Source of the DNA: Natronomonas gomsonensis
GTDB taxonomy: Archaea; Halobacteriota; Halobacteria; Halobacteriales; Haloarculaceae
Length of the DNA stretch: 64,000 nucleotides
NCBI RefSeq assembly: GCF_024300825.1
Contig: NZ_CP101323.1
Location: 186,001 to 250,000 of the forward strand
Direction of reading: 5' to 3'
In this document: positions 1-64,000 of the stretch, piece by piece
Position numbering within the stretch: position 1 is the stretch's first letter
Layout of the letters: each line of letters begins with the position of its first letter
Notes under the pieces: generated by a model
What the model was told of the DNA's origin: nothing
Seen by the model: the letters and a program-made list of their open reading frames with translations, nothing else
Database searches by the model: none
Position numbers and translations under genes: made by a program

Positions 1-923
1 TGAGCGGAGAAGTCGAGTGAACCGGCCTGCATCGTCACATCTGTGAAACTGAAGTCGACCCGGTCGCGGTTTCTGGTGCCCTCGACAAAATCCTCCGCTA
101 GTACGCGAGTGAATTCACGGTCGAAGGTGACTTCACCCGCTTCAACTTTGGGCACCGTAATCGACAAATTTCCCGATTCCACCTCCTCCTCGGTAAATCG
201 GATCTCTTGAGTGATGTCTTTCAGCTCCAGAACGTTCTCGATGACTTCCTCGACAAGCTCGAAGAGGAGATCGAAGTTCTTCGAGTTTATCTTCTTCAGC
301 GTGAACTTCCCGCGGGAGTCGATCTTCAGGGAGAGGTTCTGATGCTCGTACTGGATTCGGACAGGTACGACACCGTACCCGCTTCGGAGTTCCTCAATTG
401 CTTCCTTCCCGTCCCGGCCTTTGTACTCAATAGAGCGCTGTACGCTGGGTCGAATCTCGGCCTCTGCCAGGTCGGGGACTCGCTCGGACTTGAATTCGGT
501 AATTCGGACATCGTTGTGCTCCAGAACGAGTTCGTTCATGCGCTGGAAGTCTTCCAGCATGATTGGCATGAGGGAGATGTCGTCCCTCCGGCCTAGCATG
601 GGGAGGAGAGCTTGATCGATAGCCTCCTGCGTCTCTGCAGTCAAGATTGTGATAATCTCGCTCTCGTCGCCGTAGGGGCCGATGAAGAAGTCCGCGCGAT
701 CTTCCGCTCCGAACCGATTCGTATACTCGGCAGAAACCTTCGTCATCTCCCCGTAATTCTGTGTTTCGTACCTGTCTGGGAAGTTCGAATTCCAGTCCTC
801 GTCTGCGATGTAGAAGTAGAACTTGAGATGCTTGACGTGGTACTGCTCAAACGCGCTCTCAGTGTGGTCTATGACCTCCTGGCAGAGTTGCTCAAGCGTG
901 AAACTACCCTGCTCTATTTCCAT
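1..923 (-). CDS. Unidentified protein, C-terminus beyond window edge
   Basis: An open frame runs leftward from an ATG at 923 for 307 codons without a stop and leaves the window. The protein is acidic and looks soluble, with no signal peptide or membrane segment. It begins MEIEQGSFTLEQLCQ and has alternating hydrophobic strands and Glu-rich helices. I recognise no catalytic motif or family. Opposite-strand frames here are short and compositionally unlike haloarchaeal proteins, so this is the real gene. The upstream 350 bases are AT-rich and non-coding, as expected for its promoter. Confidence 0.7.
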   Translation of the reverse strand, partial: MEIEQGSFTLEQLCQEVIDHTESAFEQYHVKHLKFYFYIADEDWNSNFPDRYETQNYGEMTKVSAEYTNRFGAEDRADFFIGPYGDESEIITILTAETQEAIDQALLPMLGRRDDISLMPIMLEDFQRMNELVLEHNDVRITEFKSERVPDLAEAEIRPSVQRSIEYKGRDGKEAIEELRSGYGVVPVRIQYEHQNLSLKIDSRGKFTLKKINSKNFDLLFELVEEVIENVLELKDITQEIRFTEEEVESGNLSITVPKVEAGEVTFDREFTRVLAEDFVEGTRNRDRVDFSFTDVTMQAGSLDFSA

Positions 924-1270
924 ATTCGTGTCTCTCTCTTGTGATATGTCATGGTCGGCTATTATCTTTCCTTGTGGTTGCCTGATGGATAAAGGTTCTC
1001 TTGGGGTTAGTTCCGGTTGAGGTTCCTAATGAGGTGTTTGCAATTCTATTGATCGATTCTTACGATATGGTCTGTATGGAACCTTCTGGAATTGGCTTGA
1101 ATGAGAACCCAATTAGATTGACTTCCGACTTGTGAAAGAAGTCGGCACTCAACCCCGCTATATGGACCCGGATTACACACTTCAACTTCTTAGGCGAACA
1201 TTCTAGTGCAACCTCCTAGGAGAACATAACAAGGGGCTTGGTGCAATGGAACCCCCAACAATTAGTTATA
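924..1270. other. Intergenic stretch with short repeats
   Basis: No credible gene. It holds the promoter side of the leftward gene. Two imperfect 13-base direct repeats lie at 1189-1201 and 1215-1227 (CTTAGGCGAACAT and CCTAGGAGAACAT, 11 of 13 identical). A CCGACTT/AAGTCGG inverted repeat sits around 1126-1146. Confidence 0.4.
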
Positions 1271-1696
1271 TTATTCATCCTTGCTTGGCGACTCGCCTTG
1301 GACAATCTCATGGCACTCATTGATGAACCCAGCTAGGGAGGTACCAATATCTACGTCAAAAGTGGCAACAATCCCCGACGTTTCGTCCCACGGCAATTGA
1401 ATTACGAAGGCCTCCTCAAAGGAATACACACCCGCAATTGGTCTTCCAAGCGGGGCATCGGACACATTTGAATGATGAAGCGTCGTGTTAAGCTCGATGG
1501 CGCTCTGCACCAGAGCGGAGATCTGCTCTTCTGTGTAGCGCTCACGGAGCATATCGTCTGAATACACTCGAGTTGTTCCTTCAGGACGGTAGACAGTGAC
1601 ACTCCGAAGTTTGTCCCCCGTGCGCTTTTTGCAATATGCAGCGAGTCTTTCCGCACCCTCCTCAAGCATATTATTGTTGAAGTGGCCTTGCTTCAT
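1271..1696 (-). CDS. Small conserved haloarchaeal protein of unknown function
   Basis: This is a 141-residue soluble acidic protein with ATG at 1696 and no signal peptide or membrane segment. It has an alpha/beta pattern: an N-terminal helix (LAAYCKKRTGDKLRSVTVY), a central charged helix, then strands around IAGVYSFEEAFVIQLPWD. The size and the 'GD.LRSV..Y' opening resemble a haloarchaeal family of uncharacterised proteins (DUF7522-like), but that is from memory. It stands alone with intergenic DNA on both sides. Confidence 0.6.
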   Translation of the reverse strand: MKQGHFNNNMLEEGAERLAAYCKKRTGDKLRSVTVYRPEGTTRVYSDDMLRERYTEEQISALVQSAIELNTTLHHSNVSDAPLGRPIAGVYSFEEAFVIQLPWDETSGIVATFDVDIGTSLAGFINECHEIVQGESPSKDE

Positions 1697-2015
1697 CAGT
1701 CCCTCGACAACTTTCGCCGCTCAAAATCCTGTATTAATATGTTTCTTCATCGATATAATGTACAGATCTATTACAGAAACCGTTCAATAGAGGGTCCCAC
1801 GTATCAATCGACCGGCTGCTTTACTTGATACCCACCAACTACGCCGCACAAGATACAAAGAGTTGTACTCAGTAACTTGACCTTCTGATTAGACATGAGT
1901 TCCACGATGACCCGGACAGCTAATAGCTGAACTGATTATTTTGCCGGTATCGGCCATTTCTCTCCGGGAGAGGTGGGCAAATGATTATTGGTGTACAGCC
2001 GTAGGTCCACTCATA
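1697..2015. other. Intergenic region upstream of the KaiC-like gene
   Basis: AT-richer than its neighbours. I see no gene. It should contain the divergent promoters of the 141-residue protein and of the KaiC/LOV-kinase operon. An upstream in-frame extension of the KaiC-like gene exists from 1941 but lacks conserved character. Confidence 0.4.
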
Positions 2016-3467
2016 ATGAAAGGTGGGTCTCGGGTCTCCTCGGGAATCGATGGTCTCGATACGTTGCTGAACGGGGGATTTCCCTCAAACCGTACATACA
2101 TGGTTCGTGGTCGGTCCGGAACGGGAAAGACCATCGTCGGATATCACTTTCTCGATGAGGGACTATCCAACAGAGAAAACGTCCTATACATCACCTTCGA
2201 GGAACCGTCGGTCGAGCTGATAGAGAATGCAGAAACCCTTGGATTCGACTTCTCGGAGATGCCCATACTCGACCTGAGCCCAACGGGCGGTGAGTTCACC
2301 GACGAGGAGTCGTACTCTGTGCTAATGCCGAGCGAGGTTGAGGGAGAGTCGACGAAGTCGGCCATTACCGAAGCCGTTGAAGAGCACCAACCGAACCGTG
2401 TTGTAATCGACCCTCTCTCACAGTTACGCCATCTTTCTCCGGACGAGTACCAGTTCAACAAGACGGCCGCTTCCCTCATGCGGTATCTCAAGGACACGGG
2501 GGCGACGACGCTCTTCACGAGCCAACCAGACACAGAACAGGCCGATGAAGGGCTCCAGTATCTCTGTAACGGGTCGATAACCATCTCACGGACTGATGAA
2601 GGTCGGTTCCTCAAAATCGAAAAACTCCGAGGGTCAGACTTCCAGAGCGGCACCCACGCATTCCGTATCGACGACGGGAAAGGCATCCATCTCTTCCCCA
2701 AGCTCCGTCCGGAGAATCAACACCACGAATCGGCCTTTGAGACGGTGCCAACGAATGTTGGGTCACTCGATTCATTACTCGGAGGTGGCCTTGAACGAGG
2801 AAGCATCACGCTCGTCTCGGGGCCGAGCGGCGTCGGCAAGTCGACAACCGCTACAACGCTGGCTAGGGCCTTTACCGCCCGCAACGAGCGAGCAGCGCTC
2901 TACCTGTTCGAAGAGAGTGAGGAGAGTTTCAAACACCGCTCGTCAGCCGTTGGGCACCCGGTGAATGAATACATTGAGTCAGGAGACATGGTTGTTGAGG
3001 CCATCGAACCACTAACGCTATCTGCCGACGAGTTCGCCGACCGGGTCCGAACCGAAGTCGAAGAGAACGATACGAAGTTCGTGCTTATTGACGGGACTGC
3101 CGGCTACGAACTGAGCCTCCACGCCGAAGGAGACGACCTCCGCAAGCAACTCCATGCATTGGCACGCTATCTCCGAAATCTCGGCGTGACGGTGGTGATA
3201 ACCGATGAGATACAGGATGTCACGGGCGGGTTCCGAGCCTCGGATAGCCATGTCAGCTATCTCGCCGATAACATCTTGTTCTTCCGATATATCGAGGTTC
3301 GTGGTGACGTACAGAAGGCTGTCGGTGTCCTGAAGAAGCGCTTCGGACCATTCGAGTCTACCTTGCGTTCGTTCCGCATAGACAGTGACGGGATTCATAT
3401 CGGGGATCCCCTTGATGACCTTCGTGGGGTTCTGACTGGGACACCAACGTGGGATGGTGAAACGTAA
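2016..3467 (+). CDS. KaiC-like (RAD55/RecA superfamily) double-domain ATPase
   Basis: The 483-residue protein has two tandem KaiC/RecA-like ATPase domains. The first P-loop is GRSGTGKT near residues 32-39 and the second GPSGVGKS near 269-276. Each domain carries the family opening (SSGIDGLDTLLNGGF; VGSLDSLLGGGLERGS) and a Walker B-like strand (RVVIDPLSQL; FVLIDGTAGY). I chose the ATG at 2016, whose product starts right before domain 1; the 25-codon upstream extension has no family character. The stop is two bases before the LOV histidine kinase, so they are probably co-transcribed. Haloarchaeal KaiC-like proteins are often paired with sensor kinases. A signalling or clock-like role is inference. 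Confidence 0.9.
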   Translation: MKGGSRVSSGIDGLDTLLNGGFPSNRTYMVRGRSGTGKTIVGYHFLDEGLSNRENVLYITFEEPSVELIENAETLGFDFSEMPILDLSPTGGEFTDEESYSVLMPSEVEGESTKSAITEAVEEHQPNRVVIDPLSQLRHLSPDEYQFNKTAASLMRYLKDTGATTLFTSQPDTEQADEGLQYLCNGSITISRTDEGRFLKIEKLRGSDFQSGTHAFRIDDGKGIHLFPKLRPENQHHESAFETVPTNVGSLDSLLGGGLERGSITLVSGPSGVGKSTTATTLARAFTARNERAALYLFEESEESFKHRSSAVGHPVNEYIESGDMVVEAIEPLTLSADEFADRVRTEVEENDTKFVLIDGTAGYELSLHAEGDDLRKQLHALARYLRNLGVTVVITDEIQDVTGGFRASDSHVSYLADNILFFRYIEVRGDVQKAVGVLKKRFGPFESTLRSFRIDSDGIHIGDPLDDLRGVLTGTPTWDGET

Positions 3468-3469
3468 TT

Positions 3470-6049
3470 ATGAGTGACGAAGAGCTACTGTTCGCCGAGG
3501 GAACGGAACCGGGAACATCGACCGGCAGTGAGACAATTTTACTCCTCCTCCAAGGCCAGCGCAACCGAGACCTCCTCGCAGAACTGCTCAATGACTACGA
3601 GGTGGCCGTGGCGGCCCCAGATTCGGACGAACCGCTTCCGAAGTTCGACCTCTGTATCGTCGGCGAAGCAAGCTACCGTGCGGTCGCTGACACTCTTGAG
3701 GGCCGAAAAAAGAACACAGGCGAACGGTACCTACCGGTACTCTTGCTGGTAGGAGAACGTGGTGGGCACGAGACCTCTCAGCGTCTACATGGAGTGGCCG
3801 ACGATACGCTTCATATACCCGCAACAGAAGCGGTCGTTAGGTCGCGTGTCGAATCTCTGCTCCGGACCCGTCGGCAGTCACTGCAACTCGCATTGTACCG
3901 GCGGGCGATGGACGATTCGACGGCGGGTATCGCCATCGCAGATGCTGACTACGACCAGCCGCTGACCTATGTCAACGACGCGTTCGTGGAGATGACCGGG
4001 TACGATCGCGAGGAGGTGCTTGGTCGGAATTGTCGATTCCTGCAGGGCGAAGAGACCGAACCAGAGCCGGTTCAACAACTCCACAAGGCTATCGAAGCGG
4101 GCGAAGCCGTAAGCGTCGAACTCCGAAACTACAGGAAAGACGGTACAGAGTTCTGGAACCGCCTCGAAATTGCCCCTGTTCGCAACGATGCAGGGGAACT
4201 CACACACTACATCGGCTTTCAGACCGATGTGACGGCTCGCCACGAAGTCGAAGAGCGATTGCGTGAGGAGACCGAAACGCTCGAACGGCTGTTGGAGACG
4301 AGTCCAATCGGCATCACAGTGCTTGATGCCGACGGCCAGATTGTCCGCGCGAATGCGATGGCGGAGGAGGTTCTCGGGCTGGAGCGTTCGGATGCGGTCG
4401 GCCGGACGTTCGACGAACCGAACTGGGGCATTGTCGGAGAGAAGGGTGAACCGGTCGACATTGAGGATCTTCCGTTTAGTCACGTGATGGCAACTGGCAA
4501 GTCCGTCCGAGGTTACGAACACGGTATCACTGAGGGTGGCGAGACGCGCTGGCTCTCTGTTAACGCCGAACCCCTGACTGACGAGTCGGGCGAGCGAATC
4601 GGCGTTATCACGACCGTCGAGGATATCACTGAACAGCGAGCGCAAGAGCGCGAATTGGAACGTCTGGTTGACCTCCTCAACCAGATGCAGGATATCGCCG
4701 ATATCGGCGGCTGGGAAATCGATACCGACGAAGGTGAAGCCGAGTTCACCAAGGGGCTCGCCCAGCTGCTCGGTGTCTGGCCGCGAACCGAGTTCGACCT
4801 CGATGAGGCGTTCGGGTTCTTCCACCCGGCGGATGAAGCAGAGGCCCGTGACGTGTTCGGACGGGTGGTGGCGACCGGTAAGCCTCAGGAGCTCGATTGT
4901 CGGATTCAAACTGTGTCCGGCGAGACCAGATGGATACACGTCCGAGGTCAACCGCACCAGTCCGAGCCCTCTGTCTACCGAGGTACCATTCAAGACATCA
5001 CCGAGCGCAGGGAGCGCGGACAGGAACTCAAAGAGACGAAAGATCTGCTCCAGTCCGTGTTTGACGCCTCACCTATCGGGATACTTGCAGTGGACGAAGA
5101 TGGCATCACACAGCTCTGGAGTATGGGGTGTGAGCGAATCTTTGGCTGGTCCGAAAAGGAAGCCGTCGGTGAACCGTTACCGAACGTTCAAGAGGAGAAG
5201 CAAGCGGAGTTCGACGAGTTGCGAACGGAGGTGATAGAGGATAAACAGCCGGTCATTGGCTACGAGACGGTTCGTCAGCGGAAGGACGGTTCGCTTGTCG
5301 ACGTAACTCTCACGACGGCTCCGATGCGAGACAGCGACGGTGAGGTCATCGGCGTGGTGGGCCTCCTTGAGGATATCACCGACAGGAAGGAACGCGAACG
5401 TCGACTATCTGTGTTCGACCGGGTGCTCCGGCACAACCTCCGGAACAAAATGAACGTCATCCAGGGGTGGTCGGAGCTTCTCATTGATGACCCGACAAGC
5501 GAGGAAACAGCGGACGCTGCCGCCAAGATTCAGGAATCAAGCGACGAACTGCTCAAGCTCTCCAAGCTTGTCAGGGATTTCGAGACTGTCTCGGACCCCG
5601 GTGCATCCGACCTCGTCGAGACGGTTGATGTGGCCAGACACGTTGAGGAGATTGTGTCGGAATCGAAGTTGAGTTATCCGAGCGCCTCTCTTTCGGTCGA
5701 GACACCGTCCGTCGCTGAGGCAAAGGTCCACCCGGCGTTCGAACTGGCCGTGAACGAACTGATCGACAACGCGGTGAAACACAGTGGGGAGCAACCATCG
5801 GTTCACCTTTCGGTCACGATAGACGACGAGTCGGATGCTGTGGTTTTTCGCGTCGCTGACGACGGGCCTGGGATTCCTGACCTCGAACGACGGTCGGTCA
5901 CCGCTGGGCAGGAGTCACCACTTCAGCACTCCAACGGACTCGGACTTTGGTTCGTGCGGTGGATGGCAACGAACAGTGGGGGTTCAATGCGAATCGAGGA
6001 TAATGAACCGACAGGGGCAGTCGTCGAACTTCGGTTCTTGCGGCAGTGA
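3470..6049 (+). CDS. LOV/PAS multi-domain sensor histidine kinase
   Basis: 859 residues. Residues ~20-140 form a receiver-like or MEDS-like alpha/beta domain. Residues ~145-255 form a LOV domain with the flavin-adduct motif GRNCRFLQG (Cys188), plus NYRKDG (Asn220), FWN (Asn230) and the terminal GFQTDVT (Gln251). All are residues that bind FMN in blue-light LOV sensors. Three more PAS domains follow (~270-390, ~400-515, ~525-640). A phosphoacceptor helix has LRHNLRN with His655. The HATPase domain shows the N box NELIDNAVKHS (~763), DDGPGIP and GLGLWFVR. There is no membrane segment, so it is cytosolic. It sits two bases after the KaiC-like ATPase; no response regulator is adjacent. Confidence 0.93.
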   Translation: MSDEELLFAEGTEPGTSTGSETILLLLQGQRNRDLLAELLNDYEVAVAAPDSDEPLPKFDLCIVGEASYRAVADTLEGRKKNTGERYLPVLLLVGERGGHETSQRLHGVADDTLHIPATEAVVRSRVESLLRTRRQSLQLALYRRAMDDSTAGIAIADADYDQPLTYVNDAFVEMTGYDREEVLGRNCRFLQGEETEPEPVQQLHKAIEAGEAVSVELRNYRKDGTEFWNRLEIAPVRNDAGELTHYIGFQTDVTARHEVEERLREETETLERLLETSPIGITVLDADGQIVRANAMAEEVLGLERSDAVGRTFDEPNWGIVGEKGEPVDIEDLPFSHVMATGKSVRGYEHGITEGGETRWLSVNAEPLTDESGERIGVITTVEDITEQRAQERELERLVDLLNQMQDIADIGGWEIDTDEGEAEFTKGLAQLLGVWPRTEFDLDEAFGFFHPADEAEARDVFGRVVATGKPQELDCRIQTVSGETRWIHVRGQPHQSEPSVYRGTIQDITERRERGQELKETKDLLQSVFDASPIGILAVDEDGITQLWSMGCERIFGWSEKEAVGEPLPNVQEEKQAEFDELRTEVIEDKQPVIGYETVRQRKDGSLVDVTLTTAPMRDSDGEVIGVVGLLEDITDRKERERRLSVFDRVLRHNLRNKMNVIQGWSELLIDDPTSEETADAAAKIQESSDELLKLSKLVRDFETVSDPGASDLVETVDVARHVEEIVSESKLSYPSASLSVETPSVAEAKVHPAFELAVNELIDNAVKHSGEQPSVHLSVTIDDESDAVVFRVADDGPGIPDLERRSVTAGQESPLQHSNGLGLWFVRWMATNSGGSMRIEDNEPTGAVVELRFLRQ

Positions 6050-6123
6050 CGTGAGCAGACCTTCGAAGCCACCTGTGCAGGGGTGATATGGCTCCGATTA
6101 TTTCATTCAAATTTTGGTAGTAG

Positions 6124-6131
6124 TATTTATA
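6124..6131 (+). promoter_or_regulatory. TATA box for the 71-residue gene
   Basis: TATTTATA centred about 27 bases before the ATG at 6155, as expected of an archaeal promoter giving a leaderless mRNA. Confidence 0.5.
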
Positions 6132-6154
6132 CAGGTACTCGGGCATACATAGAC

Positions 6155-6370
6155 ATGGCCGACGAAGAGTCTATTCGAGCGCGCCTTTCTGACTCGCGAA
6201 TCACGATTCATCACATCGGGGAAGACGAAGACGGCTCATTTGCTTGGATTGAGGTCGAAGGAACGCCTGACCTCGTCAGACAACTCACGGCGGATTCCTT
6301 CGAGATTGAAGACGGCGTTATCGAGACCGCCGACAGTCCGCCGGAGGCGGTTGTTCGGCCCAAGTTCTGA
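6155..6370 (+). CDS. Small acidic protein, haloarchaeal, unknown function
   Basis: 71 residues starting MADEESIRARL. The ATG at 6155 is preferred over an upstream in-frame start because a TATA box sits about 27 bases before it. It is acidic and soluble, with a strand-helix-strand pattern (ITIHHIGEDEDGSFAWIEV, then helix PDLVRQLTADSF). I do not recognise the family. It lies downstream of the LOV kinase but with its own promoter. Confidence 0.6.
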   Translation: MADEESIRARLSDSRITIHHIGEDEDGSFAWIEVEGTPDLVRQLTADSFEIEDGVIETADSPPEAVVRPKF

Positions 6371-6542
6371 CAAAACTCCGCAGTCGCTCTATTGACCGAC
6401 TCTTCCACTGTGGTTTGTCTGGAAACGTCCATAATCGACTTCCCCACCAACCCGATTAAATTTCGCCGATTCGCCCCTATATCGAGACGCTCCACCCCAC
6501 TTACCCCTACTCTTACAATCGGGTTGTCTGTCGTATCCGATT

Positions 6543-7133
6543 ATGGTACGACTCGATGACTCTGGCGACGTGACGAAGTGCTGGCTCTCCCCCGACGAAC
6601 TCGACCGGCTCGAAGGTGTGGCCGGTCGGAACGGCTGGGGGCGCGAAGTCGCCGTCCAACTGATGGGACGGTGCGGCTTCCGAGCGAGTGAGGTCACCTA
6701 TCCCGCCGACGAACATCTCCGGTGGTCCGACGACGGCGACTGTTGGCTCGTCGAGGTCCGCGGGAAGAACACCAGTGGCGGCGACCCGAAGGTCCGCGAT
6801 GCGTGGATGCCTGAAGCCGTCGCCGACGACATCCACAAGTTCAGTCGCGAGCGCGGGCTTGAGGCGAGTGAGGCGTGGGTCGACGCCTCGACGCCGTCGG
6901 TTCGGCGGTGGGTCAAGGAGGCCGCCGAGACGGTCGCCGCGGAGATCGACGACGAACGCTGGCTGGAAGTGTCGAGTCACGACCTCCGACGCTCGTGGGC
7001 GACGTACCACCTCGTCGAACGGCAGGTGGATGTGCGGACAATGATGTCCATCGGTGGGTGGTCGGATTACTCCGCTATCGAGCCGTATCTCGCCGAGCCG
7101 ACCGAATCACGTATCGGCGCTGCGATGACTTGA
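6543..7133 (+). CDS. Short tyrosine recombinase (catalytic domain only)
   Basis: 196 residues with the tyrosine-recombinase catalytic set: Arg in GRCGFRASEV, Lys in VRGKNTSG, HxxR as SSHDLRRSWAT, Trp in place of the second His in SIGGWSDYS, and the nucleophile Tyr in EPYLAEPT. It lacks the roughly 100-residue N-terminal core-binding domain of XerA or phage integrases. The upstream DNA shows no continuation and looks like a promoter, so this is a naturally short type or an old truncation. It cuts and rejoins DNA at specific sites. It lies 3 kb from the provirus-like element, so this area may be an integration hot spot. Confidence 0.8.
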   Translation: MVRLDDSGDVTKCWLSPDELDRLEGVAGRNGWGREVAVQLMGRCGFRASEVTYPADEHLRWSDDGDCWLVEVRGKNTSGGDPKVRDAWMPEAVADDIHKFSRERGLEASEAWVDASTPSVRRWVKEAAETVAAEIDDERWLEVSSHDLRRSWATYHLVERQVDVRTMMSIGGWSDYSAIEPYLAEPTESRIGAAMT

Positions 7134-7241
7134 GCTATTACCCAATCGGAAGGGCGAGTGGTGTTGATCAGGTTTCGATTATATATCTATACCTAATATG
7201 TTAGGGGAAATGCTTTGCTCGTTCCCCACCGTTTCTCCCAT

Positions 7242-7391
7242 ATGGAGGTCATGTTTTCGTGCAACTGCGGCCACGATATTTCTGAGTTTACGCGAGGTAA
7301 GCAGACAAAGAATATCCAAGTGGAGTGTTCGAATTGCGGAGCTGTCTGGACGCTCACGCTGACGAATATTCGGTCTGGTAAGTGTGCTTAA
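7242..7391 (+). CDS. Small zinc-ribbon protein (49 aa)
   Basis: This short gene begins MEVMFSCNCGHDIS and has two metal-binding knuckles, CNC(G) near residues 7-9 and CSNC near 29-32, typical of haloarchaeal mini zinc-finger proteins. ATG is at 7242 and TAA at 7389-7391. The reverse frame across it is compositionally unlike a protein. The function is unknown; such proteins are often regulators or RNA/protein binders. Confidence 0.6.
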   Translation: MEVMFSCNCGHDISEFTRGKQTKNIQVECSNCGAVWTLTLTNIRSGKCA

Positions 7392-7500
7392 TAATTCATG
7401 AGACGCCAGAGTCGTATCACCACTCGTGTTACTCAAGTACTCGGCTGTGAACATATTCTGGAACTCAGCCACTCGATTGGAAAGTTCTGCTATACCAATG

Positions 7501-7509
7501 CTTATTAAA
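7501..7509 (+). promoter_or_regulatory. TATA-like box for the pilin-like gene
   Basis: CTTATTAAA centred about 26 bases before the ATG at 7531, which suggests a leaderless transcript. Confidence 0.4.
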
Positions 7510-7530
7510 TTGAATGGGATTATATAATAA

Positions 7531-8496
7531 ATGAGAATACACGGAAAAACTGTTCACCGAGGCCAGTTGCTGGTCATTACTGCATTAGTTATCGCAGTGA
7601 TATTTGTTGGTCTCGCGCTCGTGGTTAATTCGGCTATTTACACGGAAAACCTCTCAACACGGTCGGACAGCAACAGTGAAGATGCCCTGTCTGCCACATC
7701 AACGACATTCGGGACCATTGCTACCCATCTGGAGCGAGTTAATACACGGTACAATACCTCATACGATGAGTTAACGCAGAACTACACCCACCTGACTAGC
7801 GACTTCCAACAGGCACAATCGAATACATATGCGAAACGAGGAGCCGTATTCGAGATGACGGCGCTCAATCAGACAAATGGAACGCATCTTCGACAATCGA
7901 ACCAGTCACGGGCATTCACCAACGCGAGCGGCCAACCAAGTGATTGGCAGGCTGCTGAGAGTGTTGGTGGTATCAGCGACTATACGATGGTGGTCAACCG
8001 GGACAGCCTATATACCGACAGTGGCGGCAGCGGTCTACTGTCGAACTCCTCCACCGTGTTTCTCACTGACGATGATGGAGATACCTGGGAGCTACATATC
8101 TATGAAACAACTGCCGGCGATGTGGCGGTACAGTCGGTCGTGGATGGAACCGAAAAGGCTGCCTGTGAGGCTGACGCCGCCGAGGTCGAGATTGATTTGG
8201 TTGCTGAGACGGTTGGTGGGGTACCGTGTTCGACACTCGTGTTTGCGGAGGGACTTGAGGAATCGATTGATATCGAGTATCACAACCCCGACGAAATCGC
8301 TGGCACCTATTCGTTGCGGGTGGATGTAGTCATTGACCCAGCCACGAGCGACCACTACGTCGAACGTGGTGTGGGATCACCAACAGCGACACCGAACATC
8401 TACGCGACGACCACGAGAATGACGTACGCCACCTCGGATGTCTCATACATCGCAACAAAGCGTATGGTCGCAGGTGAGCCAGCCTACACAGAATAA
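7531..8496 (+). CDS. Pilin-like secreted/anchored protein (DUF7261-like)
   Basis: 321 residues. A short basic N-terminus ends in RGQ, followed directly by a hydrophobic helix (LLVITALVIAVIFVGLALVV, residues ~13-32). This is the arrangement of archaeal type IV pilin-like and related haloarchaeal DUF proteins. The rest is a Ser/Thr/Asn-rich extracellular domain with many N-glycosylation sequons (NLS, NYT, NQT, NGT, NQS, NAS). A Cys pair (AACEADAA and GVPCST) could form a disulphide. It resembles the orphan DUF7289-like gene at 17.6-18.9 kb. No pilus assembly ATPase is nearby, so I call a surface protein, not a proven pilus subunit. Confidence 0.7.
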   Translation: MRIHGKTVHRGQLLVITALVIAVIFVGLALVVNSAIYTENLSTRSDSNSEDALSATSTTFGTIATHLERVNTRYNTSYDELTQNYTHLTSDFQQAQSNTYAKRGAVFEMTALNQTNGTHLRQSNQSRAFTNASGQPSDWQAAESVGGISDYTMVVNRDSLYTDSGGSGLLSNSSTVFLTDDDGDTWELHIYETTAGDVAVQSVVDGTEKAACEADAAEVEIDLVAETVGGVPCSTLVFAEGLEESIDIEYHNPDEIAGTYSLRVDVVIDPATSDHYVERGVGSPTATPNIYATTTRMTYATSDVSYIATKRMVAGEPAYTE

Positions 8497-8662
8497 GCAA
8501 AGCCCAGTCACCTGCGTGAGTGCGGTTGTCGTGCCTGTTTTTCGCGTCGAAGGACTGGTATTGAGCAACTATCCGACCGAAGACATCCCTGACGCAGTCT
8601 GCGGAGATTCGTGGCCGGTTCGCATTTACGAGCCCGCGCGCTCGCAGTTGGCCGGCTCTCCC

Positions 8663-8694
8663 GATCTCGGCGACTGAGGCTACTCGCCGAGATC
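8663..8694. repeat. 11-base perfect inverted repeat
   Basis: GATCTCGGCGA (8663-8673) and TCGCCGAGATC (8684-8694) form an 11-base stem with a 10-base loop. It overlaps the 3' end of the 36-residue leftward gene and lies downstream of the pilin-like gene, so it could act as a terminator or RNA stabiliser for one or both. Confidence 0.6.
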
Positions 8695-8790
8695 GTGCTC
8701 GTCGACGTAGTGCGTCAGCACCTCATCGAGCCGCGTCACCCCATTCTCCAGTCCGTAGGTGAACTCGTGGCCGCACTCAACACAGGGCAT
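8680..8790 (-). CDS. 36-residue CxxC mini-protein
   Basis: ATG at 8790, stop TAG at 8682-8680. The product starts MPCVECGHEFTYGLE and continues with an acidic helix containing H-Y-V-D-E-H. A single CxxC plus histidines could bind zinc. It is typical in size for haloarchaeal zinc micro-proteins. The last three codons form one arm of a strong inverted repeat. Support comes only from motif and frame. Confidence 0.45.
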   Translation of the reverse strand: MPCVECGHEFTYGLENGVTRLDEVLTHYVDEHDLGE

Positions 8791-8971
8791 ACTCCGCGTT
8801 GGTTAGCCGTTTAACAAATACCCAGCTAAATCTGACTCACGGCGCTACGACGTGAGTCGCTCAGCCACATCTCAAAAGTAATGATATCTTTATTCATTTC
8901 ACGGTATCGTCAAATCCCTTCGAATCGCACAAGATTTAGTACGCGGCCGTTGAACAGTATTACAAGAACCA

Positions 8972-9523
8972 ATGAGTCCCCAATACGTCGGACTCCCAAC
9001 TGCGGCACGGAATTATGCCGCCAGTTACTTTCGGGCGCTGATACCGTTGGGTGTTGTCCTCGCAATTACGGGGGCTCTGGGGGCTCTAATCATCAATTTC
9101 GTCTATCCAGAGGTGTTTCTGTTCTACGGTGTCGCCTTTGCCAGCGTCTCGCTTCATGTCTCGGCACTTTACGTCCGCGACGTTTGGGGCGGTGACTACG
9201 AACCATCCCAAACCGAATTCGCCTCCGGGTCGCAGTTCCTTGCAGTCCTGATAGTCCTCGGTATCTCCGACTCCGGCCTCCTCGTTTTGGGTACCCTCGT
9301 CGCCGCTGGCGCGGTCTGGATGGGTGCCCCACTCGGCGCGGCCGTCGCGATCGCCGCGTATTATCCGGTTATCGACCTCGTTCTGCTCAGAAACGGTTAC
9401 TGGACTCCCGGAGCCATCATAACAGCAGCCGGCGCATGGGCGATAGTCGCTACGATGAACGTCCCGAATACGCTTGTCGGGTCACTCCCCGTTATTGGCA
9501 AAGGCAAACGCCCCCAGGCTTAG
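8972..9523 (+). CDS. Multi-pass membrane protein, unknown
   Basis: 183 residues with about five hydrophobic segments (IPLGVVLAITGALGALIINF, VFLFYGVAFASVSLHVSAL, FLAVLIVLGISDSGLLVLG, an Ala/Gly-rich pair, and a final helix). No conserved catalytic or transport motif is visible. It converges on the next gene with a four-base overlap of their 3' ends. The likely location is the cytoplasmic membrane. Confidence 0.65.
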   Translation: MSPQYVGLPTAARNYAASYFRALIPLGVVLAITGALGALIINFVYPEVFLFYGVAFASVSLHVSALYVRDVWGGDYEPSQTEFASGSQFLAVLIVLGISDSGLLVLGTLVAAGAVWMGAPLGAAVAIAAYYPVIDLVLLRNGYWTPGAIITAAGAWAIVATMNVPNTLVGSLPVIGKGKRPQA

Positions 9524-9873
9524 TCGCCATCTCCCGAATTCGGGAACATCTCTCCCGGCTCCCCAACATTTTCGAGTAGGCAAAACGACGCTGCGTAAAT
9601 CGTCGCTGAAATACTCCCCCAAGCGATTAGCACTCGAAAGTACGTCACCTGTTCAACGCCATACCACGCGGCTGCTATCCCTGGGAGGAAGACGATTGCC
9701 AGCGTCCCAGCTACGATTCCACCCTCTACGAGCACCTTCAGCGAGTAACCAAGCGCCAGTTTTGGAAGCCCCTCAGAGTGGCATAACCGGACGATTTTGG
9801 CGTGATACGTCTCATCGGACGCTGGTTCGGGTGGTTGCTCTTCCGACAACGTCGTCTGTTTGTCGTCAGTCAT
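9520..9873 (-). CDS. Two-helix membrane protein, unknown
   Basis: 117 residues. A hydrophilic acidic N-terminus (~40 residues) is followed by two hydrophobic segments (VLVEGGIVAGTLAIVFLPGIAAAW and a second around IAWGSISATIYAASFCLL). No recognised domain. Its 3' end overlaps that of the convergent membrane-protein gene. Confidence 0.6.
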   Translation of the reverse strand: MTDDKQTTLSEEQPPEPASDETYHAKIVRLCHSEGLPKLALGYSLKVLVEGGIVAGTLAIVFLPGIAAAWYGVEQVTYFRVLIAWGSISATIYAASFCLLENVGEPGEMFPNSGDGD

Positions 9874-9975
9874 CTATACAACGTGGGGATTTGGGGAGTC
9901 TCGATGATTTCAGCGAGTAGAACCAGCCTTTGCGCATCCACTCAGTCGGTGACGGGGATGAATTTGAATACATTC

Positions 9976-10287
9976 TTACGAAGTCAGCCGTTCGACGACC
10001 TCCATCAGTTCCTCTTCCGAACGCGGATGTTCGTAGAGTCGGACATCCACCTCACCTTCGAGATACTGCAATCCTTTCGTCGTAATCTCGACCTTCCAGC
10101 CCTCTGTAATCGAGAGACCGACGAGTTCGGCATCGGCCAGTTGCAAACACCGAGCCCGTATTTGTCGCTCCGTCGCATGGATGTGCGGCTCCAGTTCCAT
10201 CACCGACGGCGTCGACCACGACTCGCTCTTCAGTAGTTCGAGAATGCGGTCGTCTACGTCCCCCTGCCACGACCCCGACCTCCTCAT
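9976..10287 (-). CDS. Winged-helix DNA-binding protein (PhiH1-repressor-like)
   Basis: 103 residues from the ATG at 10287 (MRRSGSWQGDVDDRILELL). The N-terminal DDRILELL helix, a recognition-helix region (ERQIRARCLQLADAELVGL) and a C-terminal wing ending in TTKGLQYLEGEVD match the winged-helix fold of haloarchaeal phage repressors. It begins one base after the stop of the upstream PhiH1-type gene, so the two are one operon. It probably regulates the divergent element operon. A longer upstream in-frame extension overlaps the neighbour and is rejected. Confidence 0.75.
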   Translation of the reverse strand: MRRSGSWQGDVDDRILELLKSESWSTPSVMELEPHIHATERQIRARCLQLADAELVGLSITEGWKVEITTKGLQYLEGEVDVRLYEHPRSEEELMEVVERLTS

Positions 10288-10288
10288 G

Positions 10289-10615
10289 TTACACCCCGTT
10301 CTCCGTCTGGGACTCCGATTCCGCGCCCGATTCGCCGTTGGCGACATCTCGGTTGACGTAACTACCTGCCTCAACGTTGTACTCCTCGTCCAGATACGCC
10401 TCCCCTTCTTCTGTTATTACGTACATACCATTGCCAACTTCTTTCAGTAGATTGTGGTCCGCCATCTTGTTCAGCCGGCGGGAGATCGTTGGTCGCGACA
10501 CCAAGATGAGGTCACTTTTCTTCATTTGAGATGCCGACCCCATCCCATCGTGCTCACGAATCCATTCGAGGATGCGGTCATCCCACAACCCCATCCACTT
10601 CGCCGACTTTCTCAT
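10289..10615 (-). CDS. PhiH1 repressor-type winged-helix regulator
   Basis: 108 residues from the ATG at 10615 (MRKSAKWMGLWDDRILEWI). This opening is characteristic of the haloarchaeal phage PhiH1 repressor family. HTH residues SRPTISRRLNKMADHNLL follow, then the wing GNGMYVITEEGEAYLDEE. The family represses early phage promoters. The gene is divergent from the eight-gene operon that starts at 10845, with about 230 bases between them, so it is the likely master repressor of the element. A TTG start three codons upstream is possible but less typical. Confidence 0.88.
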   Translation of the reverse strand: MRKSAKWMGLWDDRILEWIREHDGMGSASQMKKSDLILVSRPTISRRLNKMADHNLLKEVGNGMYVITEEGEAYLDEEYNVEAGSYVNRDVANGESGAESESQTENGV

Positions 10616-10793
10616 TATTCTCAATACTCAACAAGCTTCTTTAATAGAATCGCATAGATTAATAAGAATCTAATAGTACTTGATAGACCAGTATGGTCAT
10701 CCTAAACCAGCCGGTACATTTTTGAACAGACGGTTCAATTGTGTGTTTCACGAAACTGCCAAACTCGTTGATGCCTCTCTGCGGTTGGCATCT

Positions 10794-10819
10794 CGGGGCT
10801 GTGCACCACCACAGCCCCG
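10794..10819 (+). repeat. Hairpin before the element operon
   Basis: CGGGGCTGTG (10794-10803) and CACAGCCCCG (10810-10819) form a perfect 10-base stem with a six-base CACCAC loop, 25 bases before the ATG at 10845. It lies in the divergent control region next to the PhiH1-type repressor. It may be an operator dyad or an mRNA 5' hairpin. Confidence 0.65.
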
Positions 10820-10844
10820 GAAAAGGTGGTTTCGTGGACCTAAG

Positions 10845-12134
10845 ATGTCCGAAACCAACTCCGCGGGCGAGAACGCCCGCACCGACCGAGACGCACCACA
10901 CGACAAAAAGCCCGACGCTCACGTCCTTGGGCGTGGCGAAACTCGCGTTCCCGACGAGGACGCCGTCATCCTCACCGACGGCGGCCGCGATCTTCCTCGC
11001 TTCGTCTACGACGACGCGGCCATCTCGACGGGCGACATCGTCGTCGACCTCGCCAGCGGGAAAGCACTCCAGGTCGTCGGCAAATCCGTCCAGACCGTCA
11101 GCGAACACCCGCAGACGCGCTCGAACGACACCGCCGAGATGTTCGGCGCGCACTCCGCCGAGACCGTCTTCGACTGCGTGTTCCTGCCGGACGGCGAGAA
11201 GGTGACGCCGCCGACGAAAACCTACGCCTACCCCGAGAGCCGACTGCTCCGCTACCCCGTCGAGAACGCCACCGAGTACGACGGCGACATCCAGACGTGG
11301 CTCCGAACCGCGTTCCTCGACGAACTCGCCAACGCGGCCGCTGAGAACGACCGACTGACGGCCGCCGTCTCGATAGCCGTCCGTGAGGCCTACGGCGAGG
11401 ACCTCGAAGCGACCTTCCGCGAACTCGTCGAGAGGAAGGCCGACGAGCCCGAGGTCGCCACCGACGGTGGTATCGACCTCGTCTCAGCGGACCTGAAAGC
11501 CTCGCTCGAATCCTCAGAGTGTCATCCCGACGTGGTCCGGTATGCCGAAGCGGCCGCCGAACGCGGTGGAACACCGATTCTCAACTCGCTGCGGCACTTC
11601 CACGAGGAAACCGACGTGTCGAGAATCGCCGACATCGGCACGGAGATCGAGAAGACGCTGTGGTACCACGGTGCTCGCGCGACACTGGACCGCCACGGCC
11701 ACCTCGACGACACCAACACCGCGATTCTCGAAGACATCGCCGACGACCACGGCGAAGCCCTGCTCGCCGACGGCGGCACGGTCCAGACTGGCCCGGAGCC
11801 ACGACCCGACGCGCCCTCGAAACCCACGCCGGACGTGACCCGGATCGAAGCGGTCGGCTCCGCCCCCGACACGGTCGACCGACTCACCGTCACGGTGCAC
11901 TTCTACGACGGCTGTACCGAAAACACCGCCCACGTCGAGTTCACCGTCACCGGCTCGACGGCCGCATTCCGCGACATCGACGTGCCGTGCTCGATGAGGG
12001 CCGCCTCGCCGGCTATCGTCGAGGCCGAAGCCGCCGTCGGCGAGCATCAGGCCATCCAAGCCGTCGAGACCGCCGCGATGCAACTCGCCGAAGCGCTGGC
12101 TGCCCTCGCCGACGACACGGAGGCCGACCGATGA
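10845..12134 (+). CDS. Unidentified element protein (429 aa)
   Basis: First gene of the element operon. The ATG at 10845 (MSETNSAGENARTD) is chosen because the upstream extension crosses the hairpin and reads basic and Cys-containing, unlike the acidic body. The protein is soluble. An N-terminal part (~1-110) is beta-rich (GDIVVDLASGKALQVVGKSV). A central helical part (~130-330) includes ESSECHPDVVRYAEAAAERGGTP. A C-terminal beta domain holds DTVDRLTVTVHFYDGC. No nuclease, helicase or replication-initiator motif is visible. Its stop overlaps the next start as ATGA. A replication or packaging role is conceivable but unsupported. Confidence 0.75.
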   Translation: MSETNSAGENARTDRDAPHDKKPDAHVLGRGETRVPDEDAVILTDGGRDLPRFVYDDAAISTGDIVVDLASGKALQVVGKSVQTVSEHPQTRSNDTAEMFGAHSAETVFDCVFLPDGEKVTPPTKTYAYPESRLLRYPVENATEYDGDIQTWLRTAFLDELANAAAENDRLTAAVSIAVREAYGEDLEATFRELVERKADEPEVATDGGIDLVSADLKASLESSECHPDVVRYAEAAAERGGTPILNSLRHFHEETDVSRIADIGTEIEKTLWYHGARATLDRHGHLDDTNTAILEDIADDHGEALLADGGTVQTGPEPRPDAPSKPTPDVTRIEAVGSAPDTVDRLTVTVHFYDGCTENTAHVEFTVTGSTAAFRDIDVPCSMRAASPAIVEAEAAVGEHQAIQAVETAAMQLAEALAALADDTEADR

Positions 12135-12442
12135 CCCGGATGCCCGAACTGTCGGACTTCAAGCGCGACCTCCTGATGACGCTGGCGCGCTCGGAGCCGA
12201 CCCACGGCTCCGGGCTCGTGGATGACCTCTCGTGTCTCCGTGCCGAGAACGTCACGAAGGGCCGACTCTACAAGAATCTCGACGAACTCCACGACCACGG
12301 CCTCATCGAGAAGCGCGTTCGCACCGAGAACGACAACCGACGCAACGAGTACGCACTCACGACCGCAGGGCGAGAATCCATCCGACAGCACGCCCAGCGC
12401 GTCGCTGGCGTCGCCGACGCCATCAACGGAGGTGCAGCATGA
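12131..12442 (+). CDS. PadR-like winged-helix regulator
   Basis: 103 residues, ATG at 12131 overlapping the previous stop. It shows the PadR pattern: LSDFKRDLLMTLARSEPTHGSGLVDDL, then NVTKGRLYKNLDELHDHGLIEKR as recognition helix, and the wing NRRNEYALTTAGRESI. PadR proteins are usually dimeric repressors, and here it is probably part of the element's own control circuit. MPELSDF at 12140 is an alternative start. Confidence 0.85.
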   Translation: MTRMPELSDFKRDLLMTLARSEPTHGSGLVDDLSCLRAENVTKGRLYKNLDELHDHGLIEKRVRTENDNRRNEYALTTAGRESIRQHAQRVAGVADAINGGAA

Positions 12443-12768
12443 GCGACCGTATCTCGACGGAGGACCTCACCGACGAGCAGATAGAGAGAGTCCTGAATTC
12501 GAAGGGATTTCAGAAGATGTTGGCGTACTCGAAGCTCGCCGACGGCATCGAGGTGCTCGAATCCGAAGACGAAATCTTCGACTCGATGGTCAACACCATC
12601 ACGAAGCAACACACCTCGGTCAGCACCGAGTCGAGTATCCGCGAAGTCCTCTCGCTGTTCCGCAGCGAGGTCTCGACGTTCACCGAGCCGCTCGTCGACG
12701 ACGAGAACGGCATGGAGGGCAGCGACCTCGAAGACATCTACGTCGACGACACGGAGGCCGACCGATGA
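12439..12768 (+). CDS. Acidic element protein (109 aa), unknown
   Basis: ATG at 12439 overlaps the preceding TGA. The protein (MSDRISTEDLTDEQIERVL) is very acidic and mostly helical, with no Cys and no recognised domain. The tail DIYVDDTEADR closely matches the tail of the 429-residue protein (DDTEADR). This is because the two genes share the same stop/next-start junction sequence (ACGGAGGCCGACCGATGACCC around 12117 and 12751), a small local duplication. Confidence 0.65.
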   Translation: MSDRISTEDLTDEQIERVLNSKGFQKMLAYSKLADGIEVLESEDEIFDSMVNTITKQHTSVSTESSIREVLSLFRSEVSTFTEPLVDDENGMEGSDLEDIYVDDTEADR

Positions 12769-13316
12769 CCCGCCACATTCCGGGCGGGTACGCCCCTGAC
12801 CACAACACGCCGTCGCAGTTCGTCGTCCGTTGCTCGGACTGCGGCCGTGTCTGCATCCGCGACGACCGCGGGGATGCCCATGACCGCGCCGACAGCCACG
12901 CGCTTCACTGCGCGCAGACGGGTGTGACGCCCATCTCGTTCATCGGCGACGAGGAGCAGGCCGACGACGAGGCCGAGACTGCGACACTCCAGCCGCGGAT
13001 CACCAACCTCGTCGGCGAAGAGGTGACGCTCGTCTACCACAGCAAAGACCCCCGTAGCGACGAGGTCGAACGGGACGCCGTCGTCGAGGAGATGCTCACC
13101 AGCTACCTCGACGTGCCCTACCGGGGCTTTCTTGCCCGGGCCGAGAACGGCATCGAACTGGAGGTCGACCTCTCGGCTGGCATCGTCTTCTCGCACGGTA
13201 ACGTTCGCAGTCCGACCGGCGAAATCCTGCGGGTCGAACCCGCCTGCGAGGAGCCCGCGCTCGGCGAGGACGCAACCGACGACGCTCGGGTGGCAACCGA
13301 CGGAGGTGAACCATGA
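12765..13316 (+). CDS. CxxC element protein (183 aa), unknown
   Basis: ATG at 12765 overlaps the preceding stop. Residues ~22-45 contain a zinc-binding set (VRCSDCGRVCIRDD with DRADSHALHC downstream, i.e. CxxC...H...C), suggesting a treble-clef or C2HC finger. The middle is acidic (DEEQADDEAET), followed by a beta-rich domain (VTLVYHSKDPRSDEVERDAV). No family recognised. Its position just before the sliding clamp suggests a DNA-related role (inference). Confidence 0.7.
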   Translation: MTRHIPGGYAPDHNTPSQFVVRCSDCGRVCIRDDRGDAHDRADSHALHCAQTGVTPISFIGDEEQADDEAETATLQPRITNLVGEEVTLVYHSKDPRSDEVERDAVVEEMLTSYLDVPYRGFLARAENGIELEVDLSAGIVFSHGNVRSPTGEILRVEPACEEPALGEDATDDARVATDGGEP

Positions 13317-14140
13317 GCGCCGACGCCGTCGAAGCCGATGGCGACGAAGAACCCGTCGACGAAGCCGATGAACGACCGTCTTCCCCGACCGTCGACGCGC
13401 TGGAGACGCTCATCAACGCGGACACGTTGGCCAAGACCATCGAGGTCGCTAACTCTGTCGCCGACGAGTCCGTGCTCCGGTTCGGCCGACACGGGCTCAA
13501 AATCCGCCTGGTCGACCCGGCGAACGTCTACATGGCGAACATCCACCTCGATTCGAGCGGCTTCGAGGCCGTCGGCGACGGCGTCTTCCCCGCCGGTCAG
13601 AAACACGAAGGACTGCTCGACTTCATCGGCAAGGCCGACAGTGAGGAACTCGTCTCGCTGGCCTTCGACGCCGAGACGAGACGACTGGCCGTCGAGTTCC
13701 AGCCCTACGAGCGCGACTACGCGCTCATCGATCCCGACAGCATCCGGCAGGAACCCGACATCCCAGACATGGACCTCCCCAACGTCTTCAACATCGACGG
13801 GGAGACCCTGAAGGAAGTCGTCGAGGTCTCGCAACTCGTCTCTGACCATGTCGACATCGAGGGCGACCCCGACGCTGAGTGCATCCGGATTGTCGCCGAA
13901 GGGGACACGGATACCAACACGGCGACTCTCGACGACGAACTTGGGTTTGCCGAGGTGACGGAGGATGCGTCGTCCTTCCTCTCACTCGACTACCTCGAAG
14001 ACGCGGTCGGTGTTATTCCGAAATCATCGACTGTCGAGGTCCGATTCGGCGACGAGTTCCCCGTGATGATGGAGTGGACCTTCGCCGACGATTACGGCCA
14101 CGTCAAGCAGGTAATCGCACCGCGGATTGTGTCGCAATGA
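13313..14140 (+). CDS. Element-encoded PCNA sliding clamp
   Basis: 275 residues with an acidic ~30-residue N-terminal tail ahead of a full PCNA-like fold. The clamp signature is near 60-85 (VLRFGRHGLKIRLVDPANVYMANIHLD), with the inter-domain region DYALIDPDSIRQEPDIPDMDLP. The C-terminal domain ends in VRFGDEFPVMMEWTFADDYGHVKQVIAPRI. PCNA forms a trimeric ring that tethers polymerases and other enzymes to DNA. Cellular haloarchaeal PCNA is about 247 residues, and the extra acidic N-terminus is unusual. The clamp lies inside the overlapping operon of the integrated element without a polymerase or clamp loader, so it must use host partners. Confidence 0.88.
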   Translation: MSADAVEADGDEEPVDEADERPSSPTVDALETLINADTLAKTIEVANSVADESVLRFGRHGLKIRLVDPANVYMANIHLDSSGFEAVGDGVFPAGQKHEGLLDFIGKADSEELVSLAFDAETRRLAVEFQPYERDYALIDPDSIRQEPDIPDMDLPNVFNIDGETLKEVVEVSQLVSDHVDIEGDPDAECIRIVAEGDTDTNTATLDDELGFAEVTEDASSFLSLDYLEDAVGVIPKSSTVEVRFGDEFPVMMEWTFADDYGHVKQVIAPRIVSQ

Positions 14141-14697
14141 GCCTCGCCATGTCCACCGGCTCATCCCACGTCATCGGCGAGCCGCATCCGAACCAGCGGT
14201 CGCACGCCACCTTCGAGTTCAAGCAGGCCGACCCCGACCGAACCGGCGGTGGCTACCCGCGCTGGCGCTCCTACGAACTTCGACCGGAGACGCCCGGTCG
14301 GCAGAAGGAGGATGTGTACGTCTCCGTCCACCGGTTGTGTGCCGTCGCGTGGCTCTTCGAAAACGGACGTACCGCCGAGGACATCCTTCGATCGGGCGAC
14401 CTCATCGGCGCCGACGTGCATCACGAACTGGAGATGCCGTCGGCGAACATCGAATCCGAACTTTCGCTCCGAGGCCACGGTGAACATTCCGAGATTACAC
14501 AGACGAAGCGCCGTGCGTGGGCGGAAGACACGAAGCGTGACATCGAGGAACGTGAATCCAGACCCGTCGGAGCCGACGAGTGCGCCCGCTGTGGTGCAGT
14601 CGAGACGAGTCTCGCCGAATGTGACGCATGGCCCGGCGAGAAGCGGTGTATCGAGTGCGCTATCGAGACCTCGAACGGAGAGGAGGTCCGACTGTGA
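14137..14697 (+). CDS. HNH/zinc-finger-like element protein (186 aa)
   Basis: ATG at 14137 overlaps the PCNA stop. The N-terminal half (YPRWRSYELRPETPGRQKEDVYVSVHRLCAVAWLF) is a compact basic domain with a VHRL...A.W pattern seen in haloarchaeal phage proteins. The C-terminal end carries a zinc knuckle, CARCG near 156-160 and CIEC near 176-179. I see no complete HNH catalytic set, so nuclease activity is speculative. Confidence 0.7.
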   Translation: MSLAMSTGSSHVIGEPHPNQRSHATFEFKQADPDRTGGGYPRWRSYELRPETPGRQKEDVYVSVHRLCAVAWLFENGRTAEDILRSGDLIGADVHHELEMPSANIESELSLRGHGEHSEITQTKRRAWAEDTKRDIEERESRPVGADECARCGAVETSLAECDAWPGEKRCIECAIETSNGEEVRL

Positions 14698-14882
14698 CCG
14701 AACACGCTGTCGGGACCACCCGAGTCCCGCCCGCCCAAGGCGGCCCCGAGACGTGGAAAACCGGCTGTCCAGAGGGACACGTCCGGACGATGCCGCGACC
14801 GCAGAAAGGCGGCTACTACTGCAACACCTGTAAGCAGCACTACGAGGGCGACCCAATTCCCCGAGGTGAGGCCGATGTCTGA
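14694..14882 (+). CDS. 62-residue zinc-ribbon protein (GTG start)
   Basis: The GTG at 14694 overlaps the preceding TGA, keeping the element's overlapping pattern. A four-residue-set ribbon is visible: GCPEGHVRTM (Cys plus His) and YYCNTCKQHYEG (CxxC and His). It probably binds zinc. It is directly before, and overlaps by eight bases, the integrase, so it may be an accessory or excisionase-type protein (inference). Confidence 0.7.
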   Translation: MTEHAVGTTRVPPAQGGPETWKTGCPEGHVRTMPRPQKGGYYCNTCKQHYEGDPIPRGEADV

Positions 14883-15897
14883 GAACCTCCAGCCGACGAC
14901 GCCGGAGGAGGGCATCGAGAAGTACCTCGCCCATCGGAAAATCGAGGTCTCCGAAGAGACGCTCCAGACCTACGACTACCGCCTTCGGAAATTCAATCGT
15001 TGGACCGACGAGGTCGGCCTCGACAATCTAAACGACCTCACCGGCCGGAAGCTCGACGAGTACGAGCGTCATCGCCGCCAGCAGGGCATCAAGAAGACGA
15101 CGCTGAAGGGCGACATGAAGGACTTCCGGATGGCAGTCCGGTACTGGGAACGCATCGAAGCGGTCGCCGACGGGCTCGCCGATAAGGTGCCCGTCGTCAA
15201 CCCGAAGAAGCACGAGGAAGTCTCCCAAGAAACACTCGACGAAGAGAGCGCGATGCCGCTGCTTCGGTACTATCGGCACCGGACACCCGGTACTCGAAAC
15301 CACGCTTTCCTCGAACTCGCGTGGTCGACCGCCGCCCGCGTCTCCGGGCTCCAAGCGCTCGATATGCGGGACTTCTACCCCGAAGAGGGCTACGTCTGGT
15401 TTCGGCATCGGCCGGGGCAAGGCACCTCGCTCAAGAAGAACTACGCCAGCGAGCGAGTCGTCAGTATCCCCGACCGCGTCGTCGAGGCGCTCCGGGGCTA
15501 CATCTCAGATAAACGCTACGCCGTCCGTGACGACCACGGTCGTCACCCGTTGTTTACCAGCCAGCAGGGACGGCCGCACAAGAACACGATTCGCGGCTGG
15601 TCGTATCACATGACCCAGCCGTGCCGCTACGGCGACTGTCCGCACGGGTACGACCCCGCGGAGTGCGACTTCCGTGAGCACGGATACTACTCGAAGTGCC
15701 CGTCCTCGAAGTCGACACACCCGATTCGGAAGGGCTCGATTTCCTGGCACCTCGGTAACGGCGTGCCCATGGAACTCGTTGAGGCCCGCTGTGACGCCTC
15801 TCGGGAGGTCATCGAGTTACACTACGATATGCGCTCTCCCGAGGAGCGAATGCAGCACCGTCGCGGAACCGTTCTCCCGAAACTGAAGTACGCATGA
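14875..15897 (+). CDS. Tyrosine integrase of the element
   Basis: 340 residues from ATG 14875. An N-terminal SAM-like core-binding domain (IEKYLAHRKIEVSEETLQTYDYRLRKF; residues ~10-110) precedes the catalytic domain. That domain has STAARVSGLQAL (Arg), the strand KKNYASERVV (Lys), THPIRKGSISWHL in the HxxR position, and the nucleophile ELHYDMRSPEERMQHR. A Cys-rich insert (CRYGDCPHGYDPAECDFREHGYYSKC) near 247-275 looks like a zinc finger, as in haloarchaeal proviral integrases. It catalyses integration and excision. It is the last intact gene of the operon. Confidence 0.92.
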   Translation: MSENLQPTTPEEGIEKYLAHRKIEVSEETLQTYDYRLRKFNRWTDEVGLDNLNDLTGRKLDEYERHRRQQGIKKTTLKGDMKDFRMAVRYWERIEAVADGLADKVPVVNPKKHEEVSQETLDEESAMPLLRYYRHRTPGTRNHAFLELAWSTAARVSGLQALDMRDFYPEEGYVWFRHRPGQGTSLKKNYASERVVSIPDRVVEALRGYISDKRYAVRDDHGRHPLFTSQQGRPHKNTIRGWSYHMTQPCRYGDCPHGYDPAECDFREHGYYSKCPSSKSTHPIRKGSISWHLGNGVPMELVEARCDASREVIELHYDMRSPEERMQHRRGTVLPKLKYA

Positions 15898-16187
15898 CCA
15901 TGTCCGAAACCACCGACCAACACGACCCGCAGAATCGACGCGAAACGGAAGATGTGGGTACTCCGATACACGGCGGTCCCACTTTCCAAACCGACACAGC
16001 ATCCCTTAGCGATGTGGACATCTCGATAGGGGGATGCGAACTATTCAACAACCACCACCGGCGTCTGCCATGTCTGTGGCGACGAGCACGCGACCGAACA
16101 ATCCGGTGGGTTGGCCGTACTGAGTCACCGCTTCAGTTCCACCCCGGTTGGCAAACTTCTTATTCGGTGTCGGGCGACAGGCGCCCT
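15894..16187 (+). pseudogene. Broken last frame of the element operon
   Basis: An ATG at 15894 overlaps the integrase stop (ATGA), as for the other operon genes, and opens MTMSETTDQHDPQNRRETED. After about 45 residues the frame becomes basic and Trp/Arg-rich, unlike a real protein. From about 16040 another frame reads a convincing zinc-finger piece (GVCHVCGDEHATEQSGGLAVL) that has no start. I infer a damaged gene or the element's right junction. The in-frame continuation into the next gene at 16188 is probably accidental. Confidence 0.4.
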
Positions 16188-16475
16188 ATGGGCGACGAAG
16201 TACCACTCGAACTCATGGTCTCGGAAGACGCAGCTAAGGCGGCTATTCGAAGGGACGAGATGGACGCACCCGAGTTGTTCGCGAACCTTGAGTCGCTGAT
16301 TTGGGTGTACGAGATACTCGACGCCAGGGCGAATCCACAAACCAACGACGAGCTTCGAGATATTCGGTTGTTGCTCGATGAAGATTTGGAGGTCCCTGTC
16401 AAGCGAGCCGCGAAGATACTCAGCGAACTGGGACTCGTTGAGGATACCGGTCAGGGATGGGTGACAACCGACTAA
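16188..16475 (+). CDS. Small helical DNA-binding-like protein (95 aa)
   Basis: ATG at 16188 (MGDEVPLELMVSED), with an AT-rich stretch (CTTCTTATTC) about 30 bases upstream as promoter. Helical with a winged-helix look: ESLIWVYEILDARANPQTNDELRDI, then VPVKRAAKILSELGLVEDTGQGWV as recognition helix and wing. The longer in-frame form from 15894 is rejected because its extra part is not protein-like. It probably regulates transcription. Confidence 0.6.
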   Translation: MGDEVPLELMVSEDAAKAAIRRDEMDAPELFANLESLIWVYEILDARANPQTNDELRDIRLLLDEDLEVPVKRAAKILSELGLVEDTGQGWVTTD

Positions 16476-16554
16476 CCCGTCACGCCCCAATCGATGATAT
16501 CGGAATCGCAATACTGAGGAAAGTTATTTGACCGATTGGCCACGTTACCGTGGT

Positions 16555-17037
16555 GTGATTAGGCGAGATTTCCTCGCGACGAGTTTATCCGGAACTGTAG
16601 CCCTCATTGCTGGGTGTACAGGCGGCGATTCGAACGATTCAGACACGTCACCCGCCACGCCGGACGGGGATGCGTCTCCCGAAGAACTGCTCCCGGAACC
16701 ATTGGAAGGATGGGACCGAACCAATATACGGGACGTTGGGGGTGGGTTTGGACCAGACGATGGAATTGAAACTGCGAAATTAGGGTCGTACACACCCGAT
16801 GGCGAAACTGGCTATCAAGTCGGGATTTATCGCTTTGCGTCAGAGGCAGACGCGACCGAAGTCGCCTCGCTCATCGAGGAGGAGGGCGAATTTTTCAACT
16901 TCATGTACGCGGTTCAGAACAAAAATTTCCTCATCGGTGGCAGACATAGTGATGGAACGGATCAAAACCTCCTGTCGCTATTAACTAATTCGCGCGTGCT
17001 TACTGAACAGTACGTTACGGACAATAACCTCCTGTAG
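16555..17037 (+). CDS. Tat-exported lipoprotein, unknown
   Basis: The likely start is GTG at 16555 (MIRRDFLATSLSGTVALIAGC). Twin arginines, a hydrophobic stretch and a lipobox Cys define a haloarchaeal Tat lipoprotein. A 30-residue Asp/Ser/Thr-rich linker follows. The remaining ~110 residues form an alpha/beta domain (GETGYQVGIYRFASEADATEVASLI). A TTG at 16528 would add nine residues. The mature protein would be anchored outside the membrane. Confidence 0.7.
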   Translation: MIRRDFLATSLSGTVALIAGCTGGDSNDSDTSPATPDGDASPEELLPEPLEGWDRTNIRDVGGGFGPDDGIETAKLGSYTPDGETGYQVGIYRFASEADATEVASLIEEEGEFFNFMYAVQNKNFLIGGRHSDGTDQNLLSLLTNSRVLTEQYVTDNNLL

Positions 17038-17181
17038 GGCGTATCTCTTCGCAGTGTATAGATACGGAGTCGAGGGGCTGGGTGATTGCTAATAAATAAA
17101 GAGCGCGTCGATAGGGCCCGCAACGTGACAACCCCGATCTTAGAACTTGCCTGGTACAGTTGTCAGTTAAGCCACTCCACT

Positions 17182-17550
17182 TTACGACGTTCCGCCTTCT
17201 GTACGTCGGGCGCGTACGTCCCCCGGTAGTGTATCGAGGAACGTTTCGAGGTCGTCCCAGCCGCCCCAGTCACAGACGAGGAGTGAGTCGACATCCTGGC
17301 TTTTCAGTTGCGTTGCCCATATCCGCCGGAGGCCGTGGAACGTGAGTTCCGCCCACCGCGGGTCGCCCTCTTCGGCCAACTGCTTGTCCGTGGCCTTGAT
17401 TCAGTGGAGGAGCGTCCGGGTGCTGAGGCCTTTTGTCGAGGACTGTGAGGTGACGATGGGATAGTCGTCGGGGTCGTCGCGATACTCGGCGGCGGTCTCA
17501 ATGGTGTTCGCGACCGACGGCGGAATCGGGGTCTCTGAACCGTTGATAAT
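17182..17550 (-). pseudogene. Decayed tyrosine integrase C-terminus
   Basis: On the minus strand one frame reads the C-terminal half of an integrase, with the HxxR box LTFHGLRRIWATQL and the W box CDWGGWDDLETFLDT. It is interrupted by TGA at 17403-17401 (context LLH-stop-IKATDKQLAEEGDP), most simply a TGG Trp codon mutated to TGA. The N-terminal half is missing and no start codon is available. It marks an earlier integration next to the present element. Confidence 0.75.
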
Positions 17551-17585
17551 TCTTAAATTTGGATTCGCTTTCCTGAGATGGAGAA

Positions 17586-18866
17586 TCAGCTATTATTACC
17601 TTTGCCAGAGGAGAAATAGGTGCTTGTAGTTCCATCTTCGAATTCCAGCACGACTGCGATAGCGGCGTTTGGTTTTCCAGATATTCCTTTTATATTAATA
17701 TTATGGGTTTCCTCACCACTCCAGGTCCACTCATTAACCTCCCTAAACTTCGTCCCCCCCACATTTACAGAAGACGCCGTTTCAGATGTTTTTGCGAATG
17801 TGAGGTCTACCGAAGATATGCCATTCCCATTGCCAGGATTGGAGGCCCATGGTACGCGAACGCCGGTTACGACTTTTGCTGTATCCGCCTTGTTCTTAAG
17901 AACTAGTTTGTCGGCCGATGAGGAGGGTCCTTTCAGGACAAGAGCATCTGCACCGATTGGATTAATCCCGCCTGTGTCTTCATCCTCACCACTATCATCT
18001 CCAGTGAATACTGCCGCAGGCTCATTCTCTGGGTCCGTATTGATGCCGATTGGCGTACAGCGAATGCGATACTGTTCACTCCCACTCTCACTATCGAGTG
18101 ACAGGACTGCCTCGTCTTCGGATGGCATAACGAAGTCACCATCAAACGACGCTTTCCAACCGTCTTGGTTCTGAATCGGGATTTCAATCGTGGCAGGGGT
18201 ATCATCCTCACCCACACTGAACGTCCCTGTGTCGCCAGTCACCCCTGGCTTGAACGTGATCGGTTCTCTTGAAGTTCCCGATTCACGAATCGAACCATGG
18301 GTGATCGGAGTGAGGTGAATCGTTGTGACACCGGATTCATCGTCAACTAATCGTTGACTGTTTTTCAAGCCAGCCCCGTCGACTATCCGATAGTGAACTC
18401 CGGCCTCATACGTGTGTGAGGCCGCGTTCTGGTATTCATTATACCGTGGTTCATAGGTAAGCGCCTTTGTCTCGACGCCTGAGAGCCCACAAACCTCGTT
18501 AACTAGCTCTCTATCATCCAAATCCGAGAAGGCATCGCCGTTCTCACTTGATAATGACCCAACAGACTCACTTTCTACCGTGCCTCGTGCTGGTGGTGGC
18601 GTGAGAAACACCGTCGACACGCCGTATCGAGTTCCCAGAGAGAGACTAGCGCTTCGTTCGCGGTTACTCCCGGCTGCATCCCCGATCGAGGCATACATTT
18701 CGGTGAAGTCATCAGAGACTTCTTCGACGTGATTCTGCTCGGTCGCCGCGATCTCCTGTGGGACGAAATACGTCTGGAGGAGTCCCAGTGCGAGAATGAA
18801 AATCCCGAACAGTAATATTGCGCCAACTACCTCTGACTGTCCCCGGTCCCCGGTGATGATGCCCAT
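17586..18866 (-). CDS. Pilin-like surface protein (DUF7289-like)
   Basis: 426 residues starting MGIITGDRGQSEVVGAILLFG. The RGQSEVVG junction before a hydrophobic helix (AILLFGIFILALGLLQTYFV) matches archaeal class III/type IV pilin-like signal regions (haloarchaeal DUF7289). The remainder is an extracellular Ser/Thr/Gly-rich beta domain. GC content drops toward the 3' end, with rarer codons than its neighbours, consistent with a fast-evolving surface protein. No assembly machinery is adjacent. Confidence 0.75.
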   Translation of the reverse strand: MGIITGDRGQSEVVGAILLFGIFILALGLLQTYFVPQEIAATEQNHVEEVSDDFTEMYASIGDAAGSNRERSASLSLGTRYGVSTVFLTPPPARGTVESESVGSLSSENGDAFSDLDDRELVNEVCGLSGVETKALTYEPRYNEYQNAASHTYEAGVHYRIVDGAGLKNSQRLVDDESGVTTIHLTPITHGSIRESGTSREPITFKPGVTGDTGTFSVGEDDTPATIEIPIQNQDGWKASFDGDFVMPSEDEAVLSLDSESGSEQYRIRCTPIGINTDPENEPAAVFTGDDSGEDEDTGGINPIGADALVLKGPSSSADKLVLKNKADTAKVVTGVRVPWASNPGNGNGISSVDLTFAKTSETASSVNVGGTKFREVNEWTWSGEETHNINIKGISGKPNAAIAVVLEFEDGTTSTYFSSGKGNNS

Positions 18867-18908
18867 TGGTCCCCACTCACATGGGGTATTCGCTGAAAGG
18901 TAAAAAAT

Positions 18909-19154
18909 CTATATACAACCAAACTCATAGTAAATGACATCCGGACACACCGCCTCTACATACGGATTTTCGCCATCTAACTCGATAACAACAGGATGTA
19001 TGGAGATTCCACGCGACCAGCCCAGGCCCCACAGAATCACAACGACCACCCCTGCGGCTCGGCACACGCTGAATAACAATGTCCATCGCGCTGCAGTGAC
19101 GGTCAGCAGGCGTTCCGACGGGACTCGGCGGCCGCTGTCGTCAGGAATCCACAT
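18909..19154 (-). CDS. Possible small membrane protein (81 aa)
   Basis: ATG at 19154 gives MWIPDDSGRRVPSERLL, one hydrophobic segment (TLLFSVCRAAGVVVVILWGLG) and an acidic tail ending in GCI. It starts within the promoter region of the divergent UspA gene. No family recognised. It could be a chance frame. Confidence 0.25.
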   Translation of the reverse strand: MWIPDDSGRRVPSERLLTVTAARWTLLFSVCRAAGVVVVILWGLGWSRGISIHPVVIELDGENPYVEAVCPDVIYYEFGCI

Positions 19155-19163
19155 GACCGGACA

Positions 19164-19169
19164 TTTAAA
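19164..19169 (+). promoter_or_regulatory. TATA box of the UspA gene
   Basis: TTTAAA centred about 26 bases before the ATG at 19193, consistent with a leaderless transcript. Confidence 0.55.
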
Positions 19170-19192
19170 CTCTCCCGTCGTCGAACTCGCGT

Positions 19193-19702
19193 ATGACTCT
19201 CCTCGTCCCGTTCGATGGGTCCGAACTCGCCGAGGCGGCGCTCGTCCGAGCGACGGAGTTCGCGGCGGTGTTCGACGAAGACGTGTTGGCTGTGACGGTC
19301 ATCCCGAAAGGCAACGCCCGCTACGCGAGAAAACGCGACTGGCTCGGCGACGAGGAGCCCTTCGCCATGCAGCCAATCGTCTCGAAGTTACACGAGCAAG
19401 TCGTGGGACTGGCATCGAGTGCGGATTTTATACACAAGACGGTCGACAAATACGCACCGTCCGGGTCCATCTCGACTCGCATCCGAAAAGTCGCCAAACG
19501 GGAGGACGTGTCGATGGTGTTCATCGGCAGCGACAACGCCGGCCACCTGGTGACAAGCGTCTCGAGCGTCGGCGGCAACGTCGCCACCGACGAAGCCTAC
19601 GACGTGGTCATCGTCCGCAATCGGAGTCCGGCGAAAATCGCGAAACTGAAGAACGCCTCCCCTCACCGACACACGAAATCCGACTTCTATCTCCCGGATT
19701 GA
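19193..19702 (+). CDS. UspA-family universal stress protein
   Basis: 169 residues, single Usp domain. The N-terminal strand TLLVPFDGSELAEAALVRATEF is the Usp opening, and DVSMVFIGSDNAGHL followed by DVVIVRN occupies the ATP-loop/C-terminal strand region. The classical G-2x-G-9x-G(S/T) ATP motif is incomplete (GSDNAGHLVTSVSSVGGNVAT), so it may not bind ATP tightly. Cytosolic. Monocistronic with its own TATA box. Confidence 0.85.
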   Translation: MTLLVPFDGSELAEAALVRATEFAAVFDEDVLAVTVIPKGNARYARKRDWLGDEEPFAMQPIVSKLHEQVVGLASSADFIHKTVDKYAPSGSISTRIRKVAKREDVSMVFIGSDNAGHLVTSVSSVGGNVATDEAYDVVIVRNRSPAKIAKLKNASPHRHTKSDFYLPD

Positions 19703-19758
19703 GTCTCGGCGTGGTTTCGTCCGGACTGCCCGGCGGTCCGTGGCGACGAATCTGTGTG

Positions 19759-19767
19759 CATATATAC
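19759..19767 (+). promoter_or_regulatory. TATA box setting the GTG start at 19788
   Basis: CATATATAC is centred about 25 bases before the GTG at 19788, so transcription should begin at that codon. This argues against the in-frame GTG at 19740, which lies upstream of the box. Confidence 0.55.
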
Positions 19768-19787
19768 GGGGATGTGTAACGCCAGAT

Positions 19788-20153
19788 GTGCCCGACGGAT
19801 TCGATGGAGACACCGACGAGGTCGGCTGTCCGGACGAAATCGACGACACGCCCACCGTGTCGTGTTCCCAGTGTGGCCGGGAGTGGGACCTCGAATACGA
19901 ACTCGACGACCTGCGCGTCGGCAATCAGGCGCTCGAACGGTTCGCGTTGGACCACAAACGCCACACCGGACACTTTCCCGACGAGGTAACGCCGTGGGTC
20001 GTGGCCTGCCGACAGTGTCCCGACGGCGACGAGTTCCTCTCGGAGCGGCCCGCACGGCGCTGGGCGGAGACCCACGCACGCCACACGCGACACAGCGTGA
20101 CGGTTCGCGGCGACGACGGTGACGACCCGACGGTCGTCGAACCCGACGACTGA
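19788..20153 (+). CDS. CxxC zinc-finger protein (121 aa), unknown
   Basis: GTG start at 19788 supported by the TATA box. Two putative zinc sites: CSQCG near 26-30 and CRQCP near 73-77, with histidine-rich helices (LDHKRHTGHFP; ETHARHTRHSV) that could complete binding. The repeated architecture (CxxC then HxxH) suggests two fingers of the same type. Function unknown. Followed by the DUF2391 gene in the same direction. Confidence 0.65.
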   Translation: MPDGFDGDTDEVGCPDEIDDTPTVSCSQCGREWDLEYELDDLRVGNQALERFALDHKRHTGHFPDEVTPWVVACRQCPDGDEFLSERPARRWAETHARHTRHSVTVRGDDGDDPTVVEPDD

Positions 20154-20214
20154 ACGGTAGTGTCTCGACTCGGCCGCACGCAACCTTTTTCGAACGGCCG
20201 GCCGACGTACGGCC

Positions 20215-20865
20215 GTGAGCAACGAGGGGTCGGACGACTCGGACCTCGAGGAAGTCGCAGTCGAGGAAATCCGCTCGCAACTCGCGGAGTTGGAAGCCAC
20301 CGTCGACGACGACGCCGAGCGCCGCGAGGTCCGTGGCGTGATTTCTCTCCTAGACCGCCTGCCGGAGCCGTCCGTCTCGGAGGGGATTCGGAAGTTCACG
20401 CGACGCGACATCGCGGAAGCCACCGTCGGCGCGATTATCATCTCGATTCCGATGTTGGTCGAAGACGGCGTCTTCGACATCGCTGCGTATCTCCTTTCGA
20501 CGCCGGCGTTGTTCTTGGTGAACGCCGCGTTCGTCGTCCTGATGGCAATCTCTCTGCTGTACTTCGCGGACTTCCGTGAGGTAATCGTCAACCGACCCAT
20601 CTTCGGTCTCGTTCCACGGCGACTCGCCAGTGTCCTCGTCGTCGCGTTCCTCACCGCAGCGTTCACGATGACGCTGTGGGGCCGTATCGACTGGACCAAT
20701 CCTTCGGTTGCCCTCGCCCGCGTGTCCGTCGTCTGGACGGTCGCCTCCCTCGGGGCCGCACTGGGAGATATTCTCCCGGGTGAATCGTCCGGGACCGACA
20801 TCAACGACGAAATCGAGGACCTCGGCGAGCGGCTAGGTATCGGCGACGAGGAGGGACGTTTTTAG
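20215..20865 (+). CDS. DUF2391-family membrane protein
   Basis: 216 residues, GTG start at 20215. An acidic N-terminal coiled region (LEEVAVEEIRSQLAELEATVDDDAERREVRG) precedes four hydrophobic segments (EATVGAIIISIPMLV; PALFLVNAAFVVLMAISLLYF; LASVLVVAFLTAAFTMTLWG; VSVVWTVASLGAALGDILPG). This matches the haloarchaeal and cyanobacterial DUF2391 membrane family, of unknown function. The gene ends before a strong bidirectional terminator-like hairpin. Confidence 0.75.
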   Translation: MSNEGSDDSDLEEVAVEEIRSQLAELEATVDDDAERREVRGVISLLDRLPEPSVSEGIRKFTRRDIAEATVGAIIISIPMLVEDGVFDIAAYLLSTPALFLVNAAFVVLMAISLLYFADFREVIVNRPIFGLVPRRLASVLVVAFLTAAFTMTLWGRIDWTNPSVALARVSVVWTVASLGAALGDILPGESSGTDINDEIEDLGERLGIGDEEGRF

Positions 20866-20875
20866 AGACACGAAC

Positions 20876-20909
20876 TTTTTGCACGGCGCGCTGTGCGCGC
20901 CGGCAAAAA
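20876..20909. terminator. Hairpin between convergent genes
   Basis: TTTTTGC (20876-20882) pairs with GCAAAAA (20903-20909) outside an inner GGCGCGC/GCGCGCC stem (20885-20891, 20895-20901) with a TGT loop. T tracts flank both sides, suiting a two-way terminator between DUF2391 and ilvD. More GC palindromes (CCGCTACCGGCGG; CGCTCGCTTCGCTCGCG) follow to about 21005. Confidence 0.6.
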
Positions 20910-21026
20910 CTTCGATGAAAAATAGTGGCTCGTTCCCTACGGTCACTCGCCGCTACCGGCGGCTGTGCCGCCGGAGAACCGCGCTCGCTTCGCTCGCGCG
21001 GATGCTATCTAAAAGAGCCTCAGCGC

Positions 21027-22784
21027 TTAGTCGTCGCGCTTCACGCCGGGGTTCGTCACCGCGCCGTTGGCGGCAGAGCCGAAGGCCATACCGTACTTCG
21101 CCAACACGCCCGTCGGATACGAGGGGTCGGGCTGTTCCCAGTCCTCGAGGCGCGCTTCGAGTTCCTCGTCGGTGAGGTCGACCTCGATGCTCCGTTCGGG
21201 AATGTCGATGGTGACGTGGTCGCCGTCCTCGAGGGCCCCGATGGGACCGCCGACGAACGCCTCGGGGGCCGCGTGGCCTATCATCGGTCCGCGGGTCGCC
21301 CCCGAGAAGCGGCCGTCGGTGAGCATCGCCACGTCGTCCTCGTGGCCGGCGCCGACGACAGCGGCGGTCACGCCGAGCATCTCCCGCATCCCGGGGCCAC
21401 CCTGCGGGCCCTCGTTGCGGATGATGATGACGTCGCCAGATTCGATGCGGTCCTCCTGGACGTACTTCATCGCCGCCTCCTCGTCTTCGAAGACGCGTGC
21501 CGGCCCCTCGTGGAAGAAGGCGTCGTCGCCGGTCACCTTCAGCACCGCGCCGTCGGGTGCGAGGTTGCCGGTGAGAATCTTGATGGCCCCCTCCTCGTGG
21601 ATGGGGTCGTCGACGGTGTAGAGGAAGTCGGCCTCGATGTCCTCGTCGTCGGGAAGGTGGCCGGTCTCTTCGAGCAATTCGAGTTCCTCCTCGATGGTGC
21701 GGCCGGTGACGGTCATCGCGTCGCCGTGGATGTAGCCGCCCTCAAGCAGCCGCCGGATGACGACCGGCACGCCGCCGATTTCGTGGAGGTCGTTCATCAC
21801 ACGCGTCCCGCCGGGCTGGAGGTTGGCGATTTTCGGCGTGCGCTTGGATATCTCGTTGAACTCCGTGATGTCGAGGTCGATGCCGGCCTCGGCGGCCAAC
21901 GCGAGGACATGGAGGACGCCGTTGGTCGACCCACCCAGTGCGACTTGGACGGCGATGGCGTTCTCGAAGGACTCCTTCGTGAGGATGTCGGAGGGCTTGC
22001 GGTCCTCTTGGACGCACTCGAGGACGAGTTCGCCGGCGCGTTCGGCGACCTCGTAGCGCTCGTCGCTCTCGGCTGGCGGGGAGGCCGACCCGAGCGGCGC
22101 CATCCCGAGCGCCTCGCTGATGGAAGCCATCGTGTTGGCGGTGAACATCCCGCCACAGGACCCGGCGCCGGGACAGGCGTGGTGTTCCATCTCTTCGAGT
22201 TCCTCTTCGCTCATGTCGCCGGAGGCGACGGCGCCGACGCCCTCGAAGACGTTCTGAATCGTGATTTCTCGCCCGTCGTGTTCACCGGGCATGATGGACC
22301 CGCCGTAGAGGAACACGGAGGGGAGGTCCGTTCGAATGGAGGCCATCATCATTCCGGGGAGGTTCTTGTCACAGCCCGCGACAGTGACGAGGGCGTCCAT
22401 GCGCTCGCCGAAGGCGACCAACTCGACGGAGTCGGCGATGACCTCCCGTGAGATGAGGCTGGCTTTCATCCCCTCGGTCCCCATCGAGATGGCGTCGGAG
22501 ATGGTGATGGTGCCGAACTCGATGGGCATGCCGTCGGCTCCGTCGACGCCGTCGATGGCCGACTGGGCCACGTCATCGAGGTGGACGTTACACGGCGTGA
22601 TGTCGGCGGCGGGGTTGGCGACGCCGACCATCGGCGAGGCGAGGTCTTCGTCGTCGTACCCCATCGCGCGGAACATCGCACGGTGTGGGGCGCGTTCGGG
22701 GCCCTCGGTGACCTCACGGCTGCGGAGATGCTCCGGTTTCTCCTCGTCGCCGGCCTCCCGCTCCGGCGGTTCCTGTTGGCTCAT
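21027..22784 (-). CDS. ilvD: Dihydroxy-acid dehydratase
   Basis: 585 residues from ATG 22784 ([19 protein letters not shown]). IlvD converts 2,3-dihydroxy-isovalerate and its homologue to the 2-keto acids of valine and isoleucine synthesis. Iron-sulfur cysteines are visible at [20 protein letters not shown] and [19 protein letters not shown]. The active-site serine region [11 protein letters not shown] and [12 protein letters not shown], with [15 protein letters not shown], complete the family. The length is normal. An upstream in-frame extension ([12 protein letters not shown]) precedes the conserved N-terminus and is unlikely. Confidence 0.97.
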
Positions 22785-22975
22785 GTGTAGTCCCTTGCCG
22801 TCGACCGACTTAACGACCAGCAATCGACTCACTTCTTGCTGGATATCTTCGGAAAACGTTTGTAATCTTCTATGGTGTCAAAGTAGTACAGATGACCATG
22901 TTGGTGTAGGAGTATCTGGACTTTACTAGCAATATTAGGGTGGGAGTTAACCAATGCGCCAACGAACATGGTCGT

Positions 22976-23116
22976 ATGCGACCGAATATATTCGGTGGAG
23001 GCACGGAACTGTACGAGTGTTTCGACTGTGGCCGCCGAACCGAGACCGCCGAAACGCCTTCCTGTTCGTCCTGTGGTGGCGAATTGCGGAACCTCACCCG
23101 GTCGCGGGACCTCTGA
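22976..23116 (+). CDS. Rubrerythrin-like zinc micro-protein (46 aa)
   Basis: ATG 22976 to TGA 23116. The sequence has YECFDCGRRTE and SCSSCGGELRN, i.e. two CxxC knuckles, matching the haloarchaeal 'rubrerythrin-like domain' mini-proteins of about 45-55 residues. It lacks iron ligands beyond the four Cys, so a rubredoxin/zinc-ribbon site is expected. Function is unproven. Confidence 0.75.
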   Translation: MRPNIFGGGTELYECFDCGRRTETAETPSCSSCGGELRNLTRSRDL

Positions 23117-23170
23117 GACAGCGCTGCCGCTGTCGAAACCCACAACTCACCGACCGGCGAAGAGCCGTCA

Positions 23171-24142
23171 ATGCGCGCCCGTGTCGAGGCCGGTGCCCGA
23201 CTCCACATCGGTTTCGGGAACCTCTCGCTGGCCCACGAACGGCTCTACGGCGGCGTCGGCGTCGCCCTCGAGGAGCCACGGGTGGTCATCGAAGCCGAAC
23301 GGGCCCCGGCGGTCGTCTGTGACGATGCGGTCGTTACGGAGTACGCCGAGGCGGTCTGTGACGTGCTCGACGTGCCGGGCGCCGAATTGACGGTCGAGGA
23401 AACGCTCCCGCGACACGTCGGATTGGGTAGCGGAACGCAACTCACCTTGGCGACGCTTGCGGCGGTCGCGACTGCCTATGACCGCGACCCGAAAATCCGA
23501 ACGCGTGCGCCGGCGCTCGAACGCGGTGGCCGAAGCGGCGTCGGGGTCGCGGCCTTCGAAGCCGGCGGGTTCATCGTCGATGCCGGTCATCCGACCGAGC
23601 GGTTTACGACCGCCCCGCCGGCCCCCGGCGAGTGGGAGGTTCCGGCGATCGTCGCACGCCACGGCCTCCCCGACGACTGGCGATTCGTCCTCGTGTTGCC
23701 CGACGCAGACCCCGGACGCAGCGGCGACACCGAAGACGAGAGCATGCGCGCCGTAGTCGAGAACGCCGACCCGGCGGTTGCCGACGAACTCGCCTCGCTG
23801 CTCGTTCGCCGACTCCTGCCGGCGGCGGTGGAGGGCCGACTGGCGGCCTTCGGCGACGCGGTCGGTGCTTTCGGCCGACTCAACGGCGCGTGGTACGCCG
23901 ACGAACAGGGGGGCGTCTACCGGCCGCCGGCAGGCCGCCTCATCGACGAGTTGGCCGAGACGCCCGCGCTCCGCGGCGTCGGGCAGTCCTCGTGGGGGCC
24001 AGCGGTGTACGGCGTAACCGACGCCGACTCGGCGGTGACGGCACGACGGGCCGCCGAAACCGCACTCACGGAGACGGGCGTCGACGGCAACGTGCGCGTT
24101 GTCGAACCGCGAAACGCCGGTGCGCGCGTCGTAACTGACTAA
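23171..24142 (+). CDS. GHMP-family beta-RFAP synthase-like protein
   Basis: 323 residues. It opens with ARLHIGFGNLSLAHERLYGGVGVAL, as in beta-ribofuranosylaminobenzene 5'-phosphate synthases. The GHMP motif is LPRHVGLGSGTQLTLATLAAV (residues ~78-98), and a C-terminal GVGQSSWGPAVYGV motif 3 is present. In methanogens this enzyme condenses 4-hydroxybenzoate or pABA with PRPP on the way to methanopterin. Haloarchaea lack methanogenesis, so the substrate here is uncertain; a modified folate/pterin or a sugar kinase-like reaction is possible. Confidence 0.88.
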   Translation: MRARVEAGARLHIGFGNLSLAHERLYGGVGVALEEPRVVIEAERAPAVVCDDAVVTEYAEAVCDVLDVPGAELTVEETLPRHVGLGSGTQLTLATLAAVATAYDRDPKIRTRAPALERGGRSGVGVAAFEAGGFIVDAGHPTERFTTAPPAPGEWEVPAIVARHGLPDDWRFVLVLPDADPGRSGDTEDESMRAVVENADPAVADELASLLVRRLLPAAVEGRLAAFGDAVGAFGRLNGAWYADEQGGVYRPPAGRLIDELAETPALRGVGQSSWGPAVYGVTDADSAVTARRAAETALTETGVDGNVRVVEPRNAGARVVTD

Positions 24143-24145
24143 ACG

Positions 24146-24152
24146 CTTTAAG
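24146..24152 (+). promoter_or_regulatory. TATA box of the RecA-like gene
   Basis: CTTTAAG centred about 27 bases before the ATG at 24176. Confidence 0.45.
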
Positions 24153-24175
24153 CCCAGGGGACCGAACGGCTGTGC

Positions 24176-25012
24176 ATGGACCGCATCCCGTTCGGGATTC
24201 GACGCTTGGACACGACCATCGGGGGTGGTGCGCCGCCCGGCAGCGTCGTGCTGCTGTCGGGGGAAGCCGGCGCCGGCGCCCGGGAGTTCATGTACACCGC
24301 GGCCATCATGAACGGCCTCGCGAAGGGCGACCCCGAGCTGTTCGACCTCTACTACGGCGGCATCGACGACCGCGCCTCCGCACCGGAGGAAGTCCACTAC
24401 ATCTCCTTTACCTCCGAGAAACGGCAGGTAAACCGCGAGATGACGCTCGCGATGGATGACGAAGTCGTCGAGGCGGGCATCGACAACATGTCGTTTCACG
24501 ACCTCTCGCCGGAGTATTTCCGTCTCAGCCCCGTCCCCCGGGAGTGGTACGCCGAGAAGACGGCGAGCATCTCCGATTTGGGGCACACACAGGACAGAAA
24601 AACCGTCACGGAGGCCCTCGGGGACCGACTCACGAGTCACGCTGCCGGCAACGTCGTCGTCATCGACTCAATCGCCGACCTCATCGGCTCCCGAACCGAC
24701 AGCCTGCCGTGGAGCGACGTGCCAGTCCTTTTGAAGGGGCTCTCGCGGGCGGCCTACGAGTGGGGCGGTCTCATCCTCGTCCACATCAACCAGGAGACGC
24801 TCGGGGCTGAGAAACACGGCCAACTCGTCGACGCCGCCGACGGGACGCTTCTGTTCGAGTGGGAAAGCGGCGGGAGCGCCCGCGCACGAACGATGGTCGT
24901 AAAGCAGTTCCGTGGGGTACTCTCGCGCATCGAAGACGAGAACATCGTCCGATTCGAGACGGAAATCGGCGACGCAGGCTTCGACATCAGCGACGTTCGG
25001 AAAATCCGATAA
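24176..25012 (+). CDS. RecA-superfamily ATPase-like protein (degenerate P-loop)
   Basis: 278 residues, single RAD55/KaiC-like domain as in haloarchaeal HTR-like proteins: PFGIRRLDTTIGGGAPPGSVVLLSG at the N-terminus, VVVIDSIADLIGSRTD as Walker B strand, LILVHINQETLGAEKHGQLVDAADGTLLFEWE near the C-terminus. The Walker A position reads GEAGAGAREF, so the invariant Lys and Thr/Ser are missing. It probably does not hydrolyse ATP in the standard way. Monocistronic with its own TATA box. Confidence 0.85.
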   Translation: MDRIPFGIRRLDTTIGGGAPPGSVVLLSGEAGAGAREFMYTAAIMNGLAKGDPELFDLYYGGIDDRASAPEEVHYISFTSEKRQVNREMTLAMDDEVVEAGIDNMSFHDLSPEYFRLSPVPREWYAEKTASISDLGHTQDRKTVTEALGDRLTSHAAGNVVVIDSIADLIGSRTDSLPWSDVPVLLKGLSRAAYEWGGLILVHINQETLGAEKHGQLVDAADGTLLFEWESGGSARARTMVVKQFRGVLSRIEDENIVRFETEIGDAGFDISDVRKIR

Positions 25013-25050
25013 GCCGGGGATTCCGTCCTGTTCACGTCGCGAGACCGGTA

Positions 25051-25739
25051 GTGTTCAGATAAGCTGATTCCATGCGAAGGCGAAGGTTTGAAGCCAATTG
25101 TCGGCGGTGTCTGCTTCGGCGTTGCTGAAACAGTTTGAGAAGCTGGTAGCTCGCTGTTTTACCTCACGAAAGACACGTTCGACACTATTCCGATTTCCAT
25201 GTTTTTCGTATCTGAAATCGAGGCCGTGTCGATGGCAGGCGTCTTTCAGCGGTGCGGCGCTATCGATGAGGAAGACGGGGTCATCGACATCATGTTTCTC
25301 GCGGAGTTCGGTGAAGGATGCGTGGGCGAGAACGTTTGTTCTGGCTGGTTCAAGCTTTGTATGAAGCAATTCGTTTGTATTAGGATCGACAGCGGCGTAC
25401 AGCCAGTAGCGTTCGTCATTGAGCTGAATCACGGTCTCGTCAACTGCGACGTGATTCGGATGCCGACCAGATTCGGGCTGTAAATCTGCTTTGTGAACCC
25501 AGTTGTGAACGGTGGATCGAGCTCAACTGACACCAAACATCTCAAGAATAGAAACGGTATTCGAAAGTGATAGACCAGCCAAATGGAGTTGAATACCAAG
25601 CTTCATCAGGAGTTTCGGTGTTGCCTCTCGTTCCACAAAACCTAACTCAATCTGGTCGATACTACCACTGAGGCATGTGTTTTCGGGCATGAACCACTCA
25701 GAAAACACACCGCCTCACTCTTCATCCTTATCTGAACAC
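25051..25739 (-). mobile_element. Inactive IS6-family insertion sequence
   Basis: 13-base perfect terminal inverted repeats GTGTTCAGATAAG lie at 25051-25063 and, inverted, at 25727-25739. They flank one transposase frame broken by a stop codon. Length is 689 bases, close to haloarchaeal IS6 elements. Eight-base flanks outside the ends (GACCGGTA and CACGACAT) differ, so no target duplication remains. Confidence 0.85.
25055..25708 (-). pseudogene. IS6-type transposase with internal stop
   Basis: One frame codes an IS6-family DDE transposase. An N-terminal helix-turn-helix part (LAGLSLSNTVSILEMFGVS) runs into TGA at 25525-25523, then continues ARSTVHNWVHKADLQPE. The DDE residues are in HVAVDETVI, FLIDSAAPL and NSVERVFREVKQR. 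The stop most simply arose from CGA (Arg) to TGA. All catalytic residues remain, so the break may be recent. Confidence 0.88.
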
Positions 25740-25776
25740 CACGACATACATCTAGGAAAGAATAGTTATACAACCA

Positions 25777-26022
25777 CTACCACAGCGGTATACTGTAGGT
25801 ACAGCGCCTTTTGATAGGCATTTCACCGGAAACGTGGTGTGTGTCGGAGTCGATTCTTAGGATATCCCGAGCTATCATCTTGACCCAGCGGGCCTCTTGA
25901 CTCGATACACCGGAAACCCGGTGTCCTTTCGTAGGGGCTTCGGGTACGACAATGATTTCTCGCCATACCCGTGTCTGCTCTTCTTCGTGGAAATACTCAC
26001 TAATACGATACGATTCGATCAC
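25777..26022 (-). CDS. Doubtful 81-residue frame
   Basis: GTG at 26022 opens MIESYRISEYFHEEEQTRVW and the frame stays open to a TAG at 25777. Composition is plausible for a protein but no family is recognised. It sits between a dead IS and the Fic cassette, so it may be a gene fragment. Short palindromes (ACACCGG...CCGGTGT near 25908) lie within it. Confidence 0.25.
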   Translation of the reverse strand: MIESYRISEYFHEEEQTRVWREIIVVPEAPTKGHRVSGVSSQEARWVKMIARDILRIDSDTHHVSGEMPIKRRCTYSIPLW

Positions 26023-26062
26023 TATTCACCCCGCCAGACAATTCGAACGAACGCCACATTCA

Positions 26063-26104
26063 TTAACCAACAAAATTGCTCACTGCGTCTGTTATGTTGG
26101 TTAA
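26063..26104. repeat. Dyad 1 flanking the fic gene (3' side)
   Basis: TTAACCAACA (26063-26072) and TGTTGGTTAA (26095-26104) are inverted 10-base arms separated by 22 bases. The same dyad with the same 22-base spacer occurs at 27488-27531 on the other side of fic. Confidence 0.8.
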
Positions 26105-26198
26105 ACAGCACCAACAAAGGAATCATAATTCAATCTAATCTCAACTCTCATTCTCCGACAGAGCAGGCAGAACGTCTCAGGACTGCCACCGAGGTAGT

Positions 26199-27344
26199 TT
26201 ACTCGAGAATATTGAACACATCAACGGCTTTGTACTCTTTTCCGCGTTCTTTCCCGGTTACTTCCTCGATGAGGCCATCCGATTCGAGATCGTCGACGAC
26301 CTTGTAGGCAGTCCGACGAGAGACATCGAGATACCCCACGAGATTCGGTGCGGTAAAATACGGATACTGGAGTAACTGGCGTGCAAACTGATCCGTTTTC
26401 GTGTTGCCCGGATACTCCTTCTCGTAGCGCTCCTGGAGTTCACGGAGCTGGTGGGTTCGGTCGTACGATGTTTCCGCTTGACTTCGGAGCCCTTCGAGGA
26501 AAAATTGGAACCATTCGTTCCACGCACCCTCGTCACTGACCGCCCGCATTCGTTCAACGTATTCGACTTTGTGCCGGTTGAAGTATGCGCTCGGGTAGAT
26601 GTACGGACTCTCGAGATACCCTTGGCTCGTCAAATAGAGAATAATGAGGAGGCGGCCAAGTCGACCGTTCCCGTCCGAGAACGGATGGACTGTCTCGAAA
26701 AAGTAGTGGATAATTGCAGCATCCACGAGTGGATGATACTGTCCGCCCATCTGGACGTATCCCTCAAGAGACTGCATCAGTGCGTCGAGCGCTTCCGGCG
26801 GTGGGGGAACGAACGGGCGTTCTCCTGACTGGGGACTTGTTAGATGAACCATGTGGTCCCGGAAGTCCCCGACAACGTCTCCGTCGTTTCGGACGTCTTC
26901 AAGCAGCATCGAGTGAAGGCGTTTGATGAGCGAGAGCGTTATTTCATCTCCACTCTTGACTTTCTCGAGCCCGTGGGTAAGCGCGTTCTCGTAATTGAGT
27001 GCCTCTTTCAGGTCTTTTTCGACTGTCGGGTCTGTTTCACCCGTGGGATTCTGGGTGTGATACGCCTCAACGTCTTGGTATACAACATCTGCCCCTTCGA
27101 TACGTGCGGATTCGACAGCCTCAATCCGAATAAGTGAGGTATAGAGTACTGTTGAGAAGTCAACAGTTGAACTGATACCGTCGACACGACCGATCTGATG
27201 TGCGGCATCAGCTACGAGAGCGTGTGTCTGATCGGTGATTTCAAGCTTTGGCTCTACAGGGAGCGTTTCAGGCGAATAGTATGGATTTGGGTGGTAGGAG
27301 ACGTATGTCCCTGGCGCGCGATCGGGAAGCTCTTTCGGGGACAT
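26199..27344 (-). CDS. Fic-domain protein with self-inhibitory helix and C-terminal HTH
   Basis: 381 residues. The catalytic Fic motif HPFSDGNGRLGR lies at 220-231; Fic enzymes usually transfer AMP to target proteins. A class II inhibitory motif, S79-A-R-I-E83-G84, is present in the N-terminal domain (SARIEG fits [S/T]xxxE[G/N]) and should block activity until relieved. The C-terminus (~310-381) is a winged helix (PNLVGYLDVSRRTAYKVVDDLESDGLIEE), common in Fic proteins of archaea. It is a single gene with no antitoxin partner, as expected for the class II type. Flanked by matching dyads. Confidence 0.93.
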   Translation of the reverse strand: MSPKELPDRAPGTYVSYHPNPYYSPETLPVEPKLEITDQTHALVADAAHQIGRVDGISSTVDFSTVLYTSLIRIEAVESARIEGADVVYQDVEAYHTQNPTGETDPTVEKDLKEALNYENALTHGLEKVKSGDEITLSLIKRLHSMLLEDVRNDGDVVGDFRDHMVHLTSPQSGERPFVPPPPEALDALMQSLEGYVQMGGQYHPLVDAAIIHYFFETVHPFSDGNGRLGRLLIILYLTSQGYLESPYIYPSAYFNRHKVEYVERMRAVSDEGAWNEWFQFFLEGLRSQAETSYDRTHQLRELQERYEKEYPGNTKTDQFARQLLQYPYFTAPNLVGYLDVSRRTAYKVVDDLESDGLIEEVTGKERGKEYKAVDVFNILE

Positions 27345-27487
27345 CTCGGTAGTAACACAATCTATCTCTGTTGGTATAGGTGTTTTTATAGCCAGTATAC
27401 GAACTGACTGTTTCCTATTCTGTTGTTCTAATCAAGGACGGAGTGGTATACGTGCAATCTTCAGTACGCGCCTTCATGAGAACCGTC

Positions 27488-27531
27488 ATTAACCAACAAT
27501 ACTTCTCCAAACGACCCTTGTGTTGGTTAAT
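27488..27531. repeat. Dyad 2 flanking the fic gene (5' side)
   Basis: ATTAACCAACA (27488-27498) and TGTTGGTTAAT (27521-27531) are perfect 11-base inverted arms with a 22-base spacer, about 145 bases upstream of the fic start. Same arms and spacer as the dyad beyond the fic stop. Confidence 0.8.
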
Positions 27532-27574
27532 ATTGCTTGGTATTCGCGAACGCCGTCAACTCCGATACCCGTGA

Positions 27575-27937
27575 GGACATCTGACGGTCCCACCGATTCA
27601 ATGTCACAACGATGGGAGCAGTACGTTCACGCTCATCGGGACGGAAGCGGCGATACAGAACGCGGTCGACGGCGTTCCTGATGGAGTGGATGTTACGATT
27701 GACGCGGTCGGCGCCGGGCCTGTCGCACAGAACGCCGTCGCGGACAACCTCTCGCCGAAGCAGCGCGAAGCCGTCCAAGCCGCACTCCGAGTCGGATACT
27801 ACGACATCCCTCGGGAGGCGTCGTCACAGGACGTCGCCCAAGCGCTGGATTGTGCGACGGCGACGGCTTCCGAGCACCTCCGGAAAGCCGAATCCCGTAT
27901 CCTATCGATGCTGTTCGCCGAGACGGATGCCCGATAG
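27575..27937 (+). pseudogene. 5'-truncated HTH-10 (Bat-type) regulator
   Basis: The frame from 27575 reads LTVPPIQ...FTLIGTEAAIQNAVDGVPDGVDVTIDAVG and then a complete HTH-10 domain (LSPKQREAVQAALRVGYYDIPREASSQDVAQALDCATATASEHLRKAES). HTH-10 proteins are normally over 200 residues with an N-terminal sensing region, which is absent: an in-frame TGA lies at 27572 and no ATG is available. A GTG at 27686 could still make the DNA-binding part alone (83 residues). The break lies within about 45 bases of dyad 2 of the fic cassette. Confidence 0.7.
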
Positions 27938-27981
27938 TAGAAGCCGACTTTGTTTCCGTGAGTCTTCGATACGCTGTGTGT

Positions 27982-29163
27982 CTATACGTTCTCCAGATCC
28001 CGATCTATGTCCTCGATGAGGTCGGAGGTGTCTTCGATGCCAACCGACATCCGAACCAGCGACTCCGAAATCCCGGCTTCTCGTCGTTCCTCCGGTGAAA
28101 TGAACGACGCCGACATCGTCCACGGATGGTCGACGAGCGACTCGACACCACCGAGGCTGACGGCAATCGTAAACACGTCCAGTTCTTCGAGAACGGCCCT
28201 CGTCTCCGCTTCGGTCGCGTCCAACTCGAAGGAGACGATGCCACCGAACCCGTCCATCTGCCGTCTCGCCAGTTCGTGTTGGGGATGTGATTCGAGTCCG
28301 GGATAGTTGACTCGAGAGACCGAGGGGTGTTCGAGGAGATGCTCGGCAATCGCTCGGGCGTTCGTTTCGTGTTTGCCCATTCGAAGCGGGAACGTCTTCG
28401 TCCCGCGAAGCACCAGATAGGAGTCGAACGGGGCCAGAAGGTTCCCGAGCGTGTACGCCTGTAGTTCCGAGATGCGATTGGCGAGTGCGGGGTCGCTCGT
28501 CGCCACCGCACCGCCGGTGGAGTCGCTGTGACCGTTCAGGTACTTCGTAGTGCTGTGAACGACGAGGTCGGCGCCCTGCTCCAACGGCCGCTGGAAATAC
28601 GGCGTCGCAAAGGTGTTATCGACGCCGAGTGGAATCCCGTGGTCGTCGGCTATCGACGCTACTGCGTCTAGGTCACAGAGTTTCAACAGCGGGTTCGTCG
28701 GCGTCTCCATCCACAGTAGCGTCGTCTCGGGACGTATCGCGGTCTCGACGTTCGTCGTATCCGTCGCATCCACGTATTCGATGTCCACGCCGAGTTTTCC
28801 CCGGAGGAACTCCTTGAAGAGGAGCCGCGTCCCGCCGTAGACGCCATCGAAGGCGACGATGTGGTCACCGGGGTCACAGAGCGCAAGGCCCGCCGTCGCG
28901 ATGGCAGCAGTACCCGAACTGAAGGCTATCGCCTCACTCGCTCCCGTCAGGTCGGCCAACCGCGTTTCGAGCGCCTCCCGAGTCGGATTTCCGAACCGCG
29001 AGTACTTGTAGCCGTGCGCTGACTCTCCCGGCGCATCCATCTCGTGGTGGGTGGCCAGGTGAATGGGCGAGACGACATCGCCGGAGACAGAACTGAGTTC
29101 GTCGGTGTTCTCACCACTGTGGACCGCATCAGTCGCGAGGTCAGTTCCGGTGTCGTCGCTCAT
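27982..29163 (-). CDS. Cystathionine gamma-synthase/lyase family PLP enzyme
   Basis: 393 residues. Cys/Met-metabolism PLP-dependent transferase: YSRFGNPTREALETRLADLTG substrate loop, AFSSGTAAIATAGLAL cofactor phosphate site, ETPTNPLLKL, VDNTFATPYFQRPLEQGADLV, and the PLP lysine in HSTTKYLNGHSD. SLGGVESLVDHPWTMSA is the C-terminal signature. The family includes gamma-synthases, gamma-lyases and O-acetylhomoserine sulfhydrylases, and sequence alone does not decide. It acts in methionine/cysteine interconversion in the cytosol. Confidence 0.93.
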   Translation of the reverse strand: MSDDTGTDLATDAVHSGENTDELSSVSGDVVSPIHLATHHEMDAPGESAHGYKYSRFGNPTREALETRLADLTGASEAIAFSSGTAAIATAGLALCDPGDHIVAFDGVYGGTRLLFKEFLRGKLGVDIEYVDATDTTNVETAIRPETTLLWMETPTNPLLKLCDLDAVASIADDHGIPLGVDNTFATPYFQRPLEQGADLVVHSTTKYLNGHSDSTGGAVATSDPALANRISELQAYTLGNLLAPFDSYLVLRGTKTFPLRMGKHETNARAIAEHLLEHPSVSRVNYPGLESHPQHELARRQMDGFGGIVSFELDATEAETRAVLEELDVFTIAVSLGGVESLVDHPWTMSASFISPEERREAGISESLVRMSVGIEDTSDLIEDIDRDLENV

Positions 29164-29229
29164 GAGGGCAAGCAGTCTCGGCCCGTGAATGAATCCCTCG
29201 GCTCGCCGACCCGGCCATCGTCTCCCGAC

Positions 29230-29607
29230 TCAATCACGTCTCGGAACATCGCCCTCCGGGGGTTCTTCCCCCCAGTCCGCTTCCCATTCGGCCAGTTCGC
29301 CTAGCGCGTCGAGGAGTCCCTCGCCTTTCGAAGTGAGTCGATAGTAGACGGCGACCGGCGCCGCTTCTTCCATTCGGCGGGTGACGACGTCGTTCTCGAC
29401 CAGTTCGTCGAGGGCGTCCGAGAGGGTCTTCGAGCGGGCGTTCGTCGCTTCCTTGAGTTCGTTGAACCGCTGTTCGCCGTCGGCGAGTGCGTAGATGACG
29501 TTCAGGCGCCACGGCGTTCCGACCTTGTCGATGGCTTGGATAACGGGACACGCAGAGGAGTTGTGCGCTTCGATTTCGTGTTGTCGTGTTTCAGTTTCGG
29601 CAGACAT
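29230..29607 (-). CDS. HxlR-family transcriptional regulator
   Basis: 125 residues, start ATG 29607. The HxlR motif set is present: CPVIQAIDKVGTPWRLNVIYAL with the conserved Cys19 and Trp, LADGEQRFNELKEATNARSKTLSDALDELVENDVVTRR as the helix-turn-helix, and the wing VYYRLTSKGEGLLDAL. HxlR regulators sense electrophiles or redox changes, often through this N-terminal Cys. It follows the FMN reductase by two bases and probably controls that operon. Confidence 0.9.
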   Translation of the reverse strand: MSAETETRQHEIEAHNSSACPVIQAIDKVGTPWRLNVIYALADGEQRFNELKEATNARSKTLSDALDELVENDVVTRRMEEAAPVAVYYRLTSKGEGLLDALGELAEWEADWGEEPPEGDVPRRD

Positions 29608-29609
29608 GA

Positions 29610-30194
29610 TTAATCAGCCGTAGGAACGGCACAGGCCGAGGGGGCGTCCGGGTACGATTCGACGTTCGCGTAGTCGACGAGCTGGCCTCCGAGCGCGTCG
29701 ATACGTTCGAGTAAACCCTCGTCGGTCAACTCGCCGTCCTCGAAGGCGCTGTGGGAGTCCGGAATCGCGACTTGCGTGGGGAGCACCCAGGCGTCCAGTT
29801 CGCGGGCGACCGACCGAAGATGCTCCAGGGCAGGTGTCGGGAACCCACCGCCGGAGACGGCCAACAGCCCGACCGTCGTTTCTTCGAATTCGTCGAACCC
29901 ACAGTAGTCCAACGCGGTTTTCAGCGGCGAGGAGTACGACCCGTGGTACATCGGCGTCCCCAGCAACACCGCGTCGGCACGCCGGATGCGGCGACGAAGC
30001 GAGTCGGCATCGCCGGCATCCGTTCGGTCCGGGTCAAAGAGGGGAAGGTCGAGGTTCGAGAGGTCGACGAAGTCCGTCTCGGCACCGCGAACTTCGGCAG
30101 CCGTCAGTGCTCGCTGTAGCGCGCGATGGGTGTAACTCCCGTCCCGCTGACTTCCACATACTGCGACTACATGTTTGGAATCGGTTACTTCCAT
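29610..30194 (-). CDS. NADPH-dependent FMN reductase (flavodoxin-like)
   Basis: 194 residues. The N-terminal strand VVAVCGSQRDGSYTHRAL carries the FMN-phosphate loop GSxRxxS-like, and PMYHGSYSSPLKTALDYCG is the family's second signature. Such enzymes reduce FMN, quinones or azo compounds with NADPH. It is the first gene of an operon with the HxlR regulator, which implies a redox or quinone stress role. Confidence 0.9.
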   Translation of the reverse strand: MEVTDSKHVVAVCGSQRDGSYTHRALQRALTAAEVRGAETDFVDLSNLDLPLFDPDRTDAGDADSLRRRIRRADAVLLGTPMYHGSYSSPLKTALDYCGFDEFEETTVGLLAVSGGGFPTPALEHLRSVARELDAWVLPTQVAIPDSHSAFEDGELTDEGLLERIDALGGQLVDYANVESYPDAPSACAVPTAD

Positions 30195-30260
30195 GTGTGG
30201 TCAAAACCCACGTTAGGATAGTAAGTAAAAGCTCGGTGAGATGAATTACAGTAAATATTC

Positions 30261-31199
30261 TTATGTGTTTAATTCGCGCTCGACAGAAACGTTGAACGAC
30301 TCGTCGACGACACAAACCAGCTGCTCGTCCCCGTCCTGTATCGTGACCTCGATGGCCATCGAGTCTGCCATTCGAAGACCGATCGCATCGGCGTCGACGA
30401 CGAAGCCGAGGTCCCACAGGGGTGTCCGTCGAATGTCGATTCCCGCCTCGTGGAGTCGTCCCGTAATCGAGGGGCGCGACAGGAGCACGACCCCGACCGG
30501 GATGAAACTGTAGAAACTGCACCGTTCGCAGTCGACCGAGACGACCGCTGGGTGGTCGCGAGCGAAGTACTCGTCGTAGCGGTCCAGTTCTTCGAGGACG
30601 CCGATACAGATTCCGTGGTCGTCGACGTTGCTGGCGAACTCGCGGTCGATTCGACCGGCACAGAACGGACAGACCCCATCGAGCGCACACGACCAGATAA
30701 GTCGCGTCCGTCGGTCGAAGGCGTTCACGATCTCCTCGGGGTCTCTGTCAGCCGTTCCACCGGGGTCGAACGGCCACTCCAGAGCGCGGTTCCCGCAGTC
30801 CGGACAGTGGACACGGCCGATGAAGTCGGTGCCGTATTCGAAGGTCAACGAGGCAGTACAGTCACGGCAGTCGGCGTCGAGTTCGACGGGGTTGACGGCG
30901 GCCTGTTCGTGGAAGACGCCGCTTTGAATCGCGTCGAGAACGCGGTGTCCGGGATACTGGAGTTCGTAGCCGTCGTCCGTCTGGGCGACGAAGTGGCCCT
31001 GAAGCTCCGAAAGGTGATACGTGAATTTCCCGGAGTCACGTTCGCCGACTGCCGAGCGAAGCTCGGAGAACGACAGTGAGAACCCGGGCGCGTCCCACAG
31101 CGCGAGCAGAATCTCCAGCCGGAGGTCGTGGCTCAGCGTCATGAACGCCGACTCGGCGTCGGCGACCCCACCGCTCGTTTCGGCGGATTCGTTGGCCAT
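30261..31199 (-). CDS. ArsR-like winged-helix protein with zinc-ribbon C-terminal domain
   Basis: 312 residues from ATG 31199 (MANESAETSGG). N-terminal winged helix: FMTLSHDLRLEILLALWDAPGFSLSFSELRSAVGERDSGKFTYHLSELQGHFV. It is followed by a long sensor domain with CxxC pairs (DCRDCTAS; VHCPDCGNRA; GVCPFCAGR; VDCERCSFYS), probably binding zinc. This is a known haloarchaeal architecture of unknown ligand. It is divergent from nothing close; the MFS gene follows in the same direction upstream. Confidence 0.82.
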   Translation of the reverse strand: MANESAETSGGVADAESAFMTLSHDLRLEILLALWDAPGFSLSFSELRSAVGERDSGKFTYHLSELQGHFVAQTDDGYELQYPGHRVLDAIQSGVFHEQAAVNPVELDADCRDCTASLTFEYGTDFIGRVHCPDCGNRALEWPFDPGGTADRDPEEIVNAFDRRTRLIWSCALDGVCPFCAGRIDREFASNVDDHGICIGVLEELDRYDEYFARDHPAVVSVDCERCSFYSFIPVGVVLLSRPSITGRLHEAGIDIRRTPLWDLGFVVDADAIGLRMADSMAIEVTIQDGDEQLVCVVDESFNVSVERELNT

Positions 31200-31240
31200 A
31201 GCTACCAACGCGTCCGATTCCGCTTAAAAATTGGTTCCAT

Positions 31241-32434
31241 TTATCTAGCGACAAAGAGGACTCCTGCTACGACTGCGGCACCGAGTCCCGCACCGAGGAG
31301 TGTACGCTGGTAGCCGATTTTACCGCTCAGTAGGGTGAACGCGATGGGTCCCACGGCTTGGCTGATGCCGATTGTCGTCGTCTGGAGACTCATCACGCCC
31401 CCGCGGACGTGAGTCGGGGCGAGGGAACTGATTCCGCCGAACAACGTCGGTGTGACGAGTCCACTGCCGACGCCGAAGACGAGAAGTCCTCCGACGAGGG
31501 CCGTTTGACTGTCGGTGAGGCCGACGATGAGAAACCCGACTGCATACAACAGGAACCCGACAGCGAGGTGTTTCGCCGTCGACAGCCGGGTGGTCACCCG
31601 CCAGTTCTGCGTCGAAACGACCGCCGTCACCAACAGGACGGCGCTCGTGACCAGTCCCACCGTCGTCGCGGTAACCCCGAACCTCCCGGTGAGATAGAAC
31701 GGAAGCGCCGTGTACAGTCCTCCAAACAGGAGGCTAAACGACAGGAACATCACTCCATACAGCGCGAAAGCACGCTGCGCCGGAATCGTCTGCAACGCTT
31801 CCCTGAGGTATCCCCTGTCGCTTGAACCCGATTCGGTCCTCCGTTCGTCCAGTGTCCACAGGACAAGACCCGCGACTGGGAGTGTAAGCGCGTACATGAG
31901 GAACGGCGCGTTCCACACGCGGGTCGCGAGGTATCCGCCAATGACGGGGTAGGCGGCAGTCCCGAGCGAGAGCATCGCGGATGTCACGCCCATAACGGCG
32001 TCGTGTTGGCGGCCGGTGTATCGGTCACCGACGACGGTCATCGCAAGAGCGGAGAGAACGCTCCCGGCGGCGAATCCCTGGACGACACGCAGACCGAGCG
32101 CCACCGAGAAGTCGTCGGTGAACCAGACAGCGAACCCGGCGAGGCCGAACACCACGAGACAGCCGGAGAGGACGTATCGCCGGCCGACGCGGTCGGCAAG
32201 CGCTCCGATAACCGGCGCCAGTACGATACCAGGGAGCGCATACAGCGTGATGAGCAGGCCAGCACGGGACTCCGAGACGCCGAATACGGATTGGACCTCG
32301 GGAAGAACTGGACTAATCATCGGGACGTCCATCGGCGTCATCAGCGTGGCTGCAAGAATCGCGAGTAACGCCGGCGACCGCCACGGAACGCCGACTGCAC
32401 TCTCCGAGGCACTCGAGTTTTCAGTCGCCGGCAT
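31241..32434 (-). CDS. MFS transporter (12 TM, drug-exporter type)
   Basis: 397 residues with 12 predicted hydrophobic helices. MFS motif A appears as GALADRVGRRYVLSG between TM2 and TM3, and a TM5 motif resembling antiporters (AMLSLGTAAYPVIGGYLA) is visible, so it is probably a proton-coupled efflux pump. It begins six bases after the stop of the DoxX gene; the two probably form one operon whose promoter carries the TCAGGTATACC box near 33020. Confidence 0.9.
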   Translation of the reverse strand: MPATENSSASESAVGVPWRSPALLAILAATLMTPMDVPMISPVLPEVQSVFGVSESRAGLLITLYALPGIVLAPVIGALADRVGRRYVLSGCLVVFGLAGFAVWFTDDFSVALGLRVVQGFAAGSVLSALAMTVVGDRYTGRQHDAVMGVTSAMLSLGTAAYPVIGGYLATRVWNAPFLMYALTLPVAGLVLWTLDERRTESGSSDRGYLREALQTIPAQRAFALYGVMFLSFSLLFGGLYTALPFYLTGRFGVTATTVGLVTSAVLLVTAVVSTQNWRVTTRLSTAKHLAVGFLLYAVGFLIVGLTDSQTALVGGLLVFGVGSGLVTPTLFGGISSLAPTHVRGGVMSLQTTTIGISQAVGPIAFTLLSGKIGYQRTLLGAGLGAAVVAGVLFVAR

Positions 32435-32440
32435 GGGGTA

Positions 32441-32857
32441 TCAGAGCCCGATGCCGACTGCCAGCGGCCACGTCCCGACGGAAACCGACAGGAACAGGAG
32501 AGCGGCACCGATTAGGCCGGCGTTCTTGAGGAAGTGAATCTGTTCGTTCTGTCGGTCCTGGCCGTCCATCGTCCAGAAGTCGTGCATGATGACCGTAATC
32601 GGGACGAGAAAGCCCACGATTGCGAGGACACCGAGGGTCGGGTAGACGCCGAAGAGCACCGAAAGCGCCCCAACGACTAACCCGAGACTCCCCAACGGCA
32701 CGGTAACCGACGCCAGCGGTGCCCCCTTGCTCTTGGCGTAGCCGACCGATGATTCGAGGTCGAGCAGGTTTCCGACAGCGAGGTATCCGACTACGAGCGC
32801 GAATAGCGCTCGACCGAGCAGGAAGGCGACATCTGAGACGGCTGCTGGAAGCGCCAT
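32441..32857 (-). CDS. DoxX-family membrane protein
   Basis: 138 residues, four hydrophobic helices. The DoxX features GRALFALVVGYLAVGNL at the N-terminus, then GAPLASVTVPLGSLGLVVGALSVLFG, and HDFWTMDGQDRQNEQIHFLKNAGLIGAALLF near the C-terminus match the family. DoxX proteins are linked to thiol and quinone redox in membranes. The start ATG overlaps by one base the stop of a tiny upstream frame. Confidence 0.88.
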   Translation of the reverse strand: MALPAAVSDVAFLLGRALFALVVGYLAVGNLLDLESSVGYAKSKGAPLASVTVPLGSLGLVVGALSVLFGVYPTLGVLAIVGFLVPITVIMHDFWTMDGQDRQNEQIHFLKNAGLIGAALLFLSVSVGTWPLAVGIGL

Positions 32858-32952
32858 CAGTTCTCACCTCGCTGGAACCCGCGAATGAGTTGGCTTCTGT
32901 TCGATAGCGTCGTTCCGACGATTACGTATCGGATGTCGTTCGGTGACTTCAT
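32857..32952 (-). CDS. Possible 31-residue leader peptide before DoxX
   Basis: ATG 32952 opens MKSPNDIRYVIVGTTLSNRS; the TGA at 32859-32857 shares its last base with the DoxX ATG (TGATG). Such an overlap suggests translational coupling. It is basic and soluble. No family recognised; the evidence is only frame geometry. Confidence 0.35.
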   Translation of the reverse strand: MKSPNDIRYVIVGTTLSNRSQLIRGFQRGEN

Positions 32953-32987
32953 CGCACTTGGAGAAAAGGAGGTCAAGTAAAAATATT

Positions 32988-33030
32988 TCAGGCAAGTTAC
33001 ACTATACTTGGTTTATTCCGGTATACCTGA
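32988..33030 (-). promoter_or_regulatory. Regulatory boxes before the DoxX/MFS operon
   Basis: Read on the minus strand: TCAGGTATACC (33030-33020), a 16-base gap, then AGTGTAACTTGCCTGA (33003-32988). Both parts recur upstream of the DsbA gene at 34286-34315, and TCAGGTATAC recurs at 37697. Probable operator of a shared regulator. Confidence 0.6.
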
Positions 33031-33122
33031 ATTCGAATTGCGGTGATTTACCGACTAATAGGCTGTAGAAGCCCTGGTTAACAGAACTGGTCGTCCTCTG
33101 TACAGATTAGAAGATTTGATGA

Positions 33123-34070
33123 TTAACCGATGTTCCCTCGGTCGTGTGGCTTCTCCCAGCCGATTTCGGGACCGACAGGGACGAACCCAGTCGGGTTGAT
33201 GTCATCGTGGCTGCGGTAGTAGTGAGCCTTGACGTGTTCCGTATTGCACGTCTCTGCGACGTCCGGCGTCTGATAGATATCCCGAGCGTAGTCGAAGAGA
33301 TGCTCGAAGTCACGGAGCCGCCGGACGTTACACTTGAAATGCGTGTGGTACACCGAATCGAACCGATAGAGGGTCGGAAAGAAGAACACGTCGGCAAGTG
33401 TCAGTTCCTCCCCCAAGAGGTAGCGACGCTGACCGAGAGTGTCGTCCCACTGTTCGAGTGCTTCGAACAGGTCCCGGACGGCCGCCTCGTATTCGGGTTG
33501 TGTGTCGGCGAATCCGGCTCTGTACACTCCGAGATTGATGTCACGGTGAATCGAGTCGATGATGCTATCGATTTCGTCGCGTTTACTCTCGGGGTAGAGT
33601 TTCCGTTCTCGAGTGGCGTGGGTTTCGAATGCTTCGTCGAGCATCCGAGCGATGTCCGCCGACTCGTTGTTGACGATTGTTTCCGTCTCGGTATCGTAGA
33701 GGACGGGAACCGTGACTCGACCCGTGTAGGATGGGTCCGTCCGGGTGTACACCTCTCGGAGATACTCGGCGCCGTGTATCGAGTCGGGCGTACACGCGCG
33801 TTTCGAGGGGGTGAACTCCCATCCTTCGTCCCGGCGAACGGGGTCAACGATGTCGAGAGAAACCACGCCTTCGAGTCCCCTGAGGCGGCGCACTAGCGCG
33901 GTTCGGTGCGCCCACGGACAGGCCCGAGAGATGTATAGGTGATACCGATTCGGTTCGGCAGGGAAGGCGGGAGCGTGGGCTCCAGACGACTGAATCCACG
34001 CATCGAACCCTTGGCCGTCACGCTCTCGTTCGGTTTCCGTCACCCACTCCCCGTCGACGAGTCGGCCCAT
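33123..34070 (-). CDS. Glutathionyl-hydroquinone reductase-like GST
   Basis: 315 residues from ATG 34070 (MGRLVDGEWV). The thioredoxin-fold N-terminal domain has the catalytic motif SRACPWAHRT (Cys near 52) and VPVLYDTETETIVNNESADIARML. The C-terminal helical domain contains GVYRAGFADTQPEYEAAVRDLF and LADVFFFPTLYRFDSVYHTHFKCN. These are the marks of Xi-class GSTs, which reduce glutathionyl-hydroquinones. Haloarchaea use gamma-glutamylcysteine instead of glutathione, so the physiological thiol is likely different. Confidence 0.9.
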   Translation of the reverse strand: MGRLVDGEWVTETERERDGQGFDAWIQSSGAHAPAFPAEPNRYHLYISRACPWAHRTALVRRLRGLEGVVSLDIVDPVRRDEGWEFTPSKRACTPDSIHGAEYLREVYTRTDPSYTGRVTVPVLYDTETETIVNNESADIARMLDEAFETHATRERKLYPESKRDEIDSIIDSIHRDINLGVYRAGFADTQPEYEAAVRDLFEALEQWDDTLGQRRYLLGEELTLADVFFFPTLYRFDSVYHTHFKCNVRRLRDFEHLFDYARDIYQTPDVAETCNTEHVKAHYYRSHDDINPTGFVPVGPEIGWEKPHDRGNIG

Positions 34071-34285
34071 TCTCACATCCCTCCGAAAAGTACGATACAG
34101 TTGCTGTCGGTTCTCCGACCCGGTTGGAAGGCTTCTTCGAACATCCTCAACCGACTGTTTCAGCTACTCCGACTAAGCATTCAGACACGGTCAACGGAAC
34201 CAGGTATGACGAACGAAACCGGGGTGTGACTCCAGTACCCTAGCCCCCGTAGGGCCGAAATCAACTACGGCATCGGGTCCATCGC

Positions 34286-34322
34286 GGTATACCTGATTTA
34301 GTGTAAGTTGCCTGAGATATAT
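34286..34322 (+). promoter_or_regulatory. Regulatory boxes and TATA before DsbA gene
   Basis: GGTATACCTGA (34286-34296), AGTGTAAGTTGCCTGA (34300-34315) and ATATAT (34317-34322), which is about 30 bases before the ATG at 34350. The first two match the boxes before the DoxX/MFS operon, 15 of 16 bases in the second element. Confidence 0.65.
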
Positions 34323-34349
34323 CGGTGACGGACGGGTAGTTACGAGTGT

Positions 34350-35195
34350 ATGACGGCAGAATCAGACGAACGGCCGACGATAACGCAGTTTACGGACCCG
34401 ATGTGTACGTGGTGTTGGGGGTCCGAACCGGTCATCAGGCACCTTCGGGTTGCCTACGGGAACCAGATACGAATCGAGTACGTGATGGGTGGGCTCATCG
34501 AGGACTTCGACGATTTCTACGATGCAGCCAACGACATCTCCGAACCGAGCGAAGTCGGCCCACACTGGCTTGAGGCCTCGGAAGCACACGGAATGCCGGT
34601 CGATACGGCTATCTTCGATGAAGACCCCGCCCAGTCGACGTATCCCGCCAGTGTGGCCTACGTCGCCGCACGCCAGCAGGACGAAACACTGGCGAGCCGA
34701 TACCTGCGACGGCTTCGTGAGGCCTACGCCACTCAGGTCCGGAACGTCAACCGCCGTGAGGAACAGGTCGAGATTGCGGCGTCGGTTGGACTCGATGTGG
34801 ACGAGTTCACTGCGGCCCTAGACGACGGAACCGCTCGGGCGGAATTCGAGGCGGACCTCTCTCGGACCCGAGCAACCGGGGTTCGGGCGTTTCCGACCTA
34901 CGAGATAGACGGGCCCGAGGGAACACGGCTGGCCGGCGGCTTCCAGTCCTTCGAGGAGTTGGCGGCTGCGTTGACGGCCGTCGCTCCATCACTGGAGCAA
35001 CACTCTCCCCCGACAGTAGAGCGATTCGTCGCTGACTACGGTCCCGTTGCGACTCGGGAGGTCGCCGAAGTGTACGAACTCGGAGACGGTAAGACACGGC
35101 AGACGCTACGGGCCCTCGCTGACGACGGCGTCGTGCGCTGTGAGTCCCGTGGAAACGGCCTGTTTTGGCATTCGACCACTGGAGGTGATAGCTGA
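34350..35195 (+). CDS. DsbA-family oxidoreductase with C-terminal winged helix
   Basis: 281 residues. Thioredoxin-like FrnE/DsbA fold with the redox motif CTWC in TDPMCTWCWGSEPVI near residue 19, long helical insertion, then GVRAFPTYEIDGPEGTRLAGG containing the cis-Pro strand. Residues ~225-280 look like a winged helix (YGPVATREVAEVYELGDGKTRQTLRALADDGVVRCE), an uncommon fusion that could make it a thiol-responsive regulator. No signal peptide, so cytosolic. Its TGA overlaps the next ATG by one base. Confidence 0.85.
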   Translation: MTAESDERPTITQFTDPMCTWCWGSEPVIRHLRVAYGNQIRIEYVMGGLIEDFDDFYDAANDISEPSEVGPHWLEASEAHGMPVDTAIFDEDPAQSTYPASVAYVAARQQDETLASRYLRRLREAYATQVRNVNRREEQVEIAASVGLDVDEFTAALDDGTARAEFEADLSRTRATGVRAFPTYEIDGPEGTRLAGGFQSFEELAAALTAVAPSLEQHSPPTVERFVADYGPVATREVAEVYELGDGKTRQTLRALADDGVVRCESRGNGLFWHSTTGGDS

Positions 35196-36322
35196 TGGAT
35201 GGCCTCCACCCCGGGCTCGAAGACATCTCGGTCGCCGAAACACGGCTCAGTTCCATCGACGGCGAGGCAGGCGAACTCCTCATCGGCGGCGTTCCGGTCG
35301 AGGAACTGGCAGCTAATGCGACCTACGAGGAAACCGTCTTCCTACTGTTGAACGACCGGCTGCCGACTGTCGAGGAACTGAAGGCGTTCCGGTCGGCGTT
35401 GGCGAGTCATCGTGCCATCGGCGAGGAGACACGAGCAGTCCTTCGACGAGCGGCCAACGAAGAGAAGCCGCCGATGGACGCCCTCAGGATGGGTCTCTCG
35501 ACGGCCTCGCTCGGCGTTGAGGACGAAACTACCCAAACCGCAGTCCGGAGAGTCATCGCCGTCGTCCCGACCATCGTTTCGACGTACTGGCGATACCGGG
35601 AGGATAACGACCCGATTGCGCCCCGAAGCGACCTTCGACACGCTGAGAACTATCTGTACATGATGACCGGGGACGAGCCAACCCAGGCGGCGGTTCGTGG
35701 GCTCGAAACGTATCTCAACACGGTTGTCGACCACGGACTGAACGCCTCGACGTTCACCGCCCGAGTGGTGGTTTCGGCGGAATCCGACGTGGTGTCAGCG
35801 GCGACTGCGGCCGTCGGGACGCTGAAGGGACCGCTCCACGGCGGTGCTCCCGGCCCGGTCTTGGAGATGCTCGAAGAAGTGTTCGAAACGGGCGGTCCCG
35901 AAGCGTACGTGCGGGCGAAACTCGACGCCGGAGAGCGATTGATGGGGTTCGGACACCGAGTGTATCGGGTTCGGGACCCACGTGCCGAGGTGCTTTCGAC
36001 AGCCGCCGAGCAGTTCTACGACGCGGGTGGTGACGCCGAGTTCTTCGCTGCGACGAAGACCTTCGAGGACGTGGCTACTGACCTGTTGGCCGAACACAAG
36101 CCGCAACGGCGACTGGAGACGAACGTCGAGTTCTATACTGCCGTGCTCCTTGCCGGTGTCGGCGTCCCGAAGGAGCTTTTCACGACGACGTTCGCCGTGG
36201 CGCGGGTCGGGGGATGGATGGCCCACGCGCTCGAACAGTTGGACGACAACAAACTCGTTCGGCCTCGGAGTCGCTACACGGGCCGGTCGGATCGACGGTG
36301 GAAACCGATTGACGACCGATAG
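35195..36322 (+). CDS. Citrate synthase family enzyme
   Basis: 375 residues. Citrate/2-methylcitrate synthase: LHGGAPGPVLEML (substrate His), MGFGHRVYRVRDPRAEVLS (His and Arg), LETNVEFYTAVLLAGVGVPKELFTTTFAVARVGGWMAH with the catalytic Asp position occupied by Glu-Phe-Tyr. 'NVEFYTA' replaces the usual 'NVDFYSG': Asp to Glu at the catalytic base, a notable change. Start ATG overlaps the DsbA stop by one base. Condenses acetyl-CoA with oxaloacetate or a similar keto acid; the Asp to Glu change may alter activity. Confidence 0.88.
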   Translation: MDGLHPGLEDISVAETRLSSIDGEAGELLIGGVPVEELAANATYEETVFLLLNDRLPTVEELKAFRSALASHRAIGEETRAVLRRAANEEKPPMDALRMGLSTASLGVEDETTQTAVRRVIAVVPTIVSTYWRYREDNDPIAPRSDLRHAENYLYMMTGDEPTQAAVRGLETYLNTVVDHGLNASTFTARVVVSAESDVVSAATAAVGTLKGPLHGGAPGPVLEMLEEVFETGGPEAYVRAKLDAGERLMGFGHRVYRVRDPRAEVLSTAAEQFYDAGGDAEFFAATKTFEDVATDLLAEHKPQRRLETNVEFYTAVLLAGVGVPKELFTTTFAVARVGGWMAHALEQLDDNKLVRPRSRYTGRSDRRWKPIDDR

Positions 36323-36416
36323 TTCGGCTCGCGGTTGACGCCCGCACCGACAGCCTCCCTGTTTTCCTCCCCTGCGTGTTCCGACTGTTCGGCGATCTTC
36401 GAGCTCGAAAAACAGC

Positions 36417-36731
36417 TCAGAGTACCACGACGGCCCTGCGGAGCACGAGGACGGTGAAGATACCGGTGCCGATGGACAACAGGATACTGTCCGTGCGGCG
36501 AACGACGACGAGAACAACCGCTGCAGCAGCCCATTCTGGTGGACCTCCTTGGAGGAGTTCCGGGGCGAGAATCGCGATGATGATACCTCCGGGTAACGCT
36601 TCCAGCCCGGATTTCGCGCGGTCGGATAGCTCTACCTGCTCCAAGACCCAGAGTCCCCCTGCCTTCGTCACGTAGGTGAGGACGGCCATCCCGAGGATAA
36701 TCGAGACGGGAACAACCGAGGCTTCAATCAT
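36417..36731 (-). CDS. azlD: AzlD-family branched-chain amino acid exporter subunit
   Basis: 104 residues, about four hydrophobic helices. It matches the small AzlD subunit (ILGMAVLTYVTKAGGLWVLEQVELSDRAKSGLEALPGGIIIAILAPELLQ). It overlaps by eight bases the 3' end of azlC. AzlCD exports branched-chain amino acids and analogues. Confidence 0.88.
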   Translation of the reverse strand: MIEASVVPVSIILGMAVLTYVTKAGGLWVLEQVELSDRAKSGLEALPGGIIIAILAPELLQGGPPEWAAAAVVLVVVRRTDSILLSIGTGIFTVLVLRRAVVVL

Positions 36732-37458
36732 ACCGCATCACCTTGATGAGACTCGCTGTGAGTCCGCCAATCAAAATGTACCACCGTCCGGGGAGCCACA
36801 TGAACCCCAGTATCGCCGTTCCCGCCGCGAAGCTCCACGAAAGAGCGGTTTCGGTTCCTTCCCAAAACCCGACCACGAGCGTCAGAAACACGGCCGTCAG
36901 AACGAAATCCAGGCCGTACACTGATGGGTCGTCGATGACCCCTCCAGCCGTCGACCCCACAATCGTCGCCACGACCCAGAACGACCAGATAGCGAGGCCG
37001 CTTCCGAGGAGGAAGGCACCCTGCTGATTGCCATCACGCAGCTCCTTAATCGTGAGTGCCCAGTTCTCGTCGGCCGTGAAGAAGATACTCCCGTAGGCCT
37101 GCAGCGGCGTGAGTTTGCTGAACCACGGCCGCAACGCCGCACCCATCAGGACGTACCGGAGGTTCACGATGAACGTCGTCAGGAGTATCGCCACCGCGGG
37201 CACCGGTGAACTCCACAGTTCGACGGCGATTAGCTGTGCCGCACCGGCGAGTACGGTCGCACTCATCAGGGTCGCTTCGAACGGTGTGAGTCCCGCTTGC
37301 CGGGCCAACACGCCGAATAAGATTCCATAGCCTGCGACCCCGAGCGCTATGGGGACACACTGTAGGTAGCCCTGATACAGCCCCGTAAGCGAGAAGGTCA
37401 GCTCTGGCGATGAGTGGTCATCGTCCTCTCGTCCGGTCTTGTTACCGTACTCCGTCAT
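36724..37458 (-). CDS. azlC: AzlC-family branched-chain amino acid exporter subunit
   Basis: 244 residues with a hydrophilic 25-residue N-terminus and about seven membrane helices. Family marks: GYLQCVPIALGVAGYGILFGVLARQAGLTPFEATLMSATVLAGAAQLIAVEL, VNLRYVLMGAALRPWF and FTADENWALT. It is the large subunit of the AzlCD permease and the first gene of the operon. Confidence 0.92.
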   Translation of the reverse strand: MTEYGNKTGREDDDHSSPELTFSLTGLYQGYLQCVPIALGVAGYGILFGVLARQAGLTPFEATLMSATVLAGAAQLIAVELWSSPVPAVAILLTTFIVNLRYVLMGAALRPWFSKLTPLQAYGSIFFTADENWALTIKELRDGNQQGAFLLGSGLAIWSFWVVATIVGSTAGGVIDDPSVYGLDFVLTAVFLTLVVGFWEGTETALSWSFAAGTAILGFMWLPGRWYILIGGLTASLIKVMRYD

Positions 37459-37859
37459 TGTTGAGCAGTAATTCAGAGTAGCAGTGATGGGTCGACTCTA
37501 TCAGAGAATTCGGTCATCGGCACCAAGCCTCCAGTTCCGTCGTCCAGCAGCCCTCTCGGCTCAGCCAGTCCCCACGGAATGCTGTCCGTCGGCGAGCGCT
37601 GAACGTTCGCTGACACAATCGACCGGCTAAACCCTGCGCCGTTCGCTCGGTGCGAATCCATTGCAACTCTAACGTCTCTCTGTCCATGGATATATTTCAG
37701 GTATACTACCATACCCCTGGTGTAGTTCGCTATATCTGGTTCGACAGCGACCGTCTTACCGAAGCGGGGGTTCGTTGCTGTCCTCTCCGGTTGGGCCGGA
37801 CCGGCGACCGTTTGCTGACCGACAACTCGATTATTCTGTAGCGAAAACGGCTCACGATA
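37459..37859. promoter_or_regulatory. Intergenic region with TCAGGTATAC box before HTH-10 gene
   Basis: No gene. TCAGGTATAC at 37697-37706 is the same core as in the boxes at 33020-33030 and 34286-34296. Twelve bases further TGGTGTAGTTCGC resembles AGTGTAAGTTGCC of those sites. TATA-like sequence (GGATATATTTC) overlaps the box. It may be the operator for the HTH-10 gene or for azlCD. Confidence 0.5.
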
Positions 37860-38576
37860 ATGACCGACCCAGCTGGCACGGACGGCGCCGTCCACATCTC
37901 TCTGGATTTGTGGTATCCGGACTGTTGGGAAATCGAAACGACGGAGCGGTTCGACGTGGGTATGCTCGGGTACGGCATCTACACGACGGGGGAGCGAGTC
38001 AGCACGCTGTTCACGCTGCATGCCGACACGCAGGCGGCTATCGACTCGGCTATCGACTACATCGCGGAGTATCCGTACGTCCACGCCGTCTCAGAGATGA
38101 ACCCGACATACCGACACGCGACCACCCCTGTACCGGGCAATGCCATGCGGGACCTGCTCGTCGACCACGACGGTCGGAAGCAGATTACCAACGCGTTGAT
38201 GTCACGAGGGTTCGTCTGCGCCGGGCCAATCGACATCAGGGACGGCCGAGAATTTTGGTCGCTTGCCACGAACCACGACCGCGAAACAGTCCAGTCGAAA
38301 CTCGATGAAGTGCGTGACGAGCGGGATGCGGAAATCAACGTCCGCAAAATCACGAACTCAACCTGGCAGTCGGGAGCCAACGCACTGCCGACCGAGCGGC
38401 TGACCCAGCGGCAACTCGAGGTGTTTCGCCTCGCTCGGGACGAGGGGTACTACAACTATCCGAAGGACGCTTCGGCGAGGGAAATCGCTGAGGAACTCGA
38501 AATTTCGACCTCGACACTCCACGAACACCTGCACAAGGCAGAGGCGATACTGCTCGGACAGAACGACGAACGGTGA
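37860..38576 (+). CDS. HTH-10 (bacterio-opsin activator-type) regulator
   Basis: 238 residues. The N-terminal ~170 residues form the Bat-associated sensory region (VHISLDLWYPDCWEIETTERFDVGMLGYGIY...). The C-terminus is the HTH-10 domain (LTQRQLEVFRLARDEGYYNYPKDASAREIAEELEISTSTLHEHLHKAEAILLG). Such proteins act as activators in haloarchaea. It is complete, in contrast to the truncated copy at 27.6-27.9 kb. It is a reasonable candidate for the regulator that reads the TCAGGTATAC boxes, one of which lies in its own upstream region. Confidence 0.88.
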   Translation: MTDPAGTDGAVHISLDLWYPDCWEIETTERFDVGMLGYGIYTTGERVSTLFTLHADTQAAIDSAIDYIAEYPYVHAVSEMNPTYRHATTPVPGNAMRDLLVDHDGRKQITNALMSRGFVCAGPIDIRDGREFWSLATNHDRETVQSKLDEVRDERDAEINVRKITNSTWQSGANALPTERLTQRQLEVFRLARDEGYYNYPKDASAREIAEELEISTSTLHEHLHKAEAILLGQNDER

Positions 38577-38627
38577 CCGCTCACCGCCGGCAAGCGAAAC
38601 GCGATAACGGTCACCGACGAGACATGG

Positions 38628-39851
38628 CTACGATTCGGGGGCGAACCAGGCAAGGACGAGGCCTATCACGGCGATTCCGGCCGCATAGGCGAACGCGCTG
38701 GTGTACGTATCCGTCGCGTCGATTAATACGCCCGCGACCAGCGGCGCGGTGAATGCTCCGGAGATACCTGCGGTTCCGAGCAACGAGAGGGCGGTCCCCG
38801 ACACGTTCAGGTCCACCGACTCCTGTACGTAGGTGTACACGACCCCGAAGGTGAGTTGGATGACGAACCCGGAGACGACCAGTAAGAGCGCAATCAGCCG
38901 AACGCTCGACGTGCGAGCGATGAGGAGTACAACGGGGAGGGCCACCAAGAACGAAACCTTGATGACTGGTAGCCGGCGCCGCCCGAGCACCCGGTCTGAG
39001 AGGTAGCCACCGCCCGCACGCGAAACGACGCCCACTGCTGGAAACAGCGAGGCTAGCAGGCCGCTGAGGCCCAGCGAGATGCTGAAGTTCTGCGACAAGT
39101 ACGTCGGCATCCAGCTGTTCATAAACAGGTACAGGGAGTAGGCCGCGAAGGCCAGAACACAGCCGAATCGCACGGGTCGTGATTGGAGCACCTGTGAGAA
39201 GTTCTGAATCGCGGTTTCGGAGGTTTCCCGGGGCTGTCGCTGAACGAACCGGAGCGATACCCCGAACACTACCAGTGCAGCCACGGCACACAGCGCTACG
39301 ATGAGGAAGGTGGCCGCCCAAGCGTGCGACCGAGCGACGATCGGTGTCACGACTTGGGCGAGAGCGAACCCGGCGGGCGCACTCGTCGTGAACAGTCCGA
39401 GCGCCGTTCCCCGAGTGTCGTGGGTAAACACCTGCCCGACGACGTTTGCCGATGCGGTCCAGATGACTCCGATACCGGCACCGGCGATGACGCGTGCCAC
39501 GAGGAGCAGCCAAAACAGACCGTTCGCTCCGGCCCACCAGCTGAGTATCGATGCGCCAGCGACGGTGAGGGTGGCGGCAACCGTCGCCCTCACGTCGCCG
39601 TACCTGTCGATACCGGCGCCCAGAAGGAAGTTCGTCACCGCCCATGCTCCAGGCGTCGCACTAACAATCCAGACTGCAGTTGAGGAGGAGACGCTGAACT
39701 CCGACGTGATAATCGGCAGCACGCTCGCTGGGACGATGATGTATCCCTGAGTGACCACCGAAAGCAGCCAAGCCCCGATGAGACACCCGATTGCGCTCCG
39801 CTGGTCGGTGAAACTGGCAGTCGAGACCGAGGGACCAGTTTGGGTTGCCAT
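38628..39851 (-). CDS. MFS transporter (nitrate/oxalate/sugar-type)
   Basis: 407 residues with 12 membrane helices. Motif A appears as GAGIDRYGDVRATVAAT after TM2 and again as GGYLSDRVLGRRRLP after TM8. TM5 shows TSAPAGFALAQVVTPIVA. Substrate cannot be set from sequence; the general pattern resembles the anion/organic acid symporter groups. Convergent with the HTH-10 gene. Confidence 0.88.
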   Translation of the reverse strand: MATQTGPSVSTASFTDQRSAIGCLIGAWLLSVVTQGYIIVPASVLPIITSEFSVSSSTAVWIVSATPGAWAVTNFLLGAGIDRYGDVRATVAATLTVAGASILSWWAGANGLFWLLLVARVIAGAGIGVIWTASANVVGQVFTHDTRGTALGLFTTSAPAGFALAQVVTPIVARSHAWAATFLIVALCAVAALVVFGVSLRFVQRQPRETSETAIQNFSQVLQSRPVRFGCVLAFAAYSLYLFMNSWMPTYLSQNFSISLGLSGLLASLFPAVGVVSRAGGGYLSDRVLGRRRLPVIKVSFLVALPVVLLIARTSSVRLIALLLVVSGFVIQLTFGVVYTYVQESVDLNVSGTALSLLGTAGISGAFTAPLVAGVLIDATDTYTSAFAYAAGIAVIGLVLAWFAPES

Positions 39852-40069
39852 TACCCGAAGACCCCTCGATTTGATGGTGAGTACACACCCGGATATGGCA
39901 GGTCCTATCCAGAAATTGGAGATTCACGATCAAGGCTTGCTTCGAGGATAATCGGTTCTGTGACTTACCTACGCCCCATATTCAGCACGATTCCCGAAAT
40001 TCCCCTCTATAATTACTTGCGTGGGGATTCTGGCCTGCCTGAACCTGCCATAGTCGCGTTCATCTATCA

Positions 40070-40320
40070 TCAATCGGCGGTGAGTGCCGGTATTTGATCC
40101 TCGAATAGTCTTTCGAGTGCCGTCCAGAGGATTTCCGTTGGAACCGTCTTGCTGAACCGCGCCCGCTCGTGGCCGTCGTCTTCGCGCTGTGGAATTTCGT
40201 ATTGGAAATGCAGTGGGCCAAGCTCTGAGTAGTCGTCGTCTCGGTGCCACCCACAATTGAATCCCGTTCCGGGTCGGCGTAGTGAATCCGATAGAACGCT
40301 GTCTCATCGGCAACCGCCAT
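40070..40320 (-). pseudogene. Frameshifted small gene
   Basis: ATG 40320 opens MAVADETAFYRIHYADPERDSIV, then the frame must change near 40250 to continue as WHRDDDYSELGPLHFQYEIPQ and RFSKTVPTEILWTALERLF, ending at TGA 40072-40070. The two halves together look like a haloarchaeal protein of about 80 residues with a WHRxDD.ELGP.HFQ core, seen next to small regulators (DUF7718-like, from memory). A single-base indel explains it. Confidence 0.6.
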
Positions 40321-40417
40321 TCGAATCCAGCGTCGGTGTCTCAGGCCCGGTCGGCGGAACGACACGGTCGGGGTCGATTCCCGCCTGCAGGTACCGTTTG
40401 ATCCGGATCATGGACAT
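40304..40417 (-). CDS. 37-residue frame ahead of the frameshifted gene
   Basis: ATG 40417 opens MSMIRIKRYLQAGIDPDRVV; the stop at 40306-40304 overlaps the next frame's start region by 17 bases. It has the layout of a small upstream partner (antitoxin or regulator) but no recognised motif, and may be a truncated remnant. Confidence 0.35.
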   Translation of the reverse strand: MSMIRIKRYLQAGIDPDRVVPPTGPETPTLDSNGGCR

Positions 40418-40459
40418 CGGCAGTAGAGGTGGCAGGCCTCGAGCCTGCACAGAGGCAGA

Positions 40460-40651
40460 ATGTATCTCGGTGATGCTGCGAGACTCGCTGATGTCGATCG
40501 CTGGACGATGCGGGATATTCTCCGTGAGCACGGTGTAGAACTCCGGCTCGGGCTCGTGGATGAGGAGGATGCGGCCTACGAAGCGGAGGCGGCGACGGAA
40601 CTCGAATTCGATGATGAGTCTGCTGATAACGAGACATCGGACTCGCAATGA
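40460..40651 (+). CDS. UPF0175-like antitoxin, N-terminally shortened
   Basis: 63 residues. MYLGDAARLADVDRWTMRDILREHGVELRLG is the C-terminal half of UPF0175 antitoxins, which normally have a preceding DNA-binding half of 40-60 residues. In frame upstream there is a stop (TAG at 40424) and no such half. Its TGA overlaps the ATG of the PIN toxin (ATGA), the usual arrangement. It may still neutralise the toxin but has probably lost DNA binding. Confidence 0.7.
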   Translation: MYLGDAARLADVDRWTMRDILREHGVELRLGLVDEEDAAYEAEAATELEFDDESADNETSDSQ

Positions 40652-41151
40652 CGACTACCGATATTCCAGTGGAGCCAAGCGTTCTCAATACGACCGTTCT
40701 CTCGAACTTTGCATACATTGACCAGTTGTGGGTAGTGGCCGGACTCTCGGGAATCTGTACGGTGCCGGTCGTTCGCGAAGAACTCCACACTGGTGTTGAG
40801 GATCATCTCTACCTCCAGTCAGCGCTGGACGTACTCGATGCGGAGATTCCAGTCGCGACAGTTTCGGACACTGTTGCAAACCGTGAAGCAGTCGTCAGTG
40901 ACCATCTTGATCCCGGAGAAGCACAGGCATTTGCGCTTGCCGATGCACACGACGGTCGGTTACTGACAGACGACGGCGACGCAAGGGCATTCGCGAAAGA
41001 ACAGGGCGTGACCGTTGTCGGTTCGGTCGGCGTCCTCCTGACCGCCATTGATGCTGGGCGGATTAGCGAGGAAACTGCGGATTATTGGCTCTCAACGTGG
41101 ATTGATTCGTCAATCTACTGTGCTTCGTGCTGGGGAGGAAGCCGAGCGTAG
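40648..41151 (+). CDS. PIN-domain toxin-like nuclease (DUF3368 type)
   Basis: 167 residues. Acidic PIN residues appear at VLNTTVLSNFAYIDQL (first position Asn-Thr-Thr instead of the typical Asp-x-S/T, so the first Asp is changed), PVVREELHTG (Glu), LDPGEAQAFALADAHDGRLLTDDGDARAFAKEQG (Glu, Asp, Asp). UPF0175/PIN pairs act as toxin-antitoxin systems; the PIN protein cuts RNA. The first Asp to Asn change may weaken catalysis. The last 15 residues (SSIYCASCWGGSRA) look unlike the family. Confidence 0.78.
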   Translation: MTTTDIPVEPSVLNTTVLSNFAYIDQLWVVAGLSGICTVPVVREELHTGVEDHLYLQSALDVLDAEIPVATVSDTVANREAVVSDHLDPGEAQAFALADAHDGRLLTDDGDARAFAKEQGVTVVGSVGVLLTAIDAGRISEETADYWLSTWIDSSIYCASCWGGSRA

Positions 41152-41255
41152 TAATTTTGGCAACAATACACACACTAACGGTGAAATAACCTTCTGGTGT
41201 CCAAGGTAGACCTCATAGCAACCACTTTTGAATTCCATTCAGAGCCGCCAAATGT

Positions 41256-42389
41256 ATGGGAACCAGTCGAAGGTCCTACATCGGCGCATCGGCCGCAGCC
41301 CTCTTCGGTGGCCTCGCTGGCTGCATATCAAACAGCGATGACGGATCGAACGGCTCGGGTGACTCCGAGACCTACACAGTTGGGTACGGTGACTTCGAGA
41401 CGGAGATTAGTGCCTCTGCGTTCCCCGACATGCTCTATTTTTACTGTGTACAGTCTGGATGGATGAACTGGCCGACAGTCATGGAGAACTTCGAGTCGGC
41501 GTACGGCCCAGCAGTCCACGACGACGACCGATCCTCCGGTGAAGCGCTCCAGCATATGCGCTCGCACTCGGAAAACATGACCCACTCCGGCTACAACGGC
41601 GGGTACACCTACGGGATCGTCGCCAAGAACGACGGCTTCACACAGGCCTACAAACCCAAGGGGTGGGACAAAGTCCCCGACTCGCTCAAAACCGACGACG
41701 GCCACGTCACTGCCACCCGACGGGTCACAACAGCTGTCACCTATCGGCAGGACATCTACGAGGAGCGTGGTCTCGACGCACCCGAAACGTGGGAGGACCT
41801 CCTCCAGCCCGAGATCATGCAAGACCTCGCGCTCCAGACCCCGCAAGCTGCGGTGGGTCTTGCCGCGGCACTCTCGGTCAACAACGCGCGTGGCGGCTCA
41901 ATGGACGATCTGCAGCCAGTCATCGACTACTACAAGGAGATACAGGAAGGCGGCGCGGAGTTCACAGACAACTTCCTCGCGCAGTTCTCCAGCGGTGAAT
42001 ACTCGACGTTTATCCGGTATGACTACTCGGGACTCGATCTCAAGTACAACAACGACGAGATCGCCGAGGAGAACGTGGGTGTTGCGCTGCTGGGCGGCGA
42101 AAACGGGAATCAGGGGGCATTGAATATGCCCTACGGCTACGCCCTGCTGGAAGACGCCCCCAACCCGGAGGCGGGCAAACTGTTCATGGACTACGTCCTC
42201 TCCCTTGAGGGCCAACAGCACTTCCTCGACGCCTATGTCCGCCCGATTCGGTCCTCGGAGATGGATCTTCCCGACGAATTCATCGACAGCTCCGAGTACG
42301 AGCGAACGGAGTTCCAAGTCGATTACAATCAACTAGTCGAGGAGCAGGATTCCATCATCCAGGAGATTACCCGCGGTGCGAGCATCTGA
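41256..42389 (+). CDS. ABC importer substrate-binding lipoprotein
   Basis: 377 residues. Tat lipoprotein signal: MGTSRRSYIGASAAALFGGLAGC (twin Arg and lipobox Cys at 23). The body is a type II periplasmic binding fold as in iron, spermidine and 2-aminoethylphosphonate binders (HVTATRRVTTAVTYRQDIYEERGLDAPETWEDLL; SLEGQQHFLDAYVRPIRSSEM). It gives the importer its specificity; which ligand is unknown. First gene of a four-gene operon; the TGA overlaps the permease ATG. Confidence 0.9.
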   Translation: MGTSRRSYIGASAAALFGGLAGCISNSDDGSNGSGDSETYTVGYGDFETEISASAFPDMLYFYCVQSGWMNWPTVMENFESAYGPAVHDDDRSSGEALQHMRSHSENMTHSGYNGGYTYGIVAKNDGFTQAYKPKGWDKVPDSLKTDDGHVTATRRVTTAVTYRQDIYEERGLDAPETWEDLLQPEIMQDLALQTPQAAVGLAAALSVNNARGGSMDDLQPVIDYYKEIQEGGAEFTDNFLAQFSSGEYSTFIRYDYSGLDLKYNNDEIAEENVGVALLGGENGNQGALNMPYGYALLEDAPNPEAGKLFMDYVLSLEGQQHFLDAYVRPIRSSEMDLPDEFIDSSEYERTEFQVDYNQLVEEQDSIIQEITRGASI

Positions 42390-43330
42390 TGGCGACACCT
42401 GGCGATCATCCGACCGATACCGAATCGCAGTTCCGGGCCACGATGGACGGGGTTGCTGCCCTAATCAAGTCGGTTGTCGACCCGACGACGGAGCGTGACC
42501 GGGAGCGTCGGCGGATTGCCGTACTGTGTGCGCCCTTCGCCGCGTTGCTCACCATCGCAGGCGTGTATCCGTTAGTGGAGGTCGTCCGTATCAGCGTCTC
42601 CACAGAGCCATACCAGTCCGTCGGATTCTCGCTTCAGGCATACGAGACGCTCGTGTCTGACCCCTACTATCGGGGTGTCGCGTTCAATTCGCTGTGGCTG
42701 GCTGGCGGGACCACGCTCGCGTCGGTCGGTCTGGCGGTCCCTATCGCCCACGCCCTCGAGAAGTACGAGCTGCCCGGTGAGGATCTCCTCGTCACGCTAG
42801 TCTCATTCCCAATCAGTCTGCCGGGCATCGTCGCGGCGTTCATGATTCTCGTGCTGCTCGGAAACAACGGACTGGTGACGAACGTCGTCGCAATGCTCAC
42901 CGGCGGGAGCGCGATTGATATGGCCATCGCGGTCAGCGCGCCGGGGCTGTTCGTCGCGTTCTGTTACTCAATGATTCCACGGGCAACGCTCATCCTTCGT
43001 GGGACCTACGCTGAGGTTGATCACGCCGCCGAGGAGGCGGCGAAGTCGCTTGGTGCAACTCCATGGCAAACGTTTCGACACGTCACCCTCCCTCAGATTA
43101 GACCCGGAATCACTGGTGCGCTCATCCTCACCTTCCGGACGGGGCTCGCCATCTTCGGGACGTTAATCGTCATCCAGGCGGTCGTGGTCTGGACGCTCCA
43201 GATCTCTCGGGAACTAGGGCCCGGTTACAACATTCAGATTGCCGGCGCGATGGCGACTGTGTACTTCCTGTTCACCTTCGCGTTCACGGCGCTTGGGCTC
43301 CGGTACACAGACGCGGAGGTGGGGCTGTGA
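42389..43330 (+). CDS. ABC importer permease 1
   Basis: 313 residues with six or seven membrane helices. The EAA loop reads DHAAEEAAKSLGATPWQTFRHVTLPQIRPGI (residues ~210-240), the contact with the ATPase. It is of the BPD transport family used by iron/polyamine/phosphonate importers. Overlaps the next permease by four bases. Confidence 0.92.
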   Translation: MATPGDHPTDTESQFRATMDGVAALIKSVVDPTTERDRERRRIAVLCAPFAALLTIAGVYPLVEVVRISVSTEPYQSVGFSLQAYETLVSDPYYRGVAFNSLWLAGGTTLASVGLAVPIAHALEKYELPGEDLLVTLVSFPISLPGIVAAFMILVLLGNNGLVTNVVAMLTGGSAIDMAIAVSAPGLFVAFCYSMIPRATLILRGTYAEVDHAAEEAAKSLGATPWQTFRHVTLPQIRPGITGALILTFRTGLAIFGTLIVIQAVVVWTLQISRELGPGYNIQIAGAMATVYFLFTFAFTALGLRYTDAEVGL

Positions 43331-44193
43331 ACGCTGCACCATCGCGACGATTCGGCCGCGGGTTGGTGACGGCGACACTGCTATTGGTCGTCGGCTTCCT
43401 GATGGTCCCCGTTCTTCTCACGTTCGTCGGCTCGTTCGCTGGCGAGTGGAGTGGTGTCTTTCCCTCTGAGTTCGTCACGCTGCAGAACTGGCGAGAGGTT
43501 CTCGGACTGGCGGAGACAATCGGTTCTCAGCGCAGCATGGGCTGGGACGCGCTCTTTTCAGTCGGTGGCTACACGTTCGCCGTTCCATCGGAACTGTTCT
43601 TCAGCGTGGGGCTGGCCTTGGGCGGAGTGTTCATCAACCTCATCGTCGGCGTACCGATTGCCTACGCCGTTGCGCGCTATGACTTCCGGGGTGATGAGTG
43701 GCTGAACGCGGTCTCGGTCCTTCCTTTGGTCCCGGGGGTTATCCTTGGAGTGGCGTTTCTCCGGGCTTACCCCGTCCTCTCGGGGACGAGTTTCGGGCTC
43801 ATCGTCGGCTACTCGCTGCTGAAGGCCCCGTTCATGGTGATGGCCGTCCGGAGCGAGTTCGAGTCGATGCCGCTTCGACGGCTAGAGGAGTCGGCGCGCT
43901 CGCTCGGTGCGTCTTGGCCTCGGACGTTCCTTACCGTCATCGTCCCGAATGCCCGTTCAGGAATCGTCTCCGGGGCGATTATCTGCTGGACGCTCGCAGC
44001 AGCAGAGTTCAATTTCTCTTACATCGTCTGGGCGAAAGGCACTCAGCCCCTCGCGCTGTTCCTCCAGCGCCATATCTCGAATAGTTCGTTCACTAAGGCC
44101 GCCGCCGCGGTGTCGATGTTCTTCTGTATCATCGTCGCCATCACAGTCCTGCTCCAGCAGGTCGGTTCGCGCGGCTTCGACACCAGAGGCTAA
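43327..44193 (+). CDS. ABC importer permease 2
   Basis: 288 residues, six helices. The EAA loop is RLEESARSLGASWPRTFLTVIVPNARSGI (residues ~180-210). Forms the heterodimeric channel with permease 1. GTG start at 43327 overlaps the previous TGA. Confidence 0.92.
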   Translation: MNAAPSRRFGRGLVTATLLLVVGFLMVPVLLTFVGSFAGEWSGVFPSEFVTLQNWREVLGLAETIGSQRSMGWDALFSVGGYTFAVPSELFFSVGLALGGVFINLIVGVPIAYAVARYDFRGDEWLNAVSVLPLVPGVILGVAFLRAYPVLSGTSFGLIVGYSLLKAPFMVMAVRSEFESMPLRRLEESARSLGASWPRTFLTVIVPNARSGIVSGAIICWTLAAAEFNFSYIVWAKGTQPLALFLQRHISNSSFTKAAAAVSMFFCIIVAITVLLQQVGSRGFDTRG

Positions 44194-44196
44194 CCA

Positions 44197-44937
44197 ATGG
44201 CACGTCTCACACTCGATTCGGTTCAGAAACGATACGGAGAAACGACCGCTGTCGACGGCGTCTCGTTCACCGTCGACGATGGCGAGATTCTCGGCGTCCT
44301 CGGCCCCTCGGGCTGTGGGAAAACGACCACCCTGCGAACCGTGGCGGGCTTCGAGACGCCGAACAATGGAACAGTGTCGTTCGACGACCGGGACGTGACA
44401 CACGTCCCGCCGGAGAACCGCAACGTCGGGCTTGTGTTCCAGGAGTACGCCCTATTTGACAATATGACCGTTCGCGAGAACGTCGCGTTCGGACTGAAGA
44501 TGCGCGGTGTCGGAACGTCCGAGCGCCGGGAACGCGCCGCAGACCTCCTCGACATGCTCGATATCGGTGAGATGGCAGGGCGGCCCCCGACGACGCTCTC
44601 GGGCGGCCAACAGCAGCGTGTCGGCCTCGCCCGTGCACTCGCTATCGAACCGAGTGTCCTTCTGCTGGACGAGCCGATGACGGGGCTGGATGCGAAACTG
44701 AAAGCCCGGCTCCGCGACGAAGTTGGCGAACTCCTCTCGGAACTCGACGTCACTGGTCTCTACGTCACCCACAATCAGGAGGAGGCGATGCTGATGTGTG
44801 ATCGTATCGCGGTTATGAACGATGGACGTCTCGAACAGGTTGGGACGCCTCGGGAAGTGTACGAGTCGCCGGCGACGGAGTTCGTCTCCGAGTTCGTCGC
44901 ACTGGACGCCCCCGAACTTCCCTTTGTCCAATGGTAG
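44197..44937 (+). CDS. ABC importer ATP-binding subunit
   Basis: 246 residues. Walker A GPSGCGKTT (36-44), Q loop GLVFQEYALF, signature LSGGQQQRVGLARALA, Walker B VLLLDEPMTGLDAKLK, H loop LYVTHNQEEAM. It is like PotA/FbpC but lacks the ~100-residue C-terminal TOBE regulatory domain. Three bases after permease 2. Confidence 0.95.
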   Translation: MARLTLDSVQKRYGETTAVDGVSFTVDDGEILGVLGPSGCGKTTTLRTVAGFETPNNGTVSFDDRDVTHVPPENRNVGLVFQEYALFDNMTVRENVAFGLKMRGVGTSERRERAADLLDMLDIGEMAGRPPTTLSGGQQQRVGLARALAIEPSVLLLDEPMTGLDAKLKARLRDEVGELLSELDVTGLYVTHNQEEAMLMCDRIAVMNDGRLEQVGTPREVYESPATEFVSEFVALDAPELPFVQW

Positions 44938-45422
44938 ACTCGACGGCATGTCGACCGTGTCGGTAAGTTCGGACCCATCTATCTCCCGGCACCCCAGCGG
45001 ATTCGTGACCTCTGGCTTGATCTTGAACCGCTCGTCGACACACTGCGTACGGCGATGTCGTCGCCCCCACGGAACTGCAGATCAGTGACGGGCTCGGCGA
45101 CGCCGAGAGCGCTCGGCTCGATATCCAATGGAGCGAACTGGGGATGTATTCGTTCCATTACGTCGATAGCGAAAGCGTTAGTTGGCGCTTCGATTGTCAC
45201 CCGAATACACACTCTCCTGAGATTCATTTCAACCCCCCACCCGATGCAGCCATGACGGCCGCCGAACCGTCCTGTATCGACGTGACCGAAGTCTCACTTG
45301 TGACGCGTGCTGTCCATGCGATGTGGCGAGCGGCATACGAGAATGAGGATCTGGACCGACTGAGTGACCTCCTCCTCGCCGTAACCGGCGAGGCCTCCCA
45401 CGGCACCGCACCGCTGGGTTGA
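44938..45422 (+). pseudogene. Frameshifted unidentified haloarchaeal gene
   Basis: Directly after the ATPase stop, frame 1 reads FGPIYLPAPQRIRDLWLDLEPLVDTLR. At about 45045 the protein-like sequence shifts to another frame: AYGDVVAPTELQISDGLG, then SELGMYSFHYVDSESVSWRFDCHPNTHSPEIHF and VSLVTRAVHAMWRAAYENEDL, ending at TGA 45420-45422. The merged protein (~150 residues) looks like a conserved haloarchaeal family with a HPNxHSPExHFxPPP core, function unknown. A one-base indel breaks it and no start codon is present. Confidence 0.65.
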
Positions 45423-45889
45423 GATACTTGCTGGTTGACGATTCGTCGGCATGACGAGTCGATGGTGGGGCCACACCGCCGTTACTCCTATCCCGGCATG
45501 GGATTCGGAGTTATCTTGACCGAGACACCACAGCGGTTCAAGAGGGTGTCTCGAACAGTCTGGGTCTCGGAATCCGATATTGTACATTTACGCTGGCGGT
45601 GAAACCGCCTCGGTGTACGTCATGCTACAAAACGTATCTGCATAAATATCCGTGGGAGCGTCAGAACGTGGCTTGTGTCGGCGTTGTCGGATTCACGCCC
45701 GCCGTGAACGATGGGGTTTCTCTCCTCGAAGAAAGATAGGACGGCGGCCGACAGTCTTTCGGCGGTTGCTCTTTCTGAGAAACCACGCGAGACACCCTAT
45801 ATCGACTGAAAACCGTTTGATCAGCAATCAAAACGGGTGTTCGATGCTGGCCCTTACGCTTAAATTCACACCGTTAGTAATACACGAGT
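45423..45889. other. Intergenic region, no convincing gene
   Basis: Short hairpins (GGCGGT-GAA-ACCGCC at 45595-45609; CGATTCGTC...GACGAGTCG near 45437). TCACGCCCGCCGTGAACGA near 45691 faintly recalls the ends of haloarchaeal IS200/IS605-type elements, but I cannot confirm it. Frames here are basic and unconvincing. Confidence 0.35.
45858..45866 (+). promoter_or_regulatory. TATA-like box of the histidine kinase gene
   Basis: GCTTAAATT centred about 28 bases before the ATG at 45890. Confidence 0.45.
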
Positions 45890-48556
45890 ATGGTGTCTCC
45901 TCAAACCAATAACATTTCTGTAGGCCCGCCAAGCAACGAGGAGGCAATTTCTATTCTCCACGTTGATGATCAAATCGACTTCATCGAGATGGCCGCCCGG
46001 TTTCTCGAGGGTGAACGCGATCGGTTCACTGTCGAAACCGCAACAAGTGCCAGTGAGGGACTCGAACGACTCTCCGAAAAATCGATTGATTGCGTGGTCA
46101 GTGATTACCAGATGCCCGGCATGGACGGGCTGGAATTTCTAGAAGCGGTACGCGAGAAGCGTCCCGACCTGCCGTTCATTCTGTTCACCGGCAAGGGCAG
46201 CGAGGAGGTCGCAAGCGACGCCATCTCGGCCGGAGTCACCGATTACCTTCAGAAAACCCCCGGCTCTGAGCAGTTCAACATTCTGGCCAACCGTATCGAA
46301 AACGCGGTCCACCAGACTCGAGCGGAACACCGCCTCGAAGAGAGCCAGCGACGGTTCCGGACGCTGCTCAGCAACGTACCGGGGATGGCCTATCGCTGTC
46401 GAAATGAGCGTGGCTGGCCGATGCTCTTCGTCAGCGATGACTGTGCCGAATTGACTGGATACGACCAGTCGGAATTCGTCGACGGCGACGTCAGTTACGG
46501 CCGAGATGTCATGCACCCGGACGACCGCGACCGAGTCTGGGGATCCATCCAAGACGCCTTGGAGTCTCGGGAGCCGTTCCGCGTCGAATACCGTATACGG
46601 AGTGCTGACGGGATGGAGAAGTGGGTTTGGGAGCAAGGTCAGGGCGTATTCGACGGCGGGGAGGTTGTTGCGCTCGAAGGCTTCATCTCGAATATAACGG
46701 AGCGACAGAGGGCCCAAGAACGACTCGAGTACCAGTCGTCGCTGCTGGAAGCACAGATGGAGACCACGATCGACGGGCTGCTCGTCATCGATGAAGACCG
46801 AACTGTCGTCTCCTACAACGACCGGTTCGTCGAGATGTGGGGAATTCCCGACGAGTTGGTCGCGACGGAATCGGACCAAGCGTTATTGGACTGGGTCGTC
46901 GAGCACAAACTCGCGGATCCAGAGGAGTTCTTGGAGTTGGTCGAAGCCCTTTATACCAATCCAGGGGAGACGAGCCGCGACGAAGTCAGACTTACGGACG
47001 GCCGGGTGTTCGACCGCTATTCGGCCCCGGTCGTCGGCGACGACGGCACTAACTACGGTCGTTTGTGGGTGTTCCGCGACATCACAGAGCGCAAAGAGCG
47101 TGAGCGAGAACTCGAACGGCAGGAGTTCCTGTTTAGCCGGGTACAAGAGATCGCTGATGTCGGCGCCTGGGAGTACGATCCACAGGCGGACGAGATTACC
47201 TGGACCGACGGTATCCGTCGTATCCACGGGGTCGACGATGACTACGAACCGACCTTAGAGGAGGCATTTGACTTCTATCACCCCGAAGATCGTGACGAGA
47301 TTACCAGAGCGGTCACCAGCGCAATCGAAAATGGAGAAGAGTACGACCTCAAACTACGTATCGTCCGGCCCGACGGAGACATCCGAGACATTCGTACACG
47401 GGGGGAAGTCAGCACGGATGAACGCGGGGAAACTGAGCTCGTTCGGGGAGTGTTCCAAGACATTACTGAACGCAAGGAGCACGAGCAGGAACTCGTCGAA
47501 GAGTGTGAGAAGTACACGACACTGGTCGAACAGAGCCACGACAGTATCGCGATCGTCCAGAACGAAGAGTTCGTTTTCGTCAACACCCGTATGACGGAGA
47601 TCACTGGTTACGACGAGGACGAACTCCTAGGGATGCCATTCACTGAGGTGATTACCCCGGAGGACCAACTACTCGTACAGGACCGGTATGAACGACGACT
47701 CGATTCGGACGCCGACTCGCCTCCATCTCGGTATACCCTGACCTTCGAGACAAAGGATGGACGCAAGCGAGTCGTTGAGGTCAGTGCCGCCAACATCCAG
47801 TACGAGGGAGCGCCGGCTGGTCTTGCCTCCTTCCGAGACGTGACCGAGCGCCAACGGTATGAAAACGAGTTGGAACAAGTCAACGAGCAGCTGGAGATAT
47901 TGAATCGGGTTGTTCGCCACGATATCCGTAATGACATGGCAGTCATCCTCGGATGGGCAGACTTACTTGAAGACTCCGTCGACGACGACGACGGGCAGGA
48001 TAACCTCGAGAAGATACTCACGAGTGGTGAGCATATCGTTGAACTCACAGAAATCGCTCGTGACTACGTTGAGACGCTGACGAGCGGCGAGGAGGTTGAG
48101 ATCAAACCAACGGCGTTACGACAGGTGCTAACGAACGAGATAACCATTCGTCAAGAGGCATACCCTGGTGCGGAGATCACCGGTGACGGCTCCATCCCGG
48201 ATGTCGACGTTCAGGCGAATGAGATGCTTTCCTCGGTGTTTCGGAACCTGCTGAACAATGCCGTCCAGCACAACGACAAAGACACGCCGGTCGTCACGGT
48301 CGCTGCTGAAGAGCGAGAGGACGACGTGCGCGTGACGGTCGCAGATAACGGGCCAGGAATCCCTGAAATGCAGCACGAGACGATATTCGGAAAGGGTGAG
48401 AGGAGTCTTGAGAGCAGTGGCACCGGCATCGGTCTCTACTTAGTCGGAACACTGATTGACCAGTACGGGGGCGATGTCACGGTCGAAGACAACGAACCGG
48501 AGGGAGCGATGTTCACGGTGACACTTCCGAAAGCAGATTCACCCCAGCAACGCTAG
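45890..48556 (+). CDS. Receiver-PAS hybrid histidine kinase
   Basis: 888 residues. The receiver domain is at ~20-145, with SILHVDDQ and the phospho-Asp in VVSDYQMPGMDG (Asp72) and LFTGKGSEE. Four PAS domains follow (~155-275, ~285-400, ~415-530, ~540-655). Phosphoacceptor NRVVRHDIRNDMAV (His677). HATPase motifs: FRNLLNNAVQHN, ADNGPGIP, GTGIGLYLV. No membrane helices, so it senses cytosolic cues or partner signals; the PAS domains lack the LOV Cys. Monocistronic. Confidence 0.93.
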   Translation: MVSPQTNNISVGPPSNEEAISILHVDDQIDFIEMAARFLEGERDRFTVETATSASEGLERLSEKSIDCVVSDYQMPGMDGLEFLEAVREKRPDLPFILFTGKGSEEVASDAISAGVTDYLQKTPGSEQFNILANRIENAVHQTRAEHRLEESQRRFRTLLSNVPGMAYRCRNERGWPMLFVSDDCAELTGYDQSEFVDGDVSYGRDVMHPDDRDRVWGSIQDALESREPFRVEYRIRSADGMEKWVWEQGQGVFDGGEVVALEGFISNITERQRAQERLEYQSSLLEAQMETTIDGLLVIDEDRTVVSYNDRFVEMWGIPDELVATESDQALLDWVVEHKLADPEEFLELVEALYTNPGETSRDEVRLTDGRVFDRYSAPVVGDDGTNYGRLWVFRDITERKERERELERQEFLFSRVQEIADVGAWEYDPQADEITWTDGIRRIHGVDDDYEPTLEEAFDFYHPEDRDEITRAVTSAIENGEEYDLKLRIVRPDGDIRDIRTRGEVSTDERGETELVRGVFQDITERKEHEQELVEECEKYTTLVEQSHDSIAIVQNEEFVFVNTRMTEITGYDEDELLGMPFTEVITPEDQLLVQDRYERRLDSDADSPPSRYTLTFETKDGRKRVVEVSAANIQYEGAPAGLASFRDVTERQRYENELEQVNEQLEILNRVVRHDIRNDMAVILGWADLLEDSVDDDDGQDNLEKILTSGEHIVELTEIARDYVETLTSGEEVEIKPTALRQVLTNEITIRQEAYPGAEITGDGSIPDVDVQANEMLSSVFRNLLNNAVQHNDKDTPVVTVAAEEREDDVRVTVADNGPGIPEMQHETIFGKGERSLESSGTGIGLYLVGTLIDQYGGDVTVEDNEPEGAMFTVTLPKADSPQQR

Positions 48557-49108
48557 TGAGGAAGGGTATTCACGACGATTTTCGGACGGTACTTGACGAC
48601 GCCGACGATTCCTGATCCACAATACGGCAGCTAATTTGAGGAGTCAACAAACTGGCGTCGAGGGAGATGATCGAGGTCGCTTCAACGGAGGTCTCTAGTC
48701 GGATAACAGTGCATCTGAACCTCCGAATCGGCCCGAGTTGGTCCCTAACCAAACGGTAATTCAATTTATTCCTCAGATTCAGACGCAACAGTAAACGACT
48801 CTGGTGCGCATGGAAGCTGGTTGTGTTGACACCATTGGCAGTGTTCAACAGCACTGTACCGCCCGAACGAGAACTCAGTAATCGGTTCATCGACGACGCC
48901 ACCTCGTCTCTGATGGTTTCAAGTTCGTCATTGCTAAACATGCGTGACTCGACTTTCGGTCCGATATTACCAACGTACGCATAGCCCGCACGATTGACTG
49001 ACTCGTCGTACAGTTCACGACAGGCAAGCAGGTAAATCGGGAGTTGCTTATCGAAGTTACAATAAAACTTCGCCCTTCAGGGCGGGGAGGATGTCAACAA
49101 AAACTGTC
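48557..49108 (-). other. Mostly non-coding stretch with one doubtful frame
   Basis: Between the histidine kinase and the ParA operon. A 123-residue leftward frame at 48941-48570 begins MFSNDELETIRDEVASSMNRLL, convincing for ~35 residues, then basic and Leu/Ser-rich; it may be a decayed gene. The rest shows no gene. An IS-end-like sequence closes it at 49070-49096. Confidence 0.3.
49070..49096 (-). mobile_element. Possible right-end scar of an IS200/IS605 (TnpB) element
   Basis: TTCGCCCTTCAGGGCGGGG at 49069-49087 then AGGATGTCAAC, i.e. a CGCCC-TTCA-GGGCG hairpin followed by GGGAGGATGTCA. From memory this is the common 3' end of haloarchaeal TnpB elements, where the guide-RNA scaffold lies. 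No tnpB or tnpA remains nearby. Strand is uncertain. Confidence 0.4.
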
Positions 49109-49516
49109 TCAGGGCTCGTCGAATGTCATCCCGTAACCCCACTCCTCAAGCTCACCTTCGACGTCGTCGAGATGCTCAAGCCCGGCCCGAACCAACGCTT
49201 CCCGAAGATCGGTGAGCGAGACATCCGCATCGAAGCGTTCCTCTAGCTCCCGCAATGCATCCCGCTCCGCCCGCTTCGTCTCCGGCAGCAAAAACAGCGG
49301 CACGCGGTCCCGACCGTCCTGGACCCCATCCCGACGGAATTTGTACGGGATGGTCATCGACTGCTGTTGACTCTCCGTCGTCTCGGTACTCGACTGCTCA
49401 CTTGGCTCGTCAGCGGTCGCCTGCCCGTCGGCGTCTGCCTCCACTGGGTCTGAATCATCCGCCGTCGTCTCTTCGGCAAACGGATCCTCGCCGGCGCCTT
49501 CCTTCATGCCCGTCAT
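49109..49516 (-). CDS. ParA-operon partner protein (135 aa)
   Basis: The ATG overlaps the end of parA by four bases. A disordered acidic N-terminal half (DDSDPVEADADGQATADEPSEQSS) is followed by a helical C-terminal half (IPYKFRRDGVQDGRDRVPLFLLPETKRAERDALRELEERFDADVSLTDLREALVRAGLEHLDDVE), which ends in a helix-turn-helix/CopG-like pattern. By position it should be the DNA-binding centromere adaptor (ParB-like), although it is not ParB by sequence. Confidence 0.75.
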   Translation of the reverse strand: MTGMKEGAGEDPFAEETTADDSDPVEADADGQATADEPSEQSSTETTESQQQSMTIPYKFRRDGVQDGRDRVPLFLLPETKRAERDALRELEERFDADVSLTDLREALVRAGLEHLDDVEGELEEWGYGMTFDEP

Positions 49517-50388
49517 GCCGATAGCACCTCGTGGTCAAGGTCACCGGGTTCCGGTGGATTTGGCGCTTCGATACCGACTTCCGCTCCGAGGTGTCGCGCA
49601 ATGCGGTCGAACTGTGCGAGCGTCTCGAGTTCGTAGTCCCGGCGACGGTCACGGTGGTCCCGCACGTATTTGAACGCCGAACACTGCTGCATCCATGCAC
49701 CTTCCATCATCGAAGCTCGCTCGCCGATAATCTCTGGGATGGGGTAGTCGATCTCATCGAGAATCGTTCGCTGGTCACGGGTGTTCTTGAACCCGATCGG
49801 CACAGCGGCAAGAACACCGACCTCTACGTCCAATTGGTCTTCGAGTCCGGCGACGAGGGACTCTAATCCTTCGACGGCAGCGCGACCTTTCGCACTCGGT
49901 TCGACGGGGATGACCAACGACCGAGTCGCGTGGATGGCGTTGTAGAGATGAGGGCCTTCGGTCGCGGGCGGATCACAGATGAGGACATCGTATTCGTCGG
50001 GTACGCCGGCTTCACGGAGGACACGGAGCAGCTGGGCGTGCATACCGAAAGCCTCGCCCATCGCTTCTGCCTGCTCTTTCTCTCGTTGGAGGTACTCCGC
50101 GAGGTCCGAGAGCATGTTGTGCTCTGGGATAATGTCGACGCCTTCGACCGTTCGGATGAGATCGTCGAAATTACCCTTCGGGCGACGAATCATGTGCCGG
50201 ACGAGGTTGTCGACCGGCTCCGTACGGTCAGTATCGACACCGAAAAGGCGAGAGAGGTCGCCATCCTGTGGGTCAAGTGGGACGACAAGCGGTTTGAGAC
50301 CGGCTCGTGCGTGAGCAACGGCGAGATTTGCAGCAGTGGTCGTTTTTCCAACGCCACCTGCCTCACTGTAAGTCGAGTACGCTAACAT
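49513..50388 (-). CDS. Plasmid-type ParA partition ATPase
   Basis: 291 residues. Walker A YSEAGGVGKTTTAANLA (residues ~7-23), where the signature Lys of classical ParA (KGGxGKT) is Ala; this is common in haloarchaeal ParA. PLDPQDGDLSRLFGV is the switch I region, and DVLICDPPATEGPHLYNAI the Walker B/switch II region. It drives segregation of a replicon. A repeat array lies just upstream. The replicon here is therefore a plasmid, a megaplasmid or a chromosome with an integrated plasmid. Confidence 0.93.
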   Translation of the reverse strand: MLAYSTYSEAGGVGKTTTAANLAVAHARAGLKPLVVPLDPQDGDLSRLFGVDTDRTEPVDNLVRHMIRRPKGNFDDLIRTVEGVDIIPEHNMLSDLAEYLQREKEQAEAMGEAFGMHAQLLRVLREAGVPDEYDVLICDPPATEGPHLYNAIHATRSLVIPVEPSAKGRAAVEGLESLVAGLEDQLDVEVGVLAAVPIGFKNTRDQRTILDEIDYPIPEIIGERASMMEGAWMQQCSAFKYVRDHRDRRRDYELETLAQFDRIARHLGAEVGIEAPNPPEPGDLDHEVLSA

Positions 50389-50497
50389 ATGATGTTCATT
50401 GCTGGTATTTATCTTGAATGTTCGTCAGACACGTGTAACACAACAAACCAAACATGACATTCATTAATGTATTTAGTAGTGTGTGATAACGGTATTC

Positions 50498-50601
50498 AAG
50501 AATAAGAGTAATGGATACAACTCATGAATGTGATTAATGAATGTATGCAATGAACATAACCAATGAAGATTTGCAATGAACACGATTAGTGAATGCACAT
50601 A
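50498..50601. repeat. 13-base-period repeat array upstream of parA
   Basis: Units start every 13 bases: AAGAATA (50498), ATGGATA (50511), ATGAATG (50524), ATGAATG (50537), ATGAACA (50550), ATGAAGA (50563), ATGAACA (50576), GTGAATG (50589). The first two are weaker. Unit cores are followed by six variable bases. Inverted copies of the core (TGTTCAT at 50393, TGAATGTTC around 50415, CATTCATTAATG around 50458) occur nearer parA. Consistent with iterons or a partition centromere/operator. Confidence 0.8.
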
Positions 50602-50638
50602 CGGAGGTGGTATTCAGCCATCTGCAGCTGTGTGAAAA

Positions 50639-51088
50639 TCAGTTAGTACGGCTTCCAGAAATTGGCTCGCCAAATGCGACCGTCTGATTCACGGTCGTAA
50701 TTTCGACCTCGACCTGTTCGCCGGGTTGCGTCCCTGGAACGATAACGATGAAGCCACGTTCGACCTTCGCAATGCCGTCGCCTTGGTCTCCAAGCGTATC
50801 GATCGTGACTGAGCGAACCTCGCCTTCCTCAACTGGGGGCTCAGGTGATTGGGTTTCTGATGGAGCCGTTGGCTGTTCGTCGCTCGGGTCGTTGCGAGAG
50901 GAACCATGGCCAGGTTCTGACTGGGAGGTATCTACGGCGGAGGGAAGAAGCGCAACTCGATAGATTTCGTCAGCTGAAAGCGAACTGTTCTCGACGACCT
51001 CTTTCGGGAAGCTTACAACGTACCGATCGCCATCAGCTTCGACCCGCGACTCGATTAACAGCCGAAGGGAATCTGAAATCTGCGTCAT
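50639..51088 (-). CDS. TRAM-domain protein
   Basis: 149 residues. An N-terminal small domain (SLRLLIESRVEADGDRYVVSFPKEVVENSSLSADEIYRVALLP) is of AbrB/SpoVT or similar swapped-hairpin appearance. A Pro/Ser-rich acidic linker follows. The C-terminal TRAM domain is VRSVTIDTLGDQGDGIAKVERGFIVIVPGTQPGEQVEVEITTVNQTVAFGE. TRAM binds RNA, as in TRAM RNA chaperones of archaea. Here the N-terminal domain may bind DNA near the array. It is upstream of parA, in the same direction. Confidence 0.82.
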   Translation of the reverse strand: MTQISDSLRLLIESRVEADGDRYVVSFPKEVVENSSLSADEIYRVALLPSAVDTSQSEPGHGSSRNDPSDEQPTAPSETQSPEPPVEEGEVRSVTIDTLGDQGDGIAKVERGFIVIVPGTQPGEQVEVEITTVNQTVAFGEPISGSRTN

Positions 51089-51316
51089 TACCGCTCTTAC
51101 AATTCCCTTTCACAAAGTGGCCATGGATATGAGCTAGTAGTTACCTCTCCGGTGAATATTTCTAGCATAAACCCTTGGCCGCTATATCGAGAGGAGTCCA
51201 GGCGTTGAGACTAGCCGCCCTACTGCATACGACCCTCAAACCTATTCACCGAGAGTGTTCATCCTCGTTTTATATGTCCAAAGCAGGACTCCCCTTCAGA
51301 AAGCGTATCTCAGGTC

Positions 51317-52597
51317 TCAGAACAGCCCCGAATCCCCTTCCGGTGGGACGTCCCCGAGCACGCCGACACTATCGATGGTGTTAGCAGTGAAGTAGACCGC
51401 TCCGTCGACAAGCACCGGGGGAGTGGTAAACACCACGTCGAACCCGTCGATGTGATAGTACCAGCGTACGTCGCCGGTCTCGCGGTCGAACGCGGCGATC
51501 GTGGGCCATGTCGTTTCCAGTTCGAACTCCTCGTACTGGACCGGAGCGACGATGGTGTCCTCGCCAACGCAGAGCCCCTCTTGACATCCCTGGGCCTCGA
51601 GACGCCACTCTTCGGTACCATCTTCGATAGAGATCGCTGCGAGGCTTTCGAAAGTCAGCCAATAGGCAGTTCCGTCCGCGAGTGCTATGCCGTAGGCTTC
51701 GCGGTTGTAGCTGTCGAGCGTTCGGAGACGCTCTCCGGTGTCGGCGTCGTGGACGGTGAGCGCGCCGTTGGCAGCAACGACGATTCCATCAGCAGTCGGT
51801 CTCGGTCCGAGCACAACATTCTCGACGCTTTGACTCCATACCTTACTGCCGTCCGTGATATCGAGGCGATACAGCTCCGATTCCGAGGCGACGAAAGCGC
51901 CGTCTCCTTGGACTGCAGGAGCGTCGACAATGCGCCCCGCAAGCGGTGTAGACCACTGTTGTTCTCCCGTCGTAGCGTCGAAGGCTGTGAGAGCAGCATC
52001 TTGCCTAGAAACTTCAGGAACCAGCACGAGCGTCTCCGCAGAAACAGCGGTCATCTCGGTGCGGGAAACGGTACCGGATAATGTAGCAGTCCACTCCTGG
52101 TCACCCGACTTGCGGTCGAGCGCGATTACTTGGTCTCCGTACGCGGCAACCAGCAACTCTCCGATGACGGTGGATGTATAGTGGTTTGCCTCCTCGATAC
52201 TGACACTCCAGCGTTCAGAACCGTCCGTCGCGTCGAGTCCGACGATTTTCGGGCCAGGGTTTGGGTCGACGTTGCCGATGTAAACCTCCCCGTCGGCCAC
52301 GACCGGTAGCCAGCGCGTGAATGCGTCCGACGTCCAAGCGAGATTCCCGCGCGGCGGGACGGTTGCCTCCGTTGCCCCTGTGTTCCCTTTGTCCCGCATA
52401 TACTGACGCCACGACCCTGAGGGGGTCGACGGGAGAGAACGATCACGGCTGCCCAGACAGCCGCTGAGACCAACACTAACACCAACAATACTCGCCGTCA
52501 GAAACGTTCTCCGCTTTATATCATCCTTGATTTGTGAGTCCTTACCCTTTTGTGATGAATCACCGAACACGGTTCCACTGATTTTGGAGGGCTTCAT
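51317..52597 (-). CDS. PQQ-like beta-propeller lipoprotein
   Basis: 426 residues from ATG 52597 (MKPSKISGTVFGDSSQKG). The Tat lipoprotein signal is KRRTFLTASIVGVSVGLSGC (Cys near 47). It is followed by PQQ-type beta-propeller repeats, each with a 'W' strand and 'G.....ALD..TG...W' turn (VIALDRKSGDQEWTATL; LTAFDATTGEQQWSTPL; LTVHDADTGERLRTL). It resembles BamB/PQQ-binding-like proteins; no dehydrogenase catalytic residues are seen. Anchored outside the membrane. The 119-codon upstream extension crosses the signal and is non-conserved. Confidence 0.85.
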   Translation of the reverse strand: MKPSKISGTVFGDSSQKGKDSQIKDDIKRRTFLTASIVGVSVGLSGCLGSRDRSLPSTPSGSWRQYMRDKGNTGATEATVPPRGNLAWTSDAFTRWLPVVADGEVYIGNVDPNPGPKIVGLDATDGSERWSVSIEEANHYTSTVIGELLVAAYGDQVIALDRKSGDQEWTATLSGTVSRTEMTAVSAETLVLVPEVSRQDAALTAFDATTGEQQWSTPLAGRIVDAPAVQGDGAFVASESELYRLDITDGSKVWSQSVENVVLGPRPTADGIVVAANGALTVHDADTGERLRTLDSYNREAYGIALADGTAYWLTFESLAAISIEDGTEEWRLEAQGCQEGLCVGEDTIVAPVQYEEFELETTWPTIAAFDRETGDVRWYYHIDGFDVVFTTPPVLVDGAVYFTANTIDSVGVLGDVPPEGDSGLF

Positions 52598-53222
52598 ACC
52601 GATATTTATCGAAACATCAATGTAAGAGCGTATCGGATATCCTTGACAATCATTTTGCGTTCGCGTGTCTGCTGTACTCGATCTGGTGAGCAGTCGATCC
52701 GCTCGTGCAGGTCGAATTGACTGGTGAGTATGAGAACTCAGCGTGATTACAGCCGACAACACGCTGACGCTGTTGAAGAAGGTGGCAGGAATCGGGTAGT
52801 GAGGCACTCTGTCCGGGTTAGCGTGCCGTCTGAGTGGTACGGTGCTGGAGGTCTCGTTAATTTGCCTATATGATTGGGTTGTGACACGAACAGCCGCTTG
52901 GAGAGTCATCTGGAGCAGTTTTCGCTGACCGAATCGGTCGAAGCCACGCACCACAGCCCCGCTAAACCCGTTGTAGTCTCAACTTCCCACAACCTCGGAG
53001 GATGGATTTTGATGTGTGCCTTTAGTTCAAGAATTATTTCAGGGATTTGTGATTTCTGAAAATGTTCCGCAGCTACTAGGGATGAGGAAGCCGACATCAA
53101 CTAAACGGGGGGTTCTGAAAATCACTCTGGTTCTCTGATGCTGGACATGATGTTCTTCATATACAATCTAGCCCGAGATTCGGCTTCAATCCAGACCGAT
53201 TGCACGACTAATCAAGTCCACA
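52598..53222. other. Intergenic, possible degraded sequence
   Basis: No supportable gene. A leftward frame from 52954 runs into the lipoprotein gene and includes LRRHANPDRVPHYPIPATFFNSV, which could be an old transposase or a chance frame. I see no inverted terminal repeats. Confidence 0.3.
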
Positions 53223-53645
53223 TCAGTCCATCGGATGACGAATCAGTTGGCCGTGTTCTACCTTCATACAGCGATCTTGAACGACATCTAACCCGGCTGC
53301 TTCCGCTTCGTGTGCTGCCTTGTCGTTCTGGATCCCCGGTTGCATCCATATCGCTTTCACGTCGTCACGAGAGAGTGCTTCCTCCACAATCCCCGGAACT
53401 TCCTCACTCGGCCGGAAGATCTCGACGATATCAACAGTCTCGGGAACGGTGGCAAGTGAATCAGACGCCTGAGTGCCAAAGATCTCGTCTGCAGTCGGAT
53501 TGACCGGGTGGAGTTCGTACCCGTGCCTCTGGAGATACGCCGGTACGATGTGTGCGGCTTTCTCGTACGAAGTTGATGCCCCCACGACTGCAACCCTGTC
53601 GAGTTCCAGAACTTGACGTAGTTTATCGGAGCTTTCGATTGGCAC
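53223..53645 (-). CDS. CoA-binding-domain protein
   Basis: 140 residues. A YccU-like CoA-binding (Rossmann) fold: RVAVVGASTSYEKAAHIVPAYLQRHGYELHPVNPTADEIFG, then PETVDIVEIFRPSEEVPGIVEEALSRDDVKAIWMQPGIQN and a final helix with QDRCMKVEHGQLI. Such proteins bind CoA and are of unknown role. Divergent from the SDR gene with which it shares the intergenic promoter region. Confidence 0.9.
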   Translation of the reverse strand: MPIESSDKLRQVLELDRVAVVGASTSYEKAAHIVPAYLQRHGYELHPVNPTADEIFGTQASDSLATVPETVDIVEIFRPSEEVPGIVEEALSRDDVKAIWMQPGIQNDKAAHEAEAAGLDVVQDRCMKVEHGQLIRHPMD

Positions 53646-53696
53646 ACACTGTATAGATTGATCTCAAACATCAGTATTCCGCTGGAAACCAGTCCA

Positions 53697-53704
53697 CTTT
53701 ATCG
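53697..53704 (+). promoter_or_regulatory. TATA-like box of the SDR gene
   Basis: CTTTATCG about 29 bases before the ATG at 53729. Confidence 0.4.
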
Positions 53705-53728
53705 CACCCCCTCTCAACATTCGGCCGG

Positions 53729-54442
53729 ATGTCGATACAGTTTGACTTCACCGGTCAGGTGGTTCTCGTTGCGGGGGCTAGTGGCGACCTCGGAACCACG
53801 GTTGTCGAACAGTTCCAGAATGCGGGCGCAACTGTCTGTATGAGTGCCCGTCACCCCCCTGAGGACGGGAACGCTGCTGAACTGCTTGAGAACGATATGG
53901 TTCACTTCTACGGTGCCGACTTCACTGACGAAGCAGCTGTCAAAGAAGCCTACAACTCGATTATCGACGACCACGGTCGACTTGATGCAGTCTGTACGGT
54001 AATCGGCGCTTGGAGAGGTGGAACGCGACTTGACCAGACTGCTGTCGACGAGTTCGACTTCCTAATGAGCGTCAACCTCAAGACGATGTTCTTGGCCGCG
54101 AAGCACGCTGTGCCCCACCTACGCGAATCGAATGGGGATCTGGTGAGTGTCAGTGCCAGGTCCTCCTTGGAGGGTGGTAAAGGAGATGGGCCGTATCGAG
54201 CCGCGAAAGCTGGTGTCCGGCTGTTAACCGAAACGATTGCAGAGGAGAATCTTGGTAGTGTTCGCGCGAACGCAGTCATGCCGAGCATCATTGATACGCC
54301 GGCGAATCGAGACATGCTCCCGGATGCTGATCACGATAGCTGGCCGACACCCGAGGAGATTGCCCGGGAGATTGCGTTCCTCTGTAGTGACGCTTCGAGC
54401 GCTACAAGCGGAGCTGCGGTGCCCGTGTACGGAGAAATCTGA
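53729..54442 (+). CDS. Short-chain dehydrogenase/reductase
   Basis: 237 residues. The NAD(P) loop is VAGASGDLGTTV (glycine-rich, residues ~13-24), the active site YRAAKAG carries YxxxK, preceded by VSVSARSSLEGGKGDG for the Ser. VRANAVMPSIIDTPANRDMLPDADHD is the substrate loop, and FLCSDASSATSGAAVPVYGE the C-terminal signature. Probably reduces a ketone or aldehyde. Opposite the CoA-binding gene. Confidence 0.92.
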   Translation: MSIQFDFTGQVVLVAGASGDLGTTVVEQFQNAGATVCMSARHPPEDGNAAELLENDMVHFYGADFTDEAAVKEAYNSIIDDHGRLDAVCTVIGAWRGGTRLDQTAVDEFDFLMSVNLKTMFLAAKHAVPHLRESNGDLVSVSARSSLEGGKGDGPYRAAKAGVRLLTETIAEENLGSVRANAVMPSIIDTPANRDMLPDADHDSWPTPEEIAREIAFLCSDASSATSGAAVPVYGEI

Positions 54443-54462
54443 CAGCCTTCGAGTACGTCAGT

Positions 54463-55125
54463 TCAAGAGAGTCGTTCGATGAAGGTGTTTATCGTCTGAA
54501 TCTCGTCGTCGTTAATCGCGTGTCCCAGCCCATCGTAGAGTTTGCTGGTCACGTCGCCACCGAGTCGTTCGAACAACTCTGCAGAGTCGTTAACCTGCTC
54601 AGCGGCGACGTATGGATCGTCAGAACTGCAGCCGAGAAATACTGGGGTTCCGTTGATGGACCCCTCGTACTCCTCTCTCGTTTCTTCCCCGAGTAGACTT
54701 CCCGACAACACTACGAGACCCCCGTACTGACGGGGATTTCGGGCGACGAACTCACTCGCGAGACACCCGCCTTGTGAAAACCCGAGAAGAAGCGTCTGTT
54801 CGGGTGAGATTCCGGTATCAGCAGCAACGTCGATTGCTCTCGCCACGTGATCGAGTGCCGAGGAGAACCACGGTTCATTGTCTTCGAGTGGTGCATACCC
54901 GGAGCGGGGATACCAAGAATTGTGAGCCGCTTGCGGGGCGAGATACATCACGCCGTGCTGTAGAAACTCGTCGATGAGCGCGAGAATGCTCTGGGCAGTC
55001 GAACCGCGTCCGTGCAGCATCACGACGGCGTTCTCCGCTACCTTCGGCGGTGCTCCCGCTGTCTCGATGGGCTGTCCACGGTGTGGGTCCTCTCTTGATC
55101 CGGCAGAATTAGCGTTCCGTCCCAT
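54463..55125 (-). CDS. MhqD-like alpha/beta hydrolase (carboxylesterase type)
   Basis: 220 residues from ATG 55125. GFSQGGCLAS (GxSxG nucleophile), SSDDPYVAAEQV (Asp) and GLGHAINDDEI (His) give the catalytic triad of the phospholipase/carboxylesterase family; MLHGRGSTAQSILAL holds the oxyanion loop. In Bacillus the similar MhqD works with MhqO in quinone resistance. It overlaps the dioxygenase stop by one base, so the pair is one operon with dioxygenase first. Confidence 0.88.
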   Translation of the reverse strand: MGRNANSAGSREDPHRGQPIETAGAPPKVAENAVVMLHGRGSTAQSILALIDEFLQHGVMYLAPQAAHNSWYPRSGYAPLEDNEPWFSSALDHVARAIDVAADTGISPEQTLLLGFSQGGCLASEFVARNPRQYGGLVVLSGSLLGEETREEYEGSINGTPVFLGCSSDDPYVAAEQVNDSAELFERLGGDVTSKLYDGLGHAINDDEIQTINTFIERLS

Positions 55126-56069
55126 TAGTTTGTCCCTGCCCCAGAAGAGGGATCGAGCGGCCGCAGTTGCCCCTCGATCATCTCGCGGTCTTCTTCGAGC
55201 CACGGCGGGAGAAATAGCGATTGTCCGAATGAGTCGAGGTGGCCCTCACCTGCGAGTCCCGGCTCTTCCGTAGCGAGTTCGAACAGGATCCCGCCGGGTT
55301 CGCGCACGTACAGCGAGTGGAAGAAGTGACGATCCTTCACTCGTGACACATCGTACCCACGCTCGCGGAAGAGGTCGTGCCACTCGTAGAGTTGGTCTTT
55401 CTCAGGGATCCGCACGGCAACGTGATGGATGGATCCAGCACCCTCCCGTCCAAACTCGGCGTCCCGGTCGAGGAGATCGACGACGGTCGCACGGTCTCCC
55501 TGTGCCTGATACCGAACCCGGTCGCCGGCTTGATCGCGGAGTTCGAATCCCAGTGTCTCCAGGACGCTCGCAGTGACGAAGACGCTCGTCGACAGTAGCG
55601 TTACGCCGTGGATGCCGCGAATCGCGTGCTGAGTCGGAACCGAACCGTCAACCCACGGCTCTACGTCCGACTCGCCGGTGACGAGTTCGAGTTGCGTGCC
55701 GTCCGGGTCGGAAAACCGAAGGATCGTCTCGTCAAACCGGTCGCGTGGTCCCTCGACCGTGACGTCGTGGTCGGCTAGTCGGTCCTGCCAGTATGACACC
55801 GAGTTCGACGGGATGGTCAGCGTAGCGGTGCTGATTTGTGGCTTCCCGGGGCGACCAGCCTCTTCGGCGGGATACGGAAAGAACGTCAGGGCGGTGCCCG
55901 GTGAGCCAGTTTCGTCACCGTAGAAGAGGTGGCGTGTGAACTTCTCGTTGAAGTTCACCGTTTGCTTGACGAGTCGAAGACCGAGCACGTCGCTGTAGAA
56001 GTCGACGTTCTCCTGGGCGTCGCGAACGATGCCTGTGATGTGGTGGATTCCGGGTGTATCGGTGAGCAT
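55125..56069 (-). CDS. MhqO-like ring-cleaving dioxygenase (VOC fold)
   Basis: 314 residues. Two VOC domains: GIHHITGIVRDAQENVDFYSDVLGLRLVKQTVNF at the N-terminus with a His ligand, and VTLLSTSVFVTASVLETLGFELRDQ at ~165. SIHHVAVRIPEKDQLYEW supplies a second metal His and FFHSLYVREPGGILFELATEEPG the Glu. The metal set is that of extradiol-type VOC enzymes, and quinone-detoxifying MhqO shows the same plan. Co-transcribed with the MhqD-like hydrolase. Confidence 0.92.
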   Translation of the reverse strand: MLTDTPGIHHITGIVRDAQENVDFYSDVLGLRLVKQTVNFNEKFTRHLFYGDETGSPGTALTFFPYPAEEAGRPGKPQISTATLTIPSNSVSYWQDRLADHDVTVEGPRDRFDETILRFSDPDGTQLELVTGESDVEPWVDGSVPTQHAIRGIHGVTLLSTSVFVTASVLETLGFELRDQAGDRVRYQAQGDRATVVDLLDRDAEFGREGAGSIHHVAVRIPEKDQLYEWHDLFRERGYDVSRVKDRHFFHSLYVREPGGILFELATEEPGLAGEGHLDSFGQSLFLPPWLEEDREMIEGQLRPLDPSSGAGTN

Positions 56070-56131
56070 GTGAATGGGATGTCGAAGAGATGTCGTGAAG
56101 CTACGCTCCGTGTTTCTGGTGTCGGTCGGGC

Positions 56132-56767
56132 TTAGTCGAATCCGCCAGCACCAGACTGCGCGTTGGGGAGTTTCTTCCGTTCGATGGGTAGGTCGAGTAC
56201 GATGAGTGCGGCTTCGAGATGTTCCGCTTTGGCGTACTCGGCACCGTCTTGGAGTCGTTTTTCCTGTGCGAGGGCCAGCACTTCGCCGCGCCGATCGTCG
56301 GGAATCTCGAATTTGTCGGTCGCAAGTTCGATGACGAGGCCGTTGTGATCGCTCGTATACAGCGAGTGGAAGATCCCACGGTCGAACTCGTTGTAGTGAT
56401 GACCGTGTTCTTCGAGTCCGGCACGGATCTCTTCCAGTCTTTCGGGCTCGTACCTGAACGCGATATGGTGGACACCGCCAATCGGTGTTCGCAGACGGTC
56501 CGTGTTCGTCTTCCGCCTCTCTTCGACGAAGAACGTGAGAATGCGTCCGTCACCCGTATCGAAGAACAGGTGAGTAACGTTCGGCGCGTCGAGATTGGGC
56601 TGTTTGAGGACGAGGGACATTCCGAGCACGTCCCGGTAGAACGCAACGGTGTCCTCGACGTTGCTCCCTATGATCGAGACGTGATCCATCCCGGTTACGT
56701 GGAATGCACTCTCCGGTGGAGTATCGGTCACGGGCGGGTCGGTGGGTGGCGATTGAGAGTTAGCCAT
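56132..56767 (-). CDS. VOC-family metalloprotein (glyoxalase/dioxygenase type)
   Basis: 211 residues from ATG 56767 (MANSQSPPTDPP). A VOC pair: GMDHVSIIGSNVEDTVAFYRDVLGMSLVLKQPN, GVHHIAFRYEPERLEEI, GIFHSLYTSDHNGLVIELATDKFEI. His and Glu ligands are in positions matching the partner MhqO-like protein, so it is probably a related dioxygenase. Its own promoter carries the 43-base box at 56806. Confidence 0.88.
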   Translation of the reverse strand: MANSQSPPTDPPVTDTPPESAFHVTGMDHVSIIGSNVEDTVAFYRDVLGMSLVLKQPNLDAPNVTHLFFDTGDGRILTFFVEERRKTNTDRLRTPIGGVHHIAFRYEPERLEEIRAGLEEHGHHYNEFDRGIFHSLYTSDHNGLVIELATDKFEIPDDRRGEVLALAQEKRLQDGAEYAKAEHLEAALIVLDLPIERKKLPNAQSGAGGFD

Positions 56768-56805
56768 GGTTCGTTGTGTGATTAGATTTGTTTTCGAACC
56801 ACTGT

Positions 56806-56848
56806 AAGTGCTCTCGGACAGAAACAACACCTGGTGACAACGATGCCA
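56806..56848 (-). promoter_or_regulatory. Shared stress-cluster box, copy a
   Basis: A 43-base sequence ending GGTGACAACGATGCCA upstream of the VOC gene (39 bases before its start). Almost identical sequences lie at 60803-60845 and, with more changes, 58079-58119. On the plus strand it ends in an ATG with a short frame (MPVPTGFRRCGRSRSTY) that resembles the start of the HxlR gene at 58115. Confidence 0.65.
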
Positions 56849-56878
56849 GTACCGACCGGATTCAGAAGATGTGGGCGT

Positions 56879-58039
56879 TCACGTTCCACGTACTGAGTGT
56901 CGATACTCGGAGTACAGCGTCTCATAAGCGGCGAGTGCAACGAACAGAACCATGACTCCGGCCAAGGCAGTAAGTGAAGACACTTCCAGTACCACAGGGA
57001 TGATTGCACAGGCGAAGATTGCAACGACCAGACGTGGTCTGCTGATGCTGCCAACATCGCGCAACCGAGCGGCCACGTCACCGAATAGATAGAGTGCACC
57101 GCCACCACATAATGCGACTGCAGGAATCGTTTCGAGTGGGACCTGTGGATGGGCAACTGTCTTTTTGAGGCCGAACGCGACAAATATGACACCCGTCACG
57201 ATCGGGAAGTGCAAATAGCTGTAGGTATCCCGGGCCATTCTGGCACGCTCGTGACGATCTGCTGTGACGAGATTCTCTTCCATCCCTAGTGTGACGTAAT
57301 CGAAGTACAGCCACGCGAGCCCGGCGGCAAGTATGATTCCGAGGAACGCAGCAACAATCGATTCTGGGGGAAGTTCGAGGACGTCGTTCCCAAGCCCGAG
57401 GCCCATTGCCAACACTGACTCGCCGAGTGCGATAATGACGATATCTCGATGTCGATCGACGAAATGCTCGGGGCGGATCTGGAACCCAGCAACACCACGG
57501 ACGTACGCGACTCCATAATCGATCGCGAGCGCGACGACCCAGACCGCAGCTTGTAGCGGGCCAGCAAGAAAGCTGGCCACCACAAGTAACAATGGTCCAC
57601 CCAAAAAGCCCGGGGCGAGTCGGAGGATAGCATCTCGCGTTTCGGGTGTCGTCGCAGTCGCATACAGTGCGACGTGCAACACTCGAACGACGAAATATGC
57701 GACTGCAAAGAGCAGCGCACCCTCCTGGAAGGCGGTCGGAACTGCAAGGGCGACAATAAACATCCCAGCAGTTGCGGCAAAGATCACTATCCGTTCAGCG
57801 ACGCTCTCTTCAGTCGATAGCGCATCCGTCAGCCACGTGTAGGTGACCCATCCCCACCACAGTACTGCAAGGAGGGCTATAGCGCGGCCCACGCGCATCC
57901 AAGTGATGTCCGCCGCTAGAAATGTTGTAACCTGTACGAACGCAAATACGAACACGAGGTCGAAAAACAGTTCGACAGGACTAACGGAATCCGCTGCATC
58001 ACTCCCGTCTTTACTTTCTGTTGGCAGCACCTTCGCCAT
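56879..58039 (-). CDS. LtrA-family membrane protein, copy 1
   Basis: 386 residues, about ten membrane helices. The LtrA signature is VSPVELFFDLVFVFAFVQVTTFLA near residue 20, then WWGWVTYTWLTDALSTEES, FVDRHRDIVIIALGESVLAMGLG and DTYSYLHFPIVTGVIFVAFGLKKTVAH. LtrA ('low temperature requirement A') proteins are of unknown biochemical role. It is paralogous to copy 2 just across the HxlR gene and divergent from it. Confidence 0.9.
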   Translation of the reverse strand: MAKVLPTESKDGSDAADSVSPVELFFDLVFVFAFVQVTTFLAADITWMRVGRAIALLAVLWWGWVTYTWLTDALSTEESVAERIVIFAATAGMFIVALAVPTAFQEGALLFAVAYFVVRVLHVALYATATTPETRDAILRLAPGFLGGPLLLVVASFLAGPLQAAVWVVALAIDYGVAYVRGVAGFQIRPEHFVDRHRDIVIIALGESVLAMGLGLGNDVLELPPESIVAAFLGIILAAGLAWLYFDYVTLGMEENLVTADRHERARMARDTYSYLHFPIVTGVIFVAFGLKKTVAHPQVPLETIPAVALCGGGALYLFGDVAARLRDVGSISRPRLVVAIFACAIIPVVLEVSSLTALAGVMVLFVALAAYETLYSEYRHSVRGT

Positions 58040-58078
58040 CGTTTCGTTGTACTACTGGATCCCAACCGAATCAATATA

Positions 58079-58119
58079 AACTGCCGCGGACAACGACACT
58101 ACTAGGTGACAACCATGCC
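58079..58119 (+). promoter_or_regulatory. Shared stress-cluster box, copy b
   Basis: A more diverged copy of the box, between LtrA copy 1 (leftward) and HxlR (rightward). Its end, GGTGACAACCATGCCA, contains the HxlR start codon. Confidence 0.55.
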
Positions 58120-58477
58120 AGCACCTCGGTCAGATTCAGAGGGCAATCTCGCTGAAGACGAACGTAACGTAATCGATTCGCTAAGTGAACTCGGCTCTGA
58201 GTGGAGACTGGTCGTACTCTACGACCTCCATAAGGGTGAGAAACGATTCAACGAGCTTAAACGCTCGACCGATGCGTCGGGCCGAACCCTCTCTCGAGTC
58301 CTCGACGACCTTCGAGAGATGGGGTACGTTAATCGCCGTCTGGAAGAGGACACTCCCGTGGCCGCATTCTATAGTCTCACCACGAAAGGCGAATCCCTCT
58401 GCCCCGTATTCAACGAAATAGAGGAGTGGACCAAAGAGTGGACCGACGAATCAGCGTCCGGGTCTGACCCCACATAA
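58115..58477 (+). CDS. HxlR-family transcriptional regulator
   Basis: 120 residues from ATG 58115 (MPAPRSDSEGNLAED). Helix-turn-helix: LGSEWRLVVLYDLHKGEKRFNELKRSTDASGRTLSRVLDDLREMGYVNRR, wing VAAFYSLTTKGESLCPVFNEI. It lacks the N-terminal redox Cys seen in the HxlR at 29.2 kb; its only Cys is near residue 100. Divergent from LtrA copy 1 and upstream of LtrA copy 2. Likely regulator of the box-bearing genes here (inference). Confidence 0.9.
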   Translation: MPAPRSDSEGNLAEDERNVIDSLSELGSEWRLVVLYDLHKGEKRFNELKRSTDASGRTLSRVLDDLREMGYVNRRLEEDTPVAAFYSLTTKGESLCPVFNEIEEWTKEWTDESASGSDPT

Positions 58478-58557
58478 ACATCGTCCAGCCGGTTAGGTTC
58501 CCAAGAGCGCATCGATTCCCGAGTTTTGAAGCACTACTGTCGGAAACGACACTGTAG

Positions 58558-59730
58558 ATGAAGTCAGCTCCCTCGCGGTTGGCGAGCCTCGAAGACATCG
58601 GTGGAGACGAGGAGGAGGAGGAGGTTACGCCGCTTGAGTTGTTCTTCGATCTCGTCTTCGTCTTCGCGATGACGCAGGTGAGTAGTTTTCTCGCCAACCA
58701 TCTCACGTGGATCGGCGTCGTTCGTGGTGTCGGCTTGCTCGCCGTATTGTGGTGGGCGTGGGTCACTTACTCCTGGTTGACAAACGCCATTCCCGCAGAG
58801 GAGGCACTCCCGGCACGAATCGTGCTTCTCGCGGCGATGGCGGCCATGCTTATCGTCGCACTCGCCGTTCCCGACGCTTTCGGTGACGATGGAGTGCTCT
58901 TCGGCCTCGCGTACTTCGTCGTCCGGATGTTACACGTCCTCCTGTACGCGCTTGCGACCGACCCAGAGACACGGGATGCGATTTTGCGGCTCGCTCCAGG
59001 ATTTTTACTTGGACCGATACTCCTCGTCCCGGCAGGGTTTCTCGATGGATCCATGCAAGCATTGCTGTGGGTCCTCGCGCTCGCAGTCGACTACGGCGTC
59101 CCGTTGGTCCGAGGTGTGTCCGGTTTCTCCATCCAGGCGAGCCACTTCGTCGAACGCTACCGCCTGATTCTCATCATCGCACTCGGCGAGTCCATCGTAG
59201 CAATCGGCGTCGGCGTCAACGCCGGTGGTCTCGCGCTCACTCCGAACGTTATCGTCGCCGCTCTCTCCGGTATCCTGCTCGTATTCGCTCTCTGGTGGCT
59301 CTACTTCGACTACGTCGTGCTCGCTGCCGAGCGGCGACTCGTTTCGGCGACCGATTCGGAGCGAGCGGTCCTGGCACGGGACTCCTACAGTTATCTCCAC
59401 CTCCCGATGGTCGCTGGGATAATCTTTACCGCGCTCGGGATAGAGCAGACGCTCGCACACGTCGGAGAACCGCTCGGGACCATTCCAGCCGTGGCGCTCG
59501 GTGGCGGCGGGGCACTGTACTTGATCGGACACAACCTCTTTCGACTCCGCGATACCGGAACGATCAGCGTTCCTCGATTCGTCGTTGCAGCCGGTGCCTG
59601 TCTGACAATTCCGCTCTCGATGCGTGTCTCCGCGCTCACGTCGCTGTTTTCGCTGATGGTTCTGTTTGTCGGTCTCTCCGGCTTCGAGACGGCCCGGTCT
59701 GAATTTCGCCAATCGGTTCGAGGGAGCTGA
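58558..59730 (+). CDS. LtrA-family membrane protein, copy 2
   Basis: 390 residues. Same plan as copy 1 (VTPLELFFDLVFVFAMTQVSSFLA; FVERYRLILIIALGESIVAIGVG; DSYSYLHLPMVAGIIFTALGIEQTLAH), roughly half identical by eye. An acidic N-terminal tail (DEEEEE) is longer. The promoter contains GTCGGAAACGACACTGTAG, loosely like the shared box. Tandem LtrA genes across a regulator suggest local duplication. Confidence 0.9.
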   Translation: MKSAPSRLASLEDIGGDEEEEEVTPLELFFDLVFVFAMTQVSSFLANHLTWIGVVRGVGLLAVLWWAWVTYSWLTNAIPAEEALPARIVLLAAMAAMLIVALAVPDAFGDDGVLFGLAYFVVRMLHVLLYALATDPETRDAILRLAPGFLLGPILLVPAGFLDGSMQALLWVLALAVDYGVPLVRGVSGFSIQASHFVERYRLILIIALGESIVAIGVGVNAGGLALTPNVIVAALSGILLVFALWWLYFDYVVLAAERRLVSATDSERAVLARDSYSYLHLPMVAGIIFTALGIEQTLAHVGEPLGTIPAVALGGGGALYLIGHNLFRLRDTGTISVPRFVVAAGACLTIPLSMRVSALTSLFSLMVLFVGLSGFETARSEFRQSVRGS

Positions 59731-59777
59731 ATCGACGACGCGAAAACACTTACCGACCGCCGTCCGATGGAATCGGT

Positions 59778-60119
59778 ATGAAGACCGTCTTTCACGTGGC
59801 CGATGGGGCTGAGGACGTTCAAGACGCGGCAATCCGATACGCAAGGGGTATCTTTGAGGACGAATCCGTCGAGATGGACGCCGTCGCCGTCGTCGCCAAC
59901 GCATCTGGTATCGAACTCGTTCGATTTGATTCCGACTACGCCGAGGAAATCGCCGAACTATCCGAGGGGGCTGTCCAGTTCGTCGCCTGCAAGAAATCGA
60001 TGCAGGCCGCTGGACTGACGCGAGATGACATCCTCGACGTCGTCGAGACGGCCCCCACGTCTGTCGGAGAACTCACGCGGCGTCAGGAAGACGGATACCA
60101 CTACATCAAGGTCCCCTGA
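59778..60119 (+). CDS. DsrE-like sulfur-relay protein
   Basis: 113 residues. An alpha/beta DsrE fold: KTVFHVADGAEDVQDAAIRYARGIFEDESVEMDAVAVVANASGIELVRFDSDYAEEIAEL, then VQFVACKKSMQAAGLTRDDIL, where the Cys of FVACKKSM is the family's conserved sulfur-carrying residue. Cytosolic. Follows LtrA copy 2; it may handle reactive sulfur or thiol stress. Confidence 0.85.
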   Translation: MKTVFHVADGAEDVQDAAIRYARGIFEDESVEMDAVAVVANASGIELVRFDSDYAEEIAELSEGAVQFVACKKSMQAAGLTRDDILDVVETAPTSVGELTRRQEDGYHYIKVP

Positions 60120-60135
60120 ACCTGCCCAAGTAGTC

Positions 60136-60768
60136 CTACTCGGAGAGGAAGTCCGCGAACTCGACGGCCATCCCGAAATCACCACCGTGATCTTTCGCGA
60201 TCTGGTGCGCTCGTTCGGCACCCTCAGTCGCCCAGTCTCGTTGCAGTTCGTAGAGGACCTGCGACCACGTTACTGGAGTCACACCGGCTTCGATCATGCG
60301 CTCCATCGCACGCTCGTGATCCGCGGTCGTTTGTCCGCCAGATGCATCGGCAACGACGTAGACGTCGTATCCCGCGTCCAGCGCCGAGAGTGCAGCGAAA
60401 CAGACACAGACTTCAGTCCAGAGACCAGCGATGACCAATCGGTCACGGCCGGTGGCTTCGATGGCTTCGACGAACGCCTCGTCCTCCCACGAGTTCATTG
60501 TCGTTCGGTCGATCACCTCCTCGTCCGGCAACGTCTCCGTAATCTCCTCGAAGAGCGGACCGTTGTACTCCCTGCCTATGCTCGTGAGAACGGCCGGCAC
60601 GTCGTACGCGTCGATGGTCTTTGCCAACCCAGCGACGTTGTTCCGGAGTTCTCCGGTCCCGATGGTGTTGACGCCGAGTACCATCTCGGGCTGGTGGTCG
60701 ATGAGCGTAATCGCACAGTTCTGGGGCGTGAGCAACTGATCACTCGGAGTAGCAGTTATGTTTTCCAT
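60136..60768 (-). CDS. YcaC-like isochorismatase-family hydrolase
   Basis: 210 residues from ATG 60768 (MENITATPSDQLLTPQNC). YcaC-type marks: LIDHQPEMVLGVNTI (catalytic Asp), RTTMNSWEDEAFVEAIEATGRDRLVIAGLWTEVCVCFAAL (Cys nucleophile), DVYVVADASGGQTTADHERAMERMIEAGVTPVTWSQVLYELQRDWA. Hydrolase of unknown substrate. Its promoter carries box copy c. Confidence 0.93.
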   Translation of the reverse strand: MENITATPSDQLLTPQNCAITLIDHQPEMVLGVNTIGTGELRNNVAGLAKTIDAYDVPAVLTSIGREYNGPLFEEITETLPDEEVIDRTTMNSWEDEAFVEAIEATGRDRLVIAGLWTEVCVCFAALSALDAGYDVYVVADASGGQTTADHERAMERMIEAGVTPVTWSQVLYELQRDWATEGAERAHQIAKDHGGDFGMAVEFADFLSE

Positions 60769-61073
60769 GGGACGCAATCTAAATCCGTTCACGAACCGGA
60801 ATAAGTGCTTGCGGACAGGAACACCACCAGGTGACAACGATGCCAACTCTCCGACAACCATCCCATGCTGGCGGCCAGGACAGATGCCAGCGCCCCAAGT
60901 CTCACCGGATGGAATCGACGCGTCCGCTGGTGGTTGGTCGACCGAATTCCCCTTGAGTTCAAGAAGTCACTCTTCGGTAGCCCTGCACCTCGGAGTCGAT
61001 GACAGGAGTGTTACCAGGTGCTGCGATTGTCTCTCTCACCTATTAATGGCCTGGGACTGAAGGAGGGCTCACG
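60769..61073. other. Divergent region between YcaC-like and enolase-like genes
   Basis: Contains box copy c (60803-60845). A plus-strand ATG in the box opens a 38-residue basic frame (MPTLRQPSHAGG), and a second ATGCCAGCGCC near 60882 again resembles the HxlR start, so remnants of an HxlR gene are possible. CACCTATTAATGGCC near 61037 is a TATA-like site before 61074. Confidence 0.45.
60803..60845 (-). promoter_or_regulatory. Shared stress-cluster box, copy c
   Basis: 43 bases ending GGTGACAACGATGCCA, 35 bases upstream of the YcaC-like start. Matches copy a over about 68 bases including the flank (CGAACC about 10 bases before). Confidence 0.65.
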
Positions 61074-62123
61074 ATGTTGTACGATCACGTCTCCGACCTG
61101 GAACTTGAAGTGGAGGACTACGAGCTCGAATGGCGCGAGCGGGACACGACCAGTGGTTTCACCCGCGCGACGACCATCGTCTCGTTACACGGCGACGGCG
61201 AAACCGGGCGTGGCGAGGACGTCACGTACGACAACGACGCACACGAAGCCCTCGACGGTTCCGCAGGGGACTTTCCGATAACGGGGGAGTACACCCTCGA
61301 CGAATTCTCGAGGCACGTCTCCGAGATCGACCTCTTTCATGGCACTGAACCAAACCAGTCGATTTTTCGTAACTACCGACAGTGGGCGTTCGAGAGCGCC
61401 GCGCTTGACCTCGCATTGAAACAGGTCGATACGAACCTCGCCGACCGCCTCGGCCACACGTACGACCCCGTTCGATTCGTCGTAAGTACACGTCTGGATG
61501 AGCCACCGACCGGCGATGTCGTGCTCGATTGGCTCGACCGCAATCCAGAGCTGGAGTTCAAACTCGACCCGACATCGGAGTGGACTACAGAGGTCGTCGA
61601 GCGACTCGCGGCGACCGACGCCGTCCAAACACTCGACCTCAAAGGACAGTACCACGGGACGACGGTCGATCAGCCGGCCGACCCGGAACTGTACGAACGA
61701 ATCATTGAAGGCTTTCCCGAGGCGCTCATCGAAGATCCAGAATTGAACGAGGAGACGCGACCACTGTTCGAAGGTGAGGAAGCTCGTGTGACGTGGGATT
61801 ACCCTATTCGCGGAGTCGAGACGGTCGAAGAGCTCCCTTGGCAGCCGGAATGGCTCAACATCAAGCCGTCCCGGTTTGGTTCGGTTCAGTCGCTCTTCGA
61901 CACAATCGATTACTGCCGAGAGCATGACATCCATATGTTTGGAGGAGGACAGTTCGAGCTCGGTGTCGGACGCGAGCACATCCACGCGGTTGCTTCGTTA
62001 TTCTATCCCAACGCACCGAACGACGTAGCTCCGAAGGCATACAACGACCCTGATCCGAGCGGTGATCTCCCGGCGAGTCCGCTTGCGCCGCCAACGGTTT
62101 CTCGGGGTCTCTCTTGGCGATAG
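61074..62123 (+). CDS. Enolase-superfamily enzyme (mandelate racemase-like)
   Basis: 349 residues. N-terminal capping domain (~1-130), then a barrel: LEFKLDPTSEW (Lys), AVQTLDLKGQYHG (Asp metal ligand), ALIEDPELNEE (Glu ligand), and WLNIKPSRFGSVQSLFDTIDYCREHDIHMFGGGQFELGVGREHIHAVASLFYP. The metal ligand and base pattern resembles dipeptide epimerases and o-succinylbenzoate synthases but the substrate is not predictable. Found near the stress cluster's right end. Confidence 0.82.
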   Translation: MLYDHVSDLELEVEDYELEWRERDTTSGFTRATTIVSLHGDGETGRGEDVTYDNDAHEALDGSAGDFPITGEYTLDEFSRHVSEIDLFHGTEPNQSIFRNYRQWAFESAALDLALKQVDTNLADRLGHTYDPVRFVVSTRLDEPPTGDVVLDWLDRNPELEFKLDPTSEWTTEVVERLAATDAVQTLDLKGQYHGTTVDQPADPELYERIIEGFPEALIEDPELNEETRPLFEGEEARVTWDYPIRGVETVEELPWQPEWLNIKPSRFGSVQSLFDTIDYCREHDIHMFGGGQFELGVGREHIHAVASLFYPNAPNDVAPKAYNDPDPSGDLPASPLAPPTVSRGLSWR

Positions 62124-62177
62124 CGAGTGCAAAAGCTACGCTTGTTTGACGAAAGGCATCTAGTTCTACGACTCTGA

Positions 62178-63775
62178 TTGATACCCTCATTGATGGAAAG
62201 CAATAGCCGAAGGACTCATGCGTATATGGTCGGCATTGGTCTACGCAACGACCTTGATGGTGGAATCACTCTCAGTGAGGCAATACGGAGGGTTGATGTT
62301 CCATTCGAAACTCTTCAGGATTACTATCCCGACCACCGTACTCGTTCGAGGGCATCCTCAAGCTCTTCTACTATCGGGAGATCACAGGCCACAGCTACCG
62401 TAAGCTGGCAGAATACCCAGAGTTGGCGGATTCGTTCGGACTGACGCGGATCCCGGACGAGTCGGTCCTCTCCAAAGCGTGGCGCCAGCGCTTCGATGCC
62501 AGAGTCCGTGAGTTCATCACGACGGGGGCGCACTACGTCATCAAGGAGATCCATGACCTCGACCTGGGTGTCCCGGAAGCCCGACCAAAAGCGGAGGTAG
62601 TTGATCAGCGACGGGACTCCGATGATGTCACTGATAGCGAGGCGAGCAAGTCGTTCTCTGACGAGCAAATCTATCGGACGACGCGATTAGCCCGTGACCA
62701 CGGCTTCGACGATTTTGACTCTGGGCGAGCAGAGAACGCTTCCTACGCAGACTCACAGTTCTTCGAGCTACAAACGTTCATGGGTATGGTTGGCTGTGGC
62801 ACGCCCTAAGGCGCCAACCGCTTCCAGTACCGACACCGCCCGGACAGTGGACCACACGGTGATACGCATCTCAGAGCGGTCAAACAGTTCGAGCCGGAAG
62901 CGCTGATACAGGGGTTCGATGCGGCGACCGACCGGCTGCTCTCGGTCATTGAGTCTGAAGCGTCGTTCCGCCGGCCTGTGACGGCCGCGATTGATATCAC
63001 GACTATCCCGTACTACGGCGACGTCGAGGGCATGTCGATAATCAGCGGCACGAAAAACACTGACGTCAGGGCGTTCAAATTCGCGACGTTGTCGATCATC
63101 GGGCAGAACATCCCATTGGTCCTGGGTGTGGAGCCGATTCGGGAGAGCTCGGAATGGGATAGGAATCCGCCGAATAAGATCCATCGTGTCGTCCGAAGCC
63201 TGGTGAAGCGAGCCCAGGAACACGTCCCCATCGAGACTGTACTTTGTGCCCGCGAGTTCGACTCTCAACAGGTCTATCAGACGCTCTCAAACCTCGGCGT
63301 GAACTACCTCATCCCGAAACGGATCAACAGCACCGAGCGGGACATCATCCAAACGATGGAAACAGATGGCGAAGCGGTCGCTGTTGAGACTGCTTCCGTC
63401 CACGTCGAAGCTGGAAACCACCAGATGCGGTTCCTGTACGTACCCTCGACGAAAGGCGATGGCACAGCTGCCTTCGCGACGAACCTCAGGGTGGGCCCAG
63501 ATGAAGCAGAGACGGTCTGTCGCCGATACAGTCGCCGCTGGCAGATCGAGAACGAGTACAAAAGCATCAAGCACGATTTCCTCGCGAAGACCTCCTCGAA
63601 GGATTACAGGGTTCGGCTGTTCTACTTCGTGTTCGCTGTACTGCTGTACAACATCTGGCGACTCACCGACTTCCTGCTGAAAGCTGACGTGGATGGGCGG
63701 ATGGACTATGCACCTGTGTTGACTGCTGGTGAATGCATTGAGATCGTCGTCTCGGTGCTGATTCCCCCTGACTAA
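62178..63775 (+). pseudogene. IS4-type transposase with two lesions
   Basis: Three pieces of one transposase. 62178-62340 reads LSEAIRRVDVPFETLQDYYPDHRT. After a frameshift near 62340, YSFEGILKLFYYREITGHSYRKL continues to a TAA at 62807-62809 (MVGCGTP-stop-GANRFQYRHRP), after which the same frame runs to TAA 63773-63775. The catalytic part has DDE: AIDITTIPYYGD, VLCAREFDSQQV, and RRWQIENEYKSIK fitting Y-2-R-3-E-6-K of IS4 elements. The TTG at 62178 is only a nominal start. The element is dead; terminal repeats were not found. Confidence 0.85.
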
Positions 63776-64000
63776 TGGACTGAACCCCGCTGGGTCCACT
63801 CTCTTGGAGTGGCAACACTGGTCAGCACCGCCAGAAACTAGCTACTATCATACTCTTTCGATAGTTGCGGCCAAAAGAGTCCAATCTACTGGTGAAACAC
63901 CGAGTAGAAGCACAAGCTGGCGGAGATATTAGCGAAAACTAGGCCAGCCTCCGAAACTCTGGGGACTACCAAAGCAAGACAATAGTTGAGACTGGCTCTC
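63776..64000. other. IS tail and window end
   Basis: No gene. Short inverted repeats: CCACTC...GAGTGG near 63797, and ACTCTTT (63852-63858) with AAAAGAGT (63873-63880). They may belong to the IS right end. Confidence 0.35.

Follow-up and report, generated by a model that had tools for sequence, protein, structure and literature searches.

The locus analysed here raises the question of what function is served by a tandem array with a 13-bp period that is located next to a plasmid-type parA gene on a chromosome-sized contig of the haloarchaeon Natronomonas gomsonensis. The window, i.e. the whole stretch of DNA that was analysed, comprises 64,000 nucleotides (positions 186001-250000 of contig C1, 3.54 Mb) of a 3.65 Mb genome present in two contigs. 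A sequence-only reading had interpreted the array as a centromere or iteron cluster, possibly part of a distinct archaeal partition system. The comparative evidence presented below favours the centromere and disfavours an iteron origin, and with good confidence we interpret the locus as a type Ib-like ParA partition cassette, in which the direct array is the centromere, the inverted units in the promoter are the operator, and the core sequence sets the specificity of the replicon. The cassette comprises the following features:

49109..49516, minus strand: partner gene, encoding 135 residues, ATGA overlap with the parA stop codon
49513..50388, minus strand: parA, encoding a 291-residue ParA-family ATPase with no N-terminal HTH
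50389..50437, minus strand: putative operator/promoter with TATA-like box, octamer and inverted cores
50406-50415, minus strand: TATA-like AAGATAAATA, within the putative parA promoter
50423-50430, minus strand: conserved GTCTGACG octamer, within the putative parA promoter
50454..50470, no strand assigned: lone inverted core ACATTCATTAATG lying between the promoter and the array, from direct reading of the sequence
50498..50601, minus strand: centromere-like array of eight 13-bp units, based on exact register, shuffles, uniform orientation and relatives

The units of the array share a single orientation throughout, with the core TGTTCATTA when read towards parA (ATGAAC/T on the plus strand; TTCAT[T/C] in the direction of parA), and the array lies approximately 125-205 bp upstream of this gene. 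It had been described as eight ATGAA[C/T] repeats, one every 13 bases: the register is indeed exact at all eight starts, from 50498 to 50589, but the core is strict at only four units (50524, 50537, 50550 and 50576), the other four being degenerate (ATGAAG at 50563, GTGAAT at 50589 and, at the far end, ATGGAT at 50511 and AAGAAT at 50498). Among the three cores reported as inverted nearer to parA, those near 50393 (TTCAT) and 50458 (ATTCATT) are truly inverted, whereas TGAATG at 50415 has the orientation of the array. The isolated core at 50454..50470 forms an exact 12-nt inverted repeat with the array unit at 50533-50544. Upstream of parA, the lag-13 self-match of the best 78-nt window was 7.9 sd above dinucleotide shuffles (reached by 0 of 200), and Tandem Repeats Finder reported periods of 13 and 26 at the array. 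The tandem pattern is unique in the 3.65-Mb genome: five of the seven genome-wide matches correspond to the array itself, and the other two are single matches at background level.

The operon formed by parA and its partner is transcribed away from the array, which is located upstream. Wherever the operon could be read in the fetched relatives, the partner gene comes immediately after parA, its start codon overlapping the parA stop codon with an offset of -4 in 130 of 151 loci and lying within a few bases of it in nearly all the rest. This order, with a small partner gene downstream, is that of type Ib systems, the product being a putative DNA-binding protein. In the clade of the window, a TATA-like box is located ~30 nt upstream of parA, and inverted TGAA cores are most frequent at positions -10, -23 and -49 relative to the parA ATG, in a 13-bp register (spaced by multiples of 13); the window itself has inverted cores at -10 and, in degenerate form, at -23. 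The GTCTGACG octamer is found at about -43 from parA in most clades and is common to clades with differing centromere cores; it may represent an extended BRE, or a site for ParA or a host factor. A scan for sigma-70-type promoters was dropped because the model is inapplicable to archaea. Just downstream of the partner gene, the region 48988-49110 gave a weak match to the Rfam HgcC RNA (E=0.024, below the gathering score) and holds a hairpin, CGCCCTTCAGGGCG, that is present in a single copy in the genome and may belong to the end of an IS200/IS605-type element.

ParA matches Pfam AAA_31 (E=1.4e-19), the AAA_31/CbiA matches starting at residue 8, as well as Soj structures (E=5e-11). Its Walker A motif is located at residues 8-17 of 291, and the protein has no HTH extension, as in type Ib ATPases. 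The motif reads SEAGGVGKT in the window and lacks the signature lysine; across all 151 loci it is SEAGG[VI]GK[TS] or SESGGVGKT, an A or S replacing this lysine, and the deviant Walker A motif with its signature lysine (KGGxxK[S/T]) was found in none of the 151. The signature lysine is treated as family-defining, yet is missing in type 1 McdA (PMC9178275, PMC8262871). Because of its absence, we describe the cassette as working like type Ib instead of filing it as a canonical member.

The partner protein has, in 73 relatives, a common layout consisting of a conserved N-terminal motif (MTGMKxGAGxDPF, with K5 and G7 invariant), a variable, acidic and disordered linker, and a conserved C-terminal domain (residues 55-135). 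The view that this adaptor is not a known ParB was borne out, as no credible match was obtained in Pfam, NCBIfam, PHROGs or PDB sequences; none of the 73 partners gave a ParB-related Pfam match, which sets them apart from HTH-ParB (CTPase) proteins, and SegB was not among the matches listed in a profile search of all PDB chains with the partner, although the two proteins may be distantly related. The best PDB sequence match (3fry, E=0.017) is short and helical and was taken as chance. An AlphaFold2 model of the C-terminal domain (pLDDT 94.9, pTM 0.80, from a 139-sequence alignment) displays an extended segment, RVPLFL, followed by helices at 24-41, 47-60 and 62-71; being a monomer model, it cannot show a dimeric ribbon. 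The full-length model was set aside (pLDDT 67.5, uninformative fold search). When Foldseek candidates were rescored with VIA-align, the F-plasmid TraM RHH domain ranked first (Z 5.4, rmsd 2.6 A, 51 of 53 residues), scores that are low in themselves (with Foldseek E>3), and the next matches included the RHH proteins TCP, TacA and MazE, most of the top matches listed being RHH proteins. The TraM domain, TCP, TacA and MazE are ribbon-helix-helix folds, and the topology of the model together with the coherence of the match list makes the C-terminal domain a good ribbon-helix-helix candidate.

The periodicity, whose loss in close relatives had been named beforehand as grounds for abandoning the proposal, is kept. 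In a first set of relatives, 78 of 79 upstream regions were significant at lag 13, and among 134 loci covering all clades but one, the period that stood out most upstream of parA was 13 or 26 bp in 124, compared with 8 of 396 control windows from other parts of these loci and 13 of 547 control windows rich in AT. Of the relatives in the collections, Natronomonas sp. CBA1123 is the closest (ParA 99% identical). At this constant pitch, at least seven core types are found according to clade: by motif search, TGTTCATTA in the clade of the window, TATCTwAGATA in a clade that is 65-72% identical, and GTTnCAAAC in a 60% clade, while distant cassettes, fetched via the partner, use TATAGCTATA, AGTCTAACT, CAGTAnTACTG and TTGAACC, the spacing being 13 bp in every case. 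Approximate dyad symmetry is seen in most of the cores. Letters that change at an unchanged pitch would be expected if the pitch depended on the way in which neighbouring protein dimers pack on DNA, and the letters on their reading head. The CAGTAnTACTG-type core is common to several ParA clades whose partners have a VHQLFV strand. In a Mantel-type analysis, the partial correlation with the core was 0.17 for the predicted DNA-contact strand and 0.18 for the rest of the domain, values too close to single out the strand; core similarity was best predicted by the segment immediately preceding the strand and by one in the loop between helices A and B, a result confounded by related sequences. One sister clade (ParA MKRA[IV]TLW, partner MTKDDRYGA) displays GATAGCTATC-like cores with a 12-bp spacing upstream of parA; it is found on several main-chromosome contigs and on plasmids (loci L172, L177, L179, L181-L186, L188-L189, L191-L192, L200 and L202), and is possibly a chromosomal partition system of haloarchaea.

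The partner is present in 229 of 392 genomes of the host's order and in 42 plasmid records, none of them typed as mobilizable. Outside this order, no partner was found at E<=1e-6 among the matches listed for 295 genomes of the phylum, and no match was found in phages. A search for the trio of ParA, partner and array in other haloarchaeal replicons had been suggested, and the trio recurs across haloarchaeal plasmids: pNRC200 of Halobacterium NRC-1 (VNG_RS11715/11710) and pHME132 of Haloferax mediterranei (E6P09_RS18875/18870) are two replicons on which the cassette comes with a clear 13-bp array. The recurring trio, the conserved periodicity and an adaptor matching no known ParB support the idea of a distinct archaeal partition system. 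In the literature searched, mostly outside subscription journals, no description of the haloarchaeal partner or array was found, and this family of archaeal partition cassettes is apparently undescribed there.

The G+C content around the window is 51-61% in most samples, versus about 64-66% in most samples elsewhere on the contig. Samples from 1-20000 and 250001-425000 of the contig have 51-58%, with higher values at 100-120 kb (64%) and 166-186 kb (61%), and an Orc1/Cdc6 gene is located at 422798. The low G+C samples combined with this Orc1/Cdc6 gene at 422.8 kb make an integrated plasmid likely, as judged from sampled G+C, and suggest that an integrated megaplasmid accounts for some of the contig's first 425 kb. 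The cassette of the window is thus located in an AT-rich part of the main contig, probably an integrated plasmid, and on a chromosome-sized contig it may be a relic. Another genome of the same genus (G051) also has its ParA, 96% identical, on a large contig (2.9 Mb). A 219-kb contig (G124, contig C7) carries the cassette twice, 200 kb apart (L164, 5768-7957; L165, 205493-207682), which reflects either a duplication or the redundant ends of a circular replicon. Other genes observed in the window include two divergent neighbouring genes for LtrA-family membrane proteins (56879-58039, minus strand, and 58558-59730, plus strand) and a Fic/DOC family protein (Fic_N plus Fic; 26199-27344, minus strand), possibly an AMPylator or toxin-type enzyme.

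Cassettes that share one genome never have the same core type. In genome G218, for instance, four contigs each have one cassette, and the partner types correspond to TTGAAC, AGTCTAAC, GCTATAC and TCTTAG cores. Within one genus, no duplicate types were found in the same genome versus 4.6 expected (permutation P=0.00035), and no genome had two clade-A partners versus 4.8 duplicates expected (permutation P=0.0047), P values that are optimistic in that the permutations ignore strain relatedness. The absence of shared cores is the pattern that partition incompatibility would produce, and replicon-specific cores probably let several large plasmids per cell be sorted separately.

In the proposed mechanism, the promoter-proximal gene would encode a nucleoid-binding ParA-type ATPase and the second gene a small dimeric ribbon-helix-helix protein, of which one dimer would bind each 13-bp unit. 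Partner dimers coating the direct array upstream of parA would mark the replicon, and the disordered N-terminal tail of the partner, with K5 and G7, would engage ParA and stimulate ATP hydrolysis. Through the inverted, in-register units over the parA promoter, the same partner would repress its own operon. The 13-bp pitch would be held by the geometry of a protein-DNA filament, and the core would drift together with the DNA-binding domain, giving each replicon its own partition specificity.

The alternative to be weighed most seriously, although we consider it unlikely, is that the array is only an operator, the partner autorepressing a ParA operon that serves another cargo or regulation without any role in segregation. 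Inverted cores in 13-bp register do cover the parA promoter, whose architecture is conserved, and ParA-family ATPases position other cargos too, including McdA, which likewise lacks the signature lysine. However, an array placed ~125-205 bp upstream, and reaching more than 300 bp and more than 10 units in relatives, exceeds the needs of an operator; the cassette is typical of plasmids, and the avoidance of the same core by co-resident copies is not predicted by a plain operator. Less probable still is that the array is an iteron cluster, to which an initiator would bind for replication or for control of copy number. Direct 13-bp repeats look like iterons, and 12 of 82 loci have an Orc1/Cdc6-like gene no more than about 3 kb from the cassette, but in the other 70 the repeats go with parA and not with an Orc1/Cdc6 gene, the window contains no Orc1/Cdc6 gene (the nearest in the genome being ~186 kb away), and a GC-skew analysis, proposed earlier as a check for an origin, displayed no sharp inflection at the array.

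The TRAM-domain protein encoded at 50639-51088 is a still more improbable candidate for the array-binding adaptor. The sequence-only reading had placed the array between a TRAM/AbrB-like gene and parA, and this gene is indeed adjacent and on the same strand, with an N-terminus that by eye is AbrB-like. Its upstream position is shared by six relatives only, it is missing beside most arrays, which persist without it, and its sole significant Pfam family is TRAM, an RNA-binding domain; we therefore do not count it as a component of the cassette. The idea of a functionless array, arisen by chance or left as a simple repeat in decay, has a probability close to negligible: it is in keeping with the degeneracy of several units and with a host contig that is chromosomal today, but a single pitch is combined with differing cores in more than 120 loci, and the closest relative (L043, ParA 99% identical) keeps every unit in register, one of them improved compared to the window. 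Our preferred reading is accordingly that of a partition cassette with the array as its centromere.

We lean slightly towards a broader proposal, in which the Halobacteria possess their own partition family with one filament geometry, a fixed 13-bp pitch (12 bp in one clade, some of whose copies are chromosomal), and at least seven interchangeable cores, the latter acting as orthogonal centromere codes that define incompatibility and enable a polyploid cell to sort its chromosome and megaplasmids independently, and in which ParA hydrolyses ATP without the signature lysine. In a review of archaeal segregation, the form of archaeal plasmid centromeres and the way in which a chromosome and multiple megaplasmids are segregated simultaneously in halophiles are both presented as open questions (PMC5120986); the cassette offers a concrete, testable answer to both, in tractable organisms. 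It also supplies naturally occurring pairs of DNA-binding domain and core from which RHH specificity could be read, could serve haloarchaeal vectors as a ready-made stability module, and yields a rule to predict which megaplasmids can coexist.

Among known systems, the cassette resembles ParF-ParG-parH of plasmid TP228 (type Ib), which has a short ParA without HTH and a centromere array, and in which ParG is a small RHH partner whose flexible N-terminal tail stimulates the ATPase (PMC7308502); the partner described here is predicted to be RHH-like. In contrast to parH, composed of tetramer boxes with AT-rich spacers, the array has a strict 13-bp pitch, the partner has no detectable sequence similarity to ParG but an invariant MKxGxG N-terminus and one additional helix at its C-terminus, and the signature lysine is missing from ParA. 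In the delta-omega (ParA/ParB) system of pSM19035, an RHH protein binds the parS heptads, contiguous short repeats in direct or inverted orientation, and at least four contiguous repeats are needed for ParA activation (PMC9499535); its pitch is 7 bp instead of 13 bp, no sequence similarity was detectable, and the haloarchaeal family combines many cores with one pitch. SegAB of the Sulfolobales pairs an archaeal ParA-like ATPase with an RHH DNA-binding partner encoded by overlapping genes (PMC5120986, PMC12284271), but no sequence similarity to the cassette was detected, and the SegB sites are 13-bp TCTAGASTCTAGA palindromes scattered over the chromosome, whereas the cassette has one compact array per replicon, often plasmid-borne; in the present genome the array pattern occurs at one site, with cores that differ from TCTAGASTCTAGA. 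The AspA-ParB-ParA cassette of pNOB8 likewise serves the partition of an archaeal plasmid and has a centromere of its own (PMC9178275), but it comprises three proteins including a ParB-like adaptor, compared with two genes and no ParB-related domain here. McdA (beta type 1) is a ParA-type ATPase that also lacks the Walker A signature lysine (PMC9178275, PMC8262871), but it positions carboxysomes and has neither a centromere nor an RHH partner. The haloarchaeal cassette differs from known systems in its apparently unrelated partner, in a pitch that does not vary and in the missing signature lysine of its ParA.
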